Assembly (NCBI RefSeq): GCF_001865245.1 | Contig: NZ_MKXB01000144.1 | Coordinates: 53,888-117,887 of the forward strand | DNA: 64,000 nucleotides | Source of the DNA: Streptomyces sp. CC53 | GTDB taxonomy: Bacteria; Actinomycetota; Actinomycetes; Streptomycetales; Streptomycetaceae | Direction: 5' to 3' | Shown: positions 1 through 64,000 of the stretch, piece by piece | Layout: the number at the start of each line of letters is the position of its first letter | Position numbering within the stretch: the stretch's first letter is position 1 | Translations under genes and position numbers: made by a program | Notes under the pieces: model-generated | Database searches by the model: none | What the model was told of the DNA's origin: nothing | The model's input: the letters and a program-made list of their open reading frames with translations, nothing else

Positions 1-206
1 TTCGCGGTACCGCCGCCGCACTCCCGGGCACATGGTCGGCGCCCCGCGGGGAGCCACCGGTGCGGCAGCACCACGAGGCCCGCGGGCAGGGCGCCCGCAG
101 CGGGCCGCCGCCGGAAGGCCGGTGCTTCCAGCCCCTCCATCATCCTTCCCCTGCGTGCTCCTCCTCCAGCCGGAGTGTTTCGCCCATGAGGCTCCGGGCC
201 GTGGCA

Positions 207-235
207 TTGATCGGCTGAAGTCGACTTCGTACGAT
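207..235 (+). promoter_or_regulatory. Sigma-70-type promoter for the winged-helix regulator
   Basis: A TTGATC -35 box (207-212) and a TACGAT -10 box (230-235) are separated by 17 bp. The predicted start of transcription falls only a few bases before the ATG at 244. GAGGAA at 236-241 could act as a short ribosome binding site if transcription begins slightly upstream. Confidence 0.6.
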
Positions 236-243
236 GAGGAAAC

Positions 244-597
244 ATGAACCGGCCATCCTCCGTCCGCGGCGACCACTGGACGTTCCTGACGAATCACGCC
301 CGCGTCCTGATCACCCTCGCCCGGGACCAGGACTGCCGCTTGCGCGATGTCGCGGAGCTGATCGGCATCACCGAACGCGCCGTACAACTCATCGTCGCCG
401 ACCTGGAAGCGGCCGGGTACCTCACCCGGACCCGGGTAGGCCGCCGTAACCAGTACACGATCGACCCGACCGTCGCCCTGCGCCACCCGGCGGAAGCCGG
501 CCACCCGGTCGGCGACCTCCTGGCCACCTTCCTGCACCGCGAGGACAGCTCGGCCGCCGAGCAGGAGGGCCCCGCCGCCGGGCCGGCCGCCGGCTGA
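244..597 (+). CDS. MarR/ArsR-like winged-helix transcriptional regulator
   Basis: A 117-residue protein with one winged-helix DNA-binding domain. The helix-turn-helix lies around residues 33-60 (core DVAELIGITERAVQLIV), followed by a helix and the wing (YLTRTRVGRRNQYTID, about residues 59-74). The rest is a short linker and a low-complexity Ala/Pro/Gly tail. This small domain type is common in actinomycetes and usually controls a neighbouring gene. The nearest candidate is the CNNM/CBS membrane protein about 130 bp downstream on the same strand, but nothing in the sequence proves that target. The ATG start is chosen because a good promoter and a GAGGAA box sit directly before it. No effector-binding domain is visible. 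Confidence 0.75.
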   Translation: MNRPSSVRGDHWTFLTNHARVLITLARDQDCRLRDVAELIGITERAVQLIVADLEAAGYLTRTRVGRRNQYTIDPTVALRHPAEAGHPVGDLLATFLHREDSSAAEQEGPAAGPAAG

Positions 598-728
598 CGT
601 TCCGGGGCGACGGCGGGCCACCGCCACGCGCCCCTGCGCGCCCGCCCCGCGCTCCCCCGGCGGGCCGGGCCCACGCGTCCGGACCGAGCCGGACGGCGCG
701 GGCTGCCTGCCGATGGCACTGTGGGCTC

Positions 729-2006
729 ATGGACGGCTACTGGTCGACCCTCCTGCTCGTCGGCGCGCTCATCGTGCTCAACGCGTTGTTCGCCGGGAGC
801 GAGATCGCCCTGATCTCCCTGCGGGAAGGCCAGGTCAGACGCCTGGGCCGCAGCGACAGGGCCTCCGCCGCCCGGCTGGTGCGGCTGGTGGAGGACCCGA
901 ACCGGTTCCTGGCCACCATCCAGATCGGCATCACCCTGGCGGGCTTCCTCGCCTCGGCCACCGCGGCGGTCGCGCTGGCCGAACCCCTCGTGCCCGCCCT
1001 GGGCTTCGCGGGGCGGGCCGCGGAGCCGCTGGCGATCGGCCTCGTCACCCTCGTCCTGACCTTCGCGACCCTCGTCGCGGGCGAACTCGCGCCCAAACGC
1101 CTGGCCATGCAGTACGCCGAACGGTGGGCGCTGCTCGCGGCCACCCCGCTGGACGTGCTGGCCACGGCCTCCCGCCCGGTCGTGTGGGCGCTGAGCCGGA
1201 CCACCGACCTCCTCGTCCGCCTCTTCGGCGGCGATCCGCGCGAGACGGAGGAGCCCCCGAGCGCCGAGGAACTGAGGGACATGGTCGTCGGCCACCGGGG
1301 CCTGACCGCCGAGCAGCGGACCATCATCTCCGGTGCCCTGGAGATCCACGAGCGGCCGCTGCGGGCCGTCCTGATCCCGCGCCGCCAGATGTTCACCCTG
1401 CCCGACGGCACGCCGGCCGCCCAGGCCCGCGTCGACCTGGCCCGCTCGGGCCACTCCCGCGCCCCGGTCGTCCGGGCCGGGCACGTGGACGAGGTCGTCG
1501 GCATCGTCCACCTGCGCGATCTGATCACCGCCGACGACGGCTCGTCCGTCGGCGCCCTCGTCCACCCCGTGCCCTTCTACTCCGACTTCATGAAGGTCTC
1601 GGAGGCGCTGCGGCGCCTGATGGCGGCCCGTCAGCAGTTCGCCGTCGTGGTGGACGAGCACGGCTCCGTGGGGGGCATCGTGACCGTCGAGGACCTCCTG
1701 GAGGAGATCGTCGGGGAGATCTACGACGAGACCGACCGCGACGTGTCGGCCGTGCGCGCCCAGCGTGACGGCACCCTGCTGCTGCCGGGGGGCTTTCCCG
1801 TGCACGACCTGCCCGACCTGGGTGTCGACGTCGGCGACCTGGCCCACGGCCCGTACACAACCGTCGCGGGTCTCGTCCTGGCCCGGCTGGGGCACCTGCC
1901 TCAGCGGCCGGGGGAGAGCGTCCGGCTCGGGGACTGGTCCGTCGAGATCACCGGCGTCGACCGGCACGCCGTCACGACGGTCCGCCTCCGGCCCCTGCGC
2001 CGCTGA
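729..2006 (+). CDS. CNNM/CorC-type membrane protein with DUF21, CBS pair and CorC/HlyC domain (hemolysin family)
   Basis: A 425-residue integral membrane protein. The N-terminal DUF21 domain (about 1-190) has hydrophobic helices and the family motifs NALFAGSEIALISL and ATIQIGITLAGF. A paired CBS module follows at about 210-335, ending in the conserved GSVGGIVTVEDLLEEIVGE, and then a C-terminal CorC_HlyC domain at about 350-420. Proteins of this family are linked to magnesium or cobalt transport and are often labelled hemolysins for historical reasons. Nothing here points to a toxin. Two further members lie at 24694-27110. The start is the ATG that gives the expected first membrane helix; no strong ribosome binding site precedes it. 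Confidence 0.9.
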   Translation: MDGYWSTLLLVGALIVLNALFAGSEIALISLREGQVRRLGRSDRASAARLVRLVEDPNRFLATIQIGITLAGFLASATAAVALAEPLVPALGFAGRAAEPLAIGLVTLVLTFATLVAGELAPKRLAMQYAERWALLAATPLDVLATASRPVVWALSRTTDLLVRLFGGDPRETEEPPSAEELRDMVVGHRGLTAEQRTIISGALEIHERPLRAVLIPRRQMFTLPDGTPAAQARVDLARSGHSRAPVVRAGHVDEVVGIVHLRDLITADDGSSVGALVHPVPFYSDFMKVSEALRRLMAARQQFAVVVDEHGSVGGIVTVEDLLEEIVGEIYDETDRDVSAVRAQRDGTLLLPGGFPVHDLPDLGVDVGDLAHGPYTTVAGLVLARLGHLPQRPGESVRLGDWSVEITGVDRHAVTTVRLRPLRR

Positions 2007-2247
2007 CCCGGCCCCTCCCAAGACCGGCGCCCCGCACCCGCGGGCGGCTCCTCGGGGCCCGCGCGGTGTGCCCCGCGGCAGGGCGCTCCCCACGCGACCC
2101 TGCTCCGGGCGCGCGCCGCGACCCACCGTACGGCCCGTACGGCACGGCCCTGTGCACGGCCCGCACGGCGTGGCCCACGGCCGGGCCCGCCGTCGGGGGC
2201 CGTGCCGGAGGGCAGCCGCGCCCCACGGGGCGCGCGGCGCGCACCGC

Positions 2248-3267
2248 TCAGCGCGCGGCCTGCTGGTCGGAGTCGTCCCGCTTCTCGGGGTGCGCGCGCA
2301 ACGAACCGGGGTGTGCCTTGGCCGTCGGGTCCTGCCGGGTCTTGACGAGGCTGGCGACGGTGACGACCGCGAGGACGACGGCGATCACGGCGAGGCTGAC
2401 CGGGGTGGGGATCTCGGGGACCTGCTCGCTCACGTCGACGTGCGCCCAGTGGAGGATGAGCTTGACGCCGATGAACGCGAGGATCAGCGCGAGACCGGTG
2501 GACAGGTAGACCAGCCGGTCGAGCAGCCCCTTGACGAGGAAGAACAGGGCCCGAAGGCCCAGCAGGGCGAAGGCGTTGGCGACGAAGACGATGTAGGCCT
2601 CCCGGGTGACGCCGAACACCGCGGGGATGGAGTCGAGCGCGAAGAGCAGGTCGATACTGCCGATGGCGAGCAGGACGATGAACAGGGGGGTCACCATCCG
2701 TCGTCCGTCGACGCGTGTGGTGAGTCTGCCGCCGACGTAGTGCGGGCTGACCGGCAGGAGCCTGCGGGCCGCCTTCACCATGACGTTGTCGTCGATGTCG
2801 GGGTCCTCGTCCCGGTGCCGGAACAGCTGCACGGCCGTGTAGATCAGCAGCAGGCCGAACAGCAGGAACATGAACGAGAACAGCGCCAGCAGGGTGGCGC
2901 CCAGCGCGATGAAGATCGCCCGCATGACGAGGGCGAGCACGATGCCGAAGGTCAGCACCTTGTGCTGGTGCTCCTCCGGCACGGCGAAGGTACTCATGAT
3001 GATGACGAAGACGAAGAGGTTGTCGACCGACAGGCTCTTCTCGACGATGTAGCCCGCGAAGTACTCGGTGCCGTACTGGCCGCCGTACCGCAGGCCGAAC
3101 CAGACGCCGAAGCCCACCGCGACGAGGATGTAGAACACCGACCACGCCGTGGCCTCGCGGAACCCGACCCGGTGCGGGCGGACGGCGGCCAGGATCAGGT
3201 CGACGGCGAGCAGGGCGAGGATCAGGCCGACGGTGGCGGCCCAGACGGTTGCGCTGATGTCCAGCAC
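2248..3267 (-). CDS. TerC family integral membrane protein
   Basis: A 339-residue polytopic membrane protein of the TerC family, which was first found in tellurite-resistance loci and is now thought to act in metal (manganese) export or metal loading at the membrane. Diagnostic stretches are EKSLSVDNLFVFVIIM (about residues 76-91) and LFALDSIPAVFGVT, each carrying the acidic residue (Asp or Glu plus Asp) expected in the transport helices. The C-terminus is a charged cytoplasmic tail. The start is a GTG preceded by GGAGGA at ideal spacing. Upstream of that site the leader contains four exact 11-bp repeats. No other ter genes are nearby, so this is a stand-alone TerC. Confidence 0.92.
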   Translation of the reverse strand: MLDISATVWAATVGLILALLAVDLILAAVRPHRVGFREATAWSVFYILVAVGFGVWFGLRYGGQYGTEYFAGYIVEKSLSVDNLFVFVIIMSTFAVPEEHQHKVLTFGIVLALVMRAIFIALGATLLALFSFMFLLFGLLLIYTAVQLFRHRDEDPDIDDNVMVKAARRLLPVSPHYVGGRLTTRVDGRRMVTPLFIVLLAIGSIDLLFALDSIPAVFGVTREAYIVFVANAFALLGLRALFFLVKGLLDRLVYLSTGLALILAFIGVKLILHWAHVDVSEQVPEIPTPVSLAVIAVVLAVVTVASLVKTRQDPTAKAHPGSLRAHPEKRDDSDQQAAR

Positions 3268-3278
3268 CTGTCCTCCAT

Positions 3279-3322
3279 TTGTTGTCCGCTTGTTGTCCGC
3301 TTGTTGTCCGCTTGTTGTCCGC
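3279..3322. repeat. Four exact tandem 11-bp repeats in the terC leader
   Basis: The unit TTGTTGTCCGC occurs four times without mismatch at 3279-3289, 3290-3300, 3301-3311 and 3312-3322. Read on the terC strand the unit is GCGGACAACAA, and the array ends just before the GGAGGA ribosome binding site. The 11-bp period is close to one DNA helical turn, so a protein could bind every copy on the same face. The AACAA part is unusually AT-rich for this genome. The array could also be a slippage-prone spacer. Confidence 0.9.
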
Positions 3323-3749
3323 GCCAGGTCCCGGGGCCTGGGGCCCGGCTGTGCGCTCGGTCTCGGTGGGTGACGGATCCCGGTTCCCTACCGGTCGACG
3401 GGCGGTCGGTCCTGGTCGCCTGTGGGTGGTCGATGTGACCCCGCCGGTCCATGTCTCCGGTCGATGGTCGGTGACCGCCGGTCGTGCCTGCCGGTCGGTC
3501 CTGGTCTCCGGTCGGTGCGCGATGACCCGTCAGTCGTGCTCGCCCGTCGGGGCTCGTCACACCGGTCGATGGTGCTCCCCTTCGGTCGCCGATCCGCGGG
3601 CGGCCGCCCGCGCCGACCGGCGTCGGTCCGGCCCGGTGACGCGTGTCCCGGTGACAGCCGTCGCGGCGCCGGTCCCGGCTCACCGGGGCCGGTGCCGGTT
3701 CACCCGCGAGACCGCCTCCCTGCTCCGCCCCCGGTCCTCATTAACGGCT
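3323..3749. other. 427-bp intergenic region rich in degenerate CGGTCG repeats, no gene seen
   Basis: This region between nhaA and terC (both on the minus strand) has no convincing gene. It is filled with imperfect copies of a CCGGTCGATGG/CGGTCGGTCCTGGTC motif, most clearly at about 3400-3425, 3460-3475 and 3488-3515. A minus-strand open frame of 153 codons crosses it, but its predicted sequence is repetitive Arg/Thr/Gly/Asp and runs into terC, so I do not call it. Confidence 0.6.
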
Positions 3750-5006
3750 TCACTCCCGCTGCCCCGGGCGGGCCCGGTCCCCCGGCGGGCCCCCGTCCGG
3801 TGGACGCGCCGTGTCCGAGGTGCCGGTCGGTGCGGTGAGCAGCAGGACCACCCCCAGAACCGCCGAGACCACGGATGCAGCAAGGATGCCGACCTTGGCC
3901 TGACCGATCAACGCCGCGTCGGTGAAGGCGAGGTCCGTGATGAACAGGGAGACGGTGAAGCCGATACCGCCGAGCGCGGCGGCCCCCAGGATCTCGCGGC
4001 GGTGCATGTCGGCGGGCAGGGTCCCCCAGCCCAGCCGCCGCACCGCGTGGGCGACCCCGCCGATGCCGACGATCTTGCCGAGGACGAGTCCGGTGACGAC
4101 CGCCCAGGTGACGGACTGCCCGAGGGCGTCGCCGAGCGCGCCGCCGCGGAGGTCCACCCCCGCGTTGGCCAGGGCGAACACCGGCACGACGAGGAAGGCG
4201 CTGACCGGGTGCAGCGAGTGCACGAGGTCGTTCAGGATGTCGCGTCCGCCGACGGGCCGGGCCGGTGTGAGCAGTCCGAGGGCGACCCCCGCGAGCGTGG
4301 CGTGCACCCCGGACTCCAGGGTGGCGAACCAGACCAGCAGCCCCACGGGGACGTACGCCCAGGGCGAGTTGACGCCCGCCCGCCGCATCCCGGCGGCGAG
4401 CAGCAGTCCGCCGACGGCGGCGGCCAGCCACCACAGCCCGACGCTCTCGGTGTAGAAGAGCGCGATGACGCCGATGGCGAGGATGTCGTCGACGATGGCG
4501 ACGCTGAGCAGGAACAGTTTCGCGCCGGTGGAGGCGCGGCGGCCCAGGAGGGCGAGGATCCCGACCGCGAAGGCGATGTCCGTGGCCATCGGGATGCCCC
4601 ACCCCCGGCCCGCCTCGCCGCCGCCGGCCAGGGCCGCGTACAGCAGCGCAGGCAGTACGACGCCGCCGACGGCGGCCAGTGCGGGCAGGGCCGCGACGCG
4701 GCGGTCGCGCAGCTCCCCGACCACCAGTTCCCGCTTGATCTCCAGGCCGATGACGAAGAAGAAGAGGACCATCAGCGCGTCGTTGACCCAGTGCTGCAGG
4801 TCGAGGCTGATGCCCGCCTCCCCACCGCCAAGGGTGAACTCCTGCTCCCAGAACTCGGCGTATCCGTCGGCCGCCGGACTGTTCGCCCACACGAGCGCCA
4901 CCAGCGCGGCGAGGACGAGGACGACACCGCCCGCGCTCTCGGCGTGCAGGAACGCCCGCAACGGGGACAGGACCGCCAGCGTCGCGCGTCTGATGGGACC
5001 GGTCAC
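3750..5006 (-). CDS. nhaA: Na+/H+ antiporter NhaA
   Basis: A 418-residue NhaA-type sodium/proton antiporter, which exchanges internal sodium for external protons at the cytoplasmic membrane. The two adjacent aspartates of the ion-binding site are present in SVAIVDDILAIGVIALFYT (equivalent to Asp163/Asp164 of the E. coli protein), and the unwound-helix motif PMATDIAFAVGILALLG carries the third conserved Asp. FFFVIGLEIKRELVVGEL marks the N-terminal third. Length is close to the usual 380-440 residues. The start at 5006 gives the expected short cytoplasmic N-terminus. It is transcribed in the same direction as terC, but 480 bp of repeat-rich DNA separates the two. Confidence 0.93.
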   Translation of the reverse strand: MTGPIRRATLAVLSPLRAFLHAESAGGVVLVLAALVALVWANSPAADGYAEFWEQEFTLGGGEAGISLDLQHWVNDALMVLFFFVIGLEIKRELVVGELRDRRVAALPALAAVGGVVLPALLYAALAGGGEAGRGWGIPMATDIAFAVGILALLGRRASTGAKLFLLSVAIVDDILAIGVIALFYTESVGLWWLAAAVGGLLLAAGMRRAGVNSPWAYVPVGLLVWFATLESGVHATLAGVALGLLTPARPVGGRDILNDLVHSLHPVSAFLVVPVFALANAGVDLRGGALGDALGQSVTWAVVTGLVLGKIVGIGGVAHAVRRLGWGTLPADMHRREILGAAALGGIGFTVSLFITDLAFTDAALIGQAKVGILAASVVSAVLGVVLLLTAPTGTSDTARPPDGGPPGDRARPGQRE

Positions 5007-5846
5007 GCCTGCCGTCGCCTCCTGTCACGGTGGTCGCGTTCGCCCGCGCGGGCGGCGCACACGTTCGCTCCGACTTTCACAGAGATCCGTACGGGCCGCA
5101 GCCGCGACCCACCGGACGGCGCGGTGGGCGCCCCGCGCGTCCCGCGCATGGACGCAGGGACCGGCGGCCCCGCCCTCCGGTCACGCGGGCGGCAGGCGCA
5201 TCGGGAGGGCCGGGGCCGACACCCCACCGGGGGTCCGGCGCAGGGAATCGCTCCGCTTCGGCAGCAGTTCCCGTCGGTGCCGCGCGGCAGCCTGTCCGCG
5301 GCTCGGGCCGCCCGGTGCCGGTGACATCCCGCTCGCACGCGGCCGGTCGCCGCCGCGGGGCTCCGCGGCAGGACGCGGGCGGTGGACGCACCCGTGGGGG
5401 CGGCCCCGCCGATCCGGCCCGCGCCCCGTCATGGGATGACCAGGGCGTTCAAGCCCTGGTGACGGGCGGTACGGGTGCTGACTGCCGGGGGCGCGACTCC
5501 CCTCCGGACCAGGTGGGCCTGGCGGTGGGCATGGCGCACCCGGGGGCGCCGTGGCGGGTCCGCCGGGATCTCGGCCCGGCCTCGCCGGACGCTCTACGCC
5601 GAAGGCAGCGGCAATCGGCGGACGACGGTCCTGGACGCTTGGCCGGCTCCGCCGGAACCGAAGGGGGCGCGCGGCGCGGCGTACCCGCGCAAGGGGGCGG
5701 CAGGCCGTGCCCGGCCCGCGCTCGGGTCGTCGGCGAGGAGGAGCGGCGAGCCCGCCGGGCGGGGTCAGGCGCCGTACGGGCGGTGCTCGGCCGCCAGCCC
5801 GAAACGCGGGTGCCCGCCCGGTTCGCCGGGGGGGGCGGGGCGGCAC
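5007..5846. other. 840-bp region without a recognisable gene
   Basis: Several long open frames cross this stretch on both strands, but all translate to Arg/Gly/Pro/Ala-rich low-complexity sequence with no family resemblance, as expected by chance at this GC content. The only clear structure is the inverted repeat at 5439-5460. The region may contain the lost N-terminal part of the ClpP-like pseudogene that begins to be recognisable at 5847. Confidence 0.6.
5439..5460. repeat. Perfect inverted repeat, 8-bp arms
   Basis: ACCAGGGC (5439-5446) and GCCCTGGT (5453-5460) are perfectly complementary around the six-base loop GTTCAA. It would form a stable hairpin on either strand. There is no T-run on either side, so a rho-independent terminator is not supported, and no gene ends just upstream. 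Confidence 0.6.
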
Positions 5847-6322
5847 GTGATCGCCCGGTTCGTGCACCCGGAGCACGCGGCGCCCACCGAGGACATCGCG
5901 CTCTACGGCAACTCCCACGGTGTGGCCCCGTCACCGCCATGACCGCCGTCCACGACGTGATGCAGACCCTCACCTGCGACGTGGCGGCCTTCTGCGTCGG
6001 CCGGGCCGCGTCCACGGCGGCCGCGCTGCTCGCAGCCGGCGCCCCCGGCAAGCGCCATGCGCTCCCCGGGGCGCGCGTGGTCCTGCGGCAGCCTTCCCTC
6101 GAAGGCCCGCTGCGCGGGCGACCCGTGGACCTGGACGCCCATGCCCGTGAGCTGCTGCGCCGGCGGGAGCAGATGGCGGGTCTCCTCGCCTGGCACACCG
6201 GGCGGGAGCCCGATCGGGTGCGTGCGGACCTCGCGCGTGACCTGGTGCTCGACGCGACCGGCGCACAGGCGCACGGCATCGTGGACGAGGTGCTCGCCGC
6301 CCGCGGGGAGGCGGACCGGTGA
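5847..6322 (+). pseudogene. Frameshifted, N-terminally truncated ClpP-like protease remnant
   Basis: ClpP resemblance begins near 5847 (VIARFVHPEHAAPTEDIALY) and runs to GNSHG at about 5921, where the frame is lost. It resumes in the next frame at 5930 as VTAMTAVHDVMQTL. The expected segment NSPGGSVTAM is interrupted by what looks like a one-base deletion within 5922-5929. After the shift the GRAASTAAALLAAG segment keeps the nucleophile Ser, and LARD keeps the Asp, but the His of the usual IHQP motif is Arg (VVLRQP), so the triad is incomplete. The N-terminal third of the protein is not visible upstream. A living organism would have other clpP copies elsewhere. The last codons overlap the start of the next ORF. 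Confidence 0.8.
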
Positions 6323-6636
6323 CCTCGCCCCGCCCCTCGGAGCCGCCGCCCCTGCCCGCACTGACCCGGGCGGAGGGAGCCTACGTCGACGGCTACCTGG
6401 ACGTCGTGGACCTGCCGGCCCGGCTCAGTCCCGCCCGCTGCTCGCACACGTACGGCGCACTGCGGGCGGCACAGGCGCTGGCCGCACGGGCCGCCGCGCT
6501 GCGCGACGCCCCGGCTCTGATGCACGAGCGGGGCGAGCACGAGGTGCACACCCCGGCCCTGGCGCGTGCGCTGCGTGCGCTGGACGGTGAGCGGCGCACC
6601 GGTCGCGTGACGCTGCCTCAAGATCCCTTGCGCTGA
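6319..6636 (+). CDS. Hypothetical 105-residue protein coupled to the ClpP-like remnant
   Basis: I do not recognise this protein. It is mostly alpha-helical by composition (long Ala/Arg/Leu-rich segments such as ALRAAQALAARAAALRDAP), with a proline-rich N-terminus and no membrane segment or metal motif. Its GTG start overlaps the TGA of the ClpP-like remnant in a GTGA arrangement, which suggests the two were once translated from one mRNA. If the upstream gene is dead, expression of this ORF is doubtful. Confidence 0.45.
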   Translation: MTSPRPSEPPPLPALTRAEGAYVDGYLDVVDLPARLSPARCSHTYGALRAAQALAARAAALRDAPALMHERGEHEVHTPALARALRALDGERRTGRVTLPQDPLR

Positions 6637-6959
6637 CCGGTTTCAGGCCCGTCCGTGCGACGGGCCCTCGCCCGTTCGGCCGACGCAAACGGACGAACTT
6701 CGTACGGCGCGACTTGCGGGCGCAGTGGACGCAGTCGGCGGCGCACGGCCGCTCCGCCGCTGGTACGGGGCTCAGCAGCCCTACGCCACGGGCCCGTACG
6801 GAAGCGCTGTCCACCTGATCGGACCATTCGTGACGAGGCTCACACCGCCCATTTCGCTCTCGGGATTCCGGCGTCCGACGGGAAAGATCCGTCTCGACGA
6901 CAAGCCCCCGCCGGCCCGGCGGGGCGGTCCGGGCGGACGCCGAGTCCTGCCGCCGCACG
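6637..6959. other. Intergenic region, probable promoter region of the riboswitch transcript
   Basis: No gene is seen in these 323 bp. The stretch precedes the cyclic-di-AMP leader and should contain its promoter, but I could not pick a convincing -35/-10 pair. Confidence 0.4.
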
Positions 6960-7125
6960 GACGCCAGGTCGACACCAGTGGATCGGCAGGAGTGGAGGAC
7001 CCGAGCAGTACGGGACGGCCGACCGCGCACCAGCGGGGCCGGTGTCCCTTGGGGTGAAGCCGCGTCAGCGGCCGGGCATCTTCGTCCTGTCCGAACCCGA
7101 CAGGCAATCCTTCACAGGCGGACTG
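6960..7125 (+). promoter_or_regulatory. ydaO/yuaA-type cyclic-di-AMP riboswitch
   Basis: The leader of the NlpC/P60 gene carries conserved parts of the ydaO-type aptamer in the right order: a GGGGTGAA block at about 7051-7058, the GGGCATCTTCGTCCTGTCC segment at about 7073-7091, and the CCGAACCCGACAGGC block at about 7090-7104, ending in ACAGGCGG. In streptomycetes this riboswitch class is known to sit upstream of cell-wall hydrolase and resuscitation-promoting-factor genes and lowers their expression when cyclic-di-AMP is abundant. The distance to the GTG start (about 15 bp) leaves room only for the ribosome binding site. The 5' boundary is approximate. Confidence 0.85.
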
Positions 7126-7140
7126 ACGAAGGGTACTGCC

Positions 7141-7710
7141 GTGCCGACGCAGAATCAGGTCCCGTCCCCCCTCGCCCCCGAGTCCCCCGCGGCGCCGCCC
7201 CCCGCGGAGGGAGCCGCGCAGCGCACCGGTGGCCACCACACCACCGGCCACCACTCCACCACTGCCCGGGTCGCCCGCGCCCTGTCCGCGCTCACCCTCG
7301 CCGCCGTGGGCGGGACACTGCTGACGCCCGGCGCCGCACCGGAGGCGCAGGCCGCCCCGGCCGCGGCGCACAAGGCGCTGAACGTGGCCGCGTCCAGGAA
7401 GGGCTCCCCGTACCAGTGGGGCGCCACGGGCCCCCACCGCTTCGACTGCTCGGGGCTGACGCTCTACTCGTACAAGCGGGTCGGCAAGAAGCTGCCCCGC
7501 ACCGCTCAGGCGCAGTACAACAAGACGCGCCGGATCTCCAAGAACCACCGCCGCAAGGGCGACCTCGTGTTCTTCCACGGCCGCGGCGGCGTCTACCACG
7601 TGGGCATCTACGCCGGGAACAACAGGATCTGGCACTCGCCGAAGCGCGGGTCGTGGGTGAAGCTGGACCGCATCTGGTCGCGATCGGTCTCGTACGGCCG
7701 CGTGCGCTGA
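7141..7710 (+). CDS. Secreted NlpC/P60 peptidoglycan endopeptidase
   Basis: A 189-residue exported cell-wall hydrolase that should cut peptide cross-links or stem peptides of peptidoglycan. After a His/Thr-rich N-terminal segment, a hydrophobic signal region (VARALSALTLAAVGGTLLTPG, about residues 42-62) ends near AQAAPAAA. The NlpC/P60 domain covers about 75-189, with the catalytic Cys in HRFDCSGLTLYSY, the catalytic His in YHVGIYAG, and a third polar residue in RIWHSPK. The GTG start at 7141 is chosen because the protein then follows directly on the riboswitch and a GAAGG ribosome binding site. Expression is expected to be controlled by cyclic-di-AMP, as for related wall hydrolases. Confidence 0.92.
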   Translation: MPTQNQVPSPLAPESPAAPPPAEGAAQRTGGHHTTGHHSTTARVARALSALTLAAVGGTLLTPGAAPEAQAAPAAAHKALNVAASRKGSPYQWGATGPHRFDCSGLTLYSYKRVGKKLPRTAQAQYNKTRRISKNHRRKGDLVFFHGRGGVYHVGIYAGNNRIWHSPKRGSWVKLDRIWSRSVSYGRVR

Positions 7711-7744
7711 CCCCGCGGACACAGTCGGCGCCCTGCCGAGCGGT

Positions 7745-7784
7745 ACGGGGGCACGCGGGGGCACCGCCCCGCGAACGCCCCCGT
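7745..7784. terminator. Long GC-rich hairpin between convergent genes
   Basis: ACGGGGGC (7745-7752) pairs with GCCCCCGT (7777-7784), and inside it CGCGGGG (7754-7760) pairs with CCCCGCG (7767-7773) around a six-base loop, giving a stem of about 15 pairs with a small internal bulge. It lies between the convergent NlpC/P60 and ATPase genes, so it probably serves both as a bidirectional terminator of the U-less type common in streptomycetes. Confidence 0.6.
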
Positions 7785-7830
7785 GCCGTCGAGGTGCGAC
7801 GCCGTGCCGGGCAGCAGCGGTAGCCGGCGG

Positions 7831-8259
7831 CTACGGCACGGGGGCGGGCCAGGGCAGGGCGATCCACACCGTCTTGCCGCCCTCGTCGGTCGGGGTGACC
7901 GACAGGCGGCCGCCGCGCTCGGCGGCCAGCCACCGGATGATCACCATGCCGCGTCCGTTGTCCTGTTGGACGGCTGCCGGGAGCCGCTGCGGCCAGCGCG
8001 GGTGGCTGTCGGTGACCCCGACGCGCAGCCGCTCCTCCCGCTCCAGGCGTACGTCGACGGTGAACGTGGGCGACTGGCCGAAGGTGTGCTGCACGGCGTT
8101 CGTGGCGAGTTCGGAGACGATCAATCGGACGGCATCACCGATGTCGGCGCCTTCCGGCAGGCCCCAGTCGGCCATGACGTCGCTGACGTATCTGCGAGCG
8201 GCGGACACCGAGGCCGGATCGCTCGGCAGAGTGACGGACGCTTCCTGGTGATCTGCCAT
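7831..8259 (-). CDS. RsbW-like ATP-binding protein (anti-sigma/HATPase_c family)
   Basis: A 142-residue soluble protein consisting of one GHKL-type ATPase domain of the serine kinase/anti-sigma class. The N box is seen in IVSELATNAVQHT (about residues 51-63) and the G1 box in DNGRGM (about 104-109). Streptomycetes encode dozens of such stand-alone ATPases, some of which act as anti-sigma factors or partners of XRE/DUF397 proteins. No sigma factor, anti-anti-sigma or DUF397 gene is adjacent, so the partner is unknown. The start at 8259 is preferred over an in-frame upstream codon because an AAAGGGA site lies before it. Confidence 0.85.
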   Translation of the reverse strand: MADHQEASVTLPSDPASVSAARRYVSDVMADWGLPEGADIGDAVRLIVSELATNAVQHTFGQSPTFTVDVRLEREERLRVGVTDSHPRWPQRLPAAVQQDNGRGMVIIRWLAAERGGRLSVTPTDEGGKTVWIALPWPAPVP

Positions 8260-8635
8260 GGCGACACTGTCCCTTTCCCGCCGGGGCCGGGTCTGCCACG
8301 CGACTGCGGGGGCTGGCACCATCGGCCTCGGACTGTGTGCTTCGCGTCGTCAGACTGCCACCGATGTCACCGGGGCGAGGACCGATCCACCAAGATATGC
8401 GGACGTCTGTCGCTCGATGCGGTGAACTCTGCCACGCGCGAGCGGATTCGCCGGATCCTGCGACCAGAAACGGAATGACGAGTTCCGTCCCTGCTCCCAG
8501 CCGGGAGTCACGTCACGTGCGGACCGGCGGCCCGGCGCGCCCTGCGGACCGCGGTGCGGCTTCACCCGCACGTGCCGGCACCCAGGCGGCCGGGCCCCGT
8601 TCCCGCCCCGGGACACGCGGCGCGGCGCAGGCCGC
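8260..8635. other. 376-bp intergenic region, no gene seen
   Basis: This stretch between two minus-strand genes has a lower GC content around 8395-8400 (an ATATGC patch) but no open frame that resembles a protein. It should contain the promoter of the anti-sigma-like gene. Confidence 0.4.
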
Positions 8636-9343
8636 TCAGTCGAGGACGTGCCGCAGATAGGCGTGCGGCGCGGCGAGGAAGCGGCGCCAGTGGTCGACGA
8701 GTTCCAGTTCCCGCCAGGCCACACGGCGCATGCCGTGCACCCCGACCTCCACGATGTCCGCACCGGGCAGCGCGGTCAGCAGCGGGGAGTGGGTGGCGCA
8801 CACGACCTGGCCGCCGTTGCGCACGAGTCGGTCGATGTGGCCGAGCAGTTCCAGGCAGGACGTGAAGGACAGCGCGGCTTCCGGCTCGTCCATCACGTAC
8901 AGCCCCGGCGCCGCGAACTTGCTCCGGAACGCGGCGAGGAACCCTTCGCCGTGACTGACCTCGTCCGGCCCGACCCCTTCGCGCTCCAGTGCGTCGAGCG
9001 CCGTCTCGGCCCTCAGGAAGAATCCCTTGCGTGCGGACCAGCTGCCCAGCATGCGCCGACCCCCCGGGGCCGCGTCGAAGCGGATCCGCTCGCCCAGCAC
9101 CGACTTGGGGCGGTGACTGGCGTAGCGCCAGCCGTGCGACCCGCCCCAGGAGTCCAGGCCGAAACCCTCCGCGAGCGCCTCGACCAGGGTGGACTTGCCC
9201 GAGCCGTTCTCCCCGACGAGGAAGGTGACCGGAGCACTGAACCGAAGACCGTCCTCCAGCAGTGCCCGCACACACGGCACCGACCAGGGCCACTCGCTCT
9301 CGTCACGGTCGGCCACATGTACGTACGCGTGTTCGATGATCAC
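8636..9343 (-). CDS. AAA/ABC-type ATPase, probably a repair- or defence-type nucleotide-binding protein
   Basis: A 235-residue stand-alone P-loop ATPase of the AAA_21/ABC-ATPase class. Walker A is GENGSGKST (about residues 43-51), Walker B with catalytic Glu is LYVMDEPEAALSF (about 155-167), and the switch His sits in CATHSPLL (about 193-200). There are no transmembrane segments and no coiled coil long enough for an SMC protein. The GTG start at 9343 is chosen because the conserved region starts directly after it. No partner gene of a known defence system is adjacent; neighbours are a helical-repeat protein and an anti-sigma-like ATPase on the same strand, too far apart to be one operon. Confidence 0.85.
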   Translation of the reverse strand: MIIEHAYVHVADRDESEWPWSVPCVRALLEDGLRFSAPVTFLVGENGSGKSTLVEALAEGFGLDSWGGSHGWRYASHRPKSVLGERIRFDAAPGGRRMLGSWSARKGFFLRAETALDALEREGVGPDEVSHGEGFLAAFRSKFAAPGLYVMDEPEAALSFTSCLELLGHIDRLVRNGGQVVCATHSPLLTALPGADIVEVGVHGMRRVAWRELELVDHWRRFLAAPHAYLRHVLD

Positions 9344-9538
9344 TGCCGGATTCTCCCACAAAGCAGGACGAGAACGTCCGGTGCGCTTGACCCGGACCCT
9401 CCGCCGACGGGACCCGGCGCGGTCGCGCACGCGCGCGGGCCGGGCGGAACCGGCCACGGGGCGGCTCGACCGCCGCCGGGATCGCGTAGGCGTGGGAGAC
9501 CGGGACGCGGCGCGGGGCCCGGCGGTGCTGCTCGGCGG

Positions 9539-10933
9539 TCAGGCGGGGACACCGGCCCCGTTCAGGACAGCGGCCATCTCGGCCGCGGGCAACGCCGGGT
9601 TGGCGCCCGCGCTGGAGGCCAGTTCCGGGATATGGAGCGCCTCCCGCAGCCGGCGGAGCGGCAGGCGGGGGTCGCCGACCGCCGTCTGCCGCGTCCGGAC
9701 CTCGGGGTCATGGCTGAGCCGTTCGATCAACGCGGGCGTGGCGGCCGGGTCCCGGACGGCCAGCCGGCGGTGGTTCCCGTCCGGGTGGTCCGCACAGCGT
9801 GCGGCGAGACCCTCCCGGGGGAAGCGAGGGTGCCCTTCCGCCATCCAGGCGGAGAACGTCCCACCGAGCCGTGCGAACACACGCATCAGGACCTCCTCCG
9901 GGGTGCCGGGATGGTGAACGCTGAGGCGGTTCTCCACCACCGGGTCCTCGACGCGTGCGAGGAGGCGCACCAGGTCGGGCGGCAAGTGGGGGCTCCGGGC
10001 GGCGGCGCGCCGGAGCAGCGGGTGGGCGGAGGTCGCGGCTCGACGCAGCACCTCGGGGTCGGCGAGCCCGTCCTGCACCCACTGCACGCCGTCGCCCCGG
10101 TCGAGGTCCCCGACCGTGAAGTCGATCGCCGCGCGCCGGGTGTCGTCCAGCTCGGGCCTGAGAGAGACCGCGAGCCGTACGGCTTCGTCGGGGTCGACGG
10201 CGAGCCGCTCCACGAGGTCGGCGGGCAGCGACGGGTTCTCGGCGAGGGCCGCCAGGTGCGTCCGCTCGGCGACGCACCGCTCGGCGACGGCACGGACGAG
10301 GAGCCCTCGGCGCAGCGCCTCGGCGGCGGCCTCCGGATCGCGGAGGAGCCGGGCGGTGACACGGGCGTCCCGTCGACACTCCCGCTGTGCGGCGGCCCGC
10401 CGTACGTCGGGGTCGGGGTCGGCCAGAAGAGCCGACCGCTCCCCCGGTGCCAGCTTCTCCCAGGCGCGCGCGGCTCTCCGGCGCGCTGCGGGATCGCCGT
10501 GCGCGGCCAGGGAGGCCACGAACTGCGGGGTCAGGTGGGGCGAGTCCAGCAGGGCCGTCCGCACGGCACGGTCTGGATCGTCGAGCAGGCGAGCGCACAC
10601 GTCGTCCGGTAGCGGCGCGACCGTCGTCCGCGGGTCCCACCACTCGGGTCCGTACGCGAGGGCGGCCCGCACCGCGGGGGAAGGGTCGTCCACGAGGCGG
10701 GCCCGCTGGGCGGGCTCCGCCCCCGTGCTCCTCGCGAACGCGATGCGAGCGCCCGTGTGCGGATGGGTCAGGATCACCGCGACGGCCGGCTCGGGGAGTG
10801 CGGCCCGCTGGAGTGCGTGGCGGGGCGGGCCGTCACCGCCGCCGTCGAAGGCGAGCAGGCGCAGCAGCAAGGGTGCCGGGAGCGCAGGGTTGCGGGCGAC
10901 TCCGTCCAGTGCGGACTCGTGGAACGCGGTCAC
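9539..10933 (-). CDS. Helical-repeat (leucine-rich-repeat-variant/HEAT-like) protein
   Basis: A 464-residue soluble protein built of many short two-helix repeats with a D-P or N-P turn: RLVDDPSPAVRAALAYGP, RLLDDPDRAVRTALLDSP, ALLADPDPDVRRAAAQRE and RLAVDPDEAVRLAVSLRP are successive examples. This spacing fits the LRV/HEAT-like class seen in many actinomycete proteins, which form curved scaffolds for protein or nucleic-acid binding. No enzymatic motif is seen. The GTG start at 10933 follows an AGGAG site at eight bases; an ATG/GTG 11 codons upstream is possible. Target unknown. Confidence 0.8.
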   Translation of the reverse strand: MTAFHESALDGVARNPALPAPLLLRLLAFDGGGDGPPRHALQRAALPEPAVAVILTHPHTGARIAFARSTGAEPAQRARLVDDPSPAVRAALAYGPEWWDPRTTVAPLPDDVCARLLDDPDRAVRTALLDSPHLTPQFVASLAAHGDPAARRRAARAWEKLAPGERSALLADPDPDVRRAAAQRECRRDARVTARLLRDPEAAAEALRRGLLVRAVAERCVAERTHLAALAENPSLPADLVERLAVDPDEAVRLAVSLRPELDDTRRAAIDFTVGDLDRGDGVQWVQDGLADPEVLRRAATSAHPLLRRAAARSPHLPPDLVRLLARVEDPVVENRLSVHHPGTPEEVLMRVFARLGGTFSAWMAEGHPRFPREGLAARCADHPDGNHRRLAVRDPAATPALIERLSHDPEVRTRQTAVGDPRLPLRRLREALHIPELASSAGANPALPAAEMAAVLNGAGVPA

Positions 10934-11094
10934 GCCCCCTGCTCCTGTCCCCGTCGGCTGGTCCACGACCGCGGTCGGCCACCCCGTCGGGCCGTCCGGT
11001 GGGCGGGCTGCCGCGATCGGCCGGACAGCGACCCCGTCCGTCCGGCCGGGTTCTCGGTATGCCGGGTGCTCACCGCAGGTCGCGCCGAGCCGGC

Positions 11095-12315
11095 CTACGC
11101 GCAGGGCGACGTACGCAGGACGACAGCCACGGCCTCATCGATCAGCTCCTCCGTCAGGTCCGCGCGTGCGGTGAGGCGGAGGCGCGAGATGCCGTCGGGG
11201 ACGGACGGGGGGCGGAAGCAGCCGACCGCGAGGCCCCCGGCCCGGCAGCCAGCGGCCCAGCGCACCGCCGCCTCCGGGGACGGGGCGTGGACGGAGACCA
11301 CCGCCGCGTCGGGGCGGGCAGCCGTCAGCCCTGCCGCGGTCAGGCGGCCGTGGAGCCCTGCCGCCACCGCGCGGGCGCGCGCCGCGCGCTCCGGTTCGCG
11401 GCGCAGCAACCGCAGGGCGGCGAGGGCGGCGGCCGCCGCGGCGGGGGCGAGGCCGGTGTCGAAGATGAACGTGCGGGCGGCGTTCACCAGGTGCTCGACG
11501 ACGCGGGCAGGACCCAGCACCGCTCCGCCCTGGCTGCCGAGCGACTTGGACAGGGTCACCGTGGCCACGACGTCCGGGGCGCCGGACAGGCCGGACGCGT
11601 GGGGGGCGCCCCGCCCGCCGTCGCCGAGGACGCCGAGGCCGTGTGCGTCGTCGACGAGCAGCGCGGCGCCGTGCTCGCGGCAGACGGCGTGGAGCGCGCC
11701 GAGCGGCGCCGCGTCGCCGTCGACGGAGAACACCGAGTCGGTGACGGCGAGGGCACGCCGGCCGGCGTGCGCGGCCAGGCTCTTGCGCACGGCGTCGGGG
11801 TCGGCGTGCGGGACGACCGCGGTCTCTCCCCGGGCGAGCCGGCAGCCGTCCACGAGGGAGGCGTGGTTGTCGGCGTCGGAGACGATCAGGGACCCGGGGG
11901 CGCTCAGCGCGGTGACGGCGGCCAGGTTCGCGGCGTACCCGGACGAGAAGACGAGGGCGGCCTCGAAGCCGCAGAAGGCCGCGAGTTCCCGCTCCAGGTC
12001 GGCGTGCAGCTCCGTGGAGCCGGTGACGAGCCGGGAGCCGGTGGCGCCCGCGCCCCAGAGGCGGGCCGCGTCGGCAGCGGCGCCGGTCACTTCGGGGTGG
12101 CGCGCCAGGCCCAGGTAGTCGTTGCCGGCGAGGTCCAGCAGGCCGGTGTCGGCGGGGCGGGGCCGCAGGGTGCGGACGAGCCCGGCGTGGGCGCGCCGGG
12201 CTGCCTCGTCGGCGATCCACGCGAAGGCGCCCCCGCCCCGTTCCCGGTCTGCCGGCGGCCCCGGGGGGTCGTGCGGCTCGTACGGTCCGCTCGGCTCCTG
12301 CGGCTGCTGCGGCAT
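11095..12315 (-). CDS. bioF: 8-amino-7-oxononanoate synthase
   Basis: A 406-residue PLP enzyme that condenses pimeloyl thioester with L-alanine to give 8-amino-7-oxononanoate, the first committed step of biotin ring assembly. Family marks include [17 protein letters not shown] near the N-terminus, the glycine-rich [45 protein letters not shown], and [16 protein letters not shown], where the Lys should hold PLP. It is transcribed away from bioBAD, and the two starts are about 185 bp apart, the arrangement seen in other streptomycetes. The first 45 residues are a low-complexity extension, so the true start could lie slightly inside. Confidence 0.93.
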
Positions 12316-12425
12316 GCGCCCGGTCCCTTCCTGCGGCCTGCTGCCCCGGCATGGCGTCCGCGTGGCGGGTTTGTAGGCAGCGCACAGACCCTAGCGAACG
12401 GCAGGCCCGGTCAGAGTGTGGTCAT

Positions 12426-12442
12426 CCACACACCCCGTGTGG
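12426..12442. promoter_or_regulatory. Inverted repeat in the bioF-bioB divergent promoter region
   Basis: CCACAC (12426-12431) and GTGTGG (12437-12442) form a perfect inverted repeat with a five-base spacer, 58 bp before the bioB ATG and about 110 bp before bioF. Its place between divergent biotin genes makes it a candidate operator. It does not match the operator pattern I know for BioQ, so the regulator is open. Confidence 0.45.
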
Positions 12443-12500
12443 GCCCTGTTGTGGGTTTCCACCTTGGCCCGGGGGTACGGCATGGGTCAGGATCAGCGCC

Positions 12501-13730
12501 ATGGACCTGTTGAACACGCTGGTGGACAAGGGGCTGCGGCGTGAGCTGCCGAGCCGAGATGAGGCGCTCGCCGTGCTGGCGACCTCCGACGACGAGCTGC
12601 TGGACGTGGTGGCCGCGGCCGGGAAGGTGCGGCGCCACTGGTTCGGGCGGCGGGTGAAGCTCAACTACCTGGTGAACCTGAAGTCCGGACTGTGCCCCGA
12701 GGACTGCTCGTACTGCTCCCAGCGGCTGGGTTCCAAGGCGGACATCCTCAAGTACACCTGGCTGAAGCCGGAGGACGCCTCGAAGGCGGCCGCGGCGGGG
12801 GTCGCGGGCGGCGCCAAGCGGGTCTGCCTGGTCGCGAGCGGCCGGGGCCCCACCGACCGGGACATCGACCGCGTGTCGAAGACGATCGAGGCCATCAAGG
12901 AGGAGAACGACGGCGTCGAGGTCTGCGCCTGCCTCGGCCTCCTCTCCGACGGCCAGGCGGAGAGGCTGCGCTCGGCGGGAGCCGACGCGTACAACCACAA
13001 CCTGAACACGTCCGAGGGGACGTACGGGGAGATCACGACCACCCACACGTACGCGGACCGGGTGGACACGGTCACCAAGGCGCACGCCGCCGGCCTGTCC
13101 GCCTGCTCGGGCCTGATCGCGGGCATGGGCGAGACGGACGACGACCTCGTCGACGTCGTGTTCGCGCTGCGCGAGCTGGACCCGGACTCCGTGCCGGTGA
13201 ACTTCCTCATCCCGTTCGAGGGCACCCCCCTCGCCAAGGAGTGGAACCTGACGCCGCAGCGTGCGCTGCGCATCCTGGCGATGGTCCGGTTCGTCTGCCC
13301 CGACGTGGAGGTCCGGCTGGCCGGCGGCCGCGAGGTGCACCTGCGGTCCCTGCAGCCGCTCGCCCTGCACCTGGCCAACTCCATCTTCCTCGGCGACTAC
13401 CTGACCAGCGAGGGCCAGGCGGGCAAGGCGGACCTGGAGATGATCGCCGACGCTGGCTTCGAGGTGGAGGGCGCCGACACGACGACGCTGCCCGCGCACC
13501 GCGCGGACGCCGTGGGCGGCGGCTGCGGCTCCGGTGGCGGCTGCGGCTCGGACTCCGGCGACGTGTGCGGCACCGCGCCGGACGCCGCCGCGGGCTCGGT
13601 GCCCGAGCCGGCCGACGGCGCGGCGCGGGCGCAGGACGCCGGGGCGCAGACCGCCCCGGGCACCGCCCGGACGGACCTCGTCGCGGTGCGCCGCCGCGGC
13701 GCGGGCACCGACCTCGCCCCCAATGCCTGA
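12501..13730 (+). CDS. bioB: Biotin synthase with a Cys/Gly-rich C-terminal extension
   Basis: A 409-residue radical-SAM enzyme that inserts sulfur into dethiobiotin to make biotin. The cluster-binding motif is CPEDCSYC (Cys65, Cys69, Cys72), followed by the family segments [15 protein letters not shown] and [13 protein letters not shown]. The catalytic core ends near residue 335; most BioB proteins stop there. This one continues for about 75 residues, first a Gly/Cys stretch with four cysteines (around residues 336-357: [19 protein letters not shown]), then an Ala/Pro-rich tail. The ATG at 12501 gives the usual N-terminus. The TGA overlaps the start of bioA, so bioBAD is translationally coupled. 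Confidence 0.95.
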
Positions 13731-15018
13731 GCCGTCCTACGACCCGGCCCGGCTGATCGCGCTGGACCGGGAGCACGTGTGGCACCCGTACGGTCCGATG
13801 CCCGGACGGGCCGACCCGCTGGTGGTGGCGTCGGCGTCCGGGGTGCGGCTGCGGCTCGCGGAGCCGGTCCACGGCCAGGCCGAACTCGTCGACGGCATGT
13901 CGTCGTGGTGGTCGGCCGTGCACGGCTACAACCACCCCGTGCTGAACGAGGCCGTGCGCGGCCAGCTGGACCGGATGAGTCACGTCATGTTCGGCGGGCT
14001 CACCCACGAACCCGCCGTCCGGCTGGCCACCCGTCTGGTGGAGATCACCCCCGAGCCGCTGCGGCACGTGTTCCTCAGCGACTCCGGCTCGGTGTCCGTC
14101 GAGGTCGCGGTCAAGATGTGCCTCCAGTACTGGCGCTCCACCGGCCGCCCGGCCAAGCAGCGGCTGCTGACCTGGCGAGGCGGCTACCACGGGGACACCT
14201 GGCAGCCGATGTCGGTGTGCGACCCCGAGGGCGGGATGCACGAGCTGTGGTCGGGGGCGCTGCCGCGGCAGGTGTTCGCGCCCCCGCCGCCGGCGGTGTA
14301 CGAGGAGGGGTACGCGCGGGAGCTGCGCGCCCTGATCGCCCGGCACGCCGACGAGCTGGCCGCGGTCATCGTGGAGCCGGTCGTCCAGGGGGCGGGCGGC
14401 ATGCGGTTCCACTCCCCGGCGTACCTGCGGGTGCTCAGGGAGGCATGCGACGCCCACGGTGTGCTGCTGGTGTTCGACGAGATCGCGACCGGGTTCGGCC
14501 GCACGGGCACGCTCTTCGCCGCGGACCAGGCGGAGGTGTCCCCCGACGTGATGTGCCTCGGCAAGGCCCTGACCGGCGGCTACCTGTCGATGGCGGCGAC
14601 GCTGTGCACGTCGCGGGTCGCCGACGGCATCTCCCGGGGCGAGGTCCCGGTGCTGGCGCACGGCCCGACGTTCATGGGCAACCCGCTGGCGGCCGCCGTG
14701 GCCTGCGCGTCCGTCGACCTGCTGCTCGGCCAGGACTGGGCGGGCGAGGTCAAGCGGATCGAGGCGGGTCTGGCGGAGGGCCTGGCCGGCGCGCGGAAGG
14801 CACCCGGCGTACGGGACGTCCGGGTGCTCGGCGCGATCGGGGTGGTCCAGCTCGACCACCCGGTCGACATGGCGGCGGCGACGGCGGCCGCCGTGCGGGA
14901 GGGCGTGTGGCTGCGCCCCTTCAGGGACCTGGTGTACGTCATGCCGCCGTACGTGACGGGCGACGACGACCTGGCGTTGATCTGCCGGGCCGTGCGCGCG
15001 GCGGCGGAGGAGGGCTGA
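13723..15018 (+). CDS. bioA: Adenosylmethionine-8-amino-7-oxononanoate aminotransferase
   Basis: A 431-residue class-III PLP aminotransferase that converts 8-amino-7-oxononanoate to 7,8-diaminopelargonate with SAM as amino donor. The N-terminal HVWHPYGPM and [16 protein letters not shown] are BioA signatures that separate it from ornithine-type transaminases. The cofactor site is seen in [28 protein letters not shown] and [13 protein letters not shown] (PLP lysine). The ATG at 13723 lies inside the last codons of bioB (8-bp overlap ATGCCTGA), and bioD follows after one base. Confidence 0.95.
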
Positions 15019-15019
15019 G

Positions 15020-15739
15020 ATGGCATCTGCACACGGCGTCGTCGTGGTGACCGGCACCGGCACCGAGGTCGGCAAGACGGTGGTGACGGCGGCGCTCGCC
15101 GCGGTGGCGGCGGCGCAGGGCCGGTCGGTGGCGGTGCTGAAGCCGGCGCAGACCGGCGTGGGTCCGGGCGAGCGGGGCGACGCGGACGAGGTCGCACGGC
15201 TGGCCGGGGACGGGGTCGTCGGCCGGGAGCTGGCGCGCTACCCGGAGCCGCTCGCCCCGGCGACGGCGGCCCGCCGCGCCGGGCTGGCTCCGGTGCGGCC
15301 GCGGCAGGTCGCCGAGGCGGCGGAGAAACTGGCCGCCGAGCACGATCTGGTGGTGGTGGAGGGGGCCGGCGGGCTCCTGGTGCGCTGGGACGACGAGGGG
15401 AGCACCCTCGCGGACGCGGCCCGGCTGCTGGGCGCGCCGGTGCTCGTGGTGGCCGCCGCGGGTCTGGGCACCCTCAACCTCGCCGCACTGACCGGCGAGG
15501 CGCTGCGGGCACGGGGCCTGGAGCAGGCGGGCGTGGTGGTCGGCAGTTGGCCGGCCGCTCCGGGGCTCGCCGAGCGCTGCAACCTGTCCGACCTTCCGGT
15601 CGTCGCGCAGGCCCCGCTGCTGGGAGCGGTGCCGCAGGGCGCGGGCGCCCTCCCGCCCGGGTCCTTCCGCGCCGCCGCGCCCGCGTGGCTGGCCCCGGGC
15701 CTGGGCGGCACCTGGAGCCCGGACGTGCTGACGGCCTGA
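15020..15739 (+). CDS. bioD: Dethiobiotin synthetase
   Basis: A 239-residue ATP-dependent carboxylase/cyclase that closes the ureido ring of dethiobiotin. The P-loop is [16 protein letters not shown] (residues about 10-25), KPAQTG follows as the substrate loop, and [12 protein letters not shown] is the conserved Mg-binding segment. Length matches the family. The ATG lies one base after the bioA stop, completing the bioB-bioA-bioD unit. Confidence 0.95.
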
Positions 15740-15753
15740 CCGGGCCGCCCGGT
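15739..15753 (+). terminator. Short hairpin at the end of bioBAD
   Basis: ACCGGG (15739-15744) pairs with CCCGGT (15748-15753) over a three-base loop, overlapping the last base of the bioD stop codon. There is no T-run. It may end the operon or protect the 3' end. Confidence 0.35.
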
Positions 15754-16001
15754 GGCCCCCGTGGGCGGGGCGCGGAGGCGCGGGCGGTCCGCCCGGGCCC
15801 CGGGCGGCGGCCGGGACGGTGCCGGCGACGGGGGGCGGCGGGACGTTCGCCGTCGCGGATGCCTCAGCCGCCTCCCGAGGCATCGCGTCATGGCCGCGGG
15901 GTACGACGGCCGCGCCGTCCGCACGGCGCCGCGGCTCCGGTCGCGGCCCTCGGCGAGCGGCAGGTACCGGCACTCTCACCAGGGGCGTGGGAGAACGGAC
16001 A

Positions 16002-16349
16002 TCAGCGGTGGCCCAGCACGTTGACCACCCGCCCGCCGGGGTCACGGACGAAGAATCGCCGCACACCCCACTCCTCGTCCTGCAAAGGGTGGACGATCTC
16101 CGCTCCGCTCTCCCGCATGACCGCGTAGGCCGCGTCCACGTCGTCCACCTCGATGCTCATGTCGGGGGCGACCGGCGCGGTCCTGTCGTCGGTCATGAAG
16201 CTGATCTGCGCTGCCGGGCTGGACGGGGAGGCGAGCGTCATGATCCAGCCGTGGTTCATGACCTCCTCGAGGCCCAGCAGGCCGTAGAACTCCCGGCTCT
16301 CCCGCACAGCCCGGGACCGGACGGTGGGCACGACACGGCGAACGGCCAT
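16002..16349 (-). CDS. VOC superfamily (glyoxalase/bleomycin-resistance-like) protein
   Basis: A 115-residue single-domain VOC protein with the beta-alpha-beta-beta-beta pattern: AVRESREFYGLLGLEE at the start, ISFMTDD and MSIEVDDVDAAYAVM in the middle, and FFVRDPGGRVVNVL at the end. Glu in VDDVD/IVHPLQDEEW and the final DPGGRVVNV segment fit a metal-binding or substrate-sequestering site, but the family covers dioxygenases, glyoxalases and resistance proteins, so no reaction can be named. The ATG at 16349 follows a GGGGAG site. Confidence 0.85.
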   Translation of the reverse strand: MAVRRVVPTVRSRAVRESREFYGLLGLEEVMNHGWIMTLASPSSPAAQISFMTDDRTAPVAPDMSIEVDDVDAAYAVMRESGAEIVHPLQDEEWGVRRFFVRDPGGRVVNVLGHR

Positions 16350-16567
16350 CGATGACTCCCCACGGGAACGCGCCTGCTTTCTGGTCCGTCCAGGAGTACT
16401 ACGGCACGCCCGCGGCCGCACGCGCTTTCGGCACATGAACCGGCCTGCTCTTCCGCCCCGGGCGTCCAACGGCTCCTCGTACCCGGCCGTCCGGTCTGCG
16501 TCCGAAGTCCTCCGGCACGGCCACCGGCCGGGCCGCCGAGGCCGCATGGGCGGTGTCCGCTCAGGGA

Positions 16568-16616
16568 TTCACAGCCGGGGGTTCACAGACCGGGGTTCAC
16601 AGCCGGGGGTTCACGG
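16568..16616. repeat. Tandem 14-bp repeats upstream of the amino-acid oxidase operon
   Basis: TTCACAGCCGGGGG (16568-16581), TTCACAGACCGGGG (16582-16595) and TTCACAGCCGGGGG (16596-16609) follow one another exactly, then TTCACGG (16610-16616) begins a partial fourth unit. The array ends 50 bp before the ATG of the oxidase gene, where an operator or promoter would be expected. Confidence 0.85.
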
Positions 16617-16667
16617 TCCTGGCACCGCCGCGGCACCGAGGGCAGGGCCCCGGGGACGACCATCCGG

Positions 16668-18605
16668 ATGAACCTGTGTGTCGGCAAGTCGCCACCCCCT
16701 CCAGGTGCCGCGGCCGGTGCGAGGCTGGTGACCGTGATCAACCGTCGTACGTTCTTCAACATCTCGGGTGTGGCGCTGACCGGTACGGCAGCCGCGACCT
16801 CCCGGCCCGGCGTCGCCTCGGGTGCAACGCGAGGGCCCGACTCCGGCAGCGCACGCTCCGAGGCCGCTCTCACCATGGCCCGTCGCGTGCTCCTCACGGA
16901 CAGCGCCCACACGGATCTGACCCTGCAGTACCTGAGGCTCCTGACGGGAAACGCCCGCCTCCCCGGCAGGAGGAAGCGACGGGTACTGGTCGTGGGCGCC
17001 GGCGTCGCCGGGCTGACCTGCGCCCGCCTGCTGACCGCGGCCGGGCACGATGTCCGCGTACTGGAGGCGAACAGCAACCGGATCGGCGGACGCATCAAGA
17101 CCTTCCGCGGACACACCTGGCAGGATCCGCGGCTGCGCGCCGAGGCCGGGGCCATGCGCGTCCCCTCCACCCATGTGCTCACCCTTGCGCTCGCGGACTC
17201 GCTCGGCGTGGCGCGCAGGCCGTTCCACCTGACGGACGTACCCCCCTCCCCCGGCATCGTCTCGGGGGACAGCCGGGTCTCCTACCGCTCCTGGACCGGG
17301 GAGGTGTTCAGCACCGGCACCAAGGAGCCGTACAAGGCCGCAACGGGGCGGGGAAGCCGATTCGTGCACGTCAACGGCCAGACCCTGACCAAGGCGGAGT
17401 ACCTGCGCGATCCGCGTCCGGTCAACAAGAGCTTCGGGTGGGACAGCGCGACGTCGTCGTCCCAGGCATGGGCGGAGGCACTGGAGAGGACCCGCTCCTA
17501 CACCCAGACGCGGAACGCGGACGGAACGTGGTCCGACAAGCCCATCGTGGACCGTGTGGAGGGCATGGCCCAGCTCCTGGACGACCTGGGCGACATGTCA
17601 CTGCACCAGTACCTCACCGACGTCGCGGGATGGGACACCGCCCAGATCCAGGCTGTGGGCACTCTGGAGAACCTCACCAGCCGGCTCTCCTACGGGCTGC
17701 TGCACTCCGCCTTCGGCGCGGTGAACATCAACCCCTCCATGACCTATTTCGAGTTCAGCGAAGGCACCGACAGCCTGACCCGGGCCCTGGCCCGCGGCCT
17801 CCGCATCGAAACCGGCCGGGTCCTGACCGGGGTGTCCTGGCACGACCGCGGGGTCACGATCCACGCCGCGCCCGAAACTGGACCCGAGGACGAGGCGTTT
17901 CACGGGGGCACAGGAAAGACGAGGTACACCTACGACGCCGAAGCCGTCGTCCTGGCCGTTCCCTTCGCCGCGCTCCGGCACGTCACGTTCGACCCGATCC
18001 TGCCCTACGGGAAACGGCGCGCCATCATCGAACTGCACCACGACACCGCGCACAAGGTGCTCATCGAGTTCACCCGTCGCTGGTGGGAATGGGACGAGGA
18101 CACCTGGAAGGCAGAGCTCGGCAGCGCCTACAGACCCGCCCCCCACGGCCCGGCCGTGCCCGCCGTCGGAGGAGGCTGCGTCTCCGACGAAGCCAGCAGG
18201 TTCGTGTACTTCCCTTCCCATCCCTCCGACGACGGGTCTCCCGGAGGGGTGGTCCTGGCCGCGTACAACTGGGCGGGCGACGCGCTGCGCTTCGACGCCC
18301 TGACGCCCGGTGACCGGCGCACCGAAGCCCTCGACCACCTCGCGGCACTGTACGGCGCACGCATCCGCCGCTTCGCCACCGACCGCTGCGTCTCCCAGTC
18401 GTGGCTGCGCAACCGCTGGGCTCTGGGCGAGGCCGTCATCGAGACCCCGGGACAACTCCTCAGCCTCGGACCGCACGTCTTCCCGCCTGTCGGCGACAGC
18501 CTGTACTTCGCCGGCGACCACTGTCAGCCCCGCTACCACGCCTGGATCGCGGGAGCCGTCGCCTCGGGAACCGAAGCAGCCCTCCAGGTCGCCCATGCCC
18601 ACTGA
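16668..18605 (+). CDS. Tat-exported flavin amine/amino-acid oxidase, L-glutamate-oxidase-like
   Basis: A 645-residue FAD enzyme that should oxidise an amine or L-amino acid to the imino/keto product with release of hydrogen peroxide. A twin-arginine signal (NRRTFFNISGVALTGTAAA, about residues 25-43) points to folded export. The dinucleotide fold begins at RVLVVGAGVAGLTCARLL (about 105), then RIGGRIKTF. The stretches EAGAMRVPSTHVLTLALADS, TLENLTSRLSYGLLHS, HKVLIEFTRRWWEW and SRFVYFPSHP closely follow the layout I know from secreted Streptomyces L-glutamate oxidase, so I place it near that enzyme rather than near MAO. Substrate is not proven. A GTG at about 16728 just before the Tat motif is an alternative start. 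Two membrane-protein genes overlap its end. Confidence 0.88.
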   Translation: MNLCVGKSPPPPGAAAGARLVTVINRRTFFNISGVALTGTAAATSRPGVASGATRGPDSGSARSEAALTMARRVLLTDSAHTDLTLQYLRLLTGNARLPGRRKRRVLVVGAGVAGLTCARLLTAAGHDVRVLEANSNRIGGRIKTFRGHTWQDPRLRAEAGAMRVPSTHVLTLALADSLGVARRPFHLTDVPPSPGIVSGDSRVSYRSWTGEVFSTGTKEPYKAATGRGSRFVHVNGQTLTKAEYLRDPRPVNKSFGWDSATSSSQAWAEALERTRSYTQTRNADGTWSDKPIVDRVEGMAQLLDDLGDMSLHQYLTDVAGWDTAQIQAVGTLENLTSRLSYGLLHSAFGAVNINPSMTYFEFSEGTDSLTRALARGLRIETGRVLTGVSWHDRGVTIHAAPETGPEDEAFHGGTGKTRYTYDAEAVVLAVPFAALRHVTFDPILPYGKRRAIIELHHDTAHKVLIEFTRRWWEWDEDTWKAELGSAYRPAPHGPAVPAVGGGCVSDEASRFVYFPSHPSDDGSPGGVVLAAYNWAGDALRFDALTPGDRRTEALDHLAALYGARIRRFATDRCVSQSWLRNRWALGEAVIETPGQLLSLGPHVFPPVGDSLYFAGDHCQPRYHAWIAGAVASGTEAALQVAHAH

Positions 18606-19320
18606 CAGCGGCCGGAGAGACGACACAGGCCGCGCGTCACATCAGCCGCAGTGCACGCCGGACGACCCGTCCACACCGTCCCCCACACCGACGCCCCCCG
18701 CATCCCCCACACCGCCACCGCCGTCATCCACGTCGCCGCCCCCTTCACCCACGTCGCCGCAATCGTCGCCCACACCCACATCCCCACCCACATCCACCGC
18801 GGTGCCCTCCGTGACGCCCACCGCGGTGCCCTCTCCCGCACCCACCCGGCAGGCGCCGTCCCCTACCGCGCCGGCCGGGCCCGGCACCAGCCCTCCCCCG
18901 CTCGATCCCGCAGCCCCGCCCGACGCTGTCGCCCCTTCACCGGCACAACCACAGCTGTCACCGGTTCCGGTGGCCCCCGCTCCCGCCGCCGCGCCACCAC
19001 GCCCCGCCCTTGTCCGTGGCCTCCCGGCCGAAGTGACCGAGGCGGAGGTCCCGCGCGCCGCAGATCCCCCATCCGCGCAATCCGCGAGCTCCGACCCCGC
19101 ACGGGCCGAGGAGGAAACGCCGACGCCGGCCGAGGCGGACCCGGCGCCGACAGCACCACGGACACCGGTCATCGCGACTCCGCCCGCACAAGTCGCGCAA
19201 CCCCGGGAAACGTCCGGGCCCGATCTCCTGACCATCCTGGTCGTGCTCCTGCTGATCGCCGTCATCATTCCCGCCGTGGCCGCCGCGGCATCGTCCGCAG
19301 GAGGGGGGAAGAAACGTTGA
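18595..19320 (+). CDS. Proline/serine/threonine-rich protein with a C-terminal membrane anchor
   Basis: A 241-residue protein of unknown function. Residues 20-210 are almost entirely Pro, Ser, Thr and Ala in short PTPTPP/SPPPSPTS-type runs, an extended stalk likely to span the cell wall. A single hydrophobic helix (DLLTILVVLLLIAVIIPAVA, about 213-232) lies near the end, followed by GGGKKR, positively charged and therefore probably cytoplasmic. There is no N-terminal signal peptide, so it looks tail-anchored. Its ATG lies 11 bp inside the upstream oxidase gene, and its stop overlaps the TTG of the next gene, so all three are coupled. It may hold the oxidase at the envelope (inference). Confidence 0.75.
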   Translation: MPTDSGRRDDTGRASHQPQCTPDDPSTPSPTPTPPASPTPPPPSSTSPPPSPTSPQSSPTPTSPPTSTAVPSVTPTAVPSPAPTRQAPSPTAPAGPGTSPPPLDPAAPPDAVAPSPAQPQLSPVPVAPAPAAAPPRPALVRGLPAEVTEAEVPRAADPPSAQSASSDPARAEEETPTPAEADPAPTAPRTPVIATPPAQVAQPRETSGPDLLTILVVLLLIAVIIPAVAAAASSAGGGKKR

Positions 19321-19691
19321 TTCTGGTTCTCACCCTGGTCCCCGTCGTGGCGGTCCTGTACAGCGTCGGGCTGCTCCTCGCGATCGGCAGGCACCCCGAC
19401 GACGACTGTGCACCGCACGCAGCCCTCACCGCGGTCCCGAACGTCCTGTCCGCGGTCTTCATCCTGCTGTCGAGTTTCGAGGTCGTCACCGGCTGGGCCA
19501 ACCGCACCGCGGCCCAGCCCATCAAGCCTCCGGGAATCGTCTTCGCCGTGGACGTCCTGGCCGCCGGCGTGCTCCTCGCCTACCCCGCCCTCGCCGGGCT
19601 CCCGAACACCCGTCGGCACCAGATCCTGCTGGGCCTGTTCGCCCTGCCGGTCGGCGCGATTCTGAGTCTCGCCTGGTACCTGCAGAACTGA
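19317..19691 (+). CDS. Four-helix integral membrane protein of unknown function
   Basis: A 124-residue protein with four predicted membrane helices: LVLTLVPVVAVLYSVGLLLA (about 3-22), VLSAVFILLSSFEVVTGWA (about 43-61), VFAVDVLAAGVLLAYPAL (about 74-91) and ILLGLFALPVGAILSLAWYL (about 102-121). The TTG start overlaps the preceding TGA (TTGA) and lies eight bases after a strong GGAGGGGGG site, which supports it over later codons. I do not recognise the family. It is the last gene of the oxidase operon. Confidence 0.75.
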   Translation: MILVLTLVPVVAVLYSVGLLLAIGRHPDDDCAPHAALTAVPNVLSAVFILLSSFEVVTGWANRTAAQPIKPPGIVFAVDVLAAGVLLAYPALAGLPNTRRHQILLGLFALPVGAILSLAWYLQN

Positions 19692-19964
19692 TTCCCCCAG
19701 GACCAGCACGGACGTACGCATCTTCTCGGGGGCTGGGCAGACGCCCGGACGAAGGCCGCTTCCGCGTGGCCCGAGTACCGCCCCCTTTCGACAGCACACG
19801 TGGAGGATCAGGCCGGGCCTCACGGCGGGGAGGCGCCGGGGAGCGCTCCCCGGTGCGCCCGGACGCGCCGGCGTGAGCGTGCAGGCGCCGGAACGCCGCG
19901 GGCACGGGCGCGGATGCCCTACGGCGGGCGTGAAGCACGGGCGCGGGCGGCATAGGGTGCCCGC

Positions 19965-20309
19965 ATGCGAGCCACCGTGAGCGAGATCGTGTTCGACTGC
20001 GCCGACCCTGCGGCGCTGGTGCGCTTCTGGGCCGGGCTGCTCGGGGGCGACCCCGTGGACCGGGGCCCGGACTGGTCGTACGTGGAGCCGCCGGGATTCG
20101 TGCGGGTGGCGTTCCAGCGGGTCCCTGAGGGCAAGTTCGCGAAGAACCGGCTGCACCTGGACCTGGCCGCCGGGGACGTGGAGGCCGCCGCGTCCGAGGC
20201 GGTGCGGCGCGGTGCGGAACGGGTCGGCGGCGTCGTCGGCGACGAGCAGGGGCCGTTCCAGGTGCTCCGCGACCCGGAGGGCAACGAGTTCTGCTTCGTG
20301 GGCGGCTGA
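19965..20309 (+). CDS. VOC superfamily protein
   Basis: A 114-residue single-domain VOC protein. SEIVFDCADPAALVRFWAGL starts the fold, KNRLHLDLAAGDVEAA carries the central His, and FQVLRDPEGNEFCFV closes it with the metal-site Glu. This subgroup is a common glyoxalase-like annotation in actinomycetes with unassigned reaction. It is unrelated in sequence to the VOC protein at 16002. Confidence 0.85.
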   Translation: MRATVSEIVFDCADPAALVRFWAGLLGGDPVDRGPDWSYVEPPGFVRVAFQRVPEGKFAKNRLHLDLAAGDVEAAASEAVRRGAERVGGVVGDEQGPFQVLRDPEGNEFCFVGG

Positions 20310-20387
20310 CCGCACGCCGGCGGGGAGGACACGGCGCACAATCCGGGTATCGCCCGTGTAGCCGCCGTGTCTCCCGAGGAGGTCGCG

Positions 20388-21071
20388 ATGACGGACCGCA
20401 GGACCAGGGCCGCCCGCACCCGCGGGCCCGTCCACCATCCGCTGTTCGCCCGGTTCTACGCGCGCGTGAGCGTGCTCGGCGAGACGAAGGCCGGGATCGG
20501 CGCACACCGCAGGGAGCTGCTGGACGGTCTGGCGGGCCGGGTCGTCGAGGTCGGCGCGGGCAACGGCCTGAACTTCGCCCACTATCCGTCGGCCGTCTCC
20601 GAGGTCGTCGCCGTGGAGCCGGAGCCGGTGCTGCGCCGGATGGCCGTGGAGGCGGGGCTGCGGGCGGACGTACTGGTGGACGTGGTGCCGGGGGTGGCGG
20701 AGGCGCTCCCGCTGAAGAGCGAGGCGTTCGACGGGGCCGTTCTGTCCTTGGTGCTGTGCAGCGTGCGGGACGTGCGGCGGTCCCTCAGCGAGGTGCGGCG
20801 GGTACTGCGCCCGGGCGGGGAACTGCGGTTCTACGAGCACGGCAGGGCTCCGGGACGGGCCCTGGCGACGGCTCAGCGGGTGCTGGACGCCACGGTGTGG
20901 CCGCGCCTGCTCGGCGGGTGCCACACCGCCCGCGATCCGCTGGCGGCCGTCGAGGCGGCCGGGTTCGAGGTGGTGACCTACCGTCGGCTGCGGGTGCCCG
21001 GGCAGGGCGCGCTGCTGCCGACGTCGCCGCACGTACTGGGCGTGGCGCGGCGCCCGCTGTCCGACGGCTGA
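20388..21071 (+). CDS. Class-I SAM-dependent methyltransferase
   Basis: A 227-residue soluble methyltransferase. Motif I is VVEVGAGNGLNF (about residues 44-55), the acidic post-I residue is in VVAVEPEPVLRRM, DGAVLSLVLCSVRDV is motif IV-like, and VRRVLRPGGELRFYEHG is the post-motif strand found in UbiE/Methyltransf_11 enzymes. The ATG at 20388 is preferred over one seven codons upstream because GAGGAGG lies at the right distance before it. Substrate unknown; it is followed after about 80 bp by an MFS exporter. Confidence 0.88.
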   Translation: MTDRRTRAARTRGPVHHPLFARFYARVSVLGETKAGIGAHRRELLDGLAGRVVEVGAGNGLNFAHYPSAVSEVVAVEPEPVLRRMAVEAGLRADVLVDVVPGVAEALPLKSEAFDGAVLSLVLCSVRDVRRSLSEVRRVLRPGGELRFYEHGRAPGRALATAQRVLDATVWPRLLGGCHTARDPLAAVEAAGFEVVTYRRLRVPGQGALLPTSPHVLGVARRPLSDG

Positions 21072-21149
21072 CCGCCGCCCGGAGCCCTCCGGCCGCCGGA
21101 CCGGTGATGAGTGCTGCCTACAATCGGGCATGGATGCGCGGAGGATACG

Positions 21150-22445
21150 TTGACGTCGCCCGCTGCCCGCCTCGACGCGGGGAAGGACCTGCCGGGGAGG
21201 GCCGCGGCCGCCCAGCGCCGGGTGCTGGCCGTGCTCGTCGCGGCGCAGGTGCTCAGCGGCGCCGGCCTGGCAGCCGGTATCACGGTGGGGGCGCTGCTGG
21301 CGCAGGAGATGCTGGACTCGACGCGCCTGTCGGGGGTGCCGAGCGGCCTGTTCACGGCGGGCTCCGCGGTGGCCGCGGTTCTCGTGGGGCGGGTGTCGCA
21401 GCGCCACGGGAGGCGGCCGGGGCTCGCCGCCGGGTACGCAGCGGGCGCCGTGGGCAGCGCCGGAGTCATCGCGGCCGCCGTGGCGGACAGCGCCCCGCTG
21501 CTGTTCCTCTCCCTGTTCGTGTACGGCGCGGGCTCCGCCACGAACCTCCAGGCCCGGTACGCCGGGGCGGACCTGGCGGACTCCCGGCACCGGGGCCGGG
21601 CCGTGAGCACCGTGCTGGTCGCCACGACGCTGGGCGGGGTGGTCGGCCCGAATCTGGCGGCTCCCACGGGGGCCGTGGCGCAGGCCCTGGGCCTGCCCCG
21701 GCTCGCGGGCCCGTTCCTGCTGGCGGGCGCCGCGTACGCCGCGGGGGCGCTGTTCCTCGCGGTGTGGCTGCGGCCCGACCCCCTGCTGCTCGCACGCGAG
21801 ATCGCGGCGTCCCCGAAGGAACCGGAAGGGCCCGCCGAGGGCGCCGCCGACCCGCCGGACACGGTCGCACCGCCCCGCCACGGCCTGCCCCTCGGGGCAG
21901 GGATCATGGGCCTGGCCCAGCTCGTCATGGTGGCGATCATGACGATGACGCCGGTCCACATGCACGCCCACGGGCACACCACCGCGGCCTCCGGCCTGGT
22001 GATCTCCCTTCATGTGGCGGCGATGTTCCTGCCGTCGCCGCTGACCGGGTGGCTCGTCGACCGGGTGGGCCGGCTGTGGACGGCGTGCGCGTCCGGGGTG
22101 GTCCTGCTGGCTGCGGGGCTGCTGGCGGCGAGCGCCCCGCCGACCTCGCTGCCGTTGCTGGCGGTTGCCCTGGTGCTGCTGGGGCTCGGCTGGAACCTGG
22201 GGCTCATCAGCGGCACGGCACTCATCACGGACAGCGCGGCCCTGGCGACCCGGGCCCGTACGCAGGGCATGGTCGACGTGGCCATCGCGGTCTCCGGGGC
22301 GGTGGGCGGCATGGCGTCCGGGTTCGTCGTGGCGGACGCCGGCTATCCGGTGCTGGCGGCGGTCGGCGGGGCACTGGCCCTGACGCTGCTCCCCGCGGTC
22401 GCCCTCGCTGGCCGGGCCCGCAGCGCGCCGCACGGTCGGGCCTGA
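21150..22445 (+). CDS. MFS transporter
   Basis: A 431-residue major-facilitator permease with about 12 membrane helices and a cytoplasmic central loop (SPKEPEGPAEGAADPP). The motif GRVSQRHGRRPGLAAG between helices 2 and 3 is the usual MFS signature, and WLVDRVGRLWTA repeats it in the second half. The TTG at 21150 is chosen as start because a GGAGGA site lies eight bases upstream and a TACAAT -10 box at 21120-21125 would place the transcription start between that box and the ribosome binding site. A longer reading from 21111 would start upstream of the promoter. Its substrate is unknown; efflux is likely for this subgroup. Confidence 0.85.
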   Translation: MTSPAARLDAGKDLPGRAAAAQRRVLAVLVAAQVLSGAGLAAGITVGALLAQEMLDSTRLSGVPSGLFTAGSAVAAVLVGRVSQRHGRRPGLAAGYAAGAVGSAGVIAAAVADSAPLLFLSLFVYGAGSATNLQARYAGADLADSRHRGRAVSTVLVATTLGGVVGPNLAAPTGAVAQALGLPRLAGPFLLAGAAYAAGALFLAVWLRPDPLLLAREIAASPKEPEGPAEGAADPPDTVAPPRHGLPLGAGIMGLAQLVMVAIMTMTPVHMHAHGHTTAASGLVISLHVAAMFLPSPLTGWLVDRVGRLWTACASGVVLLAAGLLAASAPPTSLPLLAVALVLLGLGWNLGLISGTALITDSAALATRARTQGMVDVAIAVSGAVGGMASGFVVADAGYPVLAAVGGALALTLLPAVALAGRARSAPHGRA

Positions 22446-22947
22446 AGCCCGGGACACGCAGCAGCGCGACGGACGGGCGGACGCGAGGCTCATGCGCGGC
22501 GACTGCCGTGCGGGCCGGGGACGTGCACACGACGGCTCCGTGCGGGCCCGGGGCCGAAGCGCGGGGACGCCCACGGAGCTGCCCACTCCGCAAGCGGGAA
22601 CAGGGTGCCGGGCCGGACGCGCAGCCGCCAACCGGACGAGGCGCCCCGCTGCGGCTGCCGTACGGGCGAGGGACATGCACGCGACACTGCCGTGCGGGCC
22701 CGGGGCCGAAGCGCAGGCCACCCGCGCGGCTGCCCACGGGGCGGACAGGCTCAGAGTGCAGGCCCCGACGCGCGGCCGCCAACAGAACGAGGCGCCCCGC
22801 TGCCTCTGCCGTGCGGGCGAGAGCGGATGCGTGGCTCGGCGACGCGTGGCTCGGGGTGGGGCGGGCTCGCAGGAGTTCGGCCGCCGTACGGGCCTGTGTC
22901 GCCGACGCGCGCGGGCCGCCGCCTCACCGGCCCCGTACGCCCGTTCC
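22446..22947. repeat. Diverged tandem repeat of about 152 bp (two copies plus partial third)
   Basis: A unit beginning CTGCCGTGCGGGC at 22503 recurs as CTGCCGTACGGGC at 22655 and CTGCCGTGCGGGC at 22806, a period of 151-152 bp. Inside both full copies one finds TGCGGGCCCGGGGCCGAAGC, CACACGAC/CACGCGAC, and GGACGAGGCGCCCCGCTGC/GAACGAGGCGCCCCGCTGC at matching places. A more degenerate copy may start in 22460-22500. Open frames on both strands repeat with the unit and look like chance. I see no other gene in this intergenic stretch. Confidence 0.8.
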
Positions 22948-23280
22948 TCACCGGCTCCGGCGCTCGGCCGCCGCGTGCCACCAGCCGGGCGGTGAGGGCC
23001 CGTCGACGCGGGCCGTGGGCTGGTCGGGGTGGAGTCCGAGGCGCCACAGCGCCTCGGGCAGGATCCGTACGTCCCACCAGCCGCGCCAATGGCCGTCGGC
23101 CCCGGGCGCGCAGGCCAGCCCGAAGGACACCTCGTCGTAGGGGAAGGGCATCCAGTCGATCCCGCGTTCCCGCAGTCAAGCCCTCAGGGCGGCGCGCGGG
23201 CCGCGGGCGCCGGGGGCGTTCTCGTGGCGGAGGACGGTGATCCAGTCGGCGTGCGGGTCGCGGTACGGGGAGGTGGCCAT
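22948..23280 (-). pseudogene. Hypothetical gene interrupted by an in-frame TGA
   Basis: Reading from the ATG at 23280, 34 sense codons (MATSPYRDPHADWITVLRHE...) are followed by TGA at 23176-23178, then the same frame continues as LRERGIDWMPFPYDEVSFGL to a natural stop at 22948, a further 75 codons. The junction ALRA-stop-LRERGIDW is what a CGA-to-TGA change in an Arg codon would give. The downstream part (WRGWWDVRILPEALWRLGL) looks like genuine protein with many Trp residues. The product has no function I can name. Only the part after the stop has its own ATG (23151), so a shortened protein is possible. Confidence 0.7.
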
Positions 23281-23387
23281 GACGTCATGATGCCGCAGCG
23301 GCCGGCGGTGCGCGCCGGCGGCTCCGCGGGGTGCCTGAGGAGTGGGCGGGCGGCCCGCGCCGGCGTGGGCCGCCCGCGCCCGGTGGG

Positions 23388-23759
23388 CTACAGGGTCCAG
23401 CGCTTCAGTTCCGTGGCGATGGCCCGCACGTCGGCACGGCCGCTCTTGACGAGCCGTGCCAGGTCGCGGACGCGCTCCGGTGACGTGGCCACGCGGAGTC
23501 CGGACGCGACGAGGTAGCCGTGCGCGACGGCGCAGGCGAACAGCGCGTTGGAGTGTTCGAGCGCCGGGACGTGCAGGAGCAGTTGGAGCAGGGCGGCGGC
23601 GCGAGTGTGGGGCTGGTCGTAGACCGCGATGTCGAAGATCTTGGCGTCGTGGCGGCTGACGGCTGCGACCAGGGCGCCCCAGTCGGCGACCTGCGGGTCA
23701 CCGGGCGTCTTCTGCTCCGCGACCATGAGCAGCCAGGCGAGGTCGATGGTCGGGTTCAT
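23388..23759 (-). CDS. Fic/Doc-like toxin component of a toxin-antitoxin pair
   Basis: A 123-residue protein of the type usually annotated in streptomycetes as a Fic-family toxin component. It has the Doc-like start IDLAWLLMVAEQ and the helix LLQLLLHVPALEHSNALFACAV, where the canonical Fic sequence HPFxxGNGR is replaced by HVPALEHSN. The catalytic His is thus kept, but the Gly/Asn/Arg that hold ATP phosphates are not evident, so AMP-transfer activity is uncertain. It lies 76 bp downstream of an antitoxin-like gene on the same strand, as expected for such modules. Confidence 0.7.
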   Translation of the reverse strand: MNPTIDLAWLLMVAEQKTPGDPQVADWGALVAAVSRHDAKIFDIAVYDQPHTRAAALLQLLLHVPALEHSNALFACAVAHGYLVASGLRVATSPERVRDLARLVKSGRADVRAIATELKRWTL

Positions 23760-23835
23760 GCGGGTCGGCCGCGCTCCGGGGCGGAGGCCGCGGGCCGGGG
23801 CGTCCCCGTCCCCGGCCGGGGCGGCGGTGCGGCCG

Positions 23836-24087
23836 TCACCGGCCGGCCTCGGGGCGGGGCGCGGGCCCCCGGCTCGTGTCGCCGTGGAACTCCTCGGCGA
23901 ACACCGCCTCGTACTGCTTCATGAAATCGGCTGCCGCCTCCACGAAGGTGCGGCCGGTCTCGCCGACGTCGCGGCGGACGAGTTCCTCGATGTACCGGTT
24001 CACACTGACCCCCCGCTGCTGTGCCATCCGGCGGGCGGCCTCGGCCGTGGCCTCGTCCACCCGTACGTTCAGCTGAGTCTTCGCCAT
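23836..24087 (-). CDS. Ribbon-helix-helix antitoxin
   Basis: An 83-residue protein with an Arc/MetJ-type ribbon-helix-helix domain at its N-terminus: strand TQLNVRVDE (residues 4-12), helices ATAEAARRMAQQRG and VNRYIEELVRRDV. The C-terminal half (FVEAAADFMKQYEAVFAEEFH) would wrap the partner toxin. It precedes the Fic-like toxin gene. Such antitoxins usually bind their own promoter, and a perfect palindrome sits nine bases before the ATG, overlapping the expected promoter. A GGAGGG ribosome binding site lies between the two. Confidence 0.8.
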   Translation of the reverse strand: MAKTQLNVRVDEATAEAARRMAQQRGVSVNRYIEELVRRDVGETGRTFVEAAADFMKQYEAVFAEEFHGDTSRGPAPRPEAGR

Positions 24088-24095
24088 CCCTCCAC

Positions 24096-24115
24096 GCTAG
24101 CGCCGATGCGCTAGC
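24096..24115. promoter_or_regulatory. Palindromic operator of the antitoxin-toxin pair
   Basis: GCTAGCGC (24096-24103) and GCGCTAGC (24108-24115) are a perfect inverted repeat with a four-base spacer (CGAT). It lies nine bases upstream of the antitoxin ATG (24087), where an autoregulating ribbon-helix-helix repressor would bind. Confidence 0.75.
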
Positions 24116-24182
24116 AGAACAAGGGTGAGGGTGCTGCGGAAACCCGGTCGACGGGACGCCCCGGCGGTGCTGGGATACGACC

Positions 24183-24620
24183 GTGAATGATCTCCGACTG
24201 CGTATACGGGCAGCCGCACCCGAGGACCTGGACCGCGTCCTGGCGTTCTGGCGGACGGCTGCCGAGGGCACGAGCATCAGCGACGACCGCGACGGCGTCG
24301 GCAGGCTGCTGGCCCGCGACCCGGAGGCACTCCTGCTGGCGGAGGAATCCGGCGACGGCACCCTGCTGGGCACGGTGATCGCCGGGTTCGACGGCTGGCG
24401 GTGCCACCTGTACCGGCTCGCAGTGCACCCCGACCTGCGGCGTCGCGGCATCGGGACCGCCCTGCTCACGGCCGCCGAGGAACGGTTCGTCCGGCTCGGC
24501 GGCCGCCGCGGGGACGCGATGGTCCTGGACGGCAACGAACGGGCGCACCACGCGTGGCGCGCGGCGGGGTACACGCGGCAGCACGAGTGGAGCCGCTGGG
24601 TCAGACCGCTGACGGACTGA
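24183..24620 (+). CDS. GNAT family N-acetyltransferase
   Basis: A 145-residue acetyltransferase. The acetyl-CoA pyrophosphate loop is seen in LAVHPDLRRRGIGTALLTAA (residues about 79-98), with the Q/R-x-x-G-x-G/A signature as RRRGIG. ALLLAEESGDGTLLGTVIAG precedes it as the central strands, and NERAHHAWRAAGYTRQ is the final GNAT helix-strand. The substrate cannot be told from sequence. GTG start at 24183; the gene is divergent from the antitoxin, so the palindrome at 24096 might touch its promoter as well. Confidence 0.87.
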   Translation: MNDLRLRIRAAAPEDLDRVLAFWRTAAEGTSISDDRDGVGRLLARDPEALLLAEESGDGTLLGTVIAGFDGWRCHLYRLAVHPDLRRRGIGTALLTAAEERFVRLGGRRGDAMVLDGNERAHHAWRAAGYTRQHEWSRWVRPLTD

Positions 24621-24693
24621 CCGGCGGCCGACCGGTCGGCCGTCGGCTGGTCGGGGCCGCGCTCCTGACCGATCATGGGACGGAGGTGAACCG

Positions 24694-26091
24694 ATGACGG
24701 AAGTGCTGCTGCTGCTCGTGGCGCTGCTGCTCGCCCTGGCGTGCGGCGGGTTCGTCGCGGCCGAGTTCTCCCTCACCACGGTGGAGCGCGGCGCCCTGGA
24801 GGCGGCCGCCGAGCGCGGTGAGCGGGGAGCGCTCGGCGCGCTCAAGGCCGTGCGCTCGCTGACGTTCCAGCTGTCGGGGGCGCAGCTCGGCATCACCGTC
24901 ACCAACCTGGTCGTCGGCATGCTGGCGGAGCCGTCCGTCGCGCGGCTGCTGAGCGGTCCGATCCGCGGCCTCGGGCTGTCGGCGACCGCGGCGTCGTCGC
25001 TGGCCCTGGTGGTCGGCACGGCGCTGTCGACCGTCGTACTGATGGTGGTCGGCGAGCTCGTGCCGAAGAACTGGGCCATCTCGTCACCGCTCGCCGTCGC
25101 CAAGGTGGTGGGCACGCCGCAGCGGCTCTTCAGCACCGCGTTCAAGCCGCTGATCAGCCATCTCAACAACACCGCCAACCACACGGTCCGCAGGATGGGC
25201 CTGGAGCCCGCGGAGGAGCTCGCGTCCGCGCGCAGCCCTCAGGAGCTCGTGGCGCTCGCCCGGCACTCGGCCAGGGAGGGCGCGCTGGAGGCGGACACGG
25301 CGGAGCTGTTCGTCCGCACGCTCAACCTGGCGGAGCTCACCGCGGAGAACGTGATGACCCCGCGGGTGCAGGTGACCGCGCTGGAGGCACAGGCCACCGC
25401 CGAGGATGTCGCCAACGCCACGCGGGCGACCGGCCTGTCCCGCTTCCCCGTGTACCGCGGCAGCCTCGACACGGTCATCGGCACGGCCCACATCAAGGAC
25501 GTCCTGGCGATCCCGGCCGAACGGCGCCCCCGCACACCGGTCGTCGACCTGCTGCAGGAGCCGGTACTGGTGCCCGAGACGCTGACGGTGGACCGTCTGC
25601 TCGACCGGCTGTACGGCAGGGCACCGATGGCCGTCGTCATCGACGAGTACGGCGGCACGGCAGGCGTCGTGACGATCGAGGACATCGTGGAGGAGGTCGT
25701 GGGCGAGGTCCGCGACGAGCACGACCCGCACGAGACGCCCGACCTGGTGCGCGCGGGCGTGGACGCCGACGGACGGGCCCTGTGGTCGGCCGACGGCTCG
25801 GCCCGCGCGGACCAGTTGCGGTCCATCGGGATGCGCATGCCGAACGGACCGTACGAGACCCTGGCGGGGATGGTCGCGACGGCACTGGGACGGATCCCGG
25901 TCGCGGGGGACGGTGTCGAGGTCGCCGGCTGGCGGCTGGACGTCGTGGACGCCACCGGCCACCGCGCCGCGCGGATTACGCTGCACGCCCCGGCACCGGG
26001 CCCCGGCGGCAGACTCGGCGGCGGCGACCGCGACGACGGCGCGGAGGCCGGGGACGCCCACGGGGACGACGGCGGGGAGGTGGCGCCGTGA
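24694..26091 (+). CDS. CNNM/CorC-type membrane protein with CBS pair (first of a coupled pair)
   Basis: A 465-residue member of the DUF21-CBS-CorC family. The membrane domain (about 1-195) has CGGFVAAEFSLTTVERG and SGAQLGITVTNLVVGML; the CBS pair lies at about 215-340 with MTPRVQVTALEA and YGGTAGVVTIEDIVEEVVGE; the CorC_HlyC domain ends near 430 and is followed by an acidic low-complexity tail. The family is linked to divalent-cation transport. Its stop overlaps the start of a second, shorter member (GTGA), so the pair probably forms a heteromeric complex. A GGAGG site is present before the ATG. Confidence 0.9.
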   Translation: MTEVLLLLVALLLALACGGFVAAEFSLTTVERGALEAAAERGERGALGALKAVRSLTFQLSGAQLGITVTNLVVGMLAEPSVARLLSGPIRGLGLSATAASSLALVVGTALSTVVLMVVGELVPKNWAISSPLAVAKVVGTPQRLFSTAFKPLISHLNNTANHTVRRMGLEPAEELASARSPQELVALARHSAREGALEADTAELFVRTLNLAELTAENVMTPRVQVTALEAQATAEDVANATRATGLSRFPVYRGSLDTVIGTAHIKDVLAIPAERRPRTPVVDLLQEPVLVPETLTVDRLLDRLYGRAPMAVVIDEYGGTAGVVTIEDIVEEVVGEVRDEHDPHETPDLVRAGVDADGRALWSADGSARADQLRSIGMRMPNGPYETLAGMVATALGRIPVAGDGVEVAGWRLDVVDATGHRAARITLHAPAPGPGGRLGGGDRDDGAEAGDAHGDDGGEVAP

Positions 26092-27110
26092 CCGCGGTCC
26101 AGCTGCTGATCGGCTTCCTGACGCTGGTGCTGAACGCGTTCTTCGTCGGCGCCGAGTTCGCCCTCATCTCGGTGCGGCGCAGCCAGATCGAACCGCAGGC
26201 CGAGGCGGGGAACCGGCGGGCCCCCAGCGTCCTGTGGGGCCTGGAGCACGTGTCGGCGCTGCTGGCGGCCGCGCAGCTCGGCATCACGCTGTCGACGCTG
26301 GTGCTCGGCATCGTCGCGGAGCCGGCCATCGCGCACCTGCTGGAGCCGCTCTTCGAGGCGCTCGGCGTGCCGCACGGGCTGGTGCACCCCATCGCGTTCG
26401 TGATCGCCCTGACCGTGGCGACGTACCTGCACATGCTGCTGGGCGAGATGATCCCGAAGAACGTCGCCCTGGCCGAACCGGTCCGCACGGCGCTGCTGCT
26501 GGGGCCTCCGCTGGTGGCGGTCGCCCGCACTCTCCGCCCGGTCATCTTCACGGTCAACGCGTTCGCCAACGGACTGCTGCGGCTGCTGCGGGTGGAGACC
26601 AGGGACGCGGTCACGGCGACCTTCTCCGACGACGAGCTGGCCCGGATGGTGACCGACGCCGGGGACGCCGGACTGCTGGACGACCGGGCCGCGGAGCGCC
26701 TGCACGACGCGTTGGAGCTGGGCCGCCGACCGGTGCGGGACGTGGTGATGCCCGTGGAGCGGGTGGTGTACGCGCAGCGGGGCGTCTCGGCGGCGGACCT
26801 GGAGGGGCTGTCGGCGCGGTCGGGGTTCTCCCGCTTCCCCGTGGTCGACCCGCATCGCCGCATCCTCGGCTACCTGCACGTGAAGGACGCGCTGGACATC
26901 GTGCCCCGGGAGCTGCCGCTGCCGGACGCCGCGCTGCGGCCGATCGCCAGGGTGCGGGCGGCGACCCCGCTGGACGACGTGCTGACGGCCATGCGCCGCA
27001 GCCGCACGCACCTGGCGGCCGTGCTCGACGACGACGGGCGGATGGCGGGCCTGGTCACGATGGAGGACGTCCTGCGGGAACTGGTCGGCGGCCGCCCCCC
27101 GGCGGAGTGA
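26088..27110 (+). CDS. CNNM/CorC-type membrane protein lacking the C-terminal CorC domain (second of the pair)
   Basis: A 340-residue DUF21-CBS protein. The membrane domain opens with NAFFVGAEFALISVRRSQ and has AAAQLGITLSTLVLGIVAEP, both family signatures; the CBS pair (about 205-335) ends in LVTMEDVLRELVGG. Unlike the upstream partner it stops after the CBS module, so the CorC_HlyC domain is missing by design rather than by truncation, as is common for the second gene of such pairs. The GTG start overlaps the upstream TGA. Confidence 0.9.
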   Translation: MTAVQLLIGFLTLVLNAFFVGAEFALISVRRSQIEPQAEAGNRRAPSVLWGLEHVSALLAAAQLGITLSTLVLGIVAEPAIAHLLEPLFEALGVPHGLVHPIAFVIALTVATYLHMLLGEMIPKNVALAEPVRTALLLGPPLVAVARTLRPVIFTVNAFANGLLRLLRVETRDAVTATFSDDELARMVTDAGDAGLLDDRAAERLHDALELGRRPVRDVVMPVERVVYAQRGVSAADLEGLSARSGFSRFPVVDPHRRILGYLHVKDALDIVPRELPLPDAALRPIARVRAATPLDDVLTAMRRSRTHLAAVLDDDGRMAGLVTMEDVLRELVGGRPPAE

Positions 27111-27120
27111 CGTCCCCGGC

Positions 27121-27149
27121 CGGACACCCGACATACCGCACGGTATGAT
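27121..27149 (+). promoter_or_regulatory. Promoter with overlapping TetR-type operator, leaderless
   Basis: CGGACA (27121-27126) and TATGAT (27144-27149) form a -35/-10 pair with 17-bp spacing. The -10 box overlaps the perfect palindrome CATACCG-CA-CGGTATG (27132-27147). The expected transcription start is only a few bases before the ATG at 27159 and there is no Shine-Dalgarno sequence, so the mRNA is probably leaderless. The palindrome has the look of a TetR-family operator placed to block RNA polymerase. Confidence 0.7.
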
Positions 27150-27158
27150 CGCTGGGCC

Positions 27159-27938
27159 ATGAAGACCACTGCCACCTACACGAGTTTCGTCGCGGTCGGC
27201 GACAGCTTCACCGAGGGCATGTCCGACCTGCTGCCGGACGGCACCTACCGGGGCTGGGCCGATCTGCTGGCGGCCCGCCTCGCCGCACGCTCCCCCGACT
27301 TCCGGTACGCCAACCTCGCCGTGCGCGGCAAGCTGATCGGACAGATCGTCGACGAGCAGGTGGCTCCCGCCGCCACGATGCGCGCCGACGTGGTGACGCT
27401 CGTGGGCGGCCTCAACGACACCTTGCGACCCTCGTGCGACATGGGGCGGGTGCGGGCCCTGCTGGAGGAGGCGGTGGAGCGCCTCGCGCCGTCGTGCGGC
27501 CGACTCGTCCTGATGCGCAGCCCCGGCCGCCGCGGCCCGGTCATGGAGCGCTTCCGGCCCCGGATGGAGGCACTCTTCTCGCACATCGACGAGCTCGCCG
27601 CCCGGCACGGGGCCGTGGTCGTCGACCTGTACGGCGCCGAGGCGCTCGGCGATCCGCGGCTGTGGGACGTGGACCGGCTCCACCTGACGGCGGAGGGCCA
27701 CCGGCGGGTCGCCGAGGCGGTGTGGCAGGCGCTGGGCCTGGCGCCGGAGGAGGACTGGCGGGCGCCGCTGCCCCCGGCGCTGCGGCCGCCCTGGCTGGAG
27801 CGGAGGGTGGGCGACCTCCGGTTCGCGCGGGAACACCTGGGGCCGTGGATCGGGCGGCGGCTCACCGGCCGCTCGTCGGGGGACGGCCGCCCCGCCAAGC
27901 GCCCGGACCTGCTGCCGTACGAGGCGCCCGCGTCGTGA
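27159..27938 (+). CDS. SGNH/GDSL-type hydrolase
   Basis: A 259-residue cytosolic esterase/lipase-like enzyme of the SGNH family. Block I with the Ser nucleophile is VAVGDSFTEGMSD (about residues 11-23), the oxyanion Gly is in NLAVRGKLIGQ, the Asn in LVGGLNDTLRP, and the Asp-x-x-His pair in DVDRLHLTAEGH. No signal peptide is seen. The C-terminal 60 residues are rich in Arg and Pro. The natural substrate is unknown. Expression is probably under a TetR-like repressor acting at the palindrome just upstream. Confidence 0.88.
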   Translation: MKTTATYTSFVAVGDSFTEGMSDLLPDGTYRGWADLLAARLAARSPDFRYANLAVRGKLIGQIVDEQVAPAATMRADVVTLVGGLNDTLRPSCDMGRVRALLEEAVERLAPSCGRLVLMRSPGRRGPVMERFRPRMEALFSHIDELAARHGAVVVDLYGAEALGDPRLWDVDRLHLTAEGHRRVAEAVWQALGLAPEEDWRAPLPPALRPPWLERRVGDLRFAREHLGPWIGRRLTGRSSGDGRPAKRPDLLPYEAPAS

Positions 27939-28046
27939 CGGCGGCGCGGCGGGCCCGCAGGTCCGGCACGTGACGGGGCTCTCGTAGCAAGCCACAATCA
28001 AGGGCGCCGCGCCGGCCTGCACGAACCGCCAGTAGAATGCGGTCAC

Positions 28047-29480
28047 GTGACTGCCAAGCCCCGCATCCCCAATGTCCTCGCCGGCCGCTACGCCTCCGCC
28101 GAACTCGCCGTCCTGTGGTCCCCCGAAGAAAAGGTGAGGCTGGAGCGGCGGCTGTGGCTCGCCGTGCTGCGCGCCCAGAAGGAACTCGGGATCGAGGTGT
28201 CGGACGCCGCCCTCGCCGACTACGAGCGCGTCCTCGACCAGGTGGACCTGGCGTCGATCGCCGAGCGTGAGAAGGGCACGCGGCATGACGTGAAGGCCCG
28301 GATCGAGGAGTTCAACGCGCTCGCCGGCCACGAGCAGGTCCACAAGGGCATGACCTCGCGCGATCTGACCGAGAACGTCGAGCAGCTGCAGGTGCGGCTG
28401 TCGCTCGAACTGGTGCGGGACCGCACGGTCGCGGTGCTGGCCCGGCTCGGCAGGCTGTCCGCCGAGTACGGCGAACTGGTCATGGCGGGCCGCTCGCACA
28501 ACGTGGCCGCGCAGGCCACCACCCTCGGCAAGCGCTTCGCCACCGCGGCGGACGAGCTGCTGGTGGCGTACGCGCGCCTTGAGGAGCTGCTGGGCCGCTA
28601 CCCGCTGCGCGGCATCAAGGGCCCGGTCGGCACGGCGCAGGACATGCTGGACCTGCTGGGCGGCGACGCGGGCAAGCTCGCCGAGCTGGAGGACCGGATC
28701 GCCGGCCACCTGGGCTTCGGGCAGGCGTTCACGTCCGTCGGCCAGGTCTACCCGCGCTCGCTGGACTACGAGGTCGTGACGTCGCTGGTGCAGCTGGCCG
28801 CGGCACCGTCGTCGCTGGCGAAGACGATCCGGCTGATGGCCGGGCACGAGCTGGTGACCGAGGGGTTCAAGCCGGGCCAGGTCGGCTCGTCCGCGATGCC
28901 GCACAAGATGAACACCCGCTCGTGCGAGCGCGTCAACGGCCTCATGGTGGTGCTGCGCGGATACGCGTCGATGGCCGGCGAGCTGGCGGGCGACCAGTGG
29001 AACGAGGGCGACGTGTCCTGCTCCGTGGTGCGCCGCATCGCCCTGCCCGATGCGTTCTTCGCCTTCGACGGGCTCCTGGAGACGTTCCTGACCGTGCTCG
29101 ACGAGTTCGGCGCGTTCCCCGCGGTCGTGGCCCGGGAGCTGGACCGTTACCTGCCGTTCCTGGCCACCACCAAGGTGCTGATGGCGTCGGTGCGGGCGGG
29201 CGTGGGCCGCGAGGAGGCGCACGAGGCGATCAAGGAGAACGCGGTGGCGTCCGCGCTGGCGATGCGCGAGCAGGGCGCGGAGCGCAACGAGCTGCTGGAC
29301 AAGCTGGCGGCGGACTCCCGCATTCCGCTGGACCGGGCGGGCCTGGACGCGCTGATGGCGGACAAGCTGTCCTTCACCGGCGCGGCCGCCGGCCAGGTGG
29401 GCGCGGTCGTCTCCCGGATCGAGGAGGTCGTCAAGCAGCGGCCGCAGGCAGCCGCCTACACGCCGGGCGCCATCCTCTGA
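28047..29480 (+). CDS. purB: Adenylosuccinate lyase
   Basis: A 477-residue enzyme of purine synthesis that removes fumarate from SAICAR and from adenylosuccinate. The signature loop is QVGSSAMPHKMNTRSCERV, with TSRDLTENVEQLQ and GRSHNVAAQATTLGKR as the other active-site segments; the catalytic Ser is in the SSAMPHK loop. Length and order agree with the fumarase/aspartase superfamily. The GTG start at 28047 is preceded by a TAGAAT -10 box (28033-28038), close enough that the transcript would be leaderless or nearly so. The mug gene begins one base after its stop. Confidence 0.95.
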   Translation: MTAKPRIPNVLAGRYASAELAVLWSPEEKVRLERRLWLAVLRAQKELGIEVSDAALADYERVLDQVDLASIAEREKGTRHDVKARIEEFNALAGHEQVHKGMTSRDLTENVEQLQVRLSLELVRDRTVAVLARLGRLSAEYGELVMAGRSHNVAAQATTLGKRFATAADELLVAYARLEELLGRYPLRGIKGPVGTAQDMLDLLGGDAGKLAELEDRIAGHLGFGQAFTSVGQVYPRSLDYEVVTSLVQLAAAPSSLAKTIRLMAGHELVTEGFKPGQVGSSAMPHKMNTRSCERVNGLMVVLRGYASMAGELAGDQWNEGDVSCSVVRRIALPDAFFAFDGLLETFLTVLDEFGAFPAVVARELDRYLPFLATTKVLMASVRAGVGREEAHEAIKENAVASALAMREQGAERNELLDKLAADSRIPLDRAGLDALMADKLSFTGAAAGQVGAVVSRIEEVVKQRPQAAAYTPGAIL

Positions 29481-29481
29481 C

Positions 29482-30093
29482 ATGTCCTCACGCGGGACCC
29501 CCCGCCGCTCCGGCGGGGACGCACCCCCGGCCGTACGCGGTCTGCCCCGGGCGGGACTCGCCTCGCCCGGGGGCGCCGCCGCGGTCCCCGACGTGGTCGC
29601 GCGCGGCCTCTCCGTGCTGTTCTGCGGCATCAACCCGAGCCTGATGTCGGCGGCCACGGGCCACCACTTCGCACGGCCGGGGAACCGCTTCTGGCCCGTG
29701 CTGCACCTCGCCGGCTTCACCCCGCGGCAGCTGCGGCCGGCGGAGCAGGAGGAGCTGCTCGCGTACGGGCTCGGGATCACGAACCTGGTCGCGCGCGCCA
29801 CGGCCCGGGCCGACGAGCTGGGCGCCGCCGAGTTGCAGGAGGGCGGCCTACTGCTGGCGGAGAAGGCGGAGCAGCTCCGTCCGCGGCGACTCGCGATCGT
29901 CGGCGTCACCGCGTACCGGACCGCCTTCGGCGAGAAGAAGGCCCGCATCGGGCCGCAGGAGCGGCGGATCGGCGGCACCCGGGTGTGGGTGCTCCCGAAC
30001 CCGAGCGGGCTGAACGCGCACTGGACGGCGCGGACGATGGCCGAGGAGTACGCCAGGCTGCGTGCGGCCGTCACGGAGGATCCGTCTCGGTGA
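29482..30093 (+). CDS. mug: G/U mismatch-specific uracil-DNA glycosylase
   Basis: A 203-residue base-excision-repair enzyme that removes uracil or ethenocytosine opposite guanine. The two Mug motifs are LFCGINPSLMSAATG (about residues 48-62) and LPNPSGLNAHW (about 172-182), and HHFARPGNRFWPVLHLAGF is typical. The enzyme core starts near residue 40; the first 40 residues are low-complexity and a strong hairpin lies in them, so the real start may be a GTG at about 29590. In the long reading the ATG follows the purB stop by one base. The 3' end overlaps the convergent gene by 23 bp. Confidence 0.9.
   Translation: MSSRGTPRRSGGDAPPAVRGLPRAGLASPGGAAAVPDVVARGLSVLFCGINPSLMSAATGHHFARPGNRFWPVLHLAGFTPRQLRPAEQEELLAYGLGITNLVARATARADELGAAELQEGGLLLAEKAEQLRPRRLAIVGVTAYRTAFGEKKARIGPQERRIGGTRVWVLPNPSGLNAHWTARTMAEEYARLRAAVTEDPSR
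29500..29518 (+). terminator. Hairpin just after purB, inside the first codons assigned to mug
   Basis: CCCCGCCG (29500-29507) and CGGCGGGG (29511-29518) pair perfectly over a three-base loop. It is 20 bp past the purB stop. If mug starts further downstream, this is a natural terminator for purB; if not, it could slow the coupled translation of mug. Confidence 0.45.
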
Positions 30094-30505
30094 CGACGGC
30101 GAGGAGCTGGAAGGGCAGCTCGGTGTCCCACTGCGAGACGCCGAGCGCCGCCCAGCGGCCGTCCACCCGCCACAGGTGCAGGTCCGGTACGTGGTTGCTC
30201 AGAGCGGCCCACGGCTCCGGAACGTCCTCGCCCTCCAGGGTGCGCTGGAACACCGACCAGAGGCTGAACACCTGGGGCGCTCCCCAGCGGGCCGCGAGCA
30301 GGGCGCTGAGAGCGTCCCGCTCCGCCTCGTACTGCTCGGCGACCTGCTCCCGACGGCTCACGTCCTCCCAGAGGTCCTCGCTGGTGGCGAGCTCCGCTAT
30401 GTGGTAGCCCGGGCCGCTCTCGCCCATGCTCGATCTGCCGCGCCGCCTGGGGAAGGGCAGGAGGCGCAGCGCGTCGACGGTCGCGAGGTGCCGGGCGGTG
30501 GTCAT
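30071..30505 (-). CDS. Hypothetical protein
   Basis: A 144-residue soluble protein I do not recognise by function. It starts MTTARHLATVDALRLLPFP and has a charged helical middle (SRREQVAEQYEAERDALSAL) and a mixed beta-type C-terminal half (LHLWRVDGRWAALGVSQWD, LPFQLLAVV). The shape suggests a small conserved actinomycete protein rather than chance coding. An ATG 27 codons further in (at about 30426) is an alternative start. It overlaps the convergent mug gene by 23 bp. Confidence 0.7.
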   Translation of the reverse strand: MTTARHLATVDALRLLPFPRRRGRSSMGESGPGYHIAELATSEDLWEDVSRREQVAEQYEAERDALSALLAARWGAPQVFSLWSVFQRTLEGEDVPEPWAALSNHVPDLHLWRVDGRWAALGVSQWDTELPFQLLAVVTETDPP

Positions 30506-30935
30506 GCGTCCAGTAAAGCGGCCGCCACTGACAACTGGCGTCGCGTCAGGTCGCCCACCGACTGCCTGGGCGCGCCCACCCGCGGGCCGGGCCGCGGGCA
30601 GGACGGGTGCGGGTCGCGGGCAGGACGGGTGCGGGGCACAGCGCGGGCCGCGGCCCGGATCCCGGCCGACACCGTGTGCGTCACGGGTCCGCGGGACCGG
30701 GACGGACGCGCGGGACCGGTACGGGGCGCGGCGCGGGGGCGGTGAACGGCGCCGGGCGGGCGGTGAACGGTGCCGGGCCCGGCGGTGGCGCGCGGCGGCC
30801 TCCCATCCCGTGCGGAACCCGTGCCGGGCTGGCGCGGCCGTGGCCCGGGTCGCCGCCGGGCAGGGCATTGAGTACGATCCGCCAGACACCCGACAGGCGA
30901 CCCGCGGAACGGGGCACGAGCTGGGAGGACACACG
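30506..30935. repeat. Intergenic region with two families of short tandem repeats, no gene seen
   Basis: A 22-bp unit starting GCGGGCAGGACGGGTGCGGG occurs twice in tandem (30594-30615 and 30616-30636), and a 21-bp unit GGCGGTGAACGG(C/T)GCCGGGC occurs twice (30738-30758, 30759-30779). The rest is GC-rich without a protein-like frame. The promoter of the ROK gene should lie in the last 100 bp. Confidence 0.7.
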
Positions 30936-32093
30936 GTGGGGCGGCTGACCGGCGGGGACCCGTCGCTGCTGCGGCGGATCAACTCCGCGGTGGTACTCCA
31001 TGCGCTGCGGAACGGCGAGGCCCGCACGCTGACCGACCTCTCACGTCTCACGGGCCTCTCCCGCCCCACGGTGGAGGGGGTGACCGAGGGCCTCGTCGAG
31101 GCGGGCCTCGTGATGGAGGCGGCACCGGAGGAAGGCGAGGTGCGGCGCCAGGGGCGGCCCGCCCGCCGCTTCCGGTTCCGCGCCGAGGCGGGGCACCTGC
31201 TGGGCGTCGAGATCGGCCCGCACCGGGTGTCGGCGCTGCTGTCCGGCTTGGACGGGCGGATCATCGGCGCGGGCCAGCGGGCGGTCGCGGAGTCCGCCTC
31301 GGCGGACGAGCGGCTGGACCGGGTCCGTACCGTGGTCGCCGACGTGCTGCGCCGTACGGGGGTGCCCCGGGGCGGGCTGCGGGCGGTCGGCGTGGGCACG
31401 CCCGGCATCGTGGAGGCGGACGGGCGGGTGCGGCTCGGCACGGCGCTGCCCGGCTGGACCGGGCTGGCGCTGGGCGACCGGCTTCGGCGGTCGTTCCGCT
31501 GCCCCGTGCTGGTGGAGAACGACGCGAACGCGGCGGCCGTGGCCGAGCACTGGAAGGGCGCGGGCATCGACTCGGACGACATCGTGTTCGTGCTGGCCGG
31601 GCTGAGCCCGGGCGCGGGTTCCCTGATCGGGGGACGACTGCACCGGGGTTTCGGCGGGGCCGCCGGGGAGATCGGGGCGCTGCACCTGCTGGGTCGGGGG
31701 GACGCGCCTGAGGCCCTGCTGTCGACGACGGACGAGCCGCTGCACCCGCTGGACGAGCAGGCGGTGGCGGAGGTGTTCGCCCGTGCGCGTACGGGCGACG
31801 AGCGGGCGCGGGCCGCGGTGGACCGGTTCACGGAGCGGCTGGTGCACGACGTGGCGGCCCTGGTGCTGGCGCTCGATCCGGAGTTGGTGGTGGTCGGCGG
31901 GTGGGCGGCGGGCCTGGACGGGATCCTTCCGCCGTTGCGGGAGCAGTTGGCGCGTTTCTGCCTGCGGCCGCCGAGAGTGGAGCTGTCGCTGCTGGGCGAG
32001 GCGGCCGTGGCGACGGGTGCGCTGCGGCTCGCGCTCGACCACGTGGAGGAGCAGTTGTTCGCCGTGGAGGGGACGGTGACGGCGCGCCGCTGA
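30936..32093 (+). CDS. ROK family transcriptional regulator / sugar kinase-like protein
   Basis: A 385-residue ROK protein. An N-terminal winged helix (about residues 8-65: LLRRINSAVVLHALRNGEA, TDLSRLTGLSRPTVEGVTEG) is followed by an actin-fold sugar-kinase-like domain with GVGTPGIV, VENDANAAAVAEHW and GGAAGEIGALHL. The usual zinc-binding cysteine cluster after the G-E-I-G segment is not evident. With the DNA-binding domain present, it is best read as a sugar-responsive repressor. The GTG at 30936 follows GGGAGGA at seven bases and replaces longer readings that would run through repeats. It converges with the GntR gene. Confidence 0.88.
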   Translation: MGRLTGGDPSLLRRINSAVVLHALRNGEARTLTDLSRLTGLSRPTVEGVTEGLVEAGLVMEAAPEEGEVRRQGRPARRFRFRAEAGHLLGVEIGPHRVSALLSGLDGRIIGAGQRAVAESASADERLDRVRTVVADVLRRTGVPRGGLRAVGVGTPGIVEADGRVRLGTALPGWTGLALGDRLRRSFRCPVLVENDANAAAVAEHWKGAGIDSDDIVFVLAGLSPGAGSLIGGRLHRGFGGAAGEIGALHLLGRGDAPEALLSTTDEPLHPLDEQAVAEVFARARTGDERARAAVDRFTERLVHDVAALVLALDPELVVVGGWAAGLDGILPPLREQLARFCLRPPRVELSLLGEAAVATGALRLALDHVEEQLFAVEGTVTARR

Positions 32094-32105
32094 GGCCCGC
32101 CGGCG

Positions 32106-32852
32106 TCAGGAGGCGATCTGGAGGTCGCCGACGTCCCCGAAGGTCAGCCGGCAGGTGTCGGCGCGGTAGGTGGCGACGGACACGGCGGCGGTGCGCCCGG
32201 CGGAGAAGTAGCGGGTGGTGACGACGAGGACGGGGGCGCCGGGGAGCCGGTCGAGCTCCTTGGCGTCGTCGGCGCGGGCGGAGCCCAGCTCGACGGCCCG
32301 GTCCTGGCCGTCCAGGGGCAGCAGCTGGAGTTCCCGCAGCACTCCCCGGGCGAGTGCGTCGCCCGGGGTGCTGCCGGACGTCACGAGGGCCGGGACGGAC
32401 ACGGCGGGAACGTAGAGCTGTTCGGCGGCCACGGACTGGCCGTGGGTGGCACGCAGCCTGCGGATGGCGTACACGGACCGGGCGTCGTCCCCCTCGCAGT
32501 CCAGGAGGCCGGCCACGGCGGGGGGTGGTGCGATGACGGAGCAGTCGACGGCCTGCCAGCTGCCGTCGCCGGTCGCAGGCCAGTGGTGGCGGGCGGTGGA
32601 GACGTCCACGCCGACGCGCGGCGGGGCCACGGTGGTGCCGACGCCGCGGCGGCGCTGGAGGCGCCCTTCCAGTTCGAGCTGCTCCAGTGCCTGGCGCAGC
32701 GTGGCACGGGCGACCCCGAAACGCGCCGCGAGCTCGCGCTCGTTGGGAAGGATCTGGCCGACTTCGAACTCGGAGTCGAGCGCTTCGCTGATCACGGTCT
32801 TCAGGTGCCAGTACTTCGGCTCCGGCACCGACTCCAGCTGTGTGGTCCCCAC
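32106..32852 (-). CDS. GntR-family transcriptional regulator with UTRA domain
   Basis: A 248-residue HutC/DasR-type regulator. The winged helix (about residues 10-80) shows ILPNERELAARFGVARATLRQ and LEQLELEGRLQRRRGVGTTV; the UTRA ligand domain fills the rest, with SVYAIRRLRATHG and VLVVTTRYFSAGRTAAVSVA. UTRA proteins sense small metabolites, often phosphosugars or amino-acid derivatives. The GTG at 32852 is preceded by GGAGGATCAGG. Its own promoter (TTGACC/17 bp/TATGGT) overlaps a TTGGTC-AA-GACCAA palindrome, the operator type bound by this subfamily, so autoregulation is likely. Confidence 0.9.
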   Translation of the reverse strand: MGTTQLESVPEPKYWHLKTVISEALDSEFEVGQILPNERELAARFGVARATLRQALEQLELEGRLQRRRGVGTTVAPPRVGVDVSTARHHWPATGDGSWQAVDCSVIAPPPAVAGLLDCEGDDARSVYAIRRLRATHGQSVAAEQLYVPAVSVPALVTSGSTPGDALARGVLRELQLLPLDGQDRAVELGSARADDAKELDRLPGAPVLVVTTRYFSAGRTAAVSVATYRADTCRLTFGDVGDLQIAS

Positions 32853-32930
32853 CCTGATCCTCCGCGATCGCCGTACCCGGAACGACTTTCCGCGACGTTC
32901 TTTATTAAAGGTTCCTTCACTAACCCTTGG

Positions 32931-32965
32931 ACCATAGGCCCGGGGCCCGACTTGGTCAAGACCAA
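32931..32965 (-). promoter_or_regulatory. GntR promoter with dre-like operator
   Basis: On the minus strand TTGACC (plus 32954-32959) and TATGGT (plus 32931-32936) form a -35/-10 pair with 17-bp spacing. The palindrome TTGGTC-AA-GACCAA (32952-32965) covers the -35 box. Its core TGGTC-NN-GACCA is the known pattern of DasR-like GntR operators in streptomycetes. Confidence 0.75.
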
Positions 32966-33013
32966 TCGTCGGCCCTCCGCGCGTCGGCGGGGCGCAATCC
33001 GGACAAGGGGCCC

Positions 33014-33042
33014 TTGAACTCCTGGCTACCAGTCGGTAATTC
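33014..33042 (+). promoter_or_regulatory. Promoter of the alpha/beta hydrolase gene
   Basis: TTGAAC (33014-33019) and TAATTC (33037-33042) are separated by 17 bp, with the transcription start expected near 33049 and an untranslated leader of about 40 bases. The GntR operator lies about 50 bp upstream, so the GntR protein could also influence this divergent gene. Confidence 0.6.
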
Positions 33043-33086
33043 TTGCTGACGCGCAGGTGGGCGCGGCAGACGGAGGGGCGGGCAGC

Positions 33087-33917
33087 ATGTCCAAGGAGAT
33101 CTCGTTCACGGTGGACGCCCCGGTGGGGCGGCGGATCGTGTCCGTGCGGTACGAGCGGCTCGGTGCCGGCGACCCCCTGCTGCTGTTGCACGGCATCGGC
33201 CACCACTGGCAGGCCTGGCGGCCCGTGCTCGACCTGCTGGCCGCCGAACGGGACGTCGTCGCCGTCGACCTGCCCGGGTTCGGGGCGTCGTCGGCCCTGC
33301 CCGACGGCATGGTGTACGACCTGGGCACGTTCGGACCGGTCCTCGGCGGGCTCTGCACGGCGCTGGGCATGGAGAAGCCCCACGTGGCCGGAAACTCCCT
33401 GGGCGGCCTCCTGGCCCTGGAGATGGGGCGCATGGGACTCGCCCGCTCCGTGACGGCCCTCTCCCCGGCCGGCTTCTGGTCCGAGGGCGAACGGCGCTAT
33501 GCCTTCGGGGCGCTGCGCGCGCTGCGGGCGGGCGCCCGTGCTCTTCCGGTGCCGTTCATCGAACGGCTGTCCCGTTCGGCGGCGGGACGCGCCGCCCTCG
33601 CGGGCACGATCTACGCGCGCCCGGGGCGCCGGGCACCGGAGGCGGTGGTCGCGGAGACCCTGGCCCTGCGGGGCGCGTCCGGCTTCGAGTCGGCGCTCGC
33701 CGCGGGCCGGGGCGTGCTCTTCTCCGACGGCCTGCCGGCGGTCCCCGTGACGATCGCCTGGGGCTCACGGGACCGCCTGCTACTGCCCCGGCAGGGCGTG
33801 CGGGCCAAGCGCGTGCTGCCCGGCGCCCGGCTGGTACGGCTGCCGGGGTGCGGGCACGTACCGATGAACGACGACCCGGCGCTGGTGGCGCGGGTGATCC
33901 TCGACGGCAGCCGATGA
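33087..33917 (+). CDS. Alpha/beta-fold hydrolase
   Basis: A 276-residue soluble hydrolase. The oxyanion segment is LLLHGIGHHWQAW (about residues 27-39), the nucleophile elbow GNSLGG (about 94-99), the acid is in WGSRDRLLLP, and the catalytic His in GCGHVPMNDDP. This is a complete Ser-Asp-His set. Substrate unknown; esterase, lipase or haloalkane-type reactions all fit. The ATG at 33087 follows GGAGGGGCGGG; a GTG ten codons upstream is possible. Divergent from the GntR gene and possibly its target. Confidence 0.88.
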   Translation: MSKEISFTVDAPVGRRIVSVRYERLGAGDPLLLLHGIGHHWQAWRPVLDLLAAERDVVAVDLPGFGASSALPDGMVYDLGTFGPVLGGLCTALGMEKPHVAGNSLGGLLALEMGRMGLARSVTALSPAGFWSEGERRYAFGALRALRAGARALPVPFIERLSRSAAGRAALAGTIYARPGRRAPEAVVAETLALRGASGFESALAAGRGVLFSDGLPAVPVTIAWGSRDRLLLPRQGVRAKRVLPGARLVRLPGCGHVPMNDDPALVARVILDGSR

Positions 33918-35347
33918 CCGTGCGGCCCGTCCGACCGTGCGGCGGGCCCGCCCCGCCCGGCGCGGAGGCAGGGCGGGGCGGCGGGTCCGAGAGCGCCGCA
34001 GCCAGCAGACGCGGATTCGGATGGCCCGCACCGTAACGCACCCCTCTGACAACGACCCGCGTGCCGACGACGGCCCGCGCGGCCACGTCGGCGGTCTCCC
34101 GGCCCTCGGCGACGCCTGACCGCCGGGCGGGGGACTGCGCGAAAGGACATGGGTCCGCAGGGTCGGGGCCGGGAAGTGCGGGACGACGTTCCAGGCCGAC
34201 CGGGGGCCGAGGACCCGGGCCCGGGGCCCGGACACGGCCGGGGCGGCGGCCGGTTCACGACACGGACGGCGCCCGGGCGGAGCCCGAGGGCCGGGGCGCA
34301 GCCAGGGCCCCGGCAGCGGCAGCACCGTTGGCGCGCGTCACACGGGCGGTTCGGCGTGCGGCCCGCGCCCCGCGATGCCGGCGCGGGCGCCGCCGCGAGT
34401 GCGGCGCCCCGACCCCGGCGCGGCCCCCGGCCACGCGGGCTCCCGCGGCGCCGGGCGTACTGGAAGGTGCTCGCCTCACGGCGCTTCCATCCCGCGAGCT
34501 GCCCTGCGAGCGGAGGTCGCGCGCGGTCGCCGAGATGCCGCGGTACGGCTGGGGTCTCACCGGCGAGGCGAAGCGGTGGATCACGGAGGCGCTGCGGGAA
34601 CGGGCTTCGCCCTGGGCGCGGTTCCCGCCCGGACTGCGATCCTCGGAGCGTCTGGGGCAAGCGCCGCTGGACCGCTGCCACCACCGGGGCGACCGCGGCG
34701 GCCCCCGGCGGCGGTGCTGCGGGGTGCCGTCACAGTACGCCTGCCGTGCGCGCGGGCGGCGGCCGGCGCCGCATCGCGGGGCGGTGCCGCGGTCCTGCCT
34801 CAGCCGGCGGAGGCGGGCGGCGCCACCAGGCCCCGACGCCACCGGCCTGGGCCGCGGTTGGGACGCACGGGATCCCGTGACCGACTGACGGCATGGAGGC
34901 ACTGTTGGTGCTGGTGCGCGGGGCAGGCGGGCGCAGGGCTGCTCGGCGGGGACCCGGCCCCGTCGAGGACTGGCCCGGTGCGGTGAAACCGGTGGGCGGA
35001 CGTGCTGCGGACAGCGGGGTGACGGGCGTACGCCCCGGTGCGCCGCTCCCCCACCGCTGACGGCGGGCGCACCGCCGCGCGGTCTGAGGAACGTCCCGGG
35101 GGCTCCCTGGAGATCGGCGACCGCTGCGGGGTCGGCCACTGCACCGTCCGCCCGGGGCAGCGCGCCACCGGGCGGTGAGGCGCCGGCGCGGCGCCCGCCT
35201 CGCGGTGGGTCACGGAGGCGAAACCTGGCGCGAACACCCTGCTCGCCTGCGGAGACACACCCCTCAACCAAACGGCGTCAATGGGTGACAAATCAGCCAG
35301 TTCCCCGCTTAACCCATCAGTCACAGGCCGTTCGTGATCACGCAACA
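33918..35347. other. 1.4-kb region without a recognisable gene
   Basis: All frames translate to Arg/Gly/Ala/Pro-rich low-complexity sequence. One plus-strand stretch at about 34528-34620 (EMPRYGWGLTGEAKRWITEALRE over two lines of sequence, read from 34532) looks more protein-like and could be a remnant of a decayed gene, but I cannot assign it. The last 80 bp (35270-35347) are clearly lower in GC, as expected of the promoter region of the next gene. Confidence 0.5.
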
Positions 35348-35364
35348 CCACTGAGCAACAGTGG
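35348..35364 (+). promoter_or_regulatory. Inverted repeat immediately before the ACT-GNAT start codon
   Basis: CCACTG (35348-35353) and CAGTGG (35359-35364) pair perfectly around AGCAA, and the ATG follows four bases later. No Shine-Dalgarno sequence is seen. The element could be an operator or an RNA hairpin at the ribosome entry site. Confidence 0.5.
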
Positions 35365-35368
35365 CGCC

Positions 35369-36820
35369 ATGACCCGTATGACTGACGTGAACGTCACCCC
35401 CGCGAAGCAGACCCGTCGCCACCACTGGCGGCGGGACGCCGTCGAACTCGCCGCGCTGTTCACCGCCGTGGCGGTCGCCGACGCCGTCGCGAACACCATC
35501 GCCCACGGGCCGGACGGCCCCTACCTGCTGATCGTCTCGGCGGTCGTGCTCGTGGCCACCGCCGCCTTCCACACGTGGTGGTCACGCAGGCACAGTCACG
35601 CACCACCCGCCGCCCCTACGGCCCCCGCGCCCCTGCCCGACGGCGAACGGTCCGACACCGGAGGCGGCACCGTGCTGTGGCGCATGCGCACCACCGTACG
35701 GGACGAGCCGGGCAGTCTGGCCGCCCTGTGCGGCGCCCTCGCCGACCTGCGCATCGACATCCTGACCCTGCAGACACACCCCCTGGCCGACGGCACCGTC
35801 GACGAGTTCCTGCTGCGGGCACCGGAGTCACTGCGGACGGGGCAGCTCACCCTCCGGGTCGCCGCGGCCGGCGGCACGCACACGTGGATCGAGCGGGCGG
35901 ACGCCCACGACCTGGTGGACGCCCCCACCCGGATCCTCGGTCTGGCGACCCGTACCGCCCTGGACACCGCCGAACTCCCGCTCGCGCTGCGCCGGCTGCT
36001 GGGCCGCTGCACCATCAGGTCGGTGCCGGCCGTCTCCCCCAGCGGCCGGCCCACGGGGCGGACCGCGCCCGTGGAGGGCGCGCTGGAACGGGACGACACG
36101 GTGATCCTGCTGCGCGACCCGCACGGCGGTGTCATCACGGTGGAGCGGCCCTACCTGCCGTTCACCCCGACCGAGTTCGCCCGGGCCCGCGCCCTGGTGG
36201 AGCTCGACGCACGGCTGGGGCCCCGGGTGCCGGGCGGCCACGACGTGCTGACCCTGCCGGAAGGAGCCGAGATCACGGTGCGGCGCGCCGACCAGGGCGA
36301 CCTCCAGGCCGCCCGCGCCATGCACGACCGGTGCTCCGAGCGCACGCTGGGGCTGCGCTACCACGGGCCGGTCGCGGACGCGGACCGCTACCTCGCCCAC
36401 CTCCTGAGCCCCCGCTTCGGCCGCACGCTGGCCGTGGAGACCGCTTCCGGCCGGCTCGTCGCCCTCGGCCACCTGCTGTGGGACGGGGACGAGACCGAGG
36501 TGGCGCTGCTGGTGGAGGACGACTGGCAGGGCCGGGGCATCGGCTCCGAGCTGCTGCGCAGGCTCGTCGCCCTCGCCGTGGAGGCCGGCTGCGACCACGT
36601 GTACGCCGTGACCCAGGCGTCCAACACCGGCATGGTCGCCGCGATGCGGGGGCTGAACCTTCCCCTCGACTACCAGATCGAAGAGGGCACACTCGTGATC
36701 ACCGCGCAGGTGCGGCCACTGCGGGCCCCCCGAGACGAAGGCCAGGACGCCGTGCGCACGGACGAGGGCGCCACCGGCACCCCGGCCGCCGGGGCGGCGC
36801 GGCCGTCGGTCCGTCCGTAG
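35369..36820 (+). CDS. Membrane-anchored ACT-domain/GNAT acetyltransferase fusion
   Basis: A 483-residue protein with an uncommon layout. Two membrane helices come first (VELAALFTAVAVADAVANTI, about 24-44; YLLIVSAVVLVATAAFHTWW, about 52-71), then a proline-rich linker, an ACT-type regulatory domain (about 100-165: RMRTTVRDEPGSLAALCGAL, LRIDILTLQTHPL), a linker region of about 120 residues, and a GNAT domain (about 300-430) with ITVRRADQGDLQAARAMHD and the acetyl-CoA loop DDWQGRGIGSELLRRL. ACT domains bind amino acids, so acetylation of a protein or small molecule may be switched by amino-acid level, as known for ACT-GNAT enzymes of actinomycetes. The membrane helices are the odd part. Confidence 0.85.
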   Translation: MTRMTDVNVTPAKQTRRHHWRRDAVELAALFTAVAVADAVANTIAHGPDGPYLLIVSAVVLVATAAFHTWWSRRHSHAPPAAPTAPAPLPDGERSDTGGGTVLWRMRTTVRDEPGSLAALCGALADLRIDILTLQTHPLADGTVDEFLLRAPESLRTGQLTLRVAAAGGTHTWIERADAHDLVDAPTRILGLATRTALDTAELPLALRRLLGRCTIRSVPAVSPSGRPTGRTAPVEGALERDDTVILLRDPHGGVITVERPYLPFTPTEFARARALVELDARLGPRVPGGHDVLTLPEGAEITVRRADQGDLQAARAMHDRCSERTLGLRYHGPVADADRYLAHLLSPRFGRTLAVETASGRLVALGHLLWDGDETEVALLVEDDWQGRGIGSELLRRLVALAVEAGCDHVYAVTQASNTGMVAAMRGLNLPLDYQIEEGTLVITAQVRPLRAPRDEGQDAVRTDEGATGTPAAGAARPSVRP

Positions 36821-37271
36821 CCGTCGGCCACCCGGCTGAGGACCGGCGTGATCCAGCCAAAAAAACCGGTTGAACGGTACGCGGCCCGCCCCGGCCACCG
36901 GATGGGGCCCCAGGGTGTTCCCCGGCCGGGGCCACCGCTCCGCCGGGCCTCCCGTGCCGGGGCACCGCCCGCGCTCCCCGGGCCCGGGGCTCGCCGCCGG
37001 CGGACCCGGTAAAGGCGTCCACCAGGGGACTTTTCCTCCCCGGGAGCATCGCCGGACACCCCGACAAGGCGGCAGTCCGAGCGGACGCGGGGCAGAGCGA
37101 GCCGGGGACTGCGGCGGGCGGCGGCCACCGTGGGGAAGAAGGGGAGGGGATCACTCCCGTCCCGCACGTCCCGGGAGCCCTCGGTGGCACGCGCAGCAGC
37201 CGCTCATTTGTCAGCCGACTGTGATCGACTGAGGTGGCAGGAGGCCGTCGCGGCGTATCAGGATGGGGGCC
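36821..37271. other. 451-bp intergenic region, no gene seen
   Basis: It contains an A7 run next to the palindrome AACCGGTT (about 36859-36873) and a small GGGGA/TCCCC hairpin at about 37025-37042. The AT-richer part around 37200-37225 (CATTTGTCAGC) is the most promoter-like, but no clean -35/-10 pair was found for the downstream gene. Confidence 0.4.
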
Positions 37272-38963
37272 ATGCCAGACACCCCCAGTGCTCTTCCCCG
37301 CCAGGTCGCGGACGCCTACGTCGACGCACTCGTCGAACTCGACCCCGTCACGGGTACGTACCTGGGCGTCCAGGAGAGCCATGCGCTCCTGCCCGACTAC
37401 TCCCCCGCAGGCCAGGAGGAACTGGCCGTACTGGCCCGCGAGACCCTGGCCCGGCTCGACGCGGCGGAGCGCCTGCCCGGCGCCGACACCGACGTGGAGC
37501 GGCGCTGCGCGCGCCTCCTGCGGGAGCGCCTCACCGCCGAACTGGCCGTCCACGAAGCCGGGGAGGGCCTGCGGACCGTCAGCAACATCCACTCCCCCGC
37601 CCACAGCCTGCGCATGGCCTTCACGGTGACGCCGACCGGCACCCGCGACGACTGGTCGGCGGTCGCCGAACGGCTGCGCGCCGTACCCGCCGCCCTGGAC
37701 GGCTACCGCGAGTCCCTCGCCCTCGGCCTGGAGCGCGACCTGCCGGGCGGTCCCCGCGCCACGGCCACCTTCGTCGAGCAGCTCACGGAGTGGGCGGGCG
37801 GCGCCGAGGGGAACCGGCGCGGCTGGTTCGAGGAGTTCGCCGCGGAGGGCCCCGCCGACCTGCGCACCGAACTGGACACGGCCGCCCGCGGCGCCACCGC
37901 GGCGGTCGCGGAGCTGCGGGACTGGATGCGGGACGTGTACGCCCCTGCCGTGAAGAACGCCCCCGACACGGTGGGCCGCGAGCGGTACGCCCGCTGGTCG
38001 CGCTACCACAACGGCACCGACCTCGACCTGGACGAGGCCTACGCCTACGGCTGGGAGGAGTTCCACCGGCTCCTCGGCGAGATGCGCCAGGAGGCCGACA
38101 AGATCCTCCCCGGGTCGGGCCCCTGGGAGGCGCTCGCCCACCTCGACGTGCACGGACAGCACATCGAGGGCGCGGAGGAGACCCGGGCCTGGCTGCAGGG
38201 CCTGATGGACGAGGCCATCGAGGCCCTCGACGGCACGCACTTCGAACTGGCCGACCGGGTCAGGAAGGTGGAGTCCCGGATCGCACCGCCCGGCAGTGCG
38301 GCCGCGCCCTACTACACGGGCCCGTCCGAGGACTTCTCCCGGCCGGGGCGGACGTGGCTGCCCGTCGACGGCGAGACCCGGTTCCCCGTGTACGACCTGG
38401 TGTCCACCTGGTACCACGAGGGTGTTCCCGGCCACCACCTGCAGATCGCGCAGTGGGTGCACGTCGCGGACCGGCTGTCGCGCTACCAGGCGACGGTGGG
38501 CCAGGTGAGCGCCAACTCCGAGGGCTGGGCGCTGTACGCCGAACGGCTGATGGACGAGCTGGGCTTCCTGCCGGACCCCGAGCGCCGGCTCGGCTACCTG
38601 GACGCGCAGATGATGCGCGCCTGCCGGGTCATCGTGGACATCGGCATGCACGTGGAGATGGAGATCCCGGCGCACTCGCCGTTCCACCCCGGCGAGCGGT
38701 GGACCCCGGCGCTGGCGCAGCGGTTCTACCAGCAGCACAGCAGCCGGCCGCCCGCGTACGTCGAGAGCGAGATGGTCCGGTACCTGTCGATGCCGGGGCA
38801 GGCGATCGGCTACAAGCTGGGCGAGCGGGCGTGGCTGCTGGGCCGAGAGAAGGCGCGGGCCGCGCACGGCGCCGCGTTCGACGCGAAGAAGTGGCACATG
38901 GCGGCGCTCTCACAGGGTTCCCTCGGCCTGGACGACCTGGTCGACGAGCTGTCCAGGCTCTGA
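37272..38963 (+). CDS. DUF885 family protein, probable metallo-peptidase
   Basis: A 563-residue soluble protein of the DUF885 family, thought to be zinc peptidases related to M3/M32-type enzymes. The motif STWYHEGVPGHHLQIAQ (about residues 379-395) has the His-Glu...His-His pattern that should bind zinc, and SEGWALYAERLMDELGF carries the third ligand Glu. The helical C-terminus (PGQAIGYKLGERAWLLGREK) is the usual family ending. It starts without a signal peptide, so it is cytoplasmic. The ATG at 37272 is taken because GGGGG precedes it; an ATG three codons upstream is possible. Confidence 0.9.
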   Translation: MPDTPSALPRQVADAYVDALVELDPVTGTYLGVQESHALLPDYSPAGQEELAVLARETLARLDAAERLPGADTDVERRCARLLRERLTAELAVHEAGEGLRTVSNIHSPAHSLRMAFTVTPTGTRDDWSAVAERLRAVPAALDGYRESLALGLERDLPGGPRATATFVEQLTEWAGGAEGNRRGWFEEFAAEGPADLRTELDTAARGATAAVAELRDWMRDVYAPAVKNAPDTVGRERYARWSRYHNGTDLDLDEAYAYGWEEFHRLLGEMRQEADKILPGSGPWEALAHLDVHGQHIEGAEETRAWLQGLMDEAIEALDGTHFELADRVRKVESRIAPPGSAAAPYYTGPSEDFSRPGRTWLPVDGETRFPVYDLVSTWYHEGVPGHHLQIAQWVHVADRLSRYQATVGQVSANSEGWALYAERLMDELGFLPDPERRLGYLDAQMMRACRVIVDIGMHVEMEIPAHSPFHPGERWTPALAQRFYQQHSSRPPAYVESEMVRYLSMPGQAIGYKLGERAWLLGREKARAAHGAAFDAKKWHMAALSQGSLGLDDLVDELSRL

Positions 38964-38995
38964 GCGGAAAGCCCGCCCGGGCCCGGAGAGCCGCT

Positions 38996-39047
38996 GCCCG
39001 GCCCCGCCACGGGGCCGGGCGTCCGGGGCCGCCTGCGCGGCGGCCCC
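38996..39047 (+). terminator. Two adjacent perfect hairpins after the DUF885 gene
   Basis: GCCCGGCCCC (38996-39005) pairs with GGGGCCGGGC (39011-39020) around five bases, and GGGGCCGCC (39025-39033) pairs with GGCGGCCCC (39039-39047) around five bases. Both stems are perfect (10 and 9 bp). They begin 33 bp after the stop codon. No U-run follows, but tandem GC hairpins of this type act as terminators in streptomycetes. Confidence 0.7.
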
Positions 39048-39370
39048 GTGAGCGGGCACCCCCGCAGCCCGGGGCTGCCGCAGCCGTGTCCCGGTCGCCC
39101 GGTGACGTCGCCCGTCGGAGGGCGACGGCGGGGCGGGCGGCGCCGACACCGGTCCTCGGGCGCGGAGCCCTCGGAGCGTGGCCGGCCCCGCAGCCGCAGG
39201 ACCTGCACCGGATCCCCGGGGCGGGGAGCCGGAGGTGCCGCACACGACATCCCCCGGCGCCTCGGACGCAGAGGCGGCTCCCCGGGGCGCCGGCACACGG
39301 CGCGGCGGCCGTGGCCGAGCCGCGGACCGGCGGTCGGGGCGGCGGGCGCAGTTCCCGTACGGCTCAGCCG
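39048..39370. other. 323-bp intergenic region between convergent genes, no gene seen
   Basis: GC-rich sequence without a protein-like frame on either strand. Confidence 0.4.
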
Positions 39371-39871
39371 TCAGCAGCCGCAGTCATCGGCGCCGACCGG
39401 CGCGGTGAGGGGGTCGGCCTCCTGCCGACGCGGCCCCTCCCACGTCTCGTACGGGAGGCCCTCGCGGGCCCAGTACTCGAAGCCGCCCAGCATCTCCTTC
39501 ACCTGGAAGCCCAGTTCGGCCAACGCGCCGGCGGCACGGAGGGCGCCGTTGCAGCCGGGCCCCCAGCAGTAGGTGACCACCGGGACGGCCTTGTCGAGCA
39601 GGTGCTCGGCGCGCTCGGGGATCACGGCGTTCGGCAGGTGCAGGGCACCGGGGACGTGCCCCTGGTCCCACGCCTCGGTGGAGCGGCAGTCCACCAGGAC
39701 GAAGCCGGGGTCGCCGCCACCCGCGAGCGCGGCGGCGACATCCGACACGTCCGTGTGGAAGGCGAGGGCCGCCGCGAAGTACGCGGCGGCAGTAGCAGCG
39801 GGGGCGGGCGGCACCCGCAGGACCGGGTTGTGGGCGAGAGGCGCGTCAGTGCGGGAGGTCGTGGTCGTCAT
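39371..39871 (-). CDS. Rhodanese-like sulfurtransferase
   Basis: A 166-residue single-domain rhodanese. FVLVDCRSTEAWDQGHVPGALHL (the conserved D-C/V-R and GHIPGA region, about residues 65-87) and the active-site loop VVTYCWGPGCNGALRAA (catalytic Cys in Y-C-W-G-P-G-C) are clear; EMLGGFEYWAREGLP is the typical C-terminal helix. The protein ends DDCGC, giving extra thiols. The reaction would be sulfur transfer from thiosulfate or a persulfide to a thiol. It is divergent from an Lrp/AsnC gene that probably regulates it. Confidence 0.9.
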   Translation of the reverse strand: MTTTTSRTDAPLAHNPVLRVPPAPAATAAAYFAAALAFHTDVSDVAAALAGGGDPGFVLVDCRSTEAWDQGHVPGALHLPNAVIPERAEHLLDKAVPVVTYCWGPGCNGALRAAGALAELGFQVKEMLGGFEYWAREGLPYETWEGPRRQEADPLTAPVGADDCGC

Positions 39872-39914
39872 GTCCGAAAATCTACGGCCCGTGATCACCA
39901 CGGTGAAGTGATGA

Positions 39915-39958
39915 TCCCCGGCAGATCCCTTGCTTCGCCGGGGAATCCCCTGTTAAGA
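39915..39958 (+). promoter_or_regulatory. Lrp-gene promoter with inverted repeat in the divergent region
   Basis: TCCCCGGC (39915-39922) and GCCGGGGA (39937-39944) are perfect 8-bp arms with a 14-bp spacer. TTGCTT (39930-39935) and TTAAGA (39953-39958), 17 bp apart, fit a promoter for the Lrp gene, whose ATG at 39966 would then be at or next to the transcription start. The second arm lies between the -35 and -10 boxes, where Lrp binding would repress its own gene. Confidence 0.55.
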
Positions 39959-39965
39959 GTGGACC

Positions 39966-40412
39966 ATGACGGGATACTCACCGGACACGACGGACTGGCG
40001 CATCCTGAAGGCCCTCCAGGAGCAGGGCCGAGCGAGCTTCACCGACCTGGCGCGGACCGTGTCCATGTCCGCCAGTGCCGTGACGGAGCGGGTGCGCAGG
40101 CTGGAGGAGGCAGGAGTGATCGCCGGATACACGGCCGTCGTCGAACCCACCCGCCTGGGACTGCCGATCATGGCCTTCATCCGGCTGCGCTATCCGCACG
40201 CCAACTACAAACCGTTCCACGACCTGTTGGACGTGACGCCGGAGATCCTGGAGGCACACCACGTCACCGGGGACGACTGCTTCGTCCTGAAGGTCGCCAC
40301 CCGGTCGATGAGCCACCTGGAGGAGGTGGCCGGCAAGGTCTCCTCCCTCGGTTCGGTGACGACGAGCGTCGTCTACTCCTCCCCCCTGCCGCGCCGCGCC
40401 GTCACCCCGTGA
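39966..40412 (+). CDS. Lrp/AsnC family transcriptional regulator
   Basis: A 148-residue feast/famine regulator. The helix-turn-helix lies at about residues 23-50 (ASFTDLARTVSMSASAVTERV), followed by LEEAGVIAGYTAVVEP and the effector-binding RAM domain (LPIMAFIRLRYPH, AHHVTGDDCFVLKVATRSM). Such proteins bind amino acids and often control a divergent gene, here the rhodanese. The 3' end overlaps sbcC by 11 bp in convergent orientation. The transcript is probably leaderless. Confidence 0.92.
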   Translation: MTGYSPDTTDWRILKALQEQGRASFTDLARTVSMSASAVTERVRRLEEAGVIAGYTAVVEPTRLGLPIMAFIRLRYPHANYKPFHDLLDVTPEILEAHHVTGDDCFVLKVATRSMSHLEEVAGKVSSLGSVTTSVVYSSPLPRRAVTP

Positions 40413-43400
40413 CCTCGGCCCCCCGCAGCCGCACCCGCGAGCCGTCGCGGCCCTTCACCACCTCCAGCTGGGCGGGGATGCGGCGGCGCAGGTCGGGGAC
40501 GTGGCTGACGATGCCGACGCTGCGGTCGCGTTCGCGCAGGCCGTCCAGGACGTCGAGGACCTCGTCCAGGGTGTGCTCGTCGAGGCTGCCGAAGCCCTCG
40601 TCGATGAAGAGGGTGTCGAGGCGGACGCCCCCGGCCTCGTCCGTGACGACGTCGGCCAGGCCCAGCGCGAGGGCGAGGGACACGAAGAACGTCTCCCCGC
40701 CGGACAGCGTGGCCGTGTCGCGTTCCGTGCCGGTCCAGGCGTCGACCACGTGCAGGCCCAGGCCGGAGCGCTTGGTACCGGCGCGGGCGTCGGAGTGGAC
40801 GAGGGTGTAGCGGCCGGCAGACATGCGCTGCAGGCGCGCGGTGGCGGCCGCGGCGACCTGTTCCAGTCGGGCTGCGAGGACGTAGGTCTCCAGGCGCATC
40901 CGCCGCTGGTTCTCGGCCGACGTTCCGGCGGTCAGTGTGGCGAGCCTGGCCAACCGGTCGTGATGGTCGCGCAGTGGTCCGAGGCGTCGCACCTCACGCT
41001 CCGCCTGGGCGGAGAGCCGGTCCAGCGCGGTGCACCGGTCGCGTGCGGCGGCAACGGCGGAGGCCGCGGCGCGGGCGGCGCGCTCGGCGGTCTCGTAGGC
41101 GGCGCGGGCCGCTTCCGGGTCGGGCTGCGGGCCCTCCGCGGCGGGCCGTGCGGTGTGCTCCGCGAGCCGGTCCGCGATGGCGGCGGACTCCGCCTGCCAG
41201 GCGTCGAGCCGGTGCTGCAGGTCGCGCTGCCGCCCGTCGTCGAGGAGCGCGGCGGCTGCCGCGTCGGGGGTGGCGAAGCCGGCGCGGTACGCGGCGTCCG
41301 CGAGCCGGTCGTCGGCTTCCTTCAGTCTGCGTGCCGTCTCCTCCACGGCGCGTACGGCGTCGGCGGCCCGCGCCACCGCCTCGATCTGCCGCTCCAGCTC
41401 GGCCGAGCGCTCGGCGACGGTGGTGGCCGCGGTTCCGAGGGCGCGCGCCAGGTCGGTGTCCAGGACGGCCTGCTGCCGGTCGAGGGCTTCTCGGCGGGAC
41501 GTGGCGGCCGCGAGGGCGAGGCGGGCCTGCTGCCGGGCGTCGAGCCGCAGGCCGTGTTCCTGCTCCGCCCGGCGGAGCTCTTCCCGCAGGGCGTGGCCGG
41601 TCGAGGCCAGCGCCCGTGTCTCGGCGTGCTCCGTCTCCAACACGTCTACGTGGTGGGCGAGTTCCGTCACGGTCGGTCCGGTGGGTACCGGCTCGCTCCC
41701 GGTCGGCGCCGCGCCGGCCGGTTCTGGTGCGGCGCGCTCGGGCGACTCGCCGGCGGCTTCGGCGGCCGCCGCGCCGTGCGTCTCCCGGAGGACGGCGAGA
41801 CGCCGCTCGGCGTCCGTGCGTGCCGCGTCGGCACGCGTGTGCTGTTCGTACGCCGCGTCCTCGGCCGCCCGGTCCACGTGGCCGTCCGCGGCAGCGGCGG
41901 GAGCCGGGTGGGTGGGGGATCCGCACACCGCGCAGGGGGCGCCGTCGGCCAGCTGGGCCGCGAGTTCGGCGGCGATGCCGCGCAGGCGGCGCTCACGGAG
42001 GTCCAGCCAGGTCTCGTGGGCGCGGTTGGCCGCCTCACGTGCGGTGGCGAGGCGCTCTTCGGCGGCCGTGACGTCCTCGGCGAGGGCGTCACGGCGGCGC
42101 GCGGCGGCGAGCCGGCGGCGGGCCGGCTCCAGACGGCCGGCCAGGAGCTCGGCGCGGGTCGCGGCGTCCTGCGCTGCCTCCGCCTGCTCCTGGAGCTCTC
42201 GCCGTCTGGCCTCCCAACCGGCCAGCCAGGCGTCGGCGTCCCGCAGGACCTCCTCGTCGGCGCGGGCCCTCCGGTCGAGTTCGGCGCGTTCCCGCACGAT
42301 CTCGGCCCGGCGCTGCTCGGCGACCCGGGCCGCTTCCACGGCGGCGAGCTCCTGTTGGAGTGCCCGGTCGCGTGCGGCGAGCCAGTCGGCCCCGGCGTCG
42401 GCCGGCTCGCCCGGGAGGGCGGCTGCGGCGCGGGTGCGCGCGGTGTCGGCGGCGCGGTGGGCGCGCTCCGCCTCGTCGCGCAGGGCGAGCGGCTCACCGA
42501 TGCGCTCGGCCCGGCGCGCCTCTTCCAGGCGGGCCTGCCACATGTCCCGCTCGCCGCGCCGGGCGTCGAGTGCGGCGGCGCGCCGGAGGGCGTCCTCGTG
42601 GCGCTGCCTGCGGGCGGCCCGCTCCTGCTCGTCCTCCAGGGCGCGGTGCGCGGCGGCCTGCCGGGATTCCGCCGCGCTCAGGGCGAGTTCGGCCGCGTCG
42701 CGGGCCTCGCGGGCCCCGGAGCGGGCCACGGCGGCCCAGGTCAGCACGGCGGCGGCGAGGCCGGGGTCGCCGGGCGTGCCCTCGGGGGCGGGCCAGCCGT
42801 CGGCGGCGCCTCCCGCCGCCTGGGCCATGCGGTGGGCGACGGCGAGGAGTTGCCGGTCGCCCGCCTCGACCTGCTGCGCGGCGGCGCGCCGCTGCTCGGC
42901 GAGGCGTTCCTCGACGGCAGCGAAGCGGCGGGTGTCGAAGAGCCGGCCGAGGAGTCTGCCGCGGGCTTCGGCGTCGGCGCGCAGGAAGCGGGAGAAGTCG
43001 CCCTGCGGGAGCAGCACCACCTGGCAGAACTGTTCGCGGTTCATGCCGAGGAGCTGGCCGATCTCCTCGCCGATCTCCTGGTGGGAGCGGCTGAGCCCCT
43101 TCCAGGTGTCGGTCCCGGGGTCGTGTGCCTCCAGCAGTGACTGGGCCTTCTCGGTGGTGAAGCCGCCGCCGCGCCTCTTGGGGCGGGGCTGGGCGGGGCG
43201 CCGCGTGAGCCTCAGCCGCCGTCCGGACACGGTCAGTTCGAGGACCACCTCGGTGGGTGTGCCGACGGGTGCGTGGTCGCTGCGCAGCGGGGCGGCGGGC
43301 GACTGGCGGGCGCCGGGCACGGAGCCGTAGAGAGCGAAGCAGACGGCGTCGAGTATGGACGTCTTTCCGGCGCCGGTGGCTCCGTGGAGCAGGAACAGCC

Positions 43401-43485
43401 CGGCGGTGGAGAGCGCGTCGAAGTCGATGTCCTGGCGGGCGCCGAAGGGGCCGAAGGCGGTGACCTGGAGTCGGTGGAGCCTCAT
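40402..43485 (-). CDS. sbcC: Exonuclease subunit SbcC (Rad50-like)
   Basis: A 1027-residue SMC-like ATPase which, with SbcD, cuts DNA hairpins and processes double-strand ends. Walker A is LLHGATGAGKTSILDAV (about residues 33-49); long Ala/Glu/Arg-rich coiled coils follow; the zinc hook is APCAVCGSPTHP (C-x-x-C) near the middle; signature and Walker B lie near the end (TLSGGETFFVSLALALGLAD and LDTLFIDEGFGSLDE). The ATG overlaps the sbcD stop in ATGA. Length is in the normal range. Confidence 0.95.
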   Translation of the reverse strand: MRLHRLQVTAFGPFGARQDIDFDALSTAGLFLLHGATGAGKTSILDAVCFALYGSVPGARQSPAAPLRSDHAPVGTPTEVVLELTVSGRRLRLTRRPAQPRPKRRGGGFTTEKAQSLLEAHDPGTDTWKGLSRSHQEIGEEIGQLLGMNREQFCQVVLLPQGDFSRFLRADAEARGRLLGRLFDTRRFAAVEERLAEQRRAAAQQVEAGDRQLLAVAHRMAQAAGGAADGWPAPEGTPGDPGLAAAVLTWAAVARSGAREARDAAELALSAAESRQAAAHRALEDEQERAARRQRHEDALRRAAALDARRGERDMWQARLEEARRAERIGEPLALRDEAERAHRAADTARTRAAAALPGEPADAGADWLAARDRALQQELAAVEAARVAEQRRAEIVRERAELDRRARADEEVLRDADAWLAGWEARRRELQEQAEAAQDAATRAELLAGRLEPARRRLAAARRRDALAEDVTAAEERLATAREAANRAHETWLDLRERRLRGIAAELAAQLADGAPCAVCGSPTHPAPAAAADGHVDRAAEDAAYEQHTRADAARTDAERRLAVLRETHGAAAAEAAGESPERAAPEPAGAAPTGSEPVPTGPTVTELAHHVDVLETEHAETRALASTGHALREELRRAEQEHGLRLDARQQARLALAAATSRREALDRQQAVLDTDLARALGTAATTVAERSAELERQIEAVARAADAVRAVEETARRLKEADDRLADAAYRAGFATPDAAAAALLDDGRQRDLQHRLDAWQAESAAIADRLAEHTARPAAEGPQPDPEAARAAYETAERAARAAASAVAAARDRCTALDRLSAQAEREVRRLGPLRDHHDRLARLATLTAGTSAENQRRMRLETYVLAARLEQVAAAATARLQRMSAGRYTLVHSDARAGTKRSGLGLHVVDAWTGTERDTATLSGGETFFVSLALALGLADVVTDEAGGVRLDTLFIDEGFGSLDEHTLDEVLDVLDGLRERDRSVGIVSHVPDLRRRIPAQLEVVKGRDGSRVRLRGAEVTG

Positions 43486-44675
43486 CGGGCTGCCTCCCGG
43501 ACGGGGTCTGCGGCCTCGCGTGCGGCGAGGTCGGCGCGTACGTCGGCGAAGGCTCCGTGCAGTGCGGCGCGTTCGCGGTCGTCGGGGGCGGACCCGCCCC
43601 GCACGTGGGCCACGAAGTCCTCGGCGATCTGGTGGTCGGTGCGCCCGTGGAGCCTGCGCGCGTAGGAGAGGTGCCGTTGTCCGTCGGCGCCGTCCTCGGG
43701 CGCGAAGACGAGACTGAGGATGTGCGGGAAGCGCCGGGCGAGGCGGGCCATAGGCTCGGCGGGCCGTACGGAGTCGGTGAGGGTGGCCTCCACCCAGGCG
43801 TCCTCGTGACGGTCGTGGGCGGGATCGTCGAGGAGGTCGGCGAGGGTGCCGCGGAGGCGGGCCAGCGGTCGGGGCACGGGGCAGTCGACGCGTGCGGCGG
43901 TGATCTCTCCGGTGGGCCCGAGGTCGACGAGCCACATCGTCTTGCGGTGGCGCCACTCGGAGAAGGAGTAGGCGAGCGGGGAACCCGAGTAGCGGACGCG
44001 ATCGGTGAGCGTCTGGCTGCCGTGCAGGTGGCCGAGGGCCACGTAGTCGACGCCGTCGAAGACACCGGCGGGCACCGCGGCGACGCCGCCGACGGTGATG
44101 TCCCGTTCGCTGTCGCTGGGCTCTCCACCGGCCACGAAGGCGTGGGCGAGGACGACGGAGCGGGTGCCGGCCGGGCGGGTTGCCAGGTCGGCGCGGACAC
44201 GTTCCATGGCGGCGGTGAGCACCGCCTCGTGTGAGGCCCTGCGGGCGCCGAGGCGCTGGCGCACGAGGGAGGGTTCCAGGTACGGCAGCCCGTAGAAGGC
44301 GACGTCGCCGTGTGGCGCGTCGGGCAGGACGACGGGTGTCCCGATGCCGTCGGGGTCGGTGCGCAGGTGGATCCCGGCGTGCTCCATGAGCCCCGAGCCG
44401 ACGCCGAGGCGCCGTGCGGAGTCGTGGTTGCCGGAGATCATCACGGTGGGCACGCCGGCGTCGGCGAGGCGGTGCAGGGCACGGTCGAAGAGCTCCACGG
44501 CGGTCAGCGGCGGTACGGCCCGGTCGTACACGTCCCCGGCGACGACCACCGCGTCCACCTCGTGGTCGCGCACGGCGGACACGAGGTGGTCGAGGAAGGC
44601 GGCCTGGGCGTCGAGGAGGCCGACACGGTGGAACGACCGCCCCAGGTGCCAGTCCGACGTGTGCAGGAGTCTCAT
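43482..44675 (-). CDS. sbcD: Exonuclease subunit SbcD (Mre11-like)
   Basis: A 397-residue metallophosphatase-type nuclease, partner of SbcC. The metal-binding motifs are in order: MRLLHTSDWHLGR at the start, VVAGDVYDRAVPP, MISGNHDSARRL, VVLAHAFVAGG and VALGHLHGSQ. The ATG at 44675 is chosen because the first motif begins right there, as in other SbcD proteins. The stop overlaps the start of sbcC by four bases. Confidence 0.95.
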   Translation of the reverse strand: MRLLHTSDWHLGRSFHRVGLLDAQAAFLDHLVSAVRDHEVDAVVVAGDVYDRAVPPLTAVELFDRALHRLADAGVPTVMISGNHDSARRLGVGSGLMEHAGIHLRTDPDGIGTPVVLPDAPHGDVAFYGLPYLEPSLVRQRLGARRASHEAVLTAAMERVRADLATRPAGTRSVVLAHAFVAGGEPSDSERDITVGGVAAVPAGVFDGVDYVALGHLHGSQTLTDRVRYSGSPLAYSFSEWRHRKTMWLVDLGPTGEITAARVDCPVPRPLARLRGTLADLLDDPAHDRHEDAWVEATLTDSVRPAEPMARLARRFPHILSLVFAPEDGADGQRHLSYARRLHGRTDHQIAEDFVAHVRGGSAPDDRERAALHGAFADVRADLAAREAADPVREAAR

Positions 44676-45092
44676 GATCGGTGAGGGTAGCGGCCGGGTC
44701 TGACAGCGGGGCCGCATCGGCCGACCGGGGCTGGGTATCGACGGTGCGGTCCACGTGGCGCGGGCACCGGATGGGGCTTCTGGTGCCGGTGTTGAGGGCA
44801 GGGCGGGGGCGGTGCCCGGCGGCGCAGGTGCCGCGGGCGACGCGGGGTCGGCGGCTGCGGTGCAGGGACCGGCCGGGGTCGGCGCCCCGATGCACAGGTG
44901 CTCCCGGCCTCGGGGGGCCGGGACGGCTGCCGGGGCCGCTCGCAGGACGGTGGTGCGGGCAGCGCCGCCGTGCGGGGAAAGACCGCGGGGTGCGGGAGGG
45001 CCGCGGGGCGCCGACCGGGTCGCTTACGAGCGAGGGGGAGCGGGCCCCGGTGCCCGGCCTCCTCGTGGTCGGCGTGGAGGATGTGGCGGGGC
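44676..45092. other. 417-bp intergenic region, no gene seen
   Basis: GC-rich stretch upstream of sbcD and downstream of the YigZ gene. It should contain the sbcDC promoter, but no strong box pair was found and no frame looks like protein. Confidence 0.4.
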
Positions 45093-45719
45093 TCATGCCT
45101 CGCCGTATGCTTCGCCGCCGAGCTCGCAGGTGGCGGTGCCGGCCGTGGTGTCGGCGAGCCAGCTGCGGAAACCGTCCACGTCCGCCTCCGGCAGCCCGAT
45201 CTCTATCCGGACCGCGTCGCCGTACGACACGTCGCGGACGGCGCGTCCGGTGGCCCGCAGGTCGTTCTGGAGCTTTCCCGCACGCTGGTGGTCCACGGTC
45301 ACGGTGGCCAGGCGGTAGCGTCGGCGGGTGACGGTGCCGAGGGCGTCGAGCGCCTCGCCCACCACACCGCCGTACGCCCGGATCAGACCGCCCGCGCCGA
45401 GCTTGACGCCGCCGTAGTACCGCGTGACGACCGCCGCGACGTACCGCACGTCGCGGCGCAGGAGCATCTGGAGCATGGGGACGCCCGCGGTGCCGCCGGG
45501 TTCACCGTCATCGGATGCCTTCTGCACGGAGGCGTCGGCTCCGACCACGTAGGCGTAGCAGTTGTGGGTGGCGGTCGGGTGCTCCTTGCGGATGCGGGCG
45601 ACGAAGTCCTGCGCTTCCTGCTCCGTCGCCGCGGGGGCCAGCGCGCAGAGGAAGCGCGAGCGGTTGATCTCGGTCTCGTGCACGCCCTCGCGGGCCACCG
45701 TCAGGTACTGCTCCTGCAT
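45093..45719 (-). CDS. YigZ/IMPACT family protein
   Basis: A 208-residue protein of the IMPACT/YigZ family. The N-terminal UPF0029 domain shows RSRFLCALAPAATEQEAQDF, NCYAYVVGAD and the signature DDGEPGGTAGVPMLQMLLRRD, followed by VVTRYYGGVKLGAGGLIRAYG; the C-terminal DUF1949 domain fills the remainder. Family members are thought to bind nucleic acid or translation factors; the bacterial role is not settled. Start at 45719 (ATG). Confidence 0.92.
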   Translation of the reverse strand: MQEQYLTVAREGVHETEINRSRFLCALAPAATEQEAQDFVARIRKEHPTATHNCYAYVVGADASVQKASDDGEPGGTAGVPMLQMLLRRDVRYVAAVVTRYYGGVKLGAGGLIRAYGGVVGEALDALGTVTRRRYRLATVTVDHQRAGKLQNDLRATGRAVRDVSYGDAVRIEIGLPEADVDGFRSWLADTTAGTATCELGGEAYGEA

Positions 45720-45743
45720 CCGGCCACCCTAAACCCGCGGGTC

Positions 45744-46157
45744 TCACGGCCGTCCCGCGGCGTCGGCCGCCGCCTGTTCGTCGAGGCGCCGGCGGGCTTC
45801 GCTCCAGGCGACCGGCAGGTCTTCGGCGGCCGCCTCCCAGAAGGTGAAGGTGGAGGCGCGCATGGCGGGGCGGAGGTCCCGCATGGTGCCGCGGTGCGGC
45901 TCGGCGCGGGCGTACGCGTAGAGGGCGTCGCGGTCGCGCCAGGCGGAGAGGGTGAGGAAGGTGCGCCGGAAGGGCTGCGCGACGAGGGAGGCCCCGTAGG
46001 CGCCGGGCGCGCGCTTCACCTGCCGCCAGGCGGCAAGGGACCTCAGGAGGAAGCCGGGCACGTCCTTGAGCGAGCGGACTTCGAAGCGGGAGGCCATGAC
46101 GTAGACGGGGGCGCGGGGCGGGGCGGGGTGGGGTGTGATCCAGGGCAGGGCGGGCAT
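45744..46157 (-). CDS. DUF3291-like protein (monooxygenase-fold)
   Basis: A 137-residue protein of the DUF3291/spheroidene-monooxygenase-like type, a dimeric alpha-beta fold that often binds heme or a small ligand. Visible family features are VYVMASRFEVRSLKDVPGFL, TLSAWRDRDALYAYARAEPH and STFTFWEAAAEDLPVAWSEA. No function is established for the family. The ATG at 46157 follows GGAGGAGACCGGC. Fifteen bases upstream begins a large perfect inverted repeat holding two operator copies, so the gene is probably tightly repressed. Confidence 0.78.
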   Translation of the reverse strand: MPALPWITPHPAPPRAPVYVMASRFEVRSLKDVPGFLLRSLAAWRQVKRAPGAYGASLVAQPFRRTFLTLSAWRDRDALYAYARAEPHRGTMRDLRPAMRASTFTFWEAAAEDLPVAWSEARRRLDEQAAADAAGRP

Positions 46158-46172
46158 GCCGGTCTCCTCCAA

Positions 46173-46216
46173 GCGGATAGTGGCACTATCTATTTCTAGA
46201 TAGTGCCACTATCCGC
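46173..46216. promoter_or_regulatory. Perfect 20-bp-arm inverted repeat containing two 15-bp palindromic operators
   Basis: The arms at 46173-46192 and 46197-46216 are exactly complementary around the loop TTTC. Each arm itself contains a 15-bp palindrome, GATAGTGGCACTATC on the left and GATAGTGCCACTATC on the right, so a dimeric repressor could bind twice. The element lies 15 bp before the DUF3291 ATG, and the TAGATAG sequence in its centre could be a -10 box on the minus strand. It resembles a TetR- or MarR-type double operator. No regulator gene is adjacent. Confidence 0.85.
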
Positions 46217-46404
46217 TCTGGAGGCCAAGCCCCTTCTCGGCCCGGACCGCGGGAAGGATCGCCTCGGGCGGAGCACACCGGCGGGCTTGGCCGCGCAGGG
46301 AAGGGCGTAAGGAATGCGACACGGGCGCGGGTGGTTGGCCAGAACGGAAGATCAGGGACGAGGATCCGTGGCCGGCAGCATCCCGGCCGTTCAGGAGGCG
46401 GCAC

Positions 46405-46839
46405 ATGTCCACGCACGCGGAGAGGGCCACCGGGACGGGCGACCGGGAGACGGCACGCAAGATCCTGAGGGAGCTGGGTGACACCTGGGCCGTCGTGGGG
46501 CTGTCCGAGAACCGCGCCCGCGCGGCGTACGGGGTGGCACAGCTCCTCCAGACACTGGGCAAGAGGATCGTGCCCGTGCACCCGAAGGCCGAGACCGTAC
46601 TGGGCGAGCAGGGGTACGCCTCGCTGGCCGACATCCCGTTCCCGGTGGACGTGGTGGACGTGTTCGTCCGCAGCGAACTGGCGGGCGCCGTGGCCGACGA
46701 GGCCGTGGCGAAGGGTGCGAAGGCGGTCTGGTTCCAGCTCGGCGTCGTGGACGACGACGCTTACGCCCGCACCCGGGCGGCGGGACTGGACATGGTGATG
46801 GACCGCTGCCCCGCCATCGAGGTCCGGCACCTCGACTGA
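46405..46839 (+). CDS. CoA-binding protein (YccU-like)
   Basis: A 144-residue Rossmann-type CoA-binding protein. The fold is seen in TWAVVGLSENRARAAYGVAQ (about residues 27-46), KRIVPVHPKAETVLGEQGY, PVDVVDVFVRSELAGAVADE and AKAVWFQLGVVDDDAY. A Cys in MDRCPAIEVRHL near the end is typical of the family. It binds CoA; no catalytic role is known. It is divergent from the DUF3291 gene, so the operator at 46173-46216 might touch its expression too, though 190 bp separate them. Confidence 0.9.
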   Translation: MSTHAERATGTGDRETARKILRELGDTWAVVGLSENRARAAYGVAQLLQTLGKRIVPVHPKAETVLGEQGYASLADIPFPVDVVDVFVRSELAGAVADEAVAKGAKAVWFQLGVVDDDAYARTRAAGLDMVMDRCPAIEVRHLD

Positions 46840-47131
46840 GGGGTCCCTCGCGAGCCGGGGAGCGGCAGGCGGGCTGAGCGATTGGCCTGGGGGCCGCACG
46901 GGTCGGACCCAGGACCGGCCGTGCTCGTCCGGAGCCGTGGCCCCGACGGGCCAGGGGGATGCGCGCCGCCGGCGGCCCGGCCCTCGGGGGGCGGGTCGAT
47001 GGCTCAGGGGAAGTGGGCGGCCCTCCGCGGCCGGCCGGTCCGCCCTCCGGCCGGCCGCCCGCGTCGCGGAACCACCGCAGCACCGCCCCGCGCACCGCGC
47101 CACCCACCGCGGCGCCACCGGAAGCGGGCTG

Positions 47132-47371
47132 TCCCAGCCGCCGGCCCCAGACCGCGGGGTCCACGTTCCAGACGTCCGGCAGTACGCCGCCGCAGAAGAC
47201 ACAGCCGCAGAAGACACAGAAGAGGTCGCCCTCACGGACGATGCTGTGCTCCTGGCAGGCCGGGCAGCGACGGAAGACCACCTCGCGGGTGAACCCGGAC
47301 GGAGGGTCGGTCCCGACCCGGTCCAGGGCGTCGGCGACCGACCCCCAGGACCCGGCGACGCCGTGCGGCAT
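47132..47371 (-). pseudogene. Zinc-ribbon ORF with a 15-bp duplication, probably decayed
   Basis: Downstream of the heliorhodopsin on the same strand, an ATG at 47371 opens MPHGVAGSWGSVADAL..., then a zinc ribbon: FRRCPACQEHSIVREGDL, then FCVFCGCVFCGG and VLPDVWNVD. The second knuckle is doubled by an exact 15-bp tandem duplication (47189-47203 and 47204-47218), giving two C-V-F-C units. After about residue 75 the frame has no stop for another 250 codons and becomes low-complexity, running over the CoA-binding gene, so the natural end seems lost. Related single zinc-ribbon proteins are common in streptomycetes. Whether the short form is made is unclear. Confidence 0.55.
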
Positions 47372-47475
47372 GCCCGGCGGTGGGATGGGTGACGCCGCGC
47401 CCGGAGGCCCTCTCGGGCGGCAGGCCGTGATCACGAACTCCGTCGCACCGGTCCCCGGCCGGCGGCGAACGCGAC

Positions 47476-48258
47476 TCAGTCGGCCAGCGAGCCGGCGAAG
47501 ATCTGCCAGGCCAGCAGCGACTTCGCCACGAGGCTGAGGACCAGGTACGCCTTCTCTCCGTACGCGTAGTCGGACCAGCGGCCCACCCCGCGGTACTGGA
47601 GCCACTGATTGAGGCCGAAGCTGAAGAACAGGGCCGCCTGGACGAGGACGATCCCGTAGACGAAGCCGGGCACGGTCTCGGCCGCGAGGACGTTGTACGC
47701 GATCGAGACCCACGGCGCCACGCCGACCAGCGTGCCGAACCAGAACGGGAGCATCGTGGTCGCCGTCCGTCCCGGCGGGTTCATCACCTCCTCGATCCAG
47801 CCGAAGAGAATCATCCCGATGTTCGCTCCGGCGACGGCGATGACGGCGTTGACACCGGTGACGCCCGCGTAGAAGCCGATGAGGAGGACCATCAGGGTCG
47901 CGCTGAGCGCGTACTCCGCCCACCGGAAGCGGTTGACGCCGCGCCTGAGGTCGCGTTCGTAGGTGCCGCGGCACACGGTCGCCGTCAGCAGGTGGTCCAG
48001 TGCCGCGAGAGCGAGGAAGACGGCGACGGCCCAGCCGACCGGCACGTCGAACAGCGCCTCGGGGACGGGTGCCGCCGTCCCGGGCGGCCCCTCCGGCACG
48101 GACGACGTCACCGTGATCGAGAAGCTCCCGGCGAGCAGGACGACCGCCGCGGCCTGCACCAGGTGCAGCACGGTGAGGCCCAGGTTCCACGCGCGCAGCC
48201 CGGCGAGTCGTTCCGGTGTCACACCGGTGGCCACCGGTGTGGGGTCCGTCGTGCTCAC
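47476..48258 (-). CDS. Heliorhodopsin
   Basis: A 260-residue seven-helix retinal protein of the heliorhodopsin class, which sits in the membrane inverted relative to type-1 rhodopsins and is thought to be a light sensor rather than a pump. The retinal Schiff-base lysine is Lys246 in SLVAKSLLAWQIFAG, the Glu counterion is Glu115 in FRWAEYALSATLMV, and the two His of the inner cavity correspond to His32 and His89 (ALDHLL). Further class marks are FWFGTLVGVAPWVSIAYN and YAYGEKAYLVLSL. The GTG start at 48258 follows GGAGGA. No carotenoid, retinal-synthesis, histidine-kinase or photolyase gene is in the window; a zinc-ribbon ORF follows on the same strand. Confidence 0.93.
   Translation of the reverse strand: MSTTDPTPVATGVTPERLAGLRAWNLGLTVLHLVQAAAVVLLAGSFSITVTSSVPEGPPGTAAPVPEALFDVPVGWAVAVFLALAALDHLLTATVCRGTYERDLRRGVNRFRWAEYALSATLMVLLIGFYAGVTGVNAVIAVAGANIGMILFGWIEEVMNPPGRTATTMLPFWFGTLVGVAPWVSIAYNVLAAETVPGFVYGIVLVQAALFFSFGLNQWLQYRGVGRWSDYAYGEKAYLVLSLVAKSLLAWQIFAGSLAD
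48220..48241. repeat. Perfect 22-bp palindrome within the first codons of the heliorhodopsin gene
   Basis: CACACCGGTGG (48220-48230) is followed directly by its reverse complement CCACCGGTGTG (48231-48241). With no spacer it looks more like a protein-binding site than an RNA hairpin. It covers codons 6-13, about 15 bp inside the gene. Confidence 0.8.
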
Positions 48259-48565
48259 GATTCCTCCAGGGGCCGGCGCCGCACCACCTCCGCATGCTCG
48301 TAGCGGTCCGGGCGTCGGTCACGGCTGCCGGGCCCCGCCACGCCGGAAGTCCCCCGAGTGGCGCCCCGGGCCGCCGCCGCACCGGCGCCCGTGACGCCGC
48401 GCCCTCAGCGCAAGGCCGGGCGGACAGTCGCGCGAGCGCGGGCAGCGGCGGCGTGGACGGCGCGTGGCCGCGTCCGGGGGCGCGCGTCGGCAGGCCGCAG
48501 CGTGCCGCCCGTACGGCGGGCGGGGAGACCGCCGCAGGCAGTGACGCCTCCGCCGCCCGAGTGGC
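48259..48565. other. 307-bp intergenic region upstream of the heliorhodopsin
   Basis: No gene seen. The heliorhodopsin promoter should lie in the first 150 bp. No clear boxes were found, so an alternative sigma factor is possible. Confidence 0.4.
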
Positions 48566-49138
48566 TCAGCGGACCGGCGGGACCGAGATCGCCATGGTCA
48601 TCTCGACCGGTTCCCCTCCGTCGTTGCGGTAGGCGTGGGGCACATGGGACTCGAAGACCGCGGACGTGCCGGCCGGCACCCTGTGTTCCACCCCGTCTAC
48701 CACCAACGTCAGCACGCCCGCCGTGACGTGCAGCAGTTCCGTCGTGCCCTCGCGGTGCGGGTCGGAGGGGCTGGCGTCGCCGGGCGCGAGCGTCCACGCC
48801 CACAGCTCCAGCGGACCCCGGGCTTCCGTGCCGACCAGGAGGGTTGTGCGGCTGCCCGCCTCGGTGGACCACATGCGGACCGCCTGCTCCGGCGGCACCA
48901 GCCGGACCTGCGGCCCCCGTTCGTAGTCCAGCAGGGTCGTGAGGGACACGCCCAGCGCGTCGGCGAGCTTCACGGTGGTGCCGACGCTCGGGTTCGTCCT
49001 GGCCTGCTCGATCGCGATGATCATGCCCCGGCTGACACCCGCGCGGGCGGCGAGGGCGTCCAGCGTGAAGCCCCGCTCGCCGCGCCAGTGCTTGAGGTTG
49101 CGGGCGAGCGACTGGGTGAGCTGATCGAGGTCAGACAC
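48566..49138 (-). CDS. XRE-family regulator with cupin domain
   Basis: A 190-residue regulator. An XRE helix-turn-helix at residues 8-62 (LARNLKHWRGERGFTLDALA, AGVSRGMIIAIEQARTNPSV) is joined to a C-terminal cupin (about 95-185: HREGTTELLHVTAGVLTLVV, VPAGTSAVFESHVPHAYRND), which should bind a small effector. This layout usually governs a divergent transporter or metabolic gene, here the EamA exporter. The GTG at 49138 is preferred for a GGACGG site; a TTG 11 codons upstream remains possible. Confidence 0.88.
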   Translation of the reverse strand: MSDLDQLTQSLARNLKHWRGERGFTLDALAARAGVSRGMIIAIEQARTNPSVGTTVKLADALGVSLTTLLDYERGPQVRLVPPEQAVRMWSTEAGSRTTLLVGTEARGPLELWAWTLAPGDASPSDPHREGTTELLHVTAGVLTLVVDGVEHRVPAGTSAVFESHVPHAYRNDGGEPVEMTMAISVPPVR

Positions 49139-49174
49139 ATTCCGTCCAATATTCTGGATGACAGAGTTCAATGG

Positions 49175-49192
49175 AGTGCACTACGGTGCACT
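49175..49192. promoter_or_regulatory. Inverted repeat between the XRE-cupin and EamA genes
   Basis: AGTGCAC (49175-49181) and GTGCACT (49186-49192) are perfect arms with a four-base spacer. The element lies between the divergent starts at 49138 and 49229. GCAC half-sites recur a few bases further on. It is the best candidate operator for the XRE-cupin regulator. Confidence 0.65.
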
Positions 49193-49228
49193 GCACCCAC
49201 TGTTCACCGCACTGTACTGCGAGGCCCC

Positions 49229-50101
49229 ATGACCGCCCTGTTCGCCCTGGCCACCAGCCTGCTCTGGGGGCTGGCCGACTTCGGCGGCGGGCTGCTCACC
49301 CGCCGCACACCGGCCCTGACCGTGGTCGTGGTCTCCCAGACCCTGGCCGTGGTGGTGCTCGGCGCGGTCGTCGTGGCGACCGGCGGCTGGACCGAGGCCG
49401 GCCCCCGGCTGTGGTTCGCCGTGGCCGCGGGCGTCCTGGGCCCGGTGGCCATGCTCGCCTTCTACAAGGCCCTCGCACTCGGCCCGATGGGTGTGGTGTC
49501 CCCGCTGGCCTCGCTGGGCGTCGTCGTCCCCGTGTCGGTCGGCCTGGCCACGGGCGGCGGGCCCGGGCCCGTCCAACTCGCCGGGGTCGCCGTGGCCGTG
49601 GCCGGCGTGGTGCTGGCCGGCGGACCGGAGCTGCGCGGGGCACCGGTGCAGCGGCGGACAGTGCTGCTGACCCTGGTCGCGGCCTTCGGCTTCGGCGGGG
49701 TGATGGCGCTGATCGCCGAGGCGTCCACGACCCTGACCGGCCTCTTCCTGGCGCTCTTCGTGCAGCGGGTCACGAACGTCGCGGTCGGCGGCACCGCCTT
49801 GTGGCTGTCCGTACGGCGCGGCGGCCGTGCCCTGCCGGAAGGCGCCGGGAGCCTGCGCGCGCTGCGGGGCTCGCTGCCCGCGCTGGCGTTCGTCGGGCTG
49901 GCGGACGTGGCCGCCAACGGCACGTACGCGATCGCCGCCCAGAGCGGCCCGGTCGCCCTCGCCGCGGTCCTCGCCAGCCTCTACCCGGTGGTGACGGCGC
50001 TCGCCGCGCGCGGTGTCCTCAAGGAGCGGCTGCGCGCGGTCCAGGCGGCGGGCGCGGGGCTGGCCCTGGCGGGCTCGGTGCTGCTGGCCACAGCCGGCTA
50101 G
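49229..50101 (+). CDS. EamA/DMT-family transporter
   Basis: A 290-residue permease with ten predicted membrane helices in two five-helix EamA repeats. LFALATSLLWGLADFGGGLL opens the first repeat, FYKALALGPMGVVSPLASL closes it, and YAIAAQSGPVALAAVLASLYPVVT is the typical end of the second. Substrates of this family are amino acids, metabolites or drugs. The ATG at 49229 is preceded by GAGG. The stop overlaps the stop of the convergent acyltransferase gene. Probably controlled by the divergent XRE-cupin regulator. Confidence 0.9.
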   Translation: MTALFALATSLLWGLADFGGGLLTRRTPALTVVVVSQTLAVVVLGAVVVATGGWTEAGPRLWFAVAAGVLGPVAMLAFYKALALGPMGVVSPLASLGVVVPVSVGLATGGGPGPVQLAGVAVAVAGVVLAGGPELRGAPVQRRTVLLTLVAAFGFGGVMALIAEASTTLTGLFLALFVQRVTNVAVGGTALWLSVRRGGRALPEGAGSLRALRGSLPALAFVGLADVAANGTYAIAAQSGPVALAAVLASLYPVVTALAARGVLKERLRAVQAAGAGLALAGSVLLATAG

Positions 50102-50877
50102 GTACGGGCGGCCCCGGGGGCCTGGCTGGGCCGGACCTGCTGCTCCCAGGCGGCGAGCGCGGCCAGCTGGGCGGCCGTCACATGGTCCGGTATCGGCTCG
50201 GGAGCGGGCGTGCGCAGCGGCGGCTGCCAGCCGTCGCGGGGGTCCCAGCGCCGTACCACCCGGGCCGGGGCGCCGGCCACCACCGCGTGGTCGGGGACTT
50301 CGCCCCGCACGACGGCGCCGGCCGCCACCACGACGTTGCGGCCGAGCCGCGCGCCGGGGAGGATCACCGCGCCGGTACCGAGCCAGCACCCGGAACCGAT
50401 CTCGACGGGGGCGGAGCGCGGCCACTGCCGGCCTATGGGCTCGTCCGGGTCGTCGTAGCTGTGGTTGGTCGACGTGATGTAGACGTACGGGCCGCAGAAG
50501 GTGTCGGCACCGATCACGACGGGCGCGTCCGCGACGACGTGGCTGCCGCGCCCGAGGACGACGCCGTTGCCGAGGGTCACCACGGGGTCGGGTCCCAGGT
50601 CGAGCCCGGGGAGCATGCCGGCGCTGAGCGTGACCTGCTCGCCGATGATGCAGCACTCCCCCAGTTCGATCCACTGCTCACCGAACACCGCCCCCTGGGG
50701 GAAGGCCAGCTTCGTGCCCGCGCCGATGCGCCGGAACCGCAGCGGTCCCGGGCGCTCCGCGGTCACCGCGCCGGTCTCCTGCACCCACCGCCAGCCGCGG
50801 TGCACCGCGCGGGACAGGGTGCGCCGGCGCCAGGCGGCGAGCGTCGCGGAGGAGAACACGTTTCTGTTCCTGGGCAC
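50098..50877 (-). CDS. Hexapeptide-repeat acyltransferase
   Basis: A 259-residue left-handed beta-helix acyltransferase of the maltose/galactoside O-acetyltransferase type. Hexapeptide repeats with I/V/L-G at every sixth place run from about residue 60 to 200 (CIIGEQVTLSAG, VVLGRGSHVVADAPVVIGAD, GAVILPGARLGRNVVVAAGA). The active-site His lies in YITSTNHSYDDP, and VVAGAPARVVRRW is the standard ending. The acceptor is unknown. The GTG at 50877 gives the N-terminus seen in relatives; a GTG six codons later has a better AGGA site. Confidence 0.88.
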   Translation of the reverse strand: MPRNRNVFSSATLAAWRRRTLSRAVHRGWRWVQETGAVTAERPGPLRFRRIGAGTKLAFPQGAVFGEQWIELGECCIIGEQVTLSAGMLPGLDLGPDPVVTLGNGVVLGRGSHVVADAPVVIGADTFCGPYVYITSTNHSYDDPDEPIGRQWPRSAPVEIGSGCWLGTGAVILPGARLGRNVVVAAGAVVRGEVPDHAVVAGAPARVVRRWDPRDGWQPPLRTPAPEPIPDHVTAAQLAALAAWEQQVRPSQAPGAART

Positions 50878-51025
50878 CCGGACACCGTAGTGGGCCCGAT
50901 CGTCGCTGGTCAGGCCACGGGCTTGTGATGTTCGCCCCACCGCGCCGCGGGCGTTGTGCGGCGCGTGGCATACGGTTCGGTCGGGCGCGACGTGGTGGCG
51001 CGAACACGAGGAGTGGGGGCCGACG

Positions 51026-51556
51026 ATGACGGAACGACCGCTGATCGCCGCGGTGGGCGGCAAGGAACCGCAGGTGGACGGGGGCGCCTTCGCCGCGCCG
51101 ACATCCGTGGTGGTGGGCGAGGTGACGTTGGCCCGTGGGGCGAGCGTCCGGTACCACGCCGTGCTGCGCGCCGACTGCGGGCCGATCACCCTGGGCGAGA
51201 ACAGCAACATCCAGGACAACTGCACCGTCCACGTGGACCCCGGGTTCCCGGTCACGGTGGGCGCCGGGGTGTCCGTCGGCCACAACGCGGTCCTGCACGG
51301 CTGCACCGTCGAGGACGACGTGCTGATCGGCATGGGGGCCACGGTCCTGAACGGCGCCCACATCGGGGCGGGCTCGCTGGTCGCCGCACAGGCGCTGGTA
51401 CCCCAGGGGATGCGGGTCCCGCCCGGGTCGCTGGTCGCGGGGGTGCCGGCCCGGGTGAGGCGGGAGCTGACCGAGGAGGAGCGTGAAGGCATCCGGCTGA
51501 ACGCGGCGATGTACGGAGAACTGGCCCGCGCCCACCGGGAGGCCCACGGCTCCTGA
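51026..51556 (+). CDS. Gamma-carbonic-anhydrase-like hexapeptide protein
   Basis: A 176-residue left-handed beta-helix protein of the gamma-carbonic anhydrase/PaaY type. RYHAVLRADCGPITLGENS, NIQDNCTVHVDPG and VSVGHNAVLHGCTVEDD bring the three His expected to bind the metal (in CTVHV, GHNAVLH). GMGATVLNGAHIGAGSLVAAQ and LVAGVPARVRREL end the helix. Activity as carbonic anhydrase is not certain for this subgroup. ATG start at 51026. Confidence 0.9.
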   Translation: MTERPLIAAVGGKEPQVDGGAFAAPTSVVVGEVTLARGASVRYHAVLRADCGPITLGENSNIQDNCTVHVDPGFPVTVGAGVSVGHNAVLHGCTVEDDVLIGMGATVLNGAHIGAGSLVAAQALVPQGMRVPPGSLVAGVPARVRRELTEEEREGIRLNAAMYGELARAHREAHGS

Positions 51557-51740
51557 GGCGCCGCCCGGGGCTGAACGCGCCGACGACGGACACGGGGTGG
51601 CGGACACGCGGCCCTTACGCGGCCCCGCGCGGCTCCCCCGGCGGCCGTACGAGACCGCGTGCGGCGACGCGGCCCTGGCGCTGGGCCCCCCTACCCGCGG
51701 TAGGCGGCGGGCCCGGTGCCGTGGGGCCGGTGCGGCGCGT

Positions 51741-52547
51741 TCAGTCGGTGCCGACGGCCGCCGGTACGCGCCCCCCGCCGTCCGAGGGGTTGCCCTCCGC
51801 GGCAGCGCGCTCGCCGGTCGACCGGACGCCCTCCGCGGCGCTGCCGGACGGCGCCCCGGCCTCGGCGGTGGCCCCGCTGCCCGAGCGCGCGCCGGCCGCG
51901 GGGGCCGGTGCCGTCGCGGCGTGCTGCGCCTCCGTCGTGGCCGCGGCGGCCTTCTTGGCCCGGTGCTTGAGGACCAGCAGTGACGTGAGCCCGACCGCCA
52001 CCGCCAGTACGAGGCCCAGCCAGGAGAACCGCTTGAGCCATGCCTCGGCGACGACGCCGACGGAGTAGACGACGGCCGTCGTGCCGCCCGCCCACAGGAT
52101 GCCGCCGAAGACGTTGGCGAGGAGGAACTTCCAGTACGGCATGCGGAGCACGCCGGCCAGCGGGCCCGCGAAGATCCGCAGCAGGGCGACGAAGCGGCCG
52201 AAGAAGACGGCCCACACGCCCCACTTCTCGAAGGACCGCTCGGCCATCGCGATGTTGGCCTCGCCGAAGTGCTTGGGGAACCTGGTGCCCAGCCGGGCGA
52301 GCAGTGGCCGCCCGCCCTTGCGACCGATGGCGTAGCCGATCGAGTCGCCGATGATCGCCCCCGCCGTCGCGCAGGCGCCGAGCACGTACGGGTCGATGTC
52401 GCCGTGCTGGGAGGCCAGGAGGGCGGAGCTGACGAGGACGATCTCACCGGGCAGGGGGATGCCCAGGCTCTCCAGTCCGATCACCGCGCCCACCAGGACG
52501 TAGATGGTGAGCGGGGGGACGGTCTCCAGCCACTCCTGGACGTGCAA
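51741..52547 (-). CDS. DedA family membrane protein
   Basis: A 268-residue DedA/SNARE-associated-type protein. LESLGIPLPGEIVLVSSALLA (about residues 25-45), GDSIGYAIGRKGGRPLL and FFGRFVALLRIFAGPLAGVL are the family motifs, the last with the conserved Arg pair. About five membrane segments are followed by a cytoplasmic Ala/Gly/Pro/Ser-rich tail of about 70 residues. DedA proteins are now linked to polyprenyl-phosphate flipping and proton-motive-force maintenance. The TTG at 52547 is preceded by GGAGGA and is the only start with a proper site. Confidence 0.9.
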   Translation of the reverse strand: MHVQEWLETVPPLTIYVLVGAVIGLESLGIPLPGEIVLVSSALLASQHGDIDPYVLGACATAGAIIGDSIGYAIGRKGGRPLLARLGTRFPKHFGEANIAMAERSFEKWGVWAVFFGRFVALLRIFAGPLAGVLRMPYWKFLLANVFGGILWAGGTTAVVYSVGVVAEAWLKRFSWLGLVLAVAVGLTSLLVLKHRAKKAAAATTEAQHAATAPAPAAGARSGSGATAEAGAPSGSAAEGVRSTGERAAAEGNPSDGGGRVPAAVGTD

Positions 52548-52750
52548 GGCCGGTTCCTCCGTCTGTCTGCCTGCGGGATGAGGTGGTGATCGCTGATGCG
52601 GTCGTCCGGTGCGAGCCGCGCCTGCCGTGCGGGCGGGTCCGCTGCGGGCCGCCGCCCGGCTTTCGACGGCGCCCCGGCGCGTACCGGGCCGTGACCACCG
52701 GGGAAGACGGGCGGAGCACCGCCGGGGTTGCCCCGTACGGGAAAGATACC

Positions 52751-52787
52751 GGCCCCCGTCACCGGCCGGGGGGCGGTGACGGGGGCC
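52751..52787 (-). terminator. Strong hairpin after the hotdog thioesterase gene
   Basis: A 13-bp stem is perfect: 52751-52763 pairs with 52775-52787 around an 11-base loop. On the minus strand it is followed by TATCTTTCCC, a weak pyrimidine run. It lies 48 bp past the end of the thioesterase gene and before the DedA gene, so it separates the two. Confidence 0.75.
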
Positions 52788-52834
52788 GAAGGGCCGGTCG
52801 GGGTCCGCGGCGGTCGGCAGCGGAGGCCGGGGCG

Positions 52835-53287
52835 TCAGGCGTTCGGGCGCAGGGTCCAGGTGATGACCATCTCGCCCGTCACGGCCCCGTCCTCCCGGGT
52901 GATCGCGATGTGCACGGGGAACTCGGGGCGCTGCCCGGCGTCCAGTTCGGCGAGGACCTCGTCCCGGGTGCGGCCCAGGGTGGCGGTAGCGGTGACGACG
53001 CCCATCGCGAGCTTCTTGTAGGCGATCTCGGCCTTGACGGCGAGTGGCACGGCCCGCCCCATCTGGTCGCCGAACGCGCCGATGACGATGGCGCCGCTCG
53101 CGGACTCGCCGAGGGTGAACATGGCGCCGGCGTGCGGGCCCCCGACGTGGTTGTGGAAGTCCTTCTGGTCGGGCAGGCGCAGCACCGCGCGGTCGGCGGT
53201 GGCCTCGACGACGTCCAGGTTCAGGGTCTTGGCCATGGGAACGGTGGCCAGCAGCATCTCGCCGATGTTCGGCAGCGTCTCGGACAT
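52835..53287 (-). CDS. DUF4442 hotdog-fold thioesterase-like protein
   Basis: A 150-residue single-hotdog protein. NHVGGPHAGAMFTLGESASG (about residues 46-65) has the pattern around the conserved His and Gly of the hotdog helix, and VKAEIAYKKLAMGVVTATAT is the central strand pair. Such proteins probably hydrolyse acyl-CoA esters, although DUF4442 activities are little studied. ATG start at 53287. It stands alone, bounded downstream by a strong terminator. Confidence 0.88.
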   Translation of the reverse strand: MSETLPNIGEMLLATVPMAKTLNLDVVEATADRAVLRLPDQKDFHNHVGGPHAGAMFTLGESASGAIVIGAFGDQMGRAVPLAVKAEIAYKKLAMGVVTATATLGRTRDEVLAELDAGQRPEFPVHIAITREDGAVTGEMVITWTLRPNA

Positions 53288-53391
53288 GGGCCGAAGTTAC
53301 CAGGCGGTAGCATCCGTGCATAACCCTGCTCCGTGCCGCTGCCCGGGGGCGGCCGTGGCACGCGTCACCCCTCCCTCTATGGTTACTGGCC

Positions 53392-54438
53392 ATGTGGCCA
53401 GGACAGCAGCCGCCCGGGGGCGAGCAGAACCCGCAGGACCAGAACGCGCCGAACCCCTACCAGCAGCAGGGGTACCAGCAGCCGAACCCGTACCAGCAGC
53501 ACCCGGGGTACCAGCAGCCCGGCTACCCGCAACAGGCGGGCTACGGCCAGCCGAACCCGTACCAGCAGCCCACCGCCCCGCAGTACGCCGTGCCCGGCCA
53601 GCCGCCCGCGGCCGCGCCGCCGGCCTCCGGCAGCCGCAGGACCACGGTGGTCGTCGCGACCGCGTCCGCCCTGGCCGTCCTGACCACCGCCGGGGTGACC
53701 GGGTACGTGGTGCTCGGCGACGACGGCAAGGAGCCGGTCGCCAAGCCCGGCGCGAAGCCCGCGGCGAGCGTCTCCGCTCCGGCCGACCCGACCCCCTCCG
53801 CCGTCGACAACCCGCGCGCGGGCGACGGGGCGGCGCAGCCGACCATCCCCGGGTGGAAGGTCGTCTACAACCCCAAGTACGGCACGCTGTTCGACGTGCC
53901 GGGCGACTGGGAGGTCAGCGGCTCCGGCAACATGCACATCGTGACGGACGAGAAGGAAGGCGGCGCCGCCGCCTTCAACGTCATGTCGGCACCGGCGTAC
54001 TACAAGAGCGAGTGGTGCTCCTACGACGCCGAGAAGGACGGCACCGCCGACACGTGGGGGCTCGCCTCGACCGGCACCAAGGGCGGCCAGGGCGCCAAGG
54101 ACACCGGCAACGCCGCGCTGAACGAGGCCGGCACGTGGGCCTGGTCCCAGGCGCAGGACGAGCCCAAGGAGAAGGTCAAGCTCGGCAAGCCCGCCCCGTA
54201 CACCACCACGTCCGGCCTGACGGGCCACGTGGCCACGGCGAAGACCGAGAACACCAAGCACGAGCACAAGTGCGACACGGAGACCAAGGCCATCGCGTTC
54301 TCCTTCAAGAACGCGAAGGGCGACTTCTCCACCTGGTGCCTCTACGGACCGACGGGCGTCAAGGACGAGCTCCCGGAGGCCACGATCCAGAAGATCCTGA
54401 GCACCGTGCGGCTCGCGGACGAGCAGCCGAAGCAGTAG
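53392..54438 (+). CDS. Single-pass membrane protein with Tyr/Gln/Pro-rich N-terminus
   Basis: A 348-residue protein. Residues 20-65 are a repeat-rich cytoplasmic tail of the N-P-Y-Q-Q and G-Y-Q-Q-P type. One membrane helix follows (TVVVATASALAVLTTAGVTG, about residues 84-103), then a Pro/Ala linker and an extracellular domain with WKVVYNPKYGTLFDVPGDWE and several conserved cysteines (SEWCSYDAE, HKCDTETKA, FSTWCLYG). The type is common in streptomycetes with no assigned role. A TATGGT -10 box about 10 bp before the ATG suggests a leaderless mRNA. Confidence 0.85.
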   Translation: MWPGQQPPGGEQNPQDQNAPNPYQQQGYQQPNPYQQHPGYQQPGYPQQAGYGQPNPYQQPTAPQYAVPGQPPAAAPPASGSRRTTVVVATASALAVLTTAGVTGYVVLGDDGKEPVAKPGAKPAASVSAPADPTPSAVDNPRAGDGAAQPTIPGWKVVYNPKYGTLFDVPGDWEVSGSGNMHIVTDEKEGGAAAFNVMSAPAYYKSEWCSYDAEKDGTADTWGLASTGTKGGQGAKDTGNAALNEAGTWAWSQAQDEPKEKVKLGKPAPYTTTSGLTGHVATAKTENTKHEHKCDTETKAIAFSFKNAKGDFSTWCLYGPTGVKDELPEATIQKILSTVRLADEQPKQ

Positions 54439-54569
54439 GCGCCGCGCCCGCGGGCCCCGGGTGGACGGCCGGCGAGAGGCCCGAAGCGGCACCGGGCCCA
54501 CGGGAGACCACCGGGTGCGCCACCGGCGAGCGAGTCCCGCGGGATCCCGCCGCCTGACAGGTATTCCGT

Positions 54570-54599
54570 TTGGCGGCGGGCCCCCGCACGGGCGATAGT
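54570..54599 (+). promoter_or_regulatory. Promoter for a leaderless MFS transcript
   Basis: TTGGCG (54570-54575) and GATAGT (54594-54599) are 18 bp apart. Transcription would begin at or next to the GTG start codon at 54606, and no Shine-Dalgarno sequence is present. Confidence 0.55.
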
Positions 54600-54605
54600 C
54601 CGCGT

Positions 54606-55886
54606 GTGAGAAAGCCCGCCGCCCAGCGCAACTACCTGCTGCTGACCGCCTCCGCGGTCGTCACCAACCTCGGCACGCACGGAGCCCTCATCGCGGCGGC
54701 GTTCGCGGTGCTGGAGACCGGCGGCGACGCCGGGGACGTCGGGCTCGTGGCCGCCGCGCGCTTCCTGCCGCTGGTCCTCTTCCTCCTCATCGGCGGCGCC
54801 GTCGCCGACCGGCTGCCGCGGCACCGGGTCATGGTCGCGGCCAACACCCTGAACTGCGTGTCGCAGGCGGTCTTCGCGGCCCTCGTACTGTCCGGCACCG
54901 CCGAGCTGTGGCACATGATGGTGCTGACCGCGCTGTGCGGCACCGGACAGGCGTTCTTCAGCCCCGCGGCCGAGGGCATGCTGATGTCCAGCGTCACCGG
55001 GGAGCACGCGGCCCGGGCGTTCGCACTGTTCCGGATGGCGATGAACGGCGCCACCATCGGGGGCGCCGCGCTGGGCGGCGCCCTGATCGCCGCCTTCGGA
55101 CCCGGCTGGGTCCTCGCCGTCGACGCGGCCGCCTTCGCCGTGGCGGGAGCCCTGCGCGCCTTCCTCGACGTGAGCCACATCCCCGAGCGGACGCCCGGCG
55201 GCGGTCTGCTGGCGGACCTCCGGGAGGGCTGGCACGAGGTCGCGAGCCGTCCCTGGCTGTGGTCCATCGTGGCCCAGTTCTCCGTCGTCGTGGCCGTCGT
55301 CGGCGCCGCCGAGTCCGTGTACGGGCCTCTCGTCGCCCGCGACGCCCTGGGCGGGGCGCGGCCGTGGGGCATCGCCCTGGCCGCCTTCGGCGCGGGCACC
55401 ATCGGCGGTGCGCTGCTGATGCTGCGCTGGAAACCGCGGCGGATGCTGCTCGTCGGCACGCTGTGCGTGTTCCCTCTGGCGCTGCCGTCGGCGGCGCTGG
55501 CCGTGCCCCTCCAGCTGCCCGGCCTGATGGCGGCGATGTTCGTGTGCGGAGTGACCCTGGAGGTGTTCGGCGTGGCCTGGATGACCGCGCTGCACCAGGA
55601 GATACCCGAGGAGAAGATGTCCCGGGTCACCGCGTACGACTGGTTCGGCTCCACCGCCATGCTGCCGCTGTCGACCGCGCTGGCCGGCCCCGCGGAGGAG
55701 CTCTTCGGGCGCCCGCAGGCGCTGTGGGGCTGCGTGGCGCTGATCGTGCTGGTGACCGCGCTGGTCCTGCTCGTCCCCGACGTGCGGAACCTGACGCGGC
55801 GGACGAAGGAGGTCGCGGCGGGCGTCGGGGCGCCGGCCGGGGCCGTGTCAGCCGATGCCGAAGGCGCCGCCGGGCGGGACCGGTGA
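54606..55886 (+). CDS. MFS transporter
   Basis: A 426-residue permease of the major facilitator superfamily, MFS_3-like, with about 12 helices. LIGGAVADRLPRHRVMVAAN is the loop 2-3 motif, and LCGTGQAFFSPAAEGMLMSS with RAFALFRMAMNGATIGGAAL are typical of the macrolide-exporter-like subgroup. The GTG at 54606 gives a short N-terminus directly before the first helix. The last 39 bp overlap the convergent spermidine-synthase-like gene. Likely efflux of an unknown compound. Confidence 0.88.
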   Translation: MRKPAAQRNYLLLTASAVVTNLGTHGALIAAAFAVLETGGDAGDVGLVAAARFLPLVLFLLIGGAVADRLPRHRVMVAANTLNCVSQAVFAALVLSGTAELWHMMVLTALCGTGQAFFSPAAEGMLMSSVTGEHAARAFALFRMAMNGATIGGAALGGALIAAFGPGWVLAVDAAAFAVAGALRAFLDVSHIPERTPGGGLLADLREGWHEVASRPWLWSIVAQFSVVVAVVGAAESVYGPLVARDALGGARPWGIALAAFGAGTIGGALLMLRWKPRRMLLVGTLCVFPLALPSAALAVPLQLPGLMAAMFVCGVTLEVFGVAWMTALHQEIPEEKMSRVTAYDWFGSTAMLPLSTALAGPAEELFGRPQALWGCVALIVLVTALVLLVPDVRNLTRRTKEVAAGVGAPAGAVSADAEGAAGRDR

Positions 55887-56693
55887 CGCCACGGCGTCCG
55901 CGTCCCTGACCACGGGTGCATCGCCCATGAGGCGGGCCAGCGGCTCGCCCTCCTCCACGCGCGCGGGGAACGGGTCCCCGGCGGCCCGCCGCGCGAGCCG
56001 CGCGGTGTCCTGGGGGGTGTGGGACGCCAGCAGCACGACGTTTCCGAAGCGGCGGCCGCGCAGGACCGCGGGCTCGGCGATCAGCGCCAGCTCGGCGAAG
56101 ACGGCTCCGAAGGTGGCCAGTTGCGAGCGGAGGAACGGGAAGGGCGCGCCGTCCGCGAGGTTCGCGGCGTAGCAGCCGCCCGGCCGCAGCACCCGCCCCA
56201 CGACGTGCGCGTACTCCACGGACGTGAGGTGTGCCGGCACGCGGGAGCCGCCGAAGACGTCCCCGACGACGAGGTCCGCGGAGCGGGCGGGAGCGGCCTC
56301 CAGCCAGGCCCGGGCGTCCGCGGCGTGCACGGTGATGCCCGCGTCGGCGGGCACGGGCAGGTGCTCGGCGACCAGGTCGAGGAGGCCCCGGTCCGCTTCC
56401 ACCACGTCCTGCCGGGACCCCGGTCGGGTCGCCGCCGCGTAACGCGGCAGGGTGAGCGCACCGCCCCCGAGGTGGAGCAGGTCCACGGGGGCGCCCTCCG
56501 GTGCGGCGCAGTCGACGACGTGGGCGAGCCGGCGGGCGTACTCGAACTCCAGGTGGGTCGGATCGGCGAGGTCGACGTACGACTGCGGGGCACCGTCCAC
56601 GGTCAGCAGCCAGGCCCCCTCCCGGTCGATGTCCGGCATGAGCTTGGCGGTGCCGCCGTCGACGGCGCGGAGGACGGGGAGGGGCTCGTTCAC
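55848..56693 (-). CDS. Spermidine-synthase-like methyltransferase-fold protein
   Basis: A 281-residue soluble protein of the spermine/spermidine synthase fold. SYVDLADPTHLEFEYARRLA starts the fold, VDLLHLGGGALTLPRY is the nucleotide-binding loop, VVEADRGLLDLV the acidic strand end, and ADLVVGDVFGGSRVPAHLTS the aminopropyl-transfer region. These stand-alone actinomycete forms often lack proof of polyamine activity. The GTG at 56693 has only a weak site. The 3' end overlaps the MFS gene by 39 bp. Confidence 0.87.
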   Translation of the reverse strand: MNEPLPVLRAVDGGTAKLMPDIDREGAWLLTVDGAPQSYVDLADPTHLEFEYARRLAHVVDCAAPEGAPVDLLHLGGGALTLPRYAAATRPGSRQDVVEADRGLLDLVAEHLPVPADAGITVHAADARAWLEAAPARSADLVVGDVFGGSRVPAHLTSVEYAHVVGRVLRPGGCYAANLADGAPFPFLRSQLATFGAVFAELALIAEPAVLRGRRFGNVVLLASHTPQDTARLARRAAGDPFPARVEEGEPLARLMGDAPVVRDADAVASPVPPGGAFGIG

Positions 56694-57222
56694 ATGGTCA
56701 TTGTCCCGCCCCCTGCGCGCCCCCACGGCACCTCCCCCTGCCTGGGGCGGGCCCGTACGTCCACCGGCCGGCCGCGTGGGCGGGCCGGAGCTCCGGCGGC
56801 ACGCGAAGGACCGGCTTCCGCGTCCGCCCGCTCCGGCCGGGGCGGCGCACCCACCCGCCGGCGGCAGCGGTCCAGGCGGGCGGAGCCACGCAGTCCGCAC
56901 GCCCTGGACCGCGCGCCACCACCGCGGCGGCAGGCCAGGGGCCGCGCACCAGTGCCGGTGCGCAAGAACCGCGCAGCCTCGCCGCCGGCCCGCCGGTCCG
57001 GCCACCCGTCCGTCCGTCCGCTCGTCCGCACGAGGGCGTGCACCGGGTGGGCCGCCGGGACAGTGCACCCGCCACCTGATCCGCGAGCCCGGGGCCGCGC
57101 ATCCGCTCGGCGGGGCACCGGGAGCTGCGGCGGGTGCCGGCATCGGGACCGGTCGCCGTGGGCGAGACGGGGCGCGACGTCCGTCACGGCGATCAACGGG
57201 CCCCTTCGGTTACGCTCCCCGA
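56694..57222. other. 529-bp divergent intergenic region, no gene seen
   Basis: Low-complexity frames only. A TACGCT sequence at about 57211-57216 could be the -10 box of the TVP38-like gene and would again place the transcription start next to the ATG. Confidence 0.4.
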
Positions 57223-58026
57223 ATGCTCCAGACCGTCACCCCGCGCCCGCCGGCCGGCCCGGCCCTGCGCTGCGCCCGGGTGCTCCTGTCGCCCCGAGCC
57301 CGGCTCGCCCTGCTCGTCCTCCTGCTGGCCGGAGGCGCGGCGGCGGTCCTGACGTACGAGCCGCAGCGCCTCCTCTCGGACGGCGGCTGGCCGCCGCAGA
57401 CGGGCGGCGCCGGGGCCGCGGTGCTGTTCGGCGTGGCGTACGGCCTGTGCACGTCGGCCTTCGTGCCGCGGCCGGTGCTCAACCTGGCGGCGGGTGCCCT
57501 CTTCGGCGCCCACGCGGGGCTGGCGGCCGCCGTCGGCGGCACGGTCCTCGGGGCGGGCATCGCCTTCGCGCTCGGCCGGGTGCTCGGCCAGGACGGGCTG
57601 CGGCCTCTGCTGCGCGGCCGGTTCCTGGAACTCGCGGACGGGCAGCTCAGCCGGCACGGCTTCCGGTCGACACTGGCGATCCGGTTGTTCCCCGGCGTGC
57701 CCTTCGCCGCGGCCAACTACTGCGCGGCGGTCTCCCGGATGGGGTACGCGCCGTTCCTGGCCGGCACGGGGCTCGGCTGCGTGCCCAACACGGCGGCGTA
57801 CGTGATCGCGGGCAGCCAGGCGGGCTCTCCGTCGTCCCCGGCCTTCCTGATCTCCGCCGCGTTCATCGTGGCGAGCGTGGTCGGGGGCGCGGTGGTGGCC
57901 TGGCGCAAGCGCCACCGGCTCGCGCCGAAGGGCCCCGTGCAGAGCGCGGCTGGCGTGGCCGTGCCGGTCCGCCTGCCGGTTCCGGCGCAGGTCAGGGCGA
58001 TGGCGCCGGAGGGCGAGCCGGCGTGA
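57223..58026 (+). CDS. TVP38/TMEM64 family membrane protein
   Basis: A 267-residue membrane protein with a VTT domain. VPRPVLNLAAGALFGAHAGL (about residues 86-105), IAFALGRVLGQDGL and IRLFPGVPFAAANYCAAVSR are the family marks; the last includes the conserved R-L-F-P-G. About six membrane segments and a basic C-terminal tail are present. It is related in fold to DedA (51741-52547). Function is not established, perhaps lipid transport. ATG start at 57223. Confidence 0.88.
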   Translation: MLQTVTPRPPAGPALRCARVLLSPRARLALLVLLLAGGAAAVLTYEPQRLLSDGGWPPQTGGAGAAVLFGVAYGLCTSAFVPRPVLNLAAGALFGAHAGLAAAVGGTVLGAGIAFALGRVLGQDGLRPLLRGRFLELADGQLSRHGFRSTLAIRLFPGVPFAAANYCAAVSRMGYAPFLAGTGLGCVPNTAAYVIAGSQAGSPSSPAFLISAAFIVASVVGGAVVAWRKRHRLAPKGPVQSAAGVAVPVRLPVPAQVRAMAPEGEPA

Positions 58027-58130
58027 CACGGCTGCCCGACACCGGATGATCACCGTCCGTTCACTCTCGGGCGATACGCTGCACCGCATCCTTTGACCGC
58101 ACACGTACATATCGGGACGGCTCTGGCCCC

Positions 58131-59006
58131 ATGAATTGGTTCGAATCGCTCATCCTCGGACTCGTCCAAGGGCTGACGGAGTTCCTCCCGATCTCCTCCA
58201 GCGCCCACCTGCGTCTCACGGCCGCCTTCGCGGGCTGGCAGGACCCGGGCGCCGCGTTCACGGCGGTCACGCAGATCGGTACGGAGGCCGCCGTCCTGAT
58301 CTACTTCCGCAAGGACATCGGCCGGATCCTGTCCGCCTGGTTCCGGTCCCTCACGGACAAGTCGATGCGTGGCGACCAGGACGCCCGGCTGGGCTGGCTG
58401 GTGATCGTCGGCTCCGTCCCCATCGGTGTGCTGGGCGTGACGCTCAAGGACCAGATCGAAGGGCCCTTCCGCGACCTGCGGCTCACGGCGACCATGCTGA
58501 TCGTGCTCGGTGTCGTCCTCGGCGTGGCCGACCGGCTGGCGGCCCGAGCGCAGGAGGGGGGCCGGCACCGCGCCGCCGTGCCGCGCAAGACACTGGCCGA
58601 CCTGGGCGTCAAGGACGGCCTGGTGTTCGGCCTGTGCCAGGCGATGGCGCTCGTCCCGGGGGTCTCCCGGTCCGGCGCGACGATCAGCGGCGGCCTGTTC
58701 ATGAACTACACGCGCGAGTCCGCCGCCCGGTACTCCTTCCTGCTCGCCATCCCCGCCGTCATGGCGTCCGGGGTCTACGAACTGAAGGCCGTGAGCGAGA
58801 GCCACGTGCCCTGGGGGCCGACGATCTTCGCGACGGTCATCGCCTTCGGAGTGGGGTACGCGGTCATCGCCTGGTTCATGAAATTCATCACCACCAAGAG
58901 CTTCATGCCGTTCGTGGTCTACCGGATAGGGCTCGGGCTGGTACTGCTGGCGCTGATCTGGCTGGGCGTCCTCAGCCCGACCGCGGGGCAGGCCGCGGCG
59001 CACTGA
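58131..59006 (+). CDS. uppP: Undecaprenyl-diphosphatase
   Basis: A 291-residue membrane enzyme that recycles the cell-wall lipid carrier by cleaving undecaprenyl diphosphate, and gives bacitracin resistance when abundant. The two active-site motifs are QGLTEFLPISSSAHL (about residues 13-27) and PGVSRSGATISGG (about 174-186), with the catalytic Glu, Ser and Arg all kept. About eight helices are predicted. ATG at 58131. Confidence 0.95.
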   Translation: MNWFESLILGLVQGLTEFLPISSSAHLRLTAAFAGWQDPGAAFTAVTQIGTEAAVLIYFRKDIGRILSAWFRSLTDKSMRGDQDARLGWLVIVGSVPIGVLGVTLKDQIEGPFRDLRLTATMLIVLGVVLGVADRLAARAQEGGRHRAAVPRKTLADLGVKDGLVFGLCQAMALVPGVSRSGATISGGLFMNYTRESAARYSFLLAIPAVMASGVYELKAVSESHVPWGPTIFATVIAFGVGYAVIAWFMKFITTKSFMPFVVYRIGLGLVLLALIWLGVLSPTAGQAAAH

Positions 59007-59244
59007 CGGGTCGCACACCCCCGCACGTGCGGTGACCGGCGGCCGACGGGCCGGGGCTCGGCGACCCGCGCGGGAGAGCGTGCCGCACCGGCGCGGGAGC
59101 GCAGAGCGCGGCGCCGGAGGTGATCCGTCCGCGCCGCGCCGTCCCTCCGGCACGCCGCGGCACGTTCCCGCGCGGTCGGTCCTCCACGGCCCTCTGCGGG
59201 CACCACGGGCTGCGGTCCGCCCGCGCAGGGCGCACCCTGGAGGC

Positions 59245-59460
59245 ATGGCCTGGCACGCGCCCGTCGTCGTCCACCGGCCGACCGCCGGGGGCGGGCGGCG
59301 GGTCACCGTGCGCGGGCAGATCGTGGGCCTGGCCCGCAACGACGGGGATCTCGTGGAGTTCCTGCGCCGCACGGGTCTCGACGACGCCGACATCGACCTG
59401 GACGACCCGCACCTCGTCGAGTGGCGGGGCGGTCGCGCGCATCAGTGGGAAGCGGCCTGA
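59245..59460 (+). CDS. Small conserved hypothetical protein
   Basis: A 71-residue protein of a type I recognise as recurrent in streptomycetes without assigned function. It begins MAWHAPVVVHRP, then RRVTVRGQIVGLARNDGDLV and ends in an acidic stretch DADIDLDDPHLVEWRGG. A GGAGG sequence lies directly before the ATG. It stands between uppP and the SnoaL-like gene on the same strand. Confidence 0.7.
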   Translation: MAWHAPVVVHRPTAGGGRRVTVRGQIVGLARNDGDLVEFLRRTGLDDADIDLDDPHLVEWRGGRAHQWEAA

Positions 59461-59502
59461 CCGGTCCTGGCGTGTCGGACGGGGCGGACGGACACTGGTG
59501 CG

Positions 59503-59967
59503 ATGACACAGCGCGTGGACCTGGCGACCGTGATGGACCGGCTGGCCATCGATGAGTTGATCACCGGCTACGCCCTGGCCGTGGACGATGCCGACTGGAC
59601 GGCCTACGGGAGGCTGTTCACCCCGGACGCGCACGTCGACTACCGGGGGGCCGGCGGGATCGCGGGCCCCGTGGGCGAGGTGGCCTCCTGGCTGGCGCAG
59701 TCGCTGCGGCGCTCTCCCGTGCGCCAGCACCTCATCCTCAACCGTCTGGTGCGGTTGGAGGACCGCGACGGTTTCCCGGGGGACCGGGCCGAGGCGCGTG
59801 CGGAGTACCTGAACCCGGTGCCGCTGGGGGGCTTCCTCGGCGGCGGCCGGTACCGGTTCGGGCTGCGGCGCACCGAGGACGGCTGGCGCCTGCACGAGGT
59901 CGAGGTCCGCGAGCGGTGGCGCCGTGCGCCCGGCGCGCCGGTGCCGGACGCACCAGCACCGGGCTGA
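59503..59967 (+). CDS. SnoaL/NTF2-like protein
   Basis: A 154-residue protein with the cone-shaped NTF2-like fold. DRLAIDELITGYALAVDDAD (about residues 11-30), YGRLFTPDAHVDYRG and VRQHLILNRLVRL are typical of SnoaL_4 proteins, which can act as cyclases, dehydratases or ligand binders. Active-site assignment is not possible. The ATG follows 43 bp after the previous gene. It ends 39 bp before the Lnt start. Confidence 0.85.
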   Translation: MTQRVDLATVMDRLAIDELITGYALAVDDADWTAYGRLFTPDAHVDYRGAGGIAGPVGEVASWLAQSLRRSPVRQHLILNRLVRLEDRDGFPGDRAEARAEYLNPVPLGGFLGGGRYRFGLRRTEDGWRLHEVEVRERWRRAPGAPVPDAPAPG

Positions 59968-60005
59968 CCGCCTCCGCCACACTGGACGGCGAGGAGGCGA
60001 CACGC

Positions 60006-61862
60006 ATGCGGGTGCGGGCCGGTCGGATCACGTCGTCGCGCCGGTGGCGCGGCGCACTGGCCGTGCCCGCGGGGGCGGTGCCTGCCCTGGCCTTCCCCGA
60101 ACCGTCCCTGTGGTGGCTGGCCTACGTGGGGCTGGTGCCGTGGATGCTGCTGCTGCGCTCCGCGCCGGACGGGCGGCGTGCGGCTCTCGACGGCTGGCTC
60201 GGCGGGCTCGGTTTCATGCTGGCCGTCCACCACTGGCTGCTGCCGCACCTGCACGTCTTCACGTTCGTGGTGGCGGCGCTGCTGGGTCTGCTGTGGGCAC
60301 CGTGGGGGTGGCTGGTGCACCGGTTCCTGCGGGGCGTGCCCGACGGGGGGCGTGCGGTGGCGGCGGTGGTCGTGGTGCCGTCGGCGTGGCTGCTGGTCGA
60401 GCTGGTCAGGTCGTGGGAGGGACTCGGCGGTCCGTGGGGGCTCCTGGGGGCGAGCCAGTGGCAGGTCCCGGCTGCGTTGAGGATGGCCTCCGTGGGCGGG
60501 GTGTGGCTGGTGACGCTGCTCGTGGTGGCCGTCAACACGGCGGTCACCCTCCTGGTGGCCGCGGTGGCCGCGGCTCCCGCCGGCCGCGGGGCGCAGACCC
60601 CGCCCCGGACGGCCGGGGCAGTGGCCGTCCCGGACGCGTCGCGTGAGGCGCGGGGCGCGGGGCCGGACGGCAGCGGAGTCCGGCCGGGGGCGTCGCCGGC
60701 GGCCGCCCCCGTGGCGGAACCCGCCGTGGCGCCTGCCACTCCCCCGGACCGGCCGGGGCCGCCGGTCTTCCGCCCGAACGAAGCGCCCCTCGCCGGCCCG
60801 GGGGCCGGTCCCGTCGGCCGGGGCGGTTCCCGTGTGCGGCCGGCCGTCGCGGCGGCCGCTGCGCTGGCCGTCTGCGCGGTGACCGTGGTGGCGGTGTGGG
60901 TCCGGTACGAGGAGCCGGTGGCGAGCGGGCGGCTGCGGGTCGCGGTGGTGCAGCCGGGGGTGTTCGACGGTCCGGACGGTGCCGAGCGGCGGTTCGCGCG
61001 CGGTGAGGAGCTGACGCGGTCCCTGGCGGGGCGGGACGTGGACCTGGTGGTGTGGGGCGAGAGCAGCGTGGGCGCCGACCTGGCGGCGCGGCCCGACCTC
61101 TCCGGCCGGCTGGCCGTCCTGTCCCGGGAGGTGGGCGCGGAGGTGCTGGTCAACGTCGACGCGCGACGGTCGGACCTGCCGGGCATCTACAAGAGCAGCG
61201 TCCTGGTGGGCGCGGCGGGCCCGACCGGCGACCGGTACGACAAGATGCGGCTCGTGCCGTTCGGCGAGTACGTGCCGGCGCGGTCGCTGCTGGGCTGGGC
61301 CACGTCGGTGGGCCGGGCCGCGGAGGAGGACCGCAGGCGCGGCGAGCGTCCGGTCGTGATGTCCCTCGGCCCGGACGCGCCCGGGGACGTGCGGGTGGGG
61401 CCGCTGGTCTGCTTCGAGACGGCGTTCCCCGACATGAGCCGCCGGCTCGTCCGGGACGGTGCGGACGTGCTGGTGGCCCAGTCGGCGACGTCGACGTTCC
61501 AGGGCACCTGGGCGCCGGAGCAGCACGCGTCTCTCGGGGCGCTGCGGGCGGCGGAGACCGGGCGGCCGATGGTGCACGCGACGCTCACCGGGGTCAGTGC
61601 GGTGTACGGGCCGGACGGGACGCGGATCGGCGAGCCGCTCGGTACGGAGCGCAGCACCGCCGCCGTGTACGAGGTGCCGCTCACTCGGACAGGCACGCCG
61701 TACGTGCGGTTCGGGGACTGGCCGGTGACGGCGGCGGCCGCCGTGCTGGCGCTCGCGGCGGGCACGGCGGCGGTGCGGGAGCTCAGGCGCCGCTCTGGTC
61801 CTGGGCGTCCCGCACGACCCGCTCGCACAGCTCGTGGGTCAGCAGGGCGTCGCGGGCGCTGA
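60006..61862 (+). CDS. lnt: Apolipoprotein N-acyltransferase
   Basis: A 618-residue membrane enzyme that adds the third acyl chain to bacterial lipoproteins. The N-terminal half has about six helices, with PWMLLLRSAPDGRR and GGPWGLLGASQWQ typical of Lnt. A low-complexity Ala/Pro/Gly insert of about 90 residues follows (around 200-290). The nitrilase domain carries the triad: Glu in VVWGESSVG, Lys in YDKMRLVPFGEY and Cys in GPLVCFETAFPDM. The ATG at 60006 is preceded by GAGGAGG. The last 80 bp overlap the convergent oxidoreductase gene, and the Arg-rich tail may be read-through. Confidence 0.92.
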   Translation: MRVRAGRITSSRRWRGALAVPAGAVPALAFPEPSLWWLAYVGLVPWMLLLRSAPDGRRAALDGWLGGLGFMLAVHHWLLPHLHVFTFVVAALLGLLWAPWGWLVHRFLRGVPDGGRAVAAVVVVPSAWLLVELVRSWEGLGGPWGLLGASQWQVPAALRMASVGGVWLVTLLVVAVNTAVTLLVAAVAAAPAGRGAQTPPRTAGAVAVPDASREARGAGPDGSGVRPGASPAAAPVAEPAVAPATPPDRPGPPVFRPNEAPLAGPGAGPVGRGGSRVRPAVAAAAALAVCAVTVVAVWVRYEEPVASGRLRVAVVQPGVFDGPDGAERRFARGEELTRSLAGRDVDLVVWGESSVGADLAARPDLSGRLAVLSREVGAEVLVNVDARRSDLPGIYKSSVLVGAAGPTGDRYDKMRLVPFGEYVPARSLLGWATSVGRAAEEDRRRGERPVVMSLGPDAPGDVRVGPLVCFETAFPDMSRRLVRDGADVLVAQSATSTFQGTWAPEQHASLGALRAAETGRPMVHATLTGVSAVYGPDGTRIGEPLGTERSTAAVYEVPLTRTGTPYVRFGDWPVTAAAAVLALAAGTAAVRELRRRSGPGRPARPARTARGSAGRRGR

Positions 61863-62694
61863 GCGTCCTGCCCGCCCGTACGGCGTCCAGGAACGCCAGG
61901 ACGGCCTGCTCGATGCCGCGCTGCCGCGCCACCGGCACCCAGTCGCCGCGCCGCCGCACGGTGGGCTGGCCCTTGTGGTCCACGACCTCCGCGAGGTTCA
62001 GCACCTGGCGCTTGGTGTCCCGGCCGGACACCTCCAGGATCTCCTCCGAGGAACCGCTCATCCGGTTCATGACGCCGAGTGCGGTGAAGCCGTCGCCGGA
62101 CAGCTGCAGCACGACGTGGTGCATCAGGCCGTCCCGCATCCGGGCGCGGACCGTGGTGTGCTCGACGGGTCCGGGGAGCAGGAAGCGCAGGGTGTCGACG
62201 ACGTGGATGAAGTCGTCGAGGACGAGCGTGCGGGGGTCCTCGGGGAGGCCCACGCGGTTCTTCTGCATCAGGATCAGGTCGCGCGGGTGGTCGGCGCACT
62301 GGGCGTAGGCGGGGGCGTAGCGCCGGTTGAACCCGACGGCCAGGCTGGTGCCCCGGCGTTCGGCGAGGTCCACGAGGCGCCGTGAGTCGGCGAGTTCGTA
62401 GGCGAGGGGCTTGTCGACGTACGTCGGGACGCCCGCGTCGAGCAGCCGGGTGACGATCCCGGGGTGCACGTCGGTCGGTGCGTGGACGAACGCGGCGTCG
62501 AGCGGCCCCGCGGCCAGCAACCCGTCCAGGTCGGTGTGGCGGCGGTCGGCGGGCACGTGGTGGGCGTCGGCCACCCGTGCCAGCGTCGCGGGCGTGCGGG
62601 TCTGCAGGTGCAGTTCCACGTCGGGGCGGGTGGTGAGGACCGGCAGGTAGGCCTTCTGCGCGATGTCGCCGAGGCCGATGCAGGCCACCTTCAC
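61783..62694 (-). CDS. Gfo/Idh/MocA family oxidoreductase
   Basis: A 303-residue NAD(P)-dependent dehydrogenase. The Rossmann fold starts at VKVACIGLGDIAQKAYLPVL (residues 1-20), the catalytic E/D-K-P motif is VDKPLAYELADSRRLV, and FNRRYAPAYAQ is the usual segment before the C-terminal domain. Substrate is probably a sugar or cyclitol, but cannot be named. The GTG at 62694 follows GAGGAGAGACCC. Its 3' end overlaps lnt by 80 bp. Confidence 0.9.
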   Translation of the reverse strand: MKVACIGLGDIAQKAYLPVLTTRPDVELHLQTRTPATLARVADAHHVPADRRHTDLDGLLAAGPLDAAFVHAPTDVHPGIVTRLLDAGVPTYVDKPLAYELADSRRLVDLAERRGTSLAVGFNRRYAPAYAQCADHPRDLILMQKNRVGLPEDPRTLVLDDFIHVVDTLRFLLPGPVEHTTVRARMRDGLMHHVVLQLSGDGFTALGVMNRMSGSSEEILEVSGRDTKRQVLNLAEVVDHKGQPTVRRRGDWVPVARQRGIEQAVLAFLDAVRAGRTLSARDALLTHELCERVVRDAQDQSGA

Positions 62695-63064
62695 GGGTCT
62701 CTCCTCTCGCCGGGCTCCGTGCAGCATACGGGGGTGCCCGGCTGCGGTGATCGGCTGGTGCCGGGCTGCGGTGGTCCGCTGTCGCGGCCCCGGAATCCGC
62801 TGTGCCGGTCGCATGGGCCGGCCTGCTCGCGACCACGGCGGTGTCCCTCCGACGGGCCGTCCCGGGGGCGTGGCCACGGCGGGGCGTTCACCCTGCGGCG
62901 GGGCCACGTCCGCATGAGCGAGGAGTACGCGCGCCGCAACCGCCCTACCGACCTGCTGCGGCAACGGGTCGACGGGGCAACCGGCGAGAGGCGCGGTCAC
63001 CCGTGCGTGCCGTAACCGACGGTAGCGGGGTGCGGGGCGGACGCCCGACCCGCACAGTGGCGAC
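62695..63064. other. 370-bp intergenic region with a 24-bp tandem repeat
   Basis: Two copies of a 24-bp unit beginning GGTGCC(C/G)GGCTGCGGTG lie head to tail at 62733-62756 and 62757-62780 and differ at three places. The unit sits 40-85 bp upstream of the oxidoreductase start, inside its promoter region. No gene is seen in the rest. Confidence 0.65.
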
Positions 63065-63625
63065 GTGCGAGGAACAGGGAGGGTACCCGCCCGCGTCCGG
63101 GTGGGTGTGGTGCTGGCGGTGACGGTGGCGGCCGTGTCGGGGTGCGTGGCGGTGCCGGCGCACCGGCCGGGCCCCGCCCACGTCCCTGCGGCGGCCGAGG
63201 ATCCCGTACGGGGTGCGTGGGAGGCGGGGCCTGCGGTGTCCGAGGCGCCGCCCCGCGAGGCCCTGGAGAGCACGGGCCCGCCCGCGCCCGGGGAGGAGCC
63301 GGTCGGGGTGGCGCGGCGCCCCCGTGCGGGCGCCGCGGGAACACCTGCGGAACCCGTCCGGCGGCGGGCCGGTGCCCGGTCCCAGGAGCGTCGGGCGCGG
63401 CCGGCGGCGCCGCGCCCGACGGGGAGGTCGGCAACCGGGGCCCCGCAGCGCGCCGGCAGCCGCCTGACCCCCGCCGTACCGCGCATCCCGGCGGTCCCGC
63501 GGCCGCCCGTGGGTCCACCGGCTCCGGTGGCCGTGCCGGACGTGTGCGCGCTGTCGGAGGAGCACGGGGCCTGGGGGCGCGGCAGCCAGGGCGCGCGGGC
63601 CTGCCGCCAGGCGGCGCGACGCTGA
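63065..63625 (+). CDS. Small Pro/Ala/Arg-rich lipoprotein
   Basis: A 186-residue protein starting with a lipoprotein signal: basic start, hydrophobic VGVVLAVTVAAV, and lipobox V-S-G-C (Cys27). The mature part is almost all Pro, Ala, Gly and Arg, with a short end segment containing two more cysteines (VPDVCALSEEHG and ARACRQAA). Function unknown. The GTG start at 63065 has a GGAGGG-type site nearby. As an exported lipoprotein it could be a substrate of the Lnt enzyme encoded about 1.2 kb upstream, as would all lipoproteins of the cell. Confidence 0.7.
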   Translation: MRGTGRVPARVRVGVVLAVTVAAVSGCVAVPAHRPGPAHVPAAAEDPVRGAWEAGPAVSEAPPREALESTGPPAPGEEPVGVARRPRAGAAGTPAEPVRRRAGARSQERRARPAAPRPTGRSATGAPQRAGSRLTPAVPRIPAVPRPPVGPPAPVAVPDVCALSEEHGAWGRGSQGARACRQAARR

Positions 63626-63635
63626 CGCGGTCGTG

Positions 63636-64000
63636 TCAGATCCCGCGCAGATGACGCTCCAGGCGGGCGATGGCGGCGCGGACGCCGTCGCCGTACCCGT
63701 CGTCGCCGAGGGCCGCCGCGGAGGCACGGGCGCGGTCCAGGTGGTCGCGGGCGTCGTCGGGCCGGCCGAGCTTCACGTAGTCGGCGGCGAGGTTGACGTG
63801 CAGCGACGGGTACAGCGCCCGCAGGGCGGCCACGCGGTCCCGTCGGCCGGGCCGCTCGTCGTCCAGGGTGCGCGCCGCCGTCAAGGCCCGCAGGTCCCAG
63901 GCGAGTTCGGAGCCGGGGTCGTCCTGTGCGTCGGCCATGTAGTGGGCGAGGGTGCACAGGTGCAGCGGGTCACCGTCCTGCGCGATCCGCGCCCACAGCG
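63636..64000 (-). CDS. C-terminal part of a TPR-like protein, cut by the window edge
   Basis: The frame is open to the last base of the window, so the start lies outside. The visible 120 residues begin LWARIAQDGDPLHLCTLAHY, continue with helical pairs (SELAWDLRALTAARTL, LHVNLAADYVKLGRPDDARD, HLDRARASAAALG) typical of tetratricopeptide-type repeats, and end IARLERHLRGI. Such repeats mediate protein contacts. The 3' ends of this gene and the lipoprotein gene face each other 10 bp apart. Confidence 0.75.
   Translation of the reverse strand, partial: LWARIAQDGDPLHLCTLAHYMADAQDDPGSELAWDLRALTAARTLDDERPGRRDRVAALRALYPSLHVNLAADYVKLGRPDDARDHLDRARASAAALGDDGYGDGVRAAIARLERHLRGI

Follow-up and report, generated by a model that had tools for sequence, protein, structure and literature searches.

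A solo heliorhodopsin gene in Streptomyces that appears to travel with its own upstream region

The Heliorhodopsin Locus

We analyzed a 64,000-nucleotide stretch of the Streptomyces sp. CC53 genome (the window), to which all coordinates refer unless another locus is named. A heliorhodopsin (HeR) gene lies on the minus strand, in exactly the open reading frame singled out by an earlier note on this DNA, between genes for a CoA-binding protein and a cupin-HTH regulator. The locus comprises the following features:

46405–46839, plus strand: CoA-binding protein, one flank of the insertion (Pfam and site comparison)
47153–47350, minus strand: zinc-ribbon remnant (sequence comparison; place counted by hand)
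47189–47218, minus strand: 15-bp tandem duplication within the remnant (place counted by hand)
47476–48258, minus strand: heliorhodopsin coding sequence, 260 aa, GTG start (open reading frame, profile matches, and invariant residues)
48256–48366, minus strand: upstream block including the start codon, candidate promoter and leader (alignment and leave-one-out profile search)
48263–48267, minus strand: ribosome-binding site GGAGG, 5–9 bases 5′ of the GTG start (read directly from the sequence)
48338–48362, minus strand: most conserved part of the block (place counted by hand)
48566–49171, minus strand: cupin-HTH regulator, the other flank of the insertion (Pfam and site comparison)

Two curated heliorhodopsin models match the window protein over its whole length: Pfam PF18761 (E 1.4e-93; 313 bits against a cut-off of 26.7) and the NCBIfam HeR equivalog NF038020 (E 7.8e-77; 258 bits against a cut-off of 100). 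The nearest solved structures are the heliorhodopsins 9ljj and 48C12 (6su3), aligned over residues 16–258 at E ~7e-62, and the identity proposed in the earlier note is thereby firmly supported. With 48C12 (PDB 6su3, 6su4) and the actinobacterial heliorhodopsins, the protein shares a whole-length match (E 7e-62) and the positions of the retinal lysine, counterion, and histidines. In the alignment register, H32, H89, E115, and K246 correspond to positions 23, 80, 107, and 241 of the 48C12 chain, and we take their functional roles to be those of the aligned 48C12 residues. All four had been named as diagnostic, and they are indeed invariant, together with S119, L126, and S242, in nine of nine streptomycete copies.

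The E-S-L motif of heliorhodopsins is spaced by 4 and 7 residues. Both this TM3 motif (E115, S119, L126) and the SxxxK retinal-lysine motif of TM7 (S242/K246) are present, as described for the class (PMC9601134; this and all papers below are cited from the portions of their texts available). Codon comparison indicates purifying selection, with a median dN/dS of 0.19 over 20 pairs that include the window copy and 0.24 over 210 pairs. On these grounds we regard the product as a bona fide heliorhodopsin with its retinal-lysine and counterion residues in place; alignment to 48C12 further implies a predicted inverted topology with a cytoplasmic N-terminus. The host genome (6.98 Mb, 239 contigs) holds a single heliorhodopsin copy, and no type-1 rhodopsin was matched in it by a family model that matched 1 of 24 genomes and 0 control genomes.

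That a Streptomyces genome should encode a heliorhodopsin, as the earlier note held, is already published. The protein of Streptomyces sp. CC77 has been expressed and purified and absorbs at 553 nm (PMC7807009), and that of S. pini has been aligned with others (PMC9529153); both come from the same genus as the window copy, and the copy in the S. pini genome is 88% identical to it in the best segment. Neither paper, in its available portions, discusses the genomic context of the Streptomyces genes, their mobility, or the source of their retinal, and in the portions of open-licence papers that our literature search covered, no study addressed horizontal movement or retinal supply of Streptomyces heliorhodopsins. 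More unusual is the apparent mode of spread: among streptomycetes, HeR seems to pass from species to species accompanied only by the region upstream of it, and most of the hosts have no recognizable retinal-forming enzyme.

The Insertion Site Is Empty in Two Relatives

A search of 61 genomes with the window's 3-kb region yielded the corresponding site from 13 relatives. In all 13, the regulator and the CoA-binding gene lie near each other with no HeR between them. Among the nine gaps examined, six contain a related gene of ~185 aa and one contains another gene; two (in G025 and G028) are empty, the flanking genes lying 26 and 36 bp apart, so that by site comparison the window's insertion site is vacant in these two relatives.

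Scanning 14 predicted neighbor genes from 39966 to 55886 gave no match to a kinase or retinal-synthesis family, in agreement with the earlier note. Pfam matches identified an EamA transporter, hexapeptide transferases, a VTT-domain (DedA-type) protein, DUF4442, an MFS protein, UPF0029, the CoA-binding protein, and an AsnC-type regulator; one protein (53392–54438) had no match and another fell below its Pfam cut-off. The scan also revealed an SbcC-like and SbcD-like pair at 40402–44675 on the minus strand.

An Upstream Block Accompanies the Gene

A block of ~110 bp upstream of HeR was found in 18 of 23 streptomycete loci by leave-one-out profile search (E 1e-8 to 1e-26), and the full profile recovered it in three further copies (L014, L015, L016). 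Visual inspection had led us to omit five loci (L052, L054, L056, L057, L062) from the block alignment, and the later profile search found no block in them, nor in 8 other actinobacterial loci. In S. toyocaensis (L052), which lacks the block that its syntenic relative L046 has, the heliorhodopsin gene lies directly behind another gene. In a whole-block search of 392 genomes, 7 HeR loci scored E ≤ 2.3e-16, and every other match had E ≥ 1.9e-5; the search is not exhaustive, because it missed G057, both of whose HeR copies carry the block.

Similarity collapses just 5′ of the block, from a mean difference of 0.226 inside to 0.493 outside. Taken over its full length, the block differs about as much as four-fold sites do (0.226 vs. 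0.214), being the more conserved of the two in just 70 of 153 pairs. Clear extra conservation is confined to its first 26 columns (mean pairwise difference 0.128 vs. 0.214 at four-fold sites), and any function of the block therefore rests on this one element. We infer a putative promoter and leader. A simple scan, which covers the sigma-70 type only, found no promoter of that type. An RNA element was considered and rejected: the window gave no Rfam match at gathering scores, and the consensus fold of the block had a covariation term of only −0.27.

Heliorhodopsin Genes Are Sporadic and in Conflict with rpoB

Within the genus, HeR is sporadic: of 392 genomes, 8 carry it, with 9 copies in all. 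Using the streptomycete alignment to scan genomes, an approach that reaches closer relatives only, we obtained 37 named HeR loci, 22 of which we counted as streptomycetes; two metagenome-assembled genomes titled Streptomycetaceae (L065, L066) were by judgement not so counted, being A+T-rich and of freshwater type. One partial match (L072) was left out of the context set. The window and the 22 loci fall into 13 groups by shared flanking DNA within ~6 kb, a number that is the same at 500, 1000, and 2000 bp and rises to 17 at 5000 bp. None of the other 22 loci shares flanking DNA with the window copy, and on the downstream side sequence similarity between HeR loci mostly stops at the stop codon. 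One genome (G057) carries two copies (L015, L016) as a ~1.03-kb unit of 99% identity in unrelated contexts; one copy lies ~15 kb from its contig end, and inspection by eye showed no obvious terminal repeats of the unit. Plasmid or phage carriage of the streptomycete gene was rejected, since plasmid records hold only two distant HeRs (Chloroflexota, Lactococcus) and none from a streptomycete, and phage records hold no HeR.

We compared HeR with rpoB across 21 streptomycetes and Geodermatophilus, leaving out L040, L055, L056, and L057. Among streptomycetes the mean four-fold differences were 0.257 for rpoB and 0.266 for HeR, and the two were correlated (rho 0.42). Individual pairs depart widely: HeR differs by 0.030 where rpoB differs by 0.264 (L041–G149) and by 0.025 where rpoB differs by 0.149 (L048–L049), with the reverse conflict in L043–L044 (HeR 0.205, rpoB 0.056). 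The L048 and L049 loci also have 5.7 kb of upstream flank in common at 98.4% identity; given the rpoB difference of 0.149, a longer segment seems to have moved in that case. On HeR data, approximately unbiased (AU) tests rejected two rpoB groupings (p 5e-5, 0.002), left one borderline (p 0.054), and did not reject one (p 0.42), and the single test on rpoB data rejected the HeR grouping (p 1e-31); because the groups were picked with the trees already in view, all these p values err on the optimistic side. Several of the tests, though not all, thus set the HeR tree at odds with rpoB, which points to horizontal movement of HeR.

If the gene were instead inherited vertically within Streptomyces, often lost or relocated but seldom transferred, this would account for the correlation of HeR and rpoB distances, for the four sets of streptomycete loci that share flanks of more than 5 kb, and for the clade test that does not reject the rpoB grouping as well as the borderline one. 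Set against such a history are the strong AU conflicts on both data sets, near-identical HeR genes where rpoB differs and the reverse, and the empty sites in relatives, and we consider it improbable. We think it probable, though well short of assured, that the gene moves horizontally among streptomycetes and as a rule does so self-contained: one gene and the ~110 bp upstream of it, with no partner transferred alongside. On the same reading, the retinal would be scavenged or come from an unrecognized route, and the partner would be encoded elsewhere.

Retinal Supply and Proposed Function

A whole-genome check for a carotenoid-cleavage oxygenase and crt genes, suggested by the earlier note, found the second and not the first. 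In the window genome, carotenoid genes are clustered (polyprenyl synthetase, two amine-oxidase-type desaturases, SQS_PSY, and lycopene cyclase, together with a photolyase-related gene), and neither the BCD/Blh nor the RPE65-type family gave a match. The BCD model matched 6 of 37 genomes and 0 of 14 control genomes. We assembled 24 streptomycete carriers (22 genomes plus G057 and G149; carrier sets overlap, some genomes were reached twice, and L046 was left out of the BCD/RPE65 search), among which BCD was found in 1, RPE65 in 3, and neither in 20. Carriers are not enriched for RPE65, which occurs in 1 of 8 carriers vs. 10 of 16 noncarriers.

Lycopene cyclase behaves differently: 19 of 24 carriers have a strong crtY match (E < 1e-80), vs. 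12 of 34 noncarriers (Fisher p 0.001, uncorrected for relatedness). A hand classification of crtB from unpaired strong SQS_PSY matches gave 7 of 8 carriers vs. 4 of 16 noncarriers (Fisher p 0.006); of the two comparisons we prefer crtY. One carrier, Streptomyces sp. DH37 (G425:C216; L151:370-2400, L189), has a type-1 rhodopsin gene immediately adjacent to one of blh type (BCD), and these are the only type-1 rhodopsin and the only BCD among the 24 streptomycete carriers searched.

The most likely reading is that the window heliorhodopsin is a self-contained photoreceptor, its retinal scavenged or unconventionally made and its partner encoded elsewhere. All-trans retinal would be bound at K246, by analogy with a Streptomyces homolog that was purified with added retinal. 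The retinal itself might be scavenged, or made from host beta-carotene by an unrecognized route; HeR-bearing freshwater actinobacteria have been suggested to depend on retinal from outside (PMC12422013). If the protein resembles that of CC77 (PMC7807009), it should absorb green light near 553 nm, and such light would drive a slow photocycle. The signal may then pass by protein–protein contact to a host protein encoded elsewhere, as in other heliorhodopsins.

A more specific version is possible, and we advance it only tentatively: streptomycetes may exchange a minimal photoreceptor cassette, consisting of the gene and its own promoter, that would work in any host. Its partner would be a core streptomycete protein, or none would be needed, and retinal would come from carotenoid cleavage outside the BCD and RPE65 families.

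The nearest solved relatives of the window protein include 48C12, which is not known to transport ions, and E115, S119, L126, and S242 form the usual heliorhodopsin set; both points count against a light-driven ion transporter in place of a sensor. A stand-alone transporter would nevertheless look like a solo gene with no conserved partner, and the viral heliorhodopsin V2HeR3 does transport protons (PMC9448325), so we leave this function a small chance. About equally unlikely is that the protein is a passenger, either without function or left as an apo-protein because no retinal reaches it. Such a passenger would suit the 20 of 24 carriers in which no known retinal-forming enzyme was matched, but it sits poorly with the intact frame, the invariant binding residues, and the dN/dS of 0.19. 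The question of retinal supply becomes testable in hosts that have lycopene cyclase but match neither known retinal-forming family.

Neighboring Genes as Candidate Partners

Elsewhere in the streptomycete set, four copies (L043, L045, L050, L053) lie 4–7 kb from genes presumably of carotenoid type. Five others (L037, L041, L048, L049, L060) have a MarR-like HTH gene and a gene that we take to be TerC-like nearby, in varying order and orientation; an HTH gene related to the MarR-like one is also found near the Geodermatophilus copy (L063). Because these five loci have such genes, and because TerC is among the frequent neighbor groups of published heliorhodopsins (PMC11109279), some HeR copies may have a local partner.

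Published partners are glutamine synthetase (PMC9529153), photolyase (PMC9769723), and the ABC transporter OmrDE (PMC11109279). The likeness to our proposal is the suggested light-dependent regulation of another protein. The difference lies in context: as far as the available texts go, the glutamine synthetase partner is in the same operon (PMC9529153) and the OmrDE work began from flanking genes (PMC11109279), whereas no conserved neighbor was found for the window copy. Likewise, 18.8% of actinobacterial heliorhodopsins are predicted to lie in operons with neighbors (PMC11109279), whereas the window copy stands alone. Guesses at what a heliorhodopsin does are usually drawn from the genes around it. 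In streptomycetes this guide largely fails, because HeR mostly moves without neighbors; this suggests that the partner is a core protein, which could be recovered in a genus as amenable to genetics as this one.

The window itself offers two same-strand candidates. The earlier note had described a zinc-ribbon open reading frame as the only same-strand neighbor: the strand is right, but it is not the only one, as the cupin-HTH regulator lies on the same strand 307 bp upstream of the heliorhodopsin gene. Proximity and shared strand could suggest that regulator and heliorhodopsin act together. The regulator occupies the same site without HeR in 13 relatives, however, and at other loci HeR has different neighbors, which makes such cooperation very unlikely.

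The zinc-ribbon frame lies ~100 bp downstream of the heliorhodopsin gene. Its matches are confined to the 3′ half of a ~134-aa protein found in five other streptomycetes. The frame lacks the family's N-terminal half, encodes CVFCG twice through a 15-bp duplication at the second Cys knuckle, and runs past the family's end; we interpret it as a decayed remnant. By tblastn (E up to 0.1) it was absent from the 37 named HeR loci, from eight other first-fetched loci, and from the same site in 13 relatives, and the zinc ribbon was rejected as a conserved HeR partner. The possibly new signaling route that the earlier note had suggested for this neighbor is thus not supported. Although archaeal Znf-HeR fusions exist in Thermoplasmatales (PMC8612252) and share with the window a zinc ribbon near a heliorhodopsin, their ribbon is, in the available text, a fused N-terminal domain, unlike the window's separate, truncated, and disrupted downstream fragment of a gene found elsewhere without HeR, and signaling through the adjacent ribbon protein is scarcely credible. 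The related frames at L146:2982-3386 and, in similar form, in L147–L150 make up a small zinc-ribbon family that falls below the Pfam cut-off and is scattered among streptomycetes in varied contexts.
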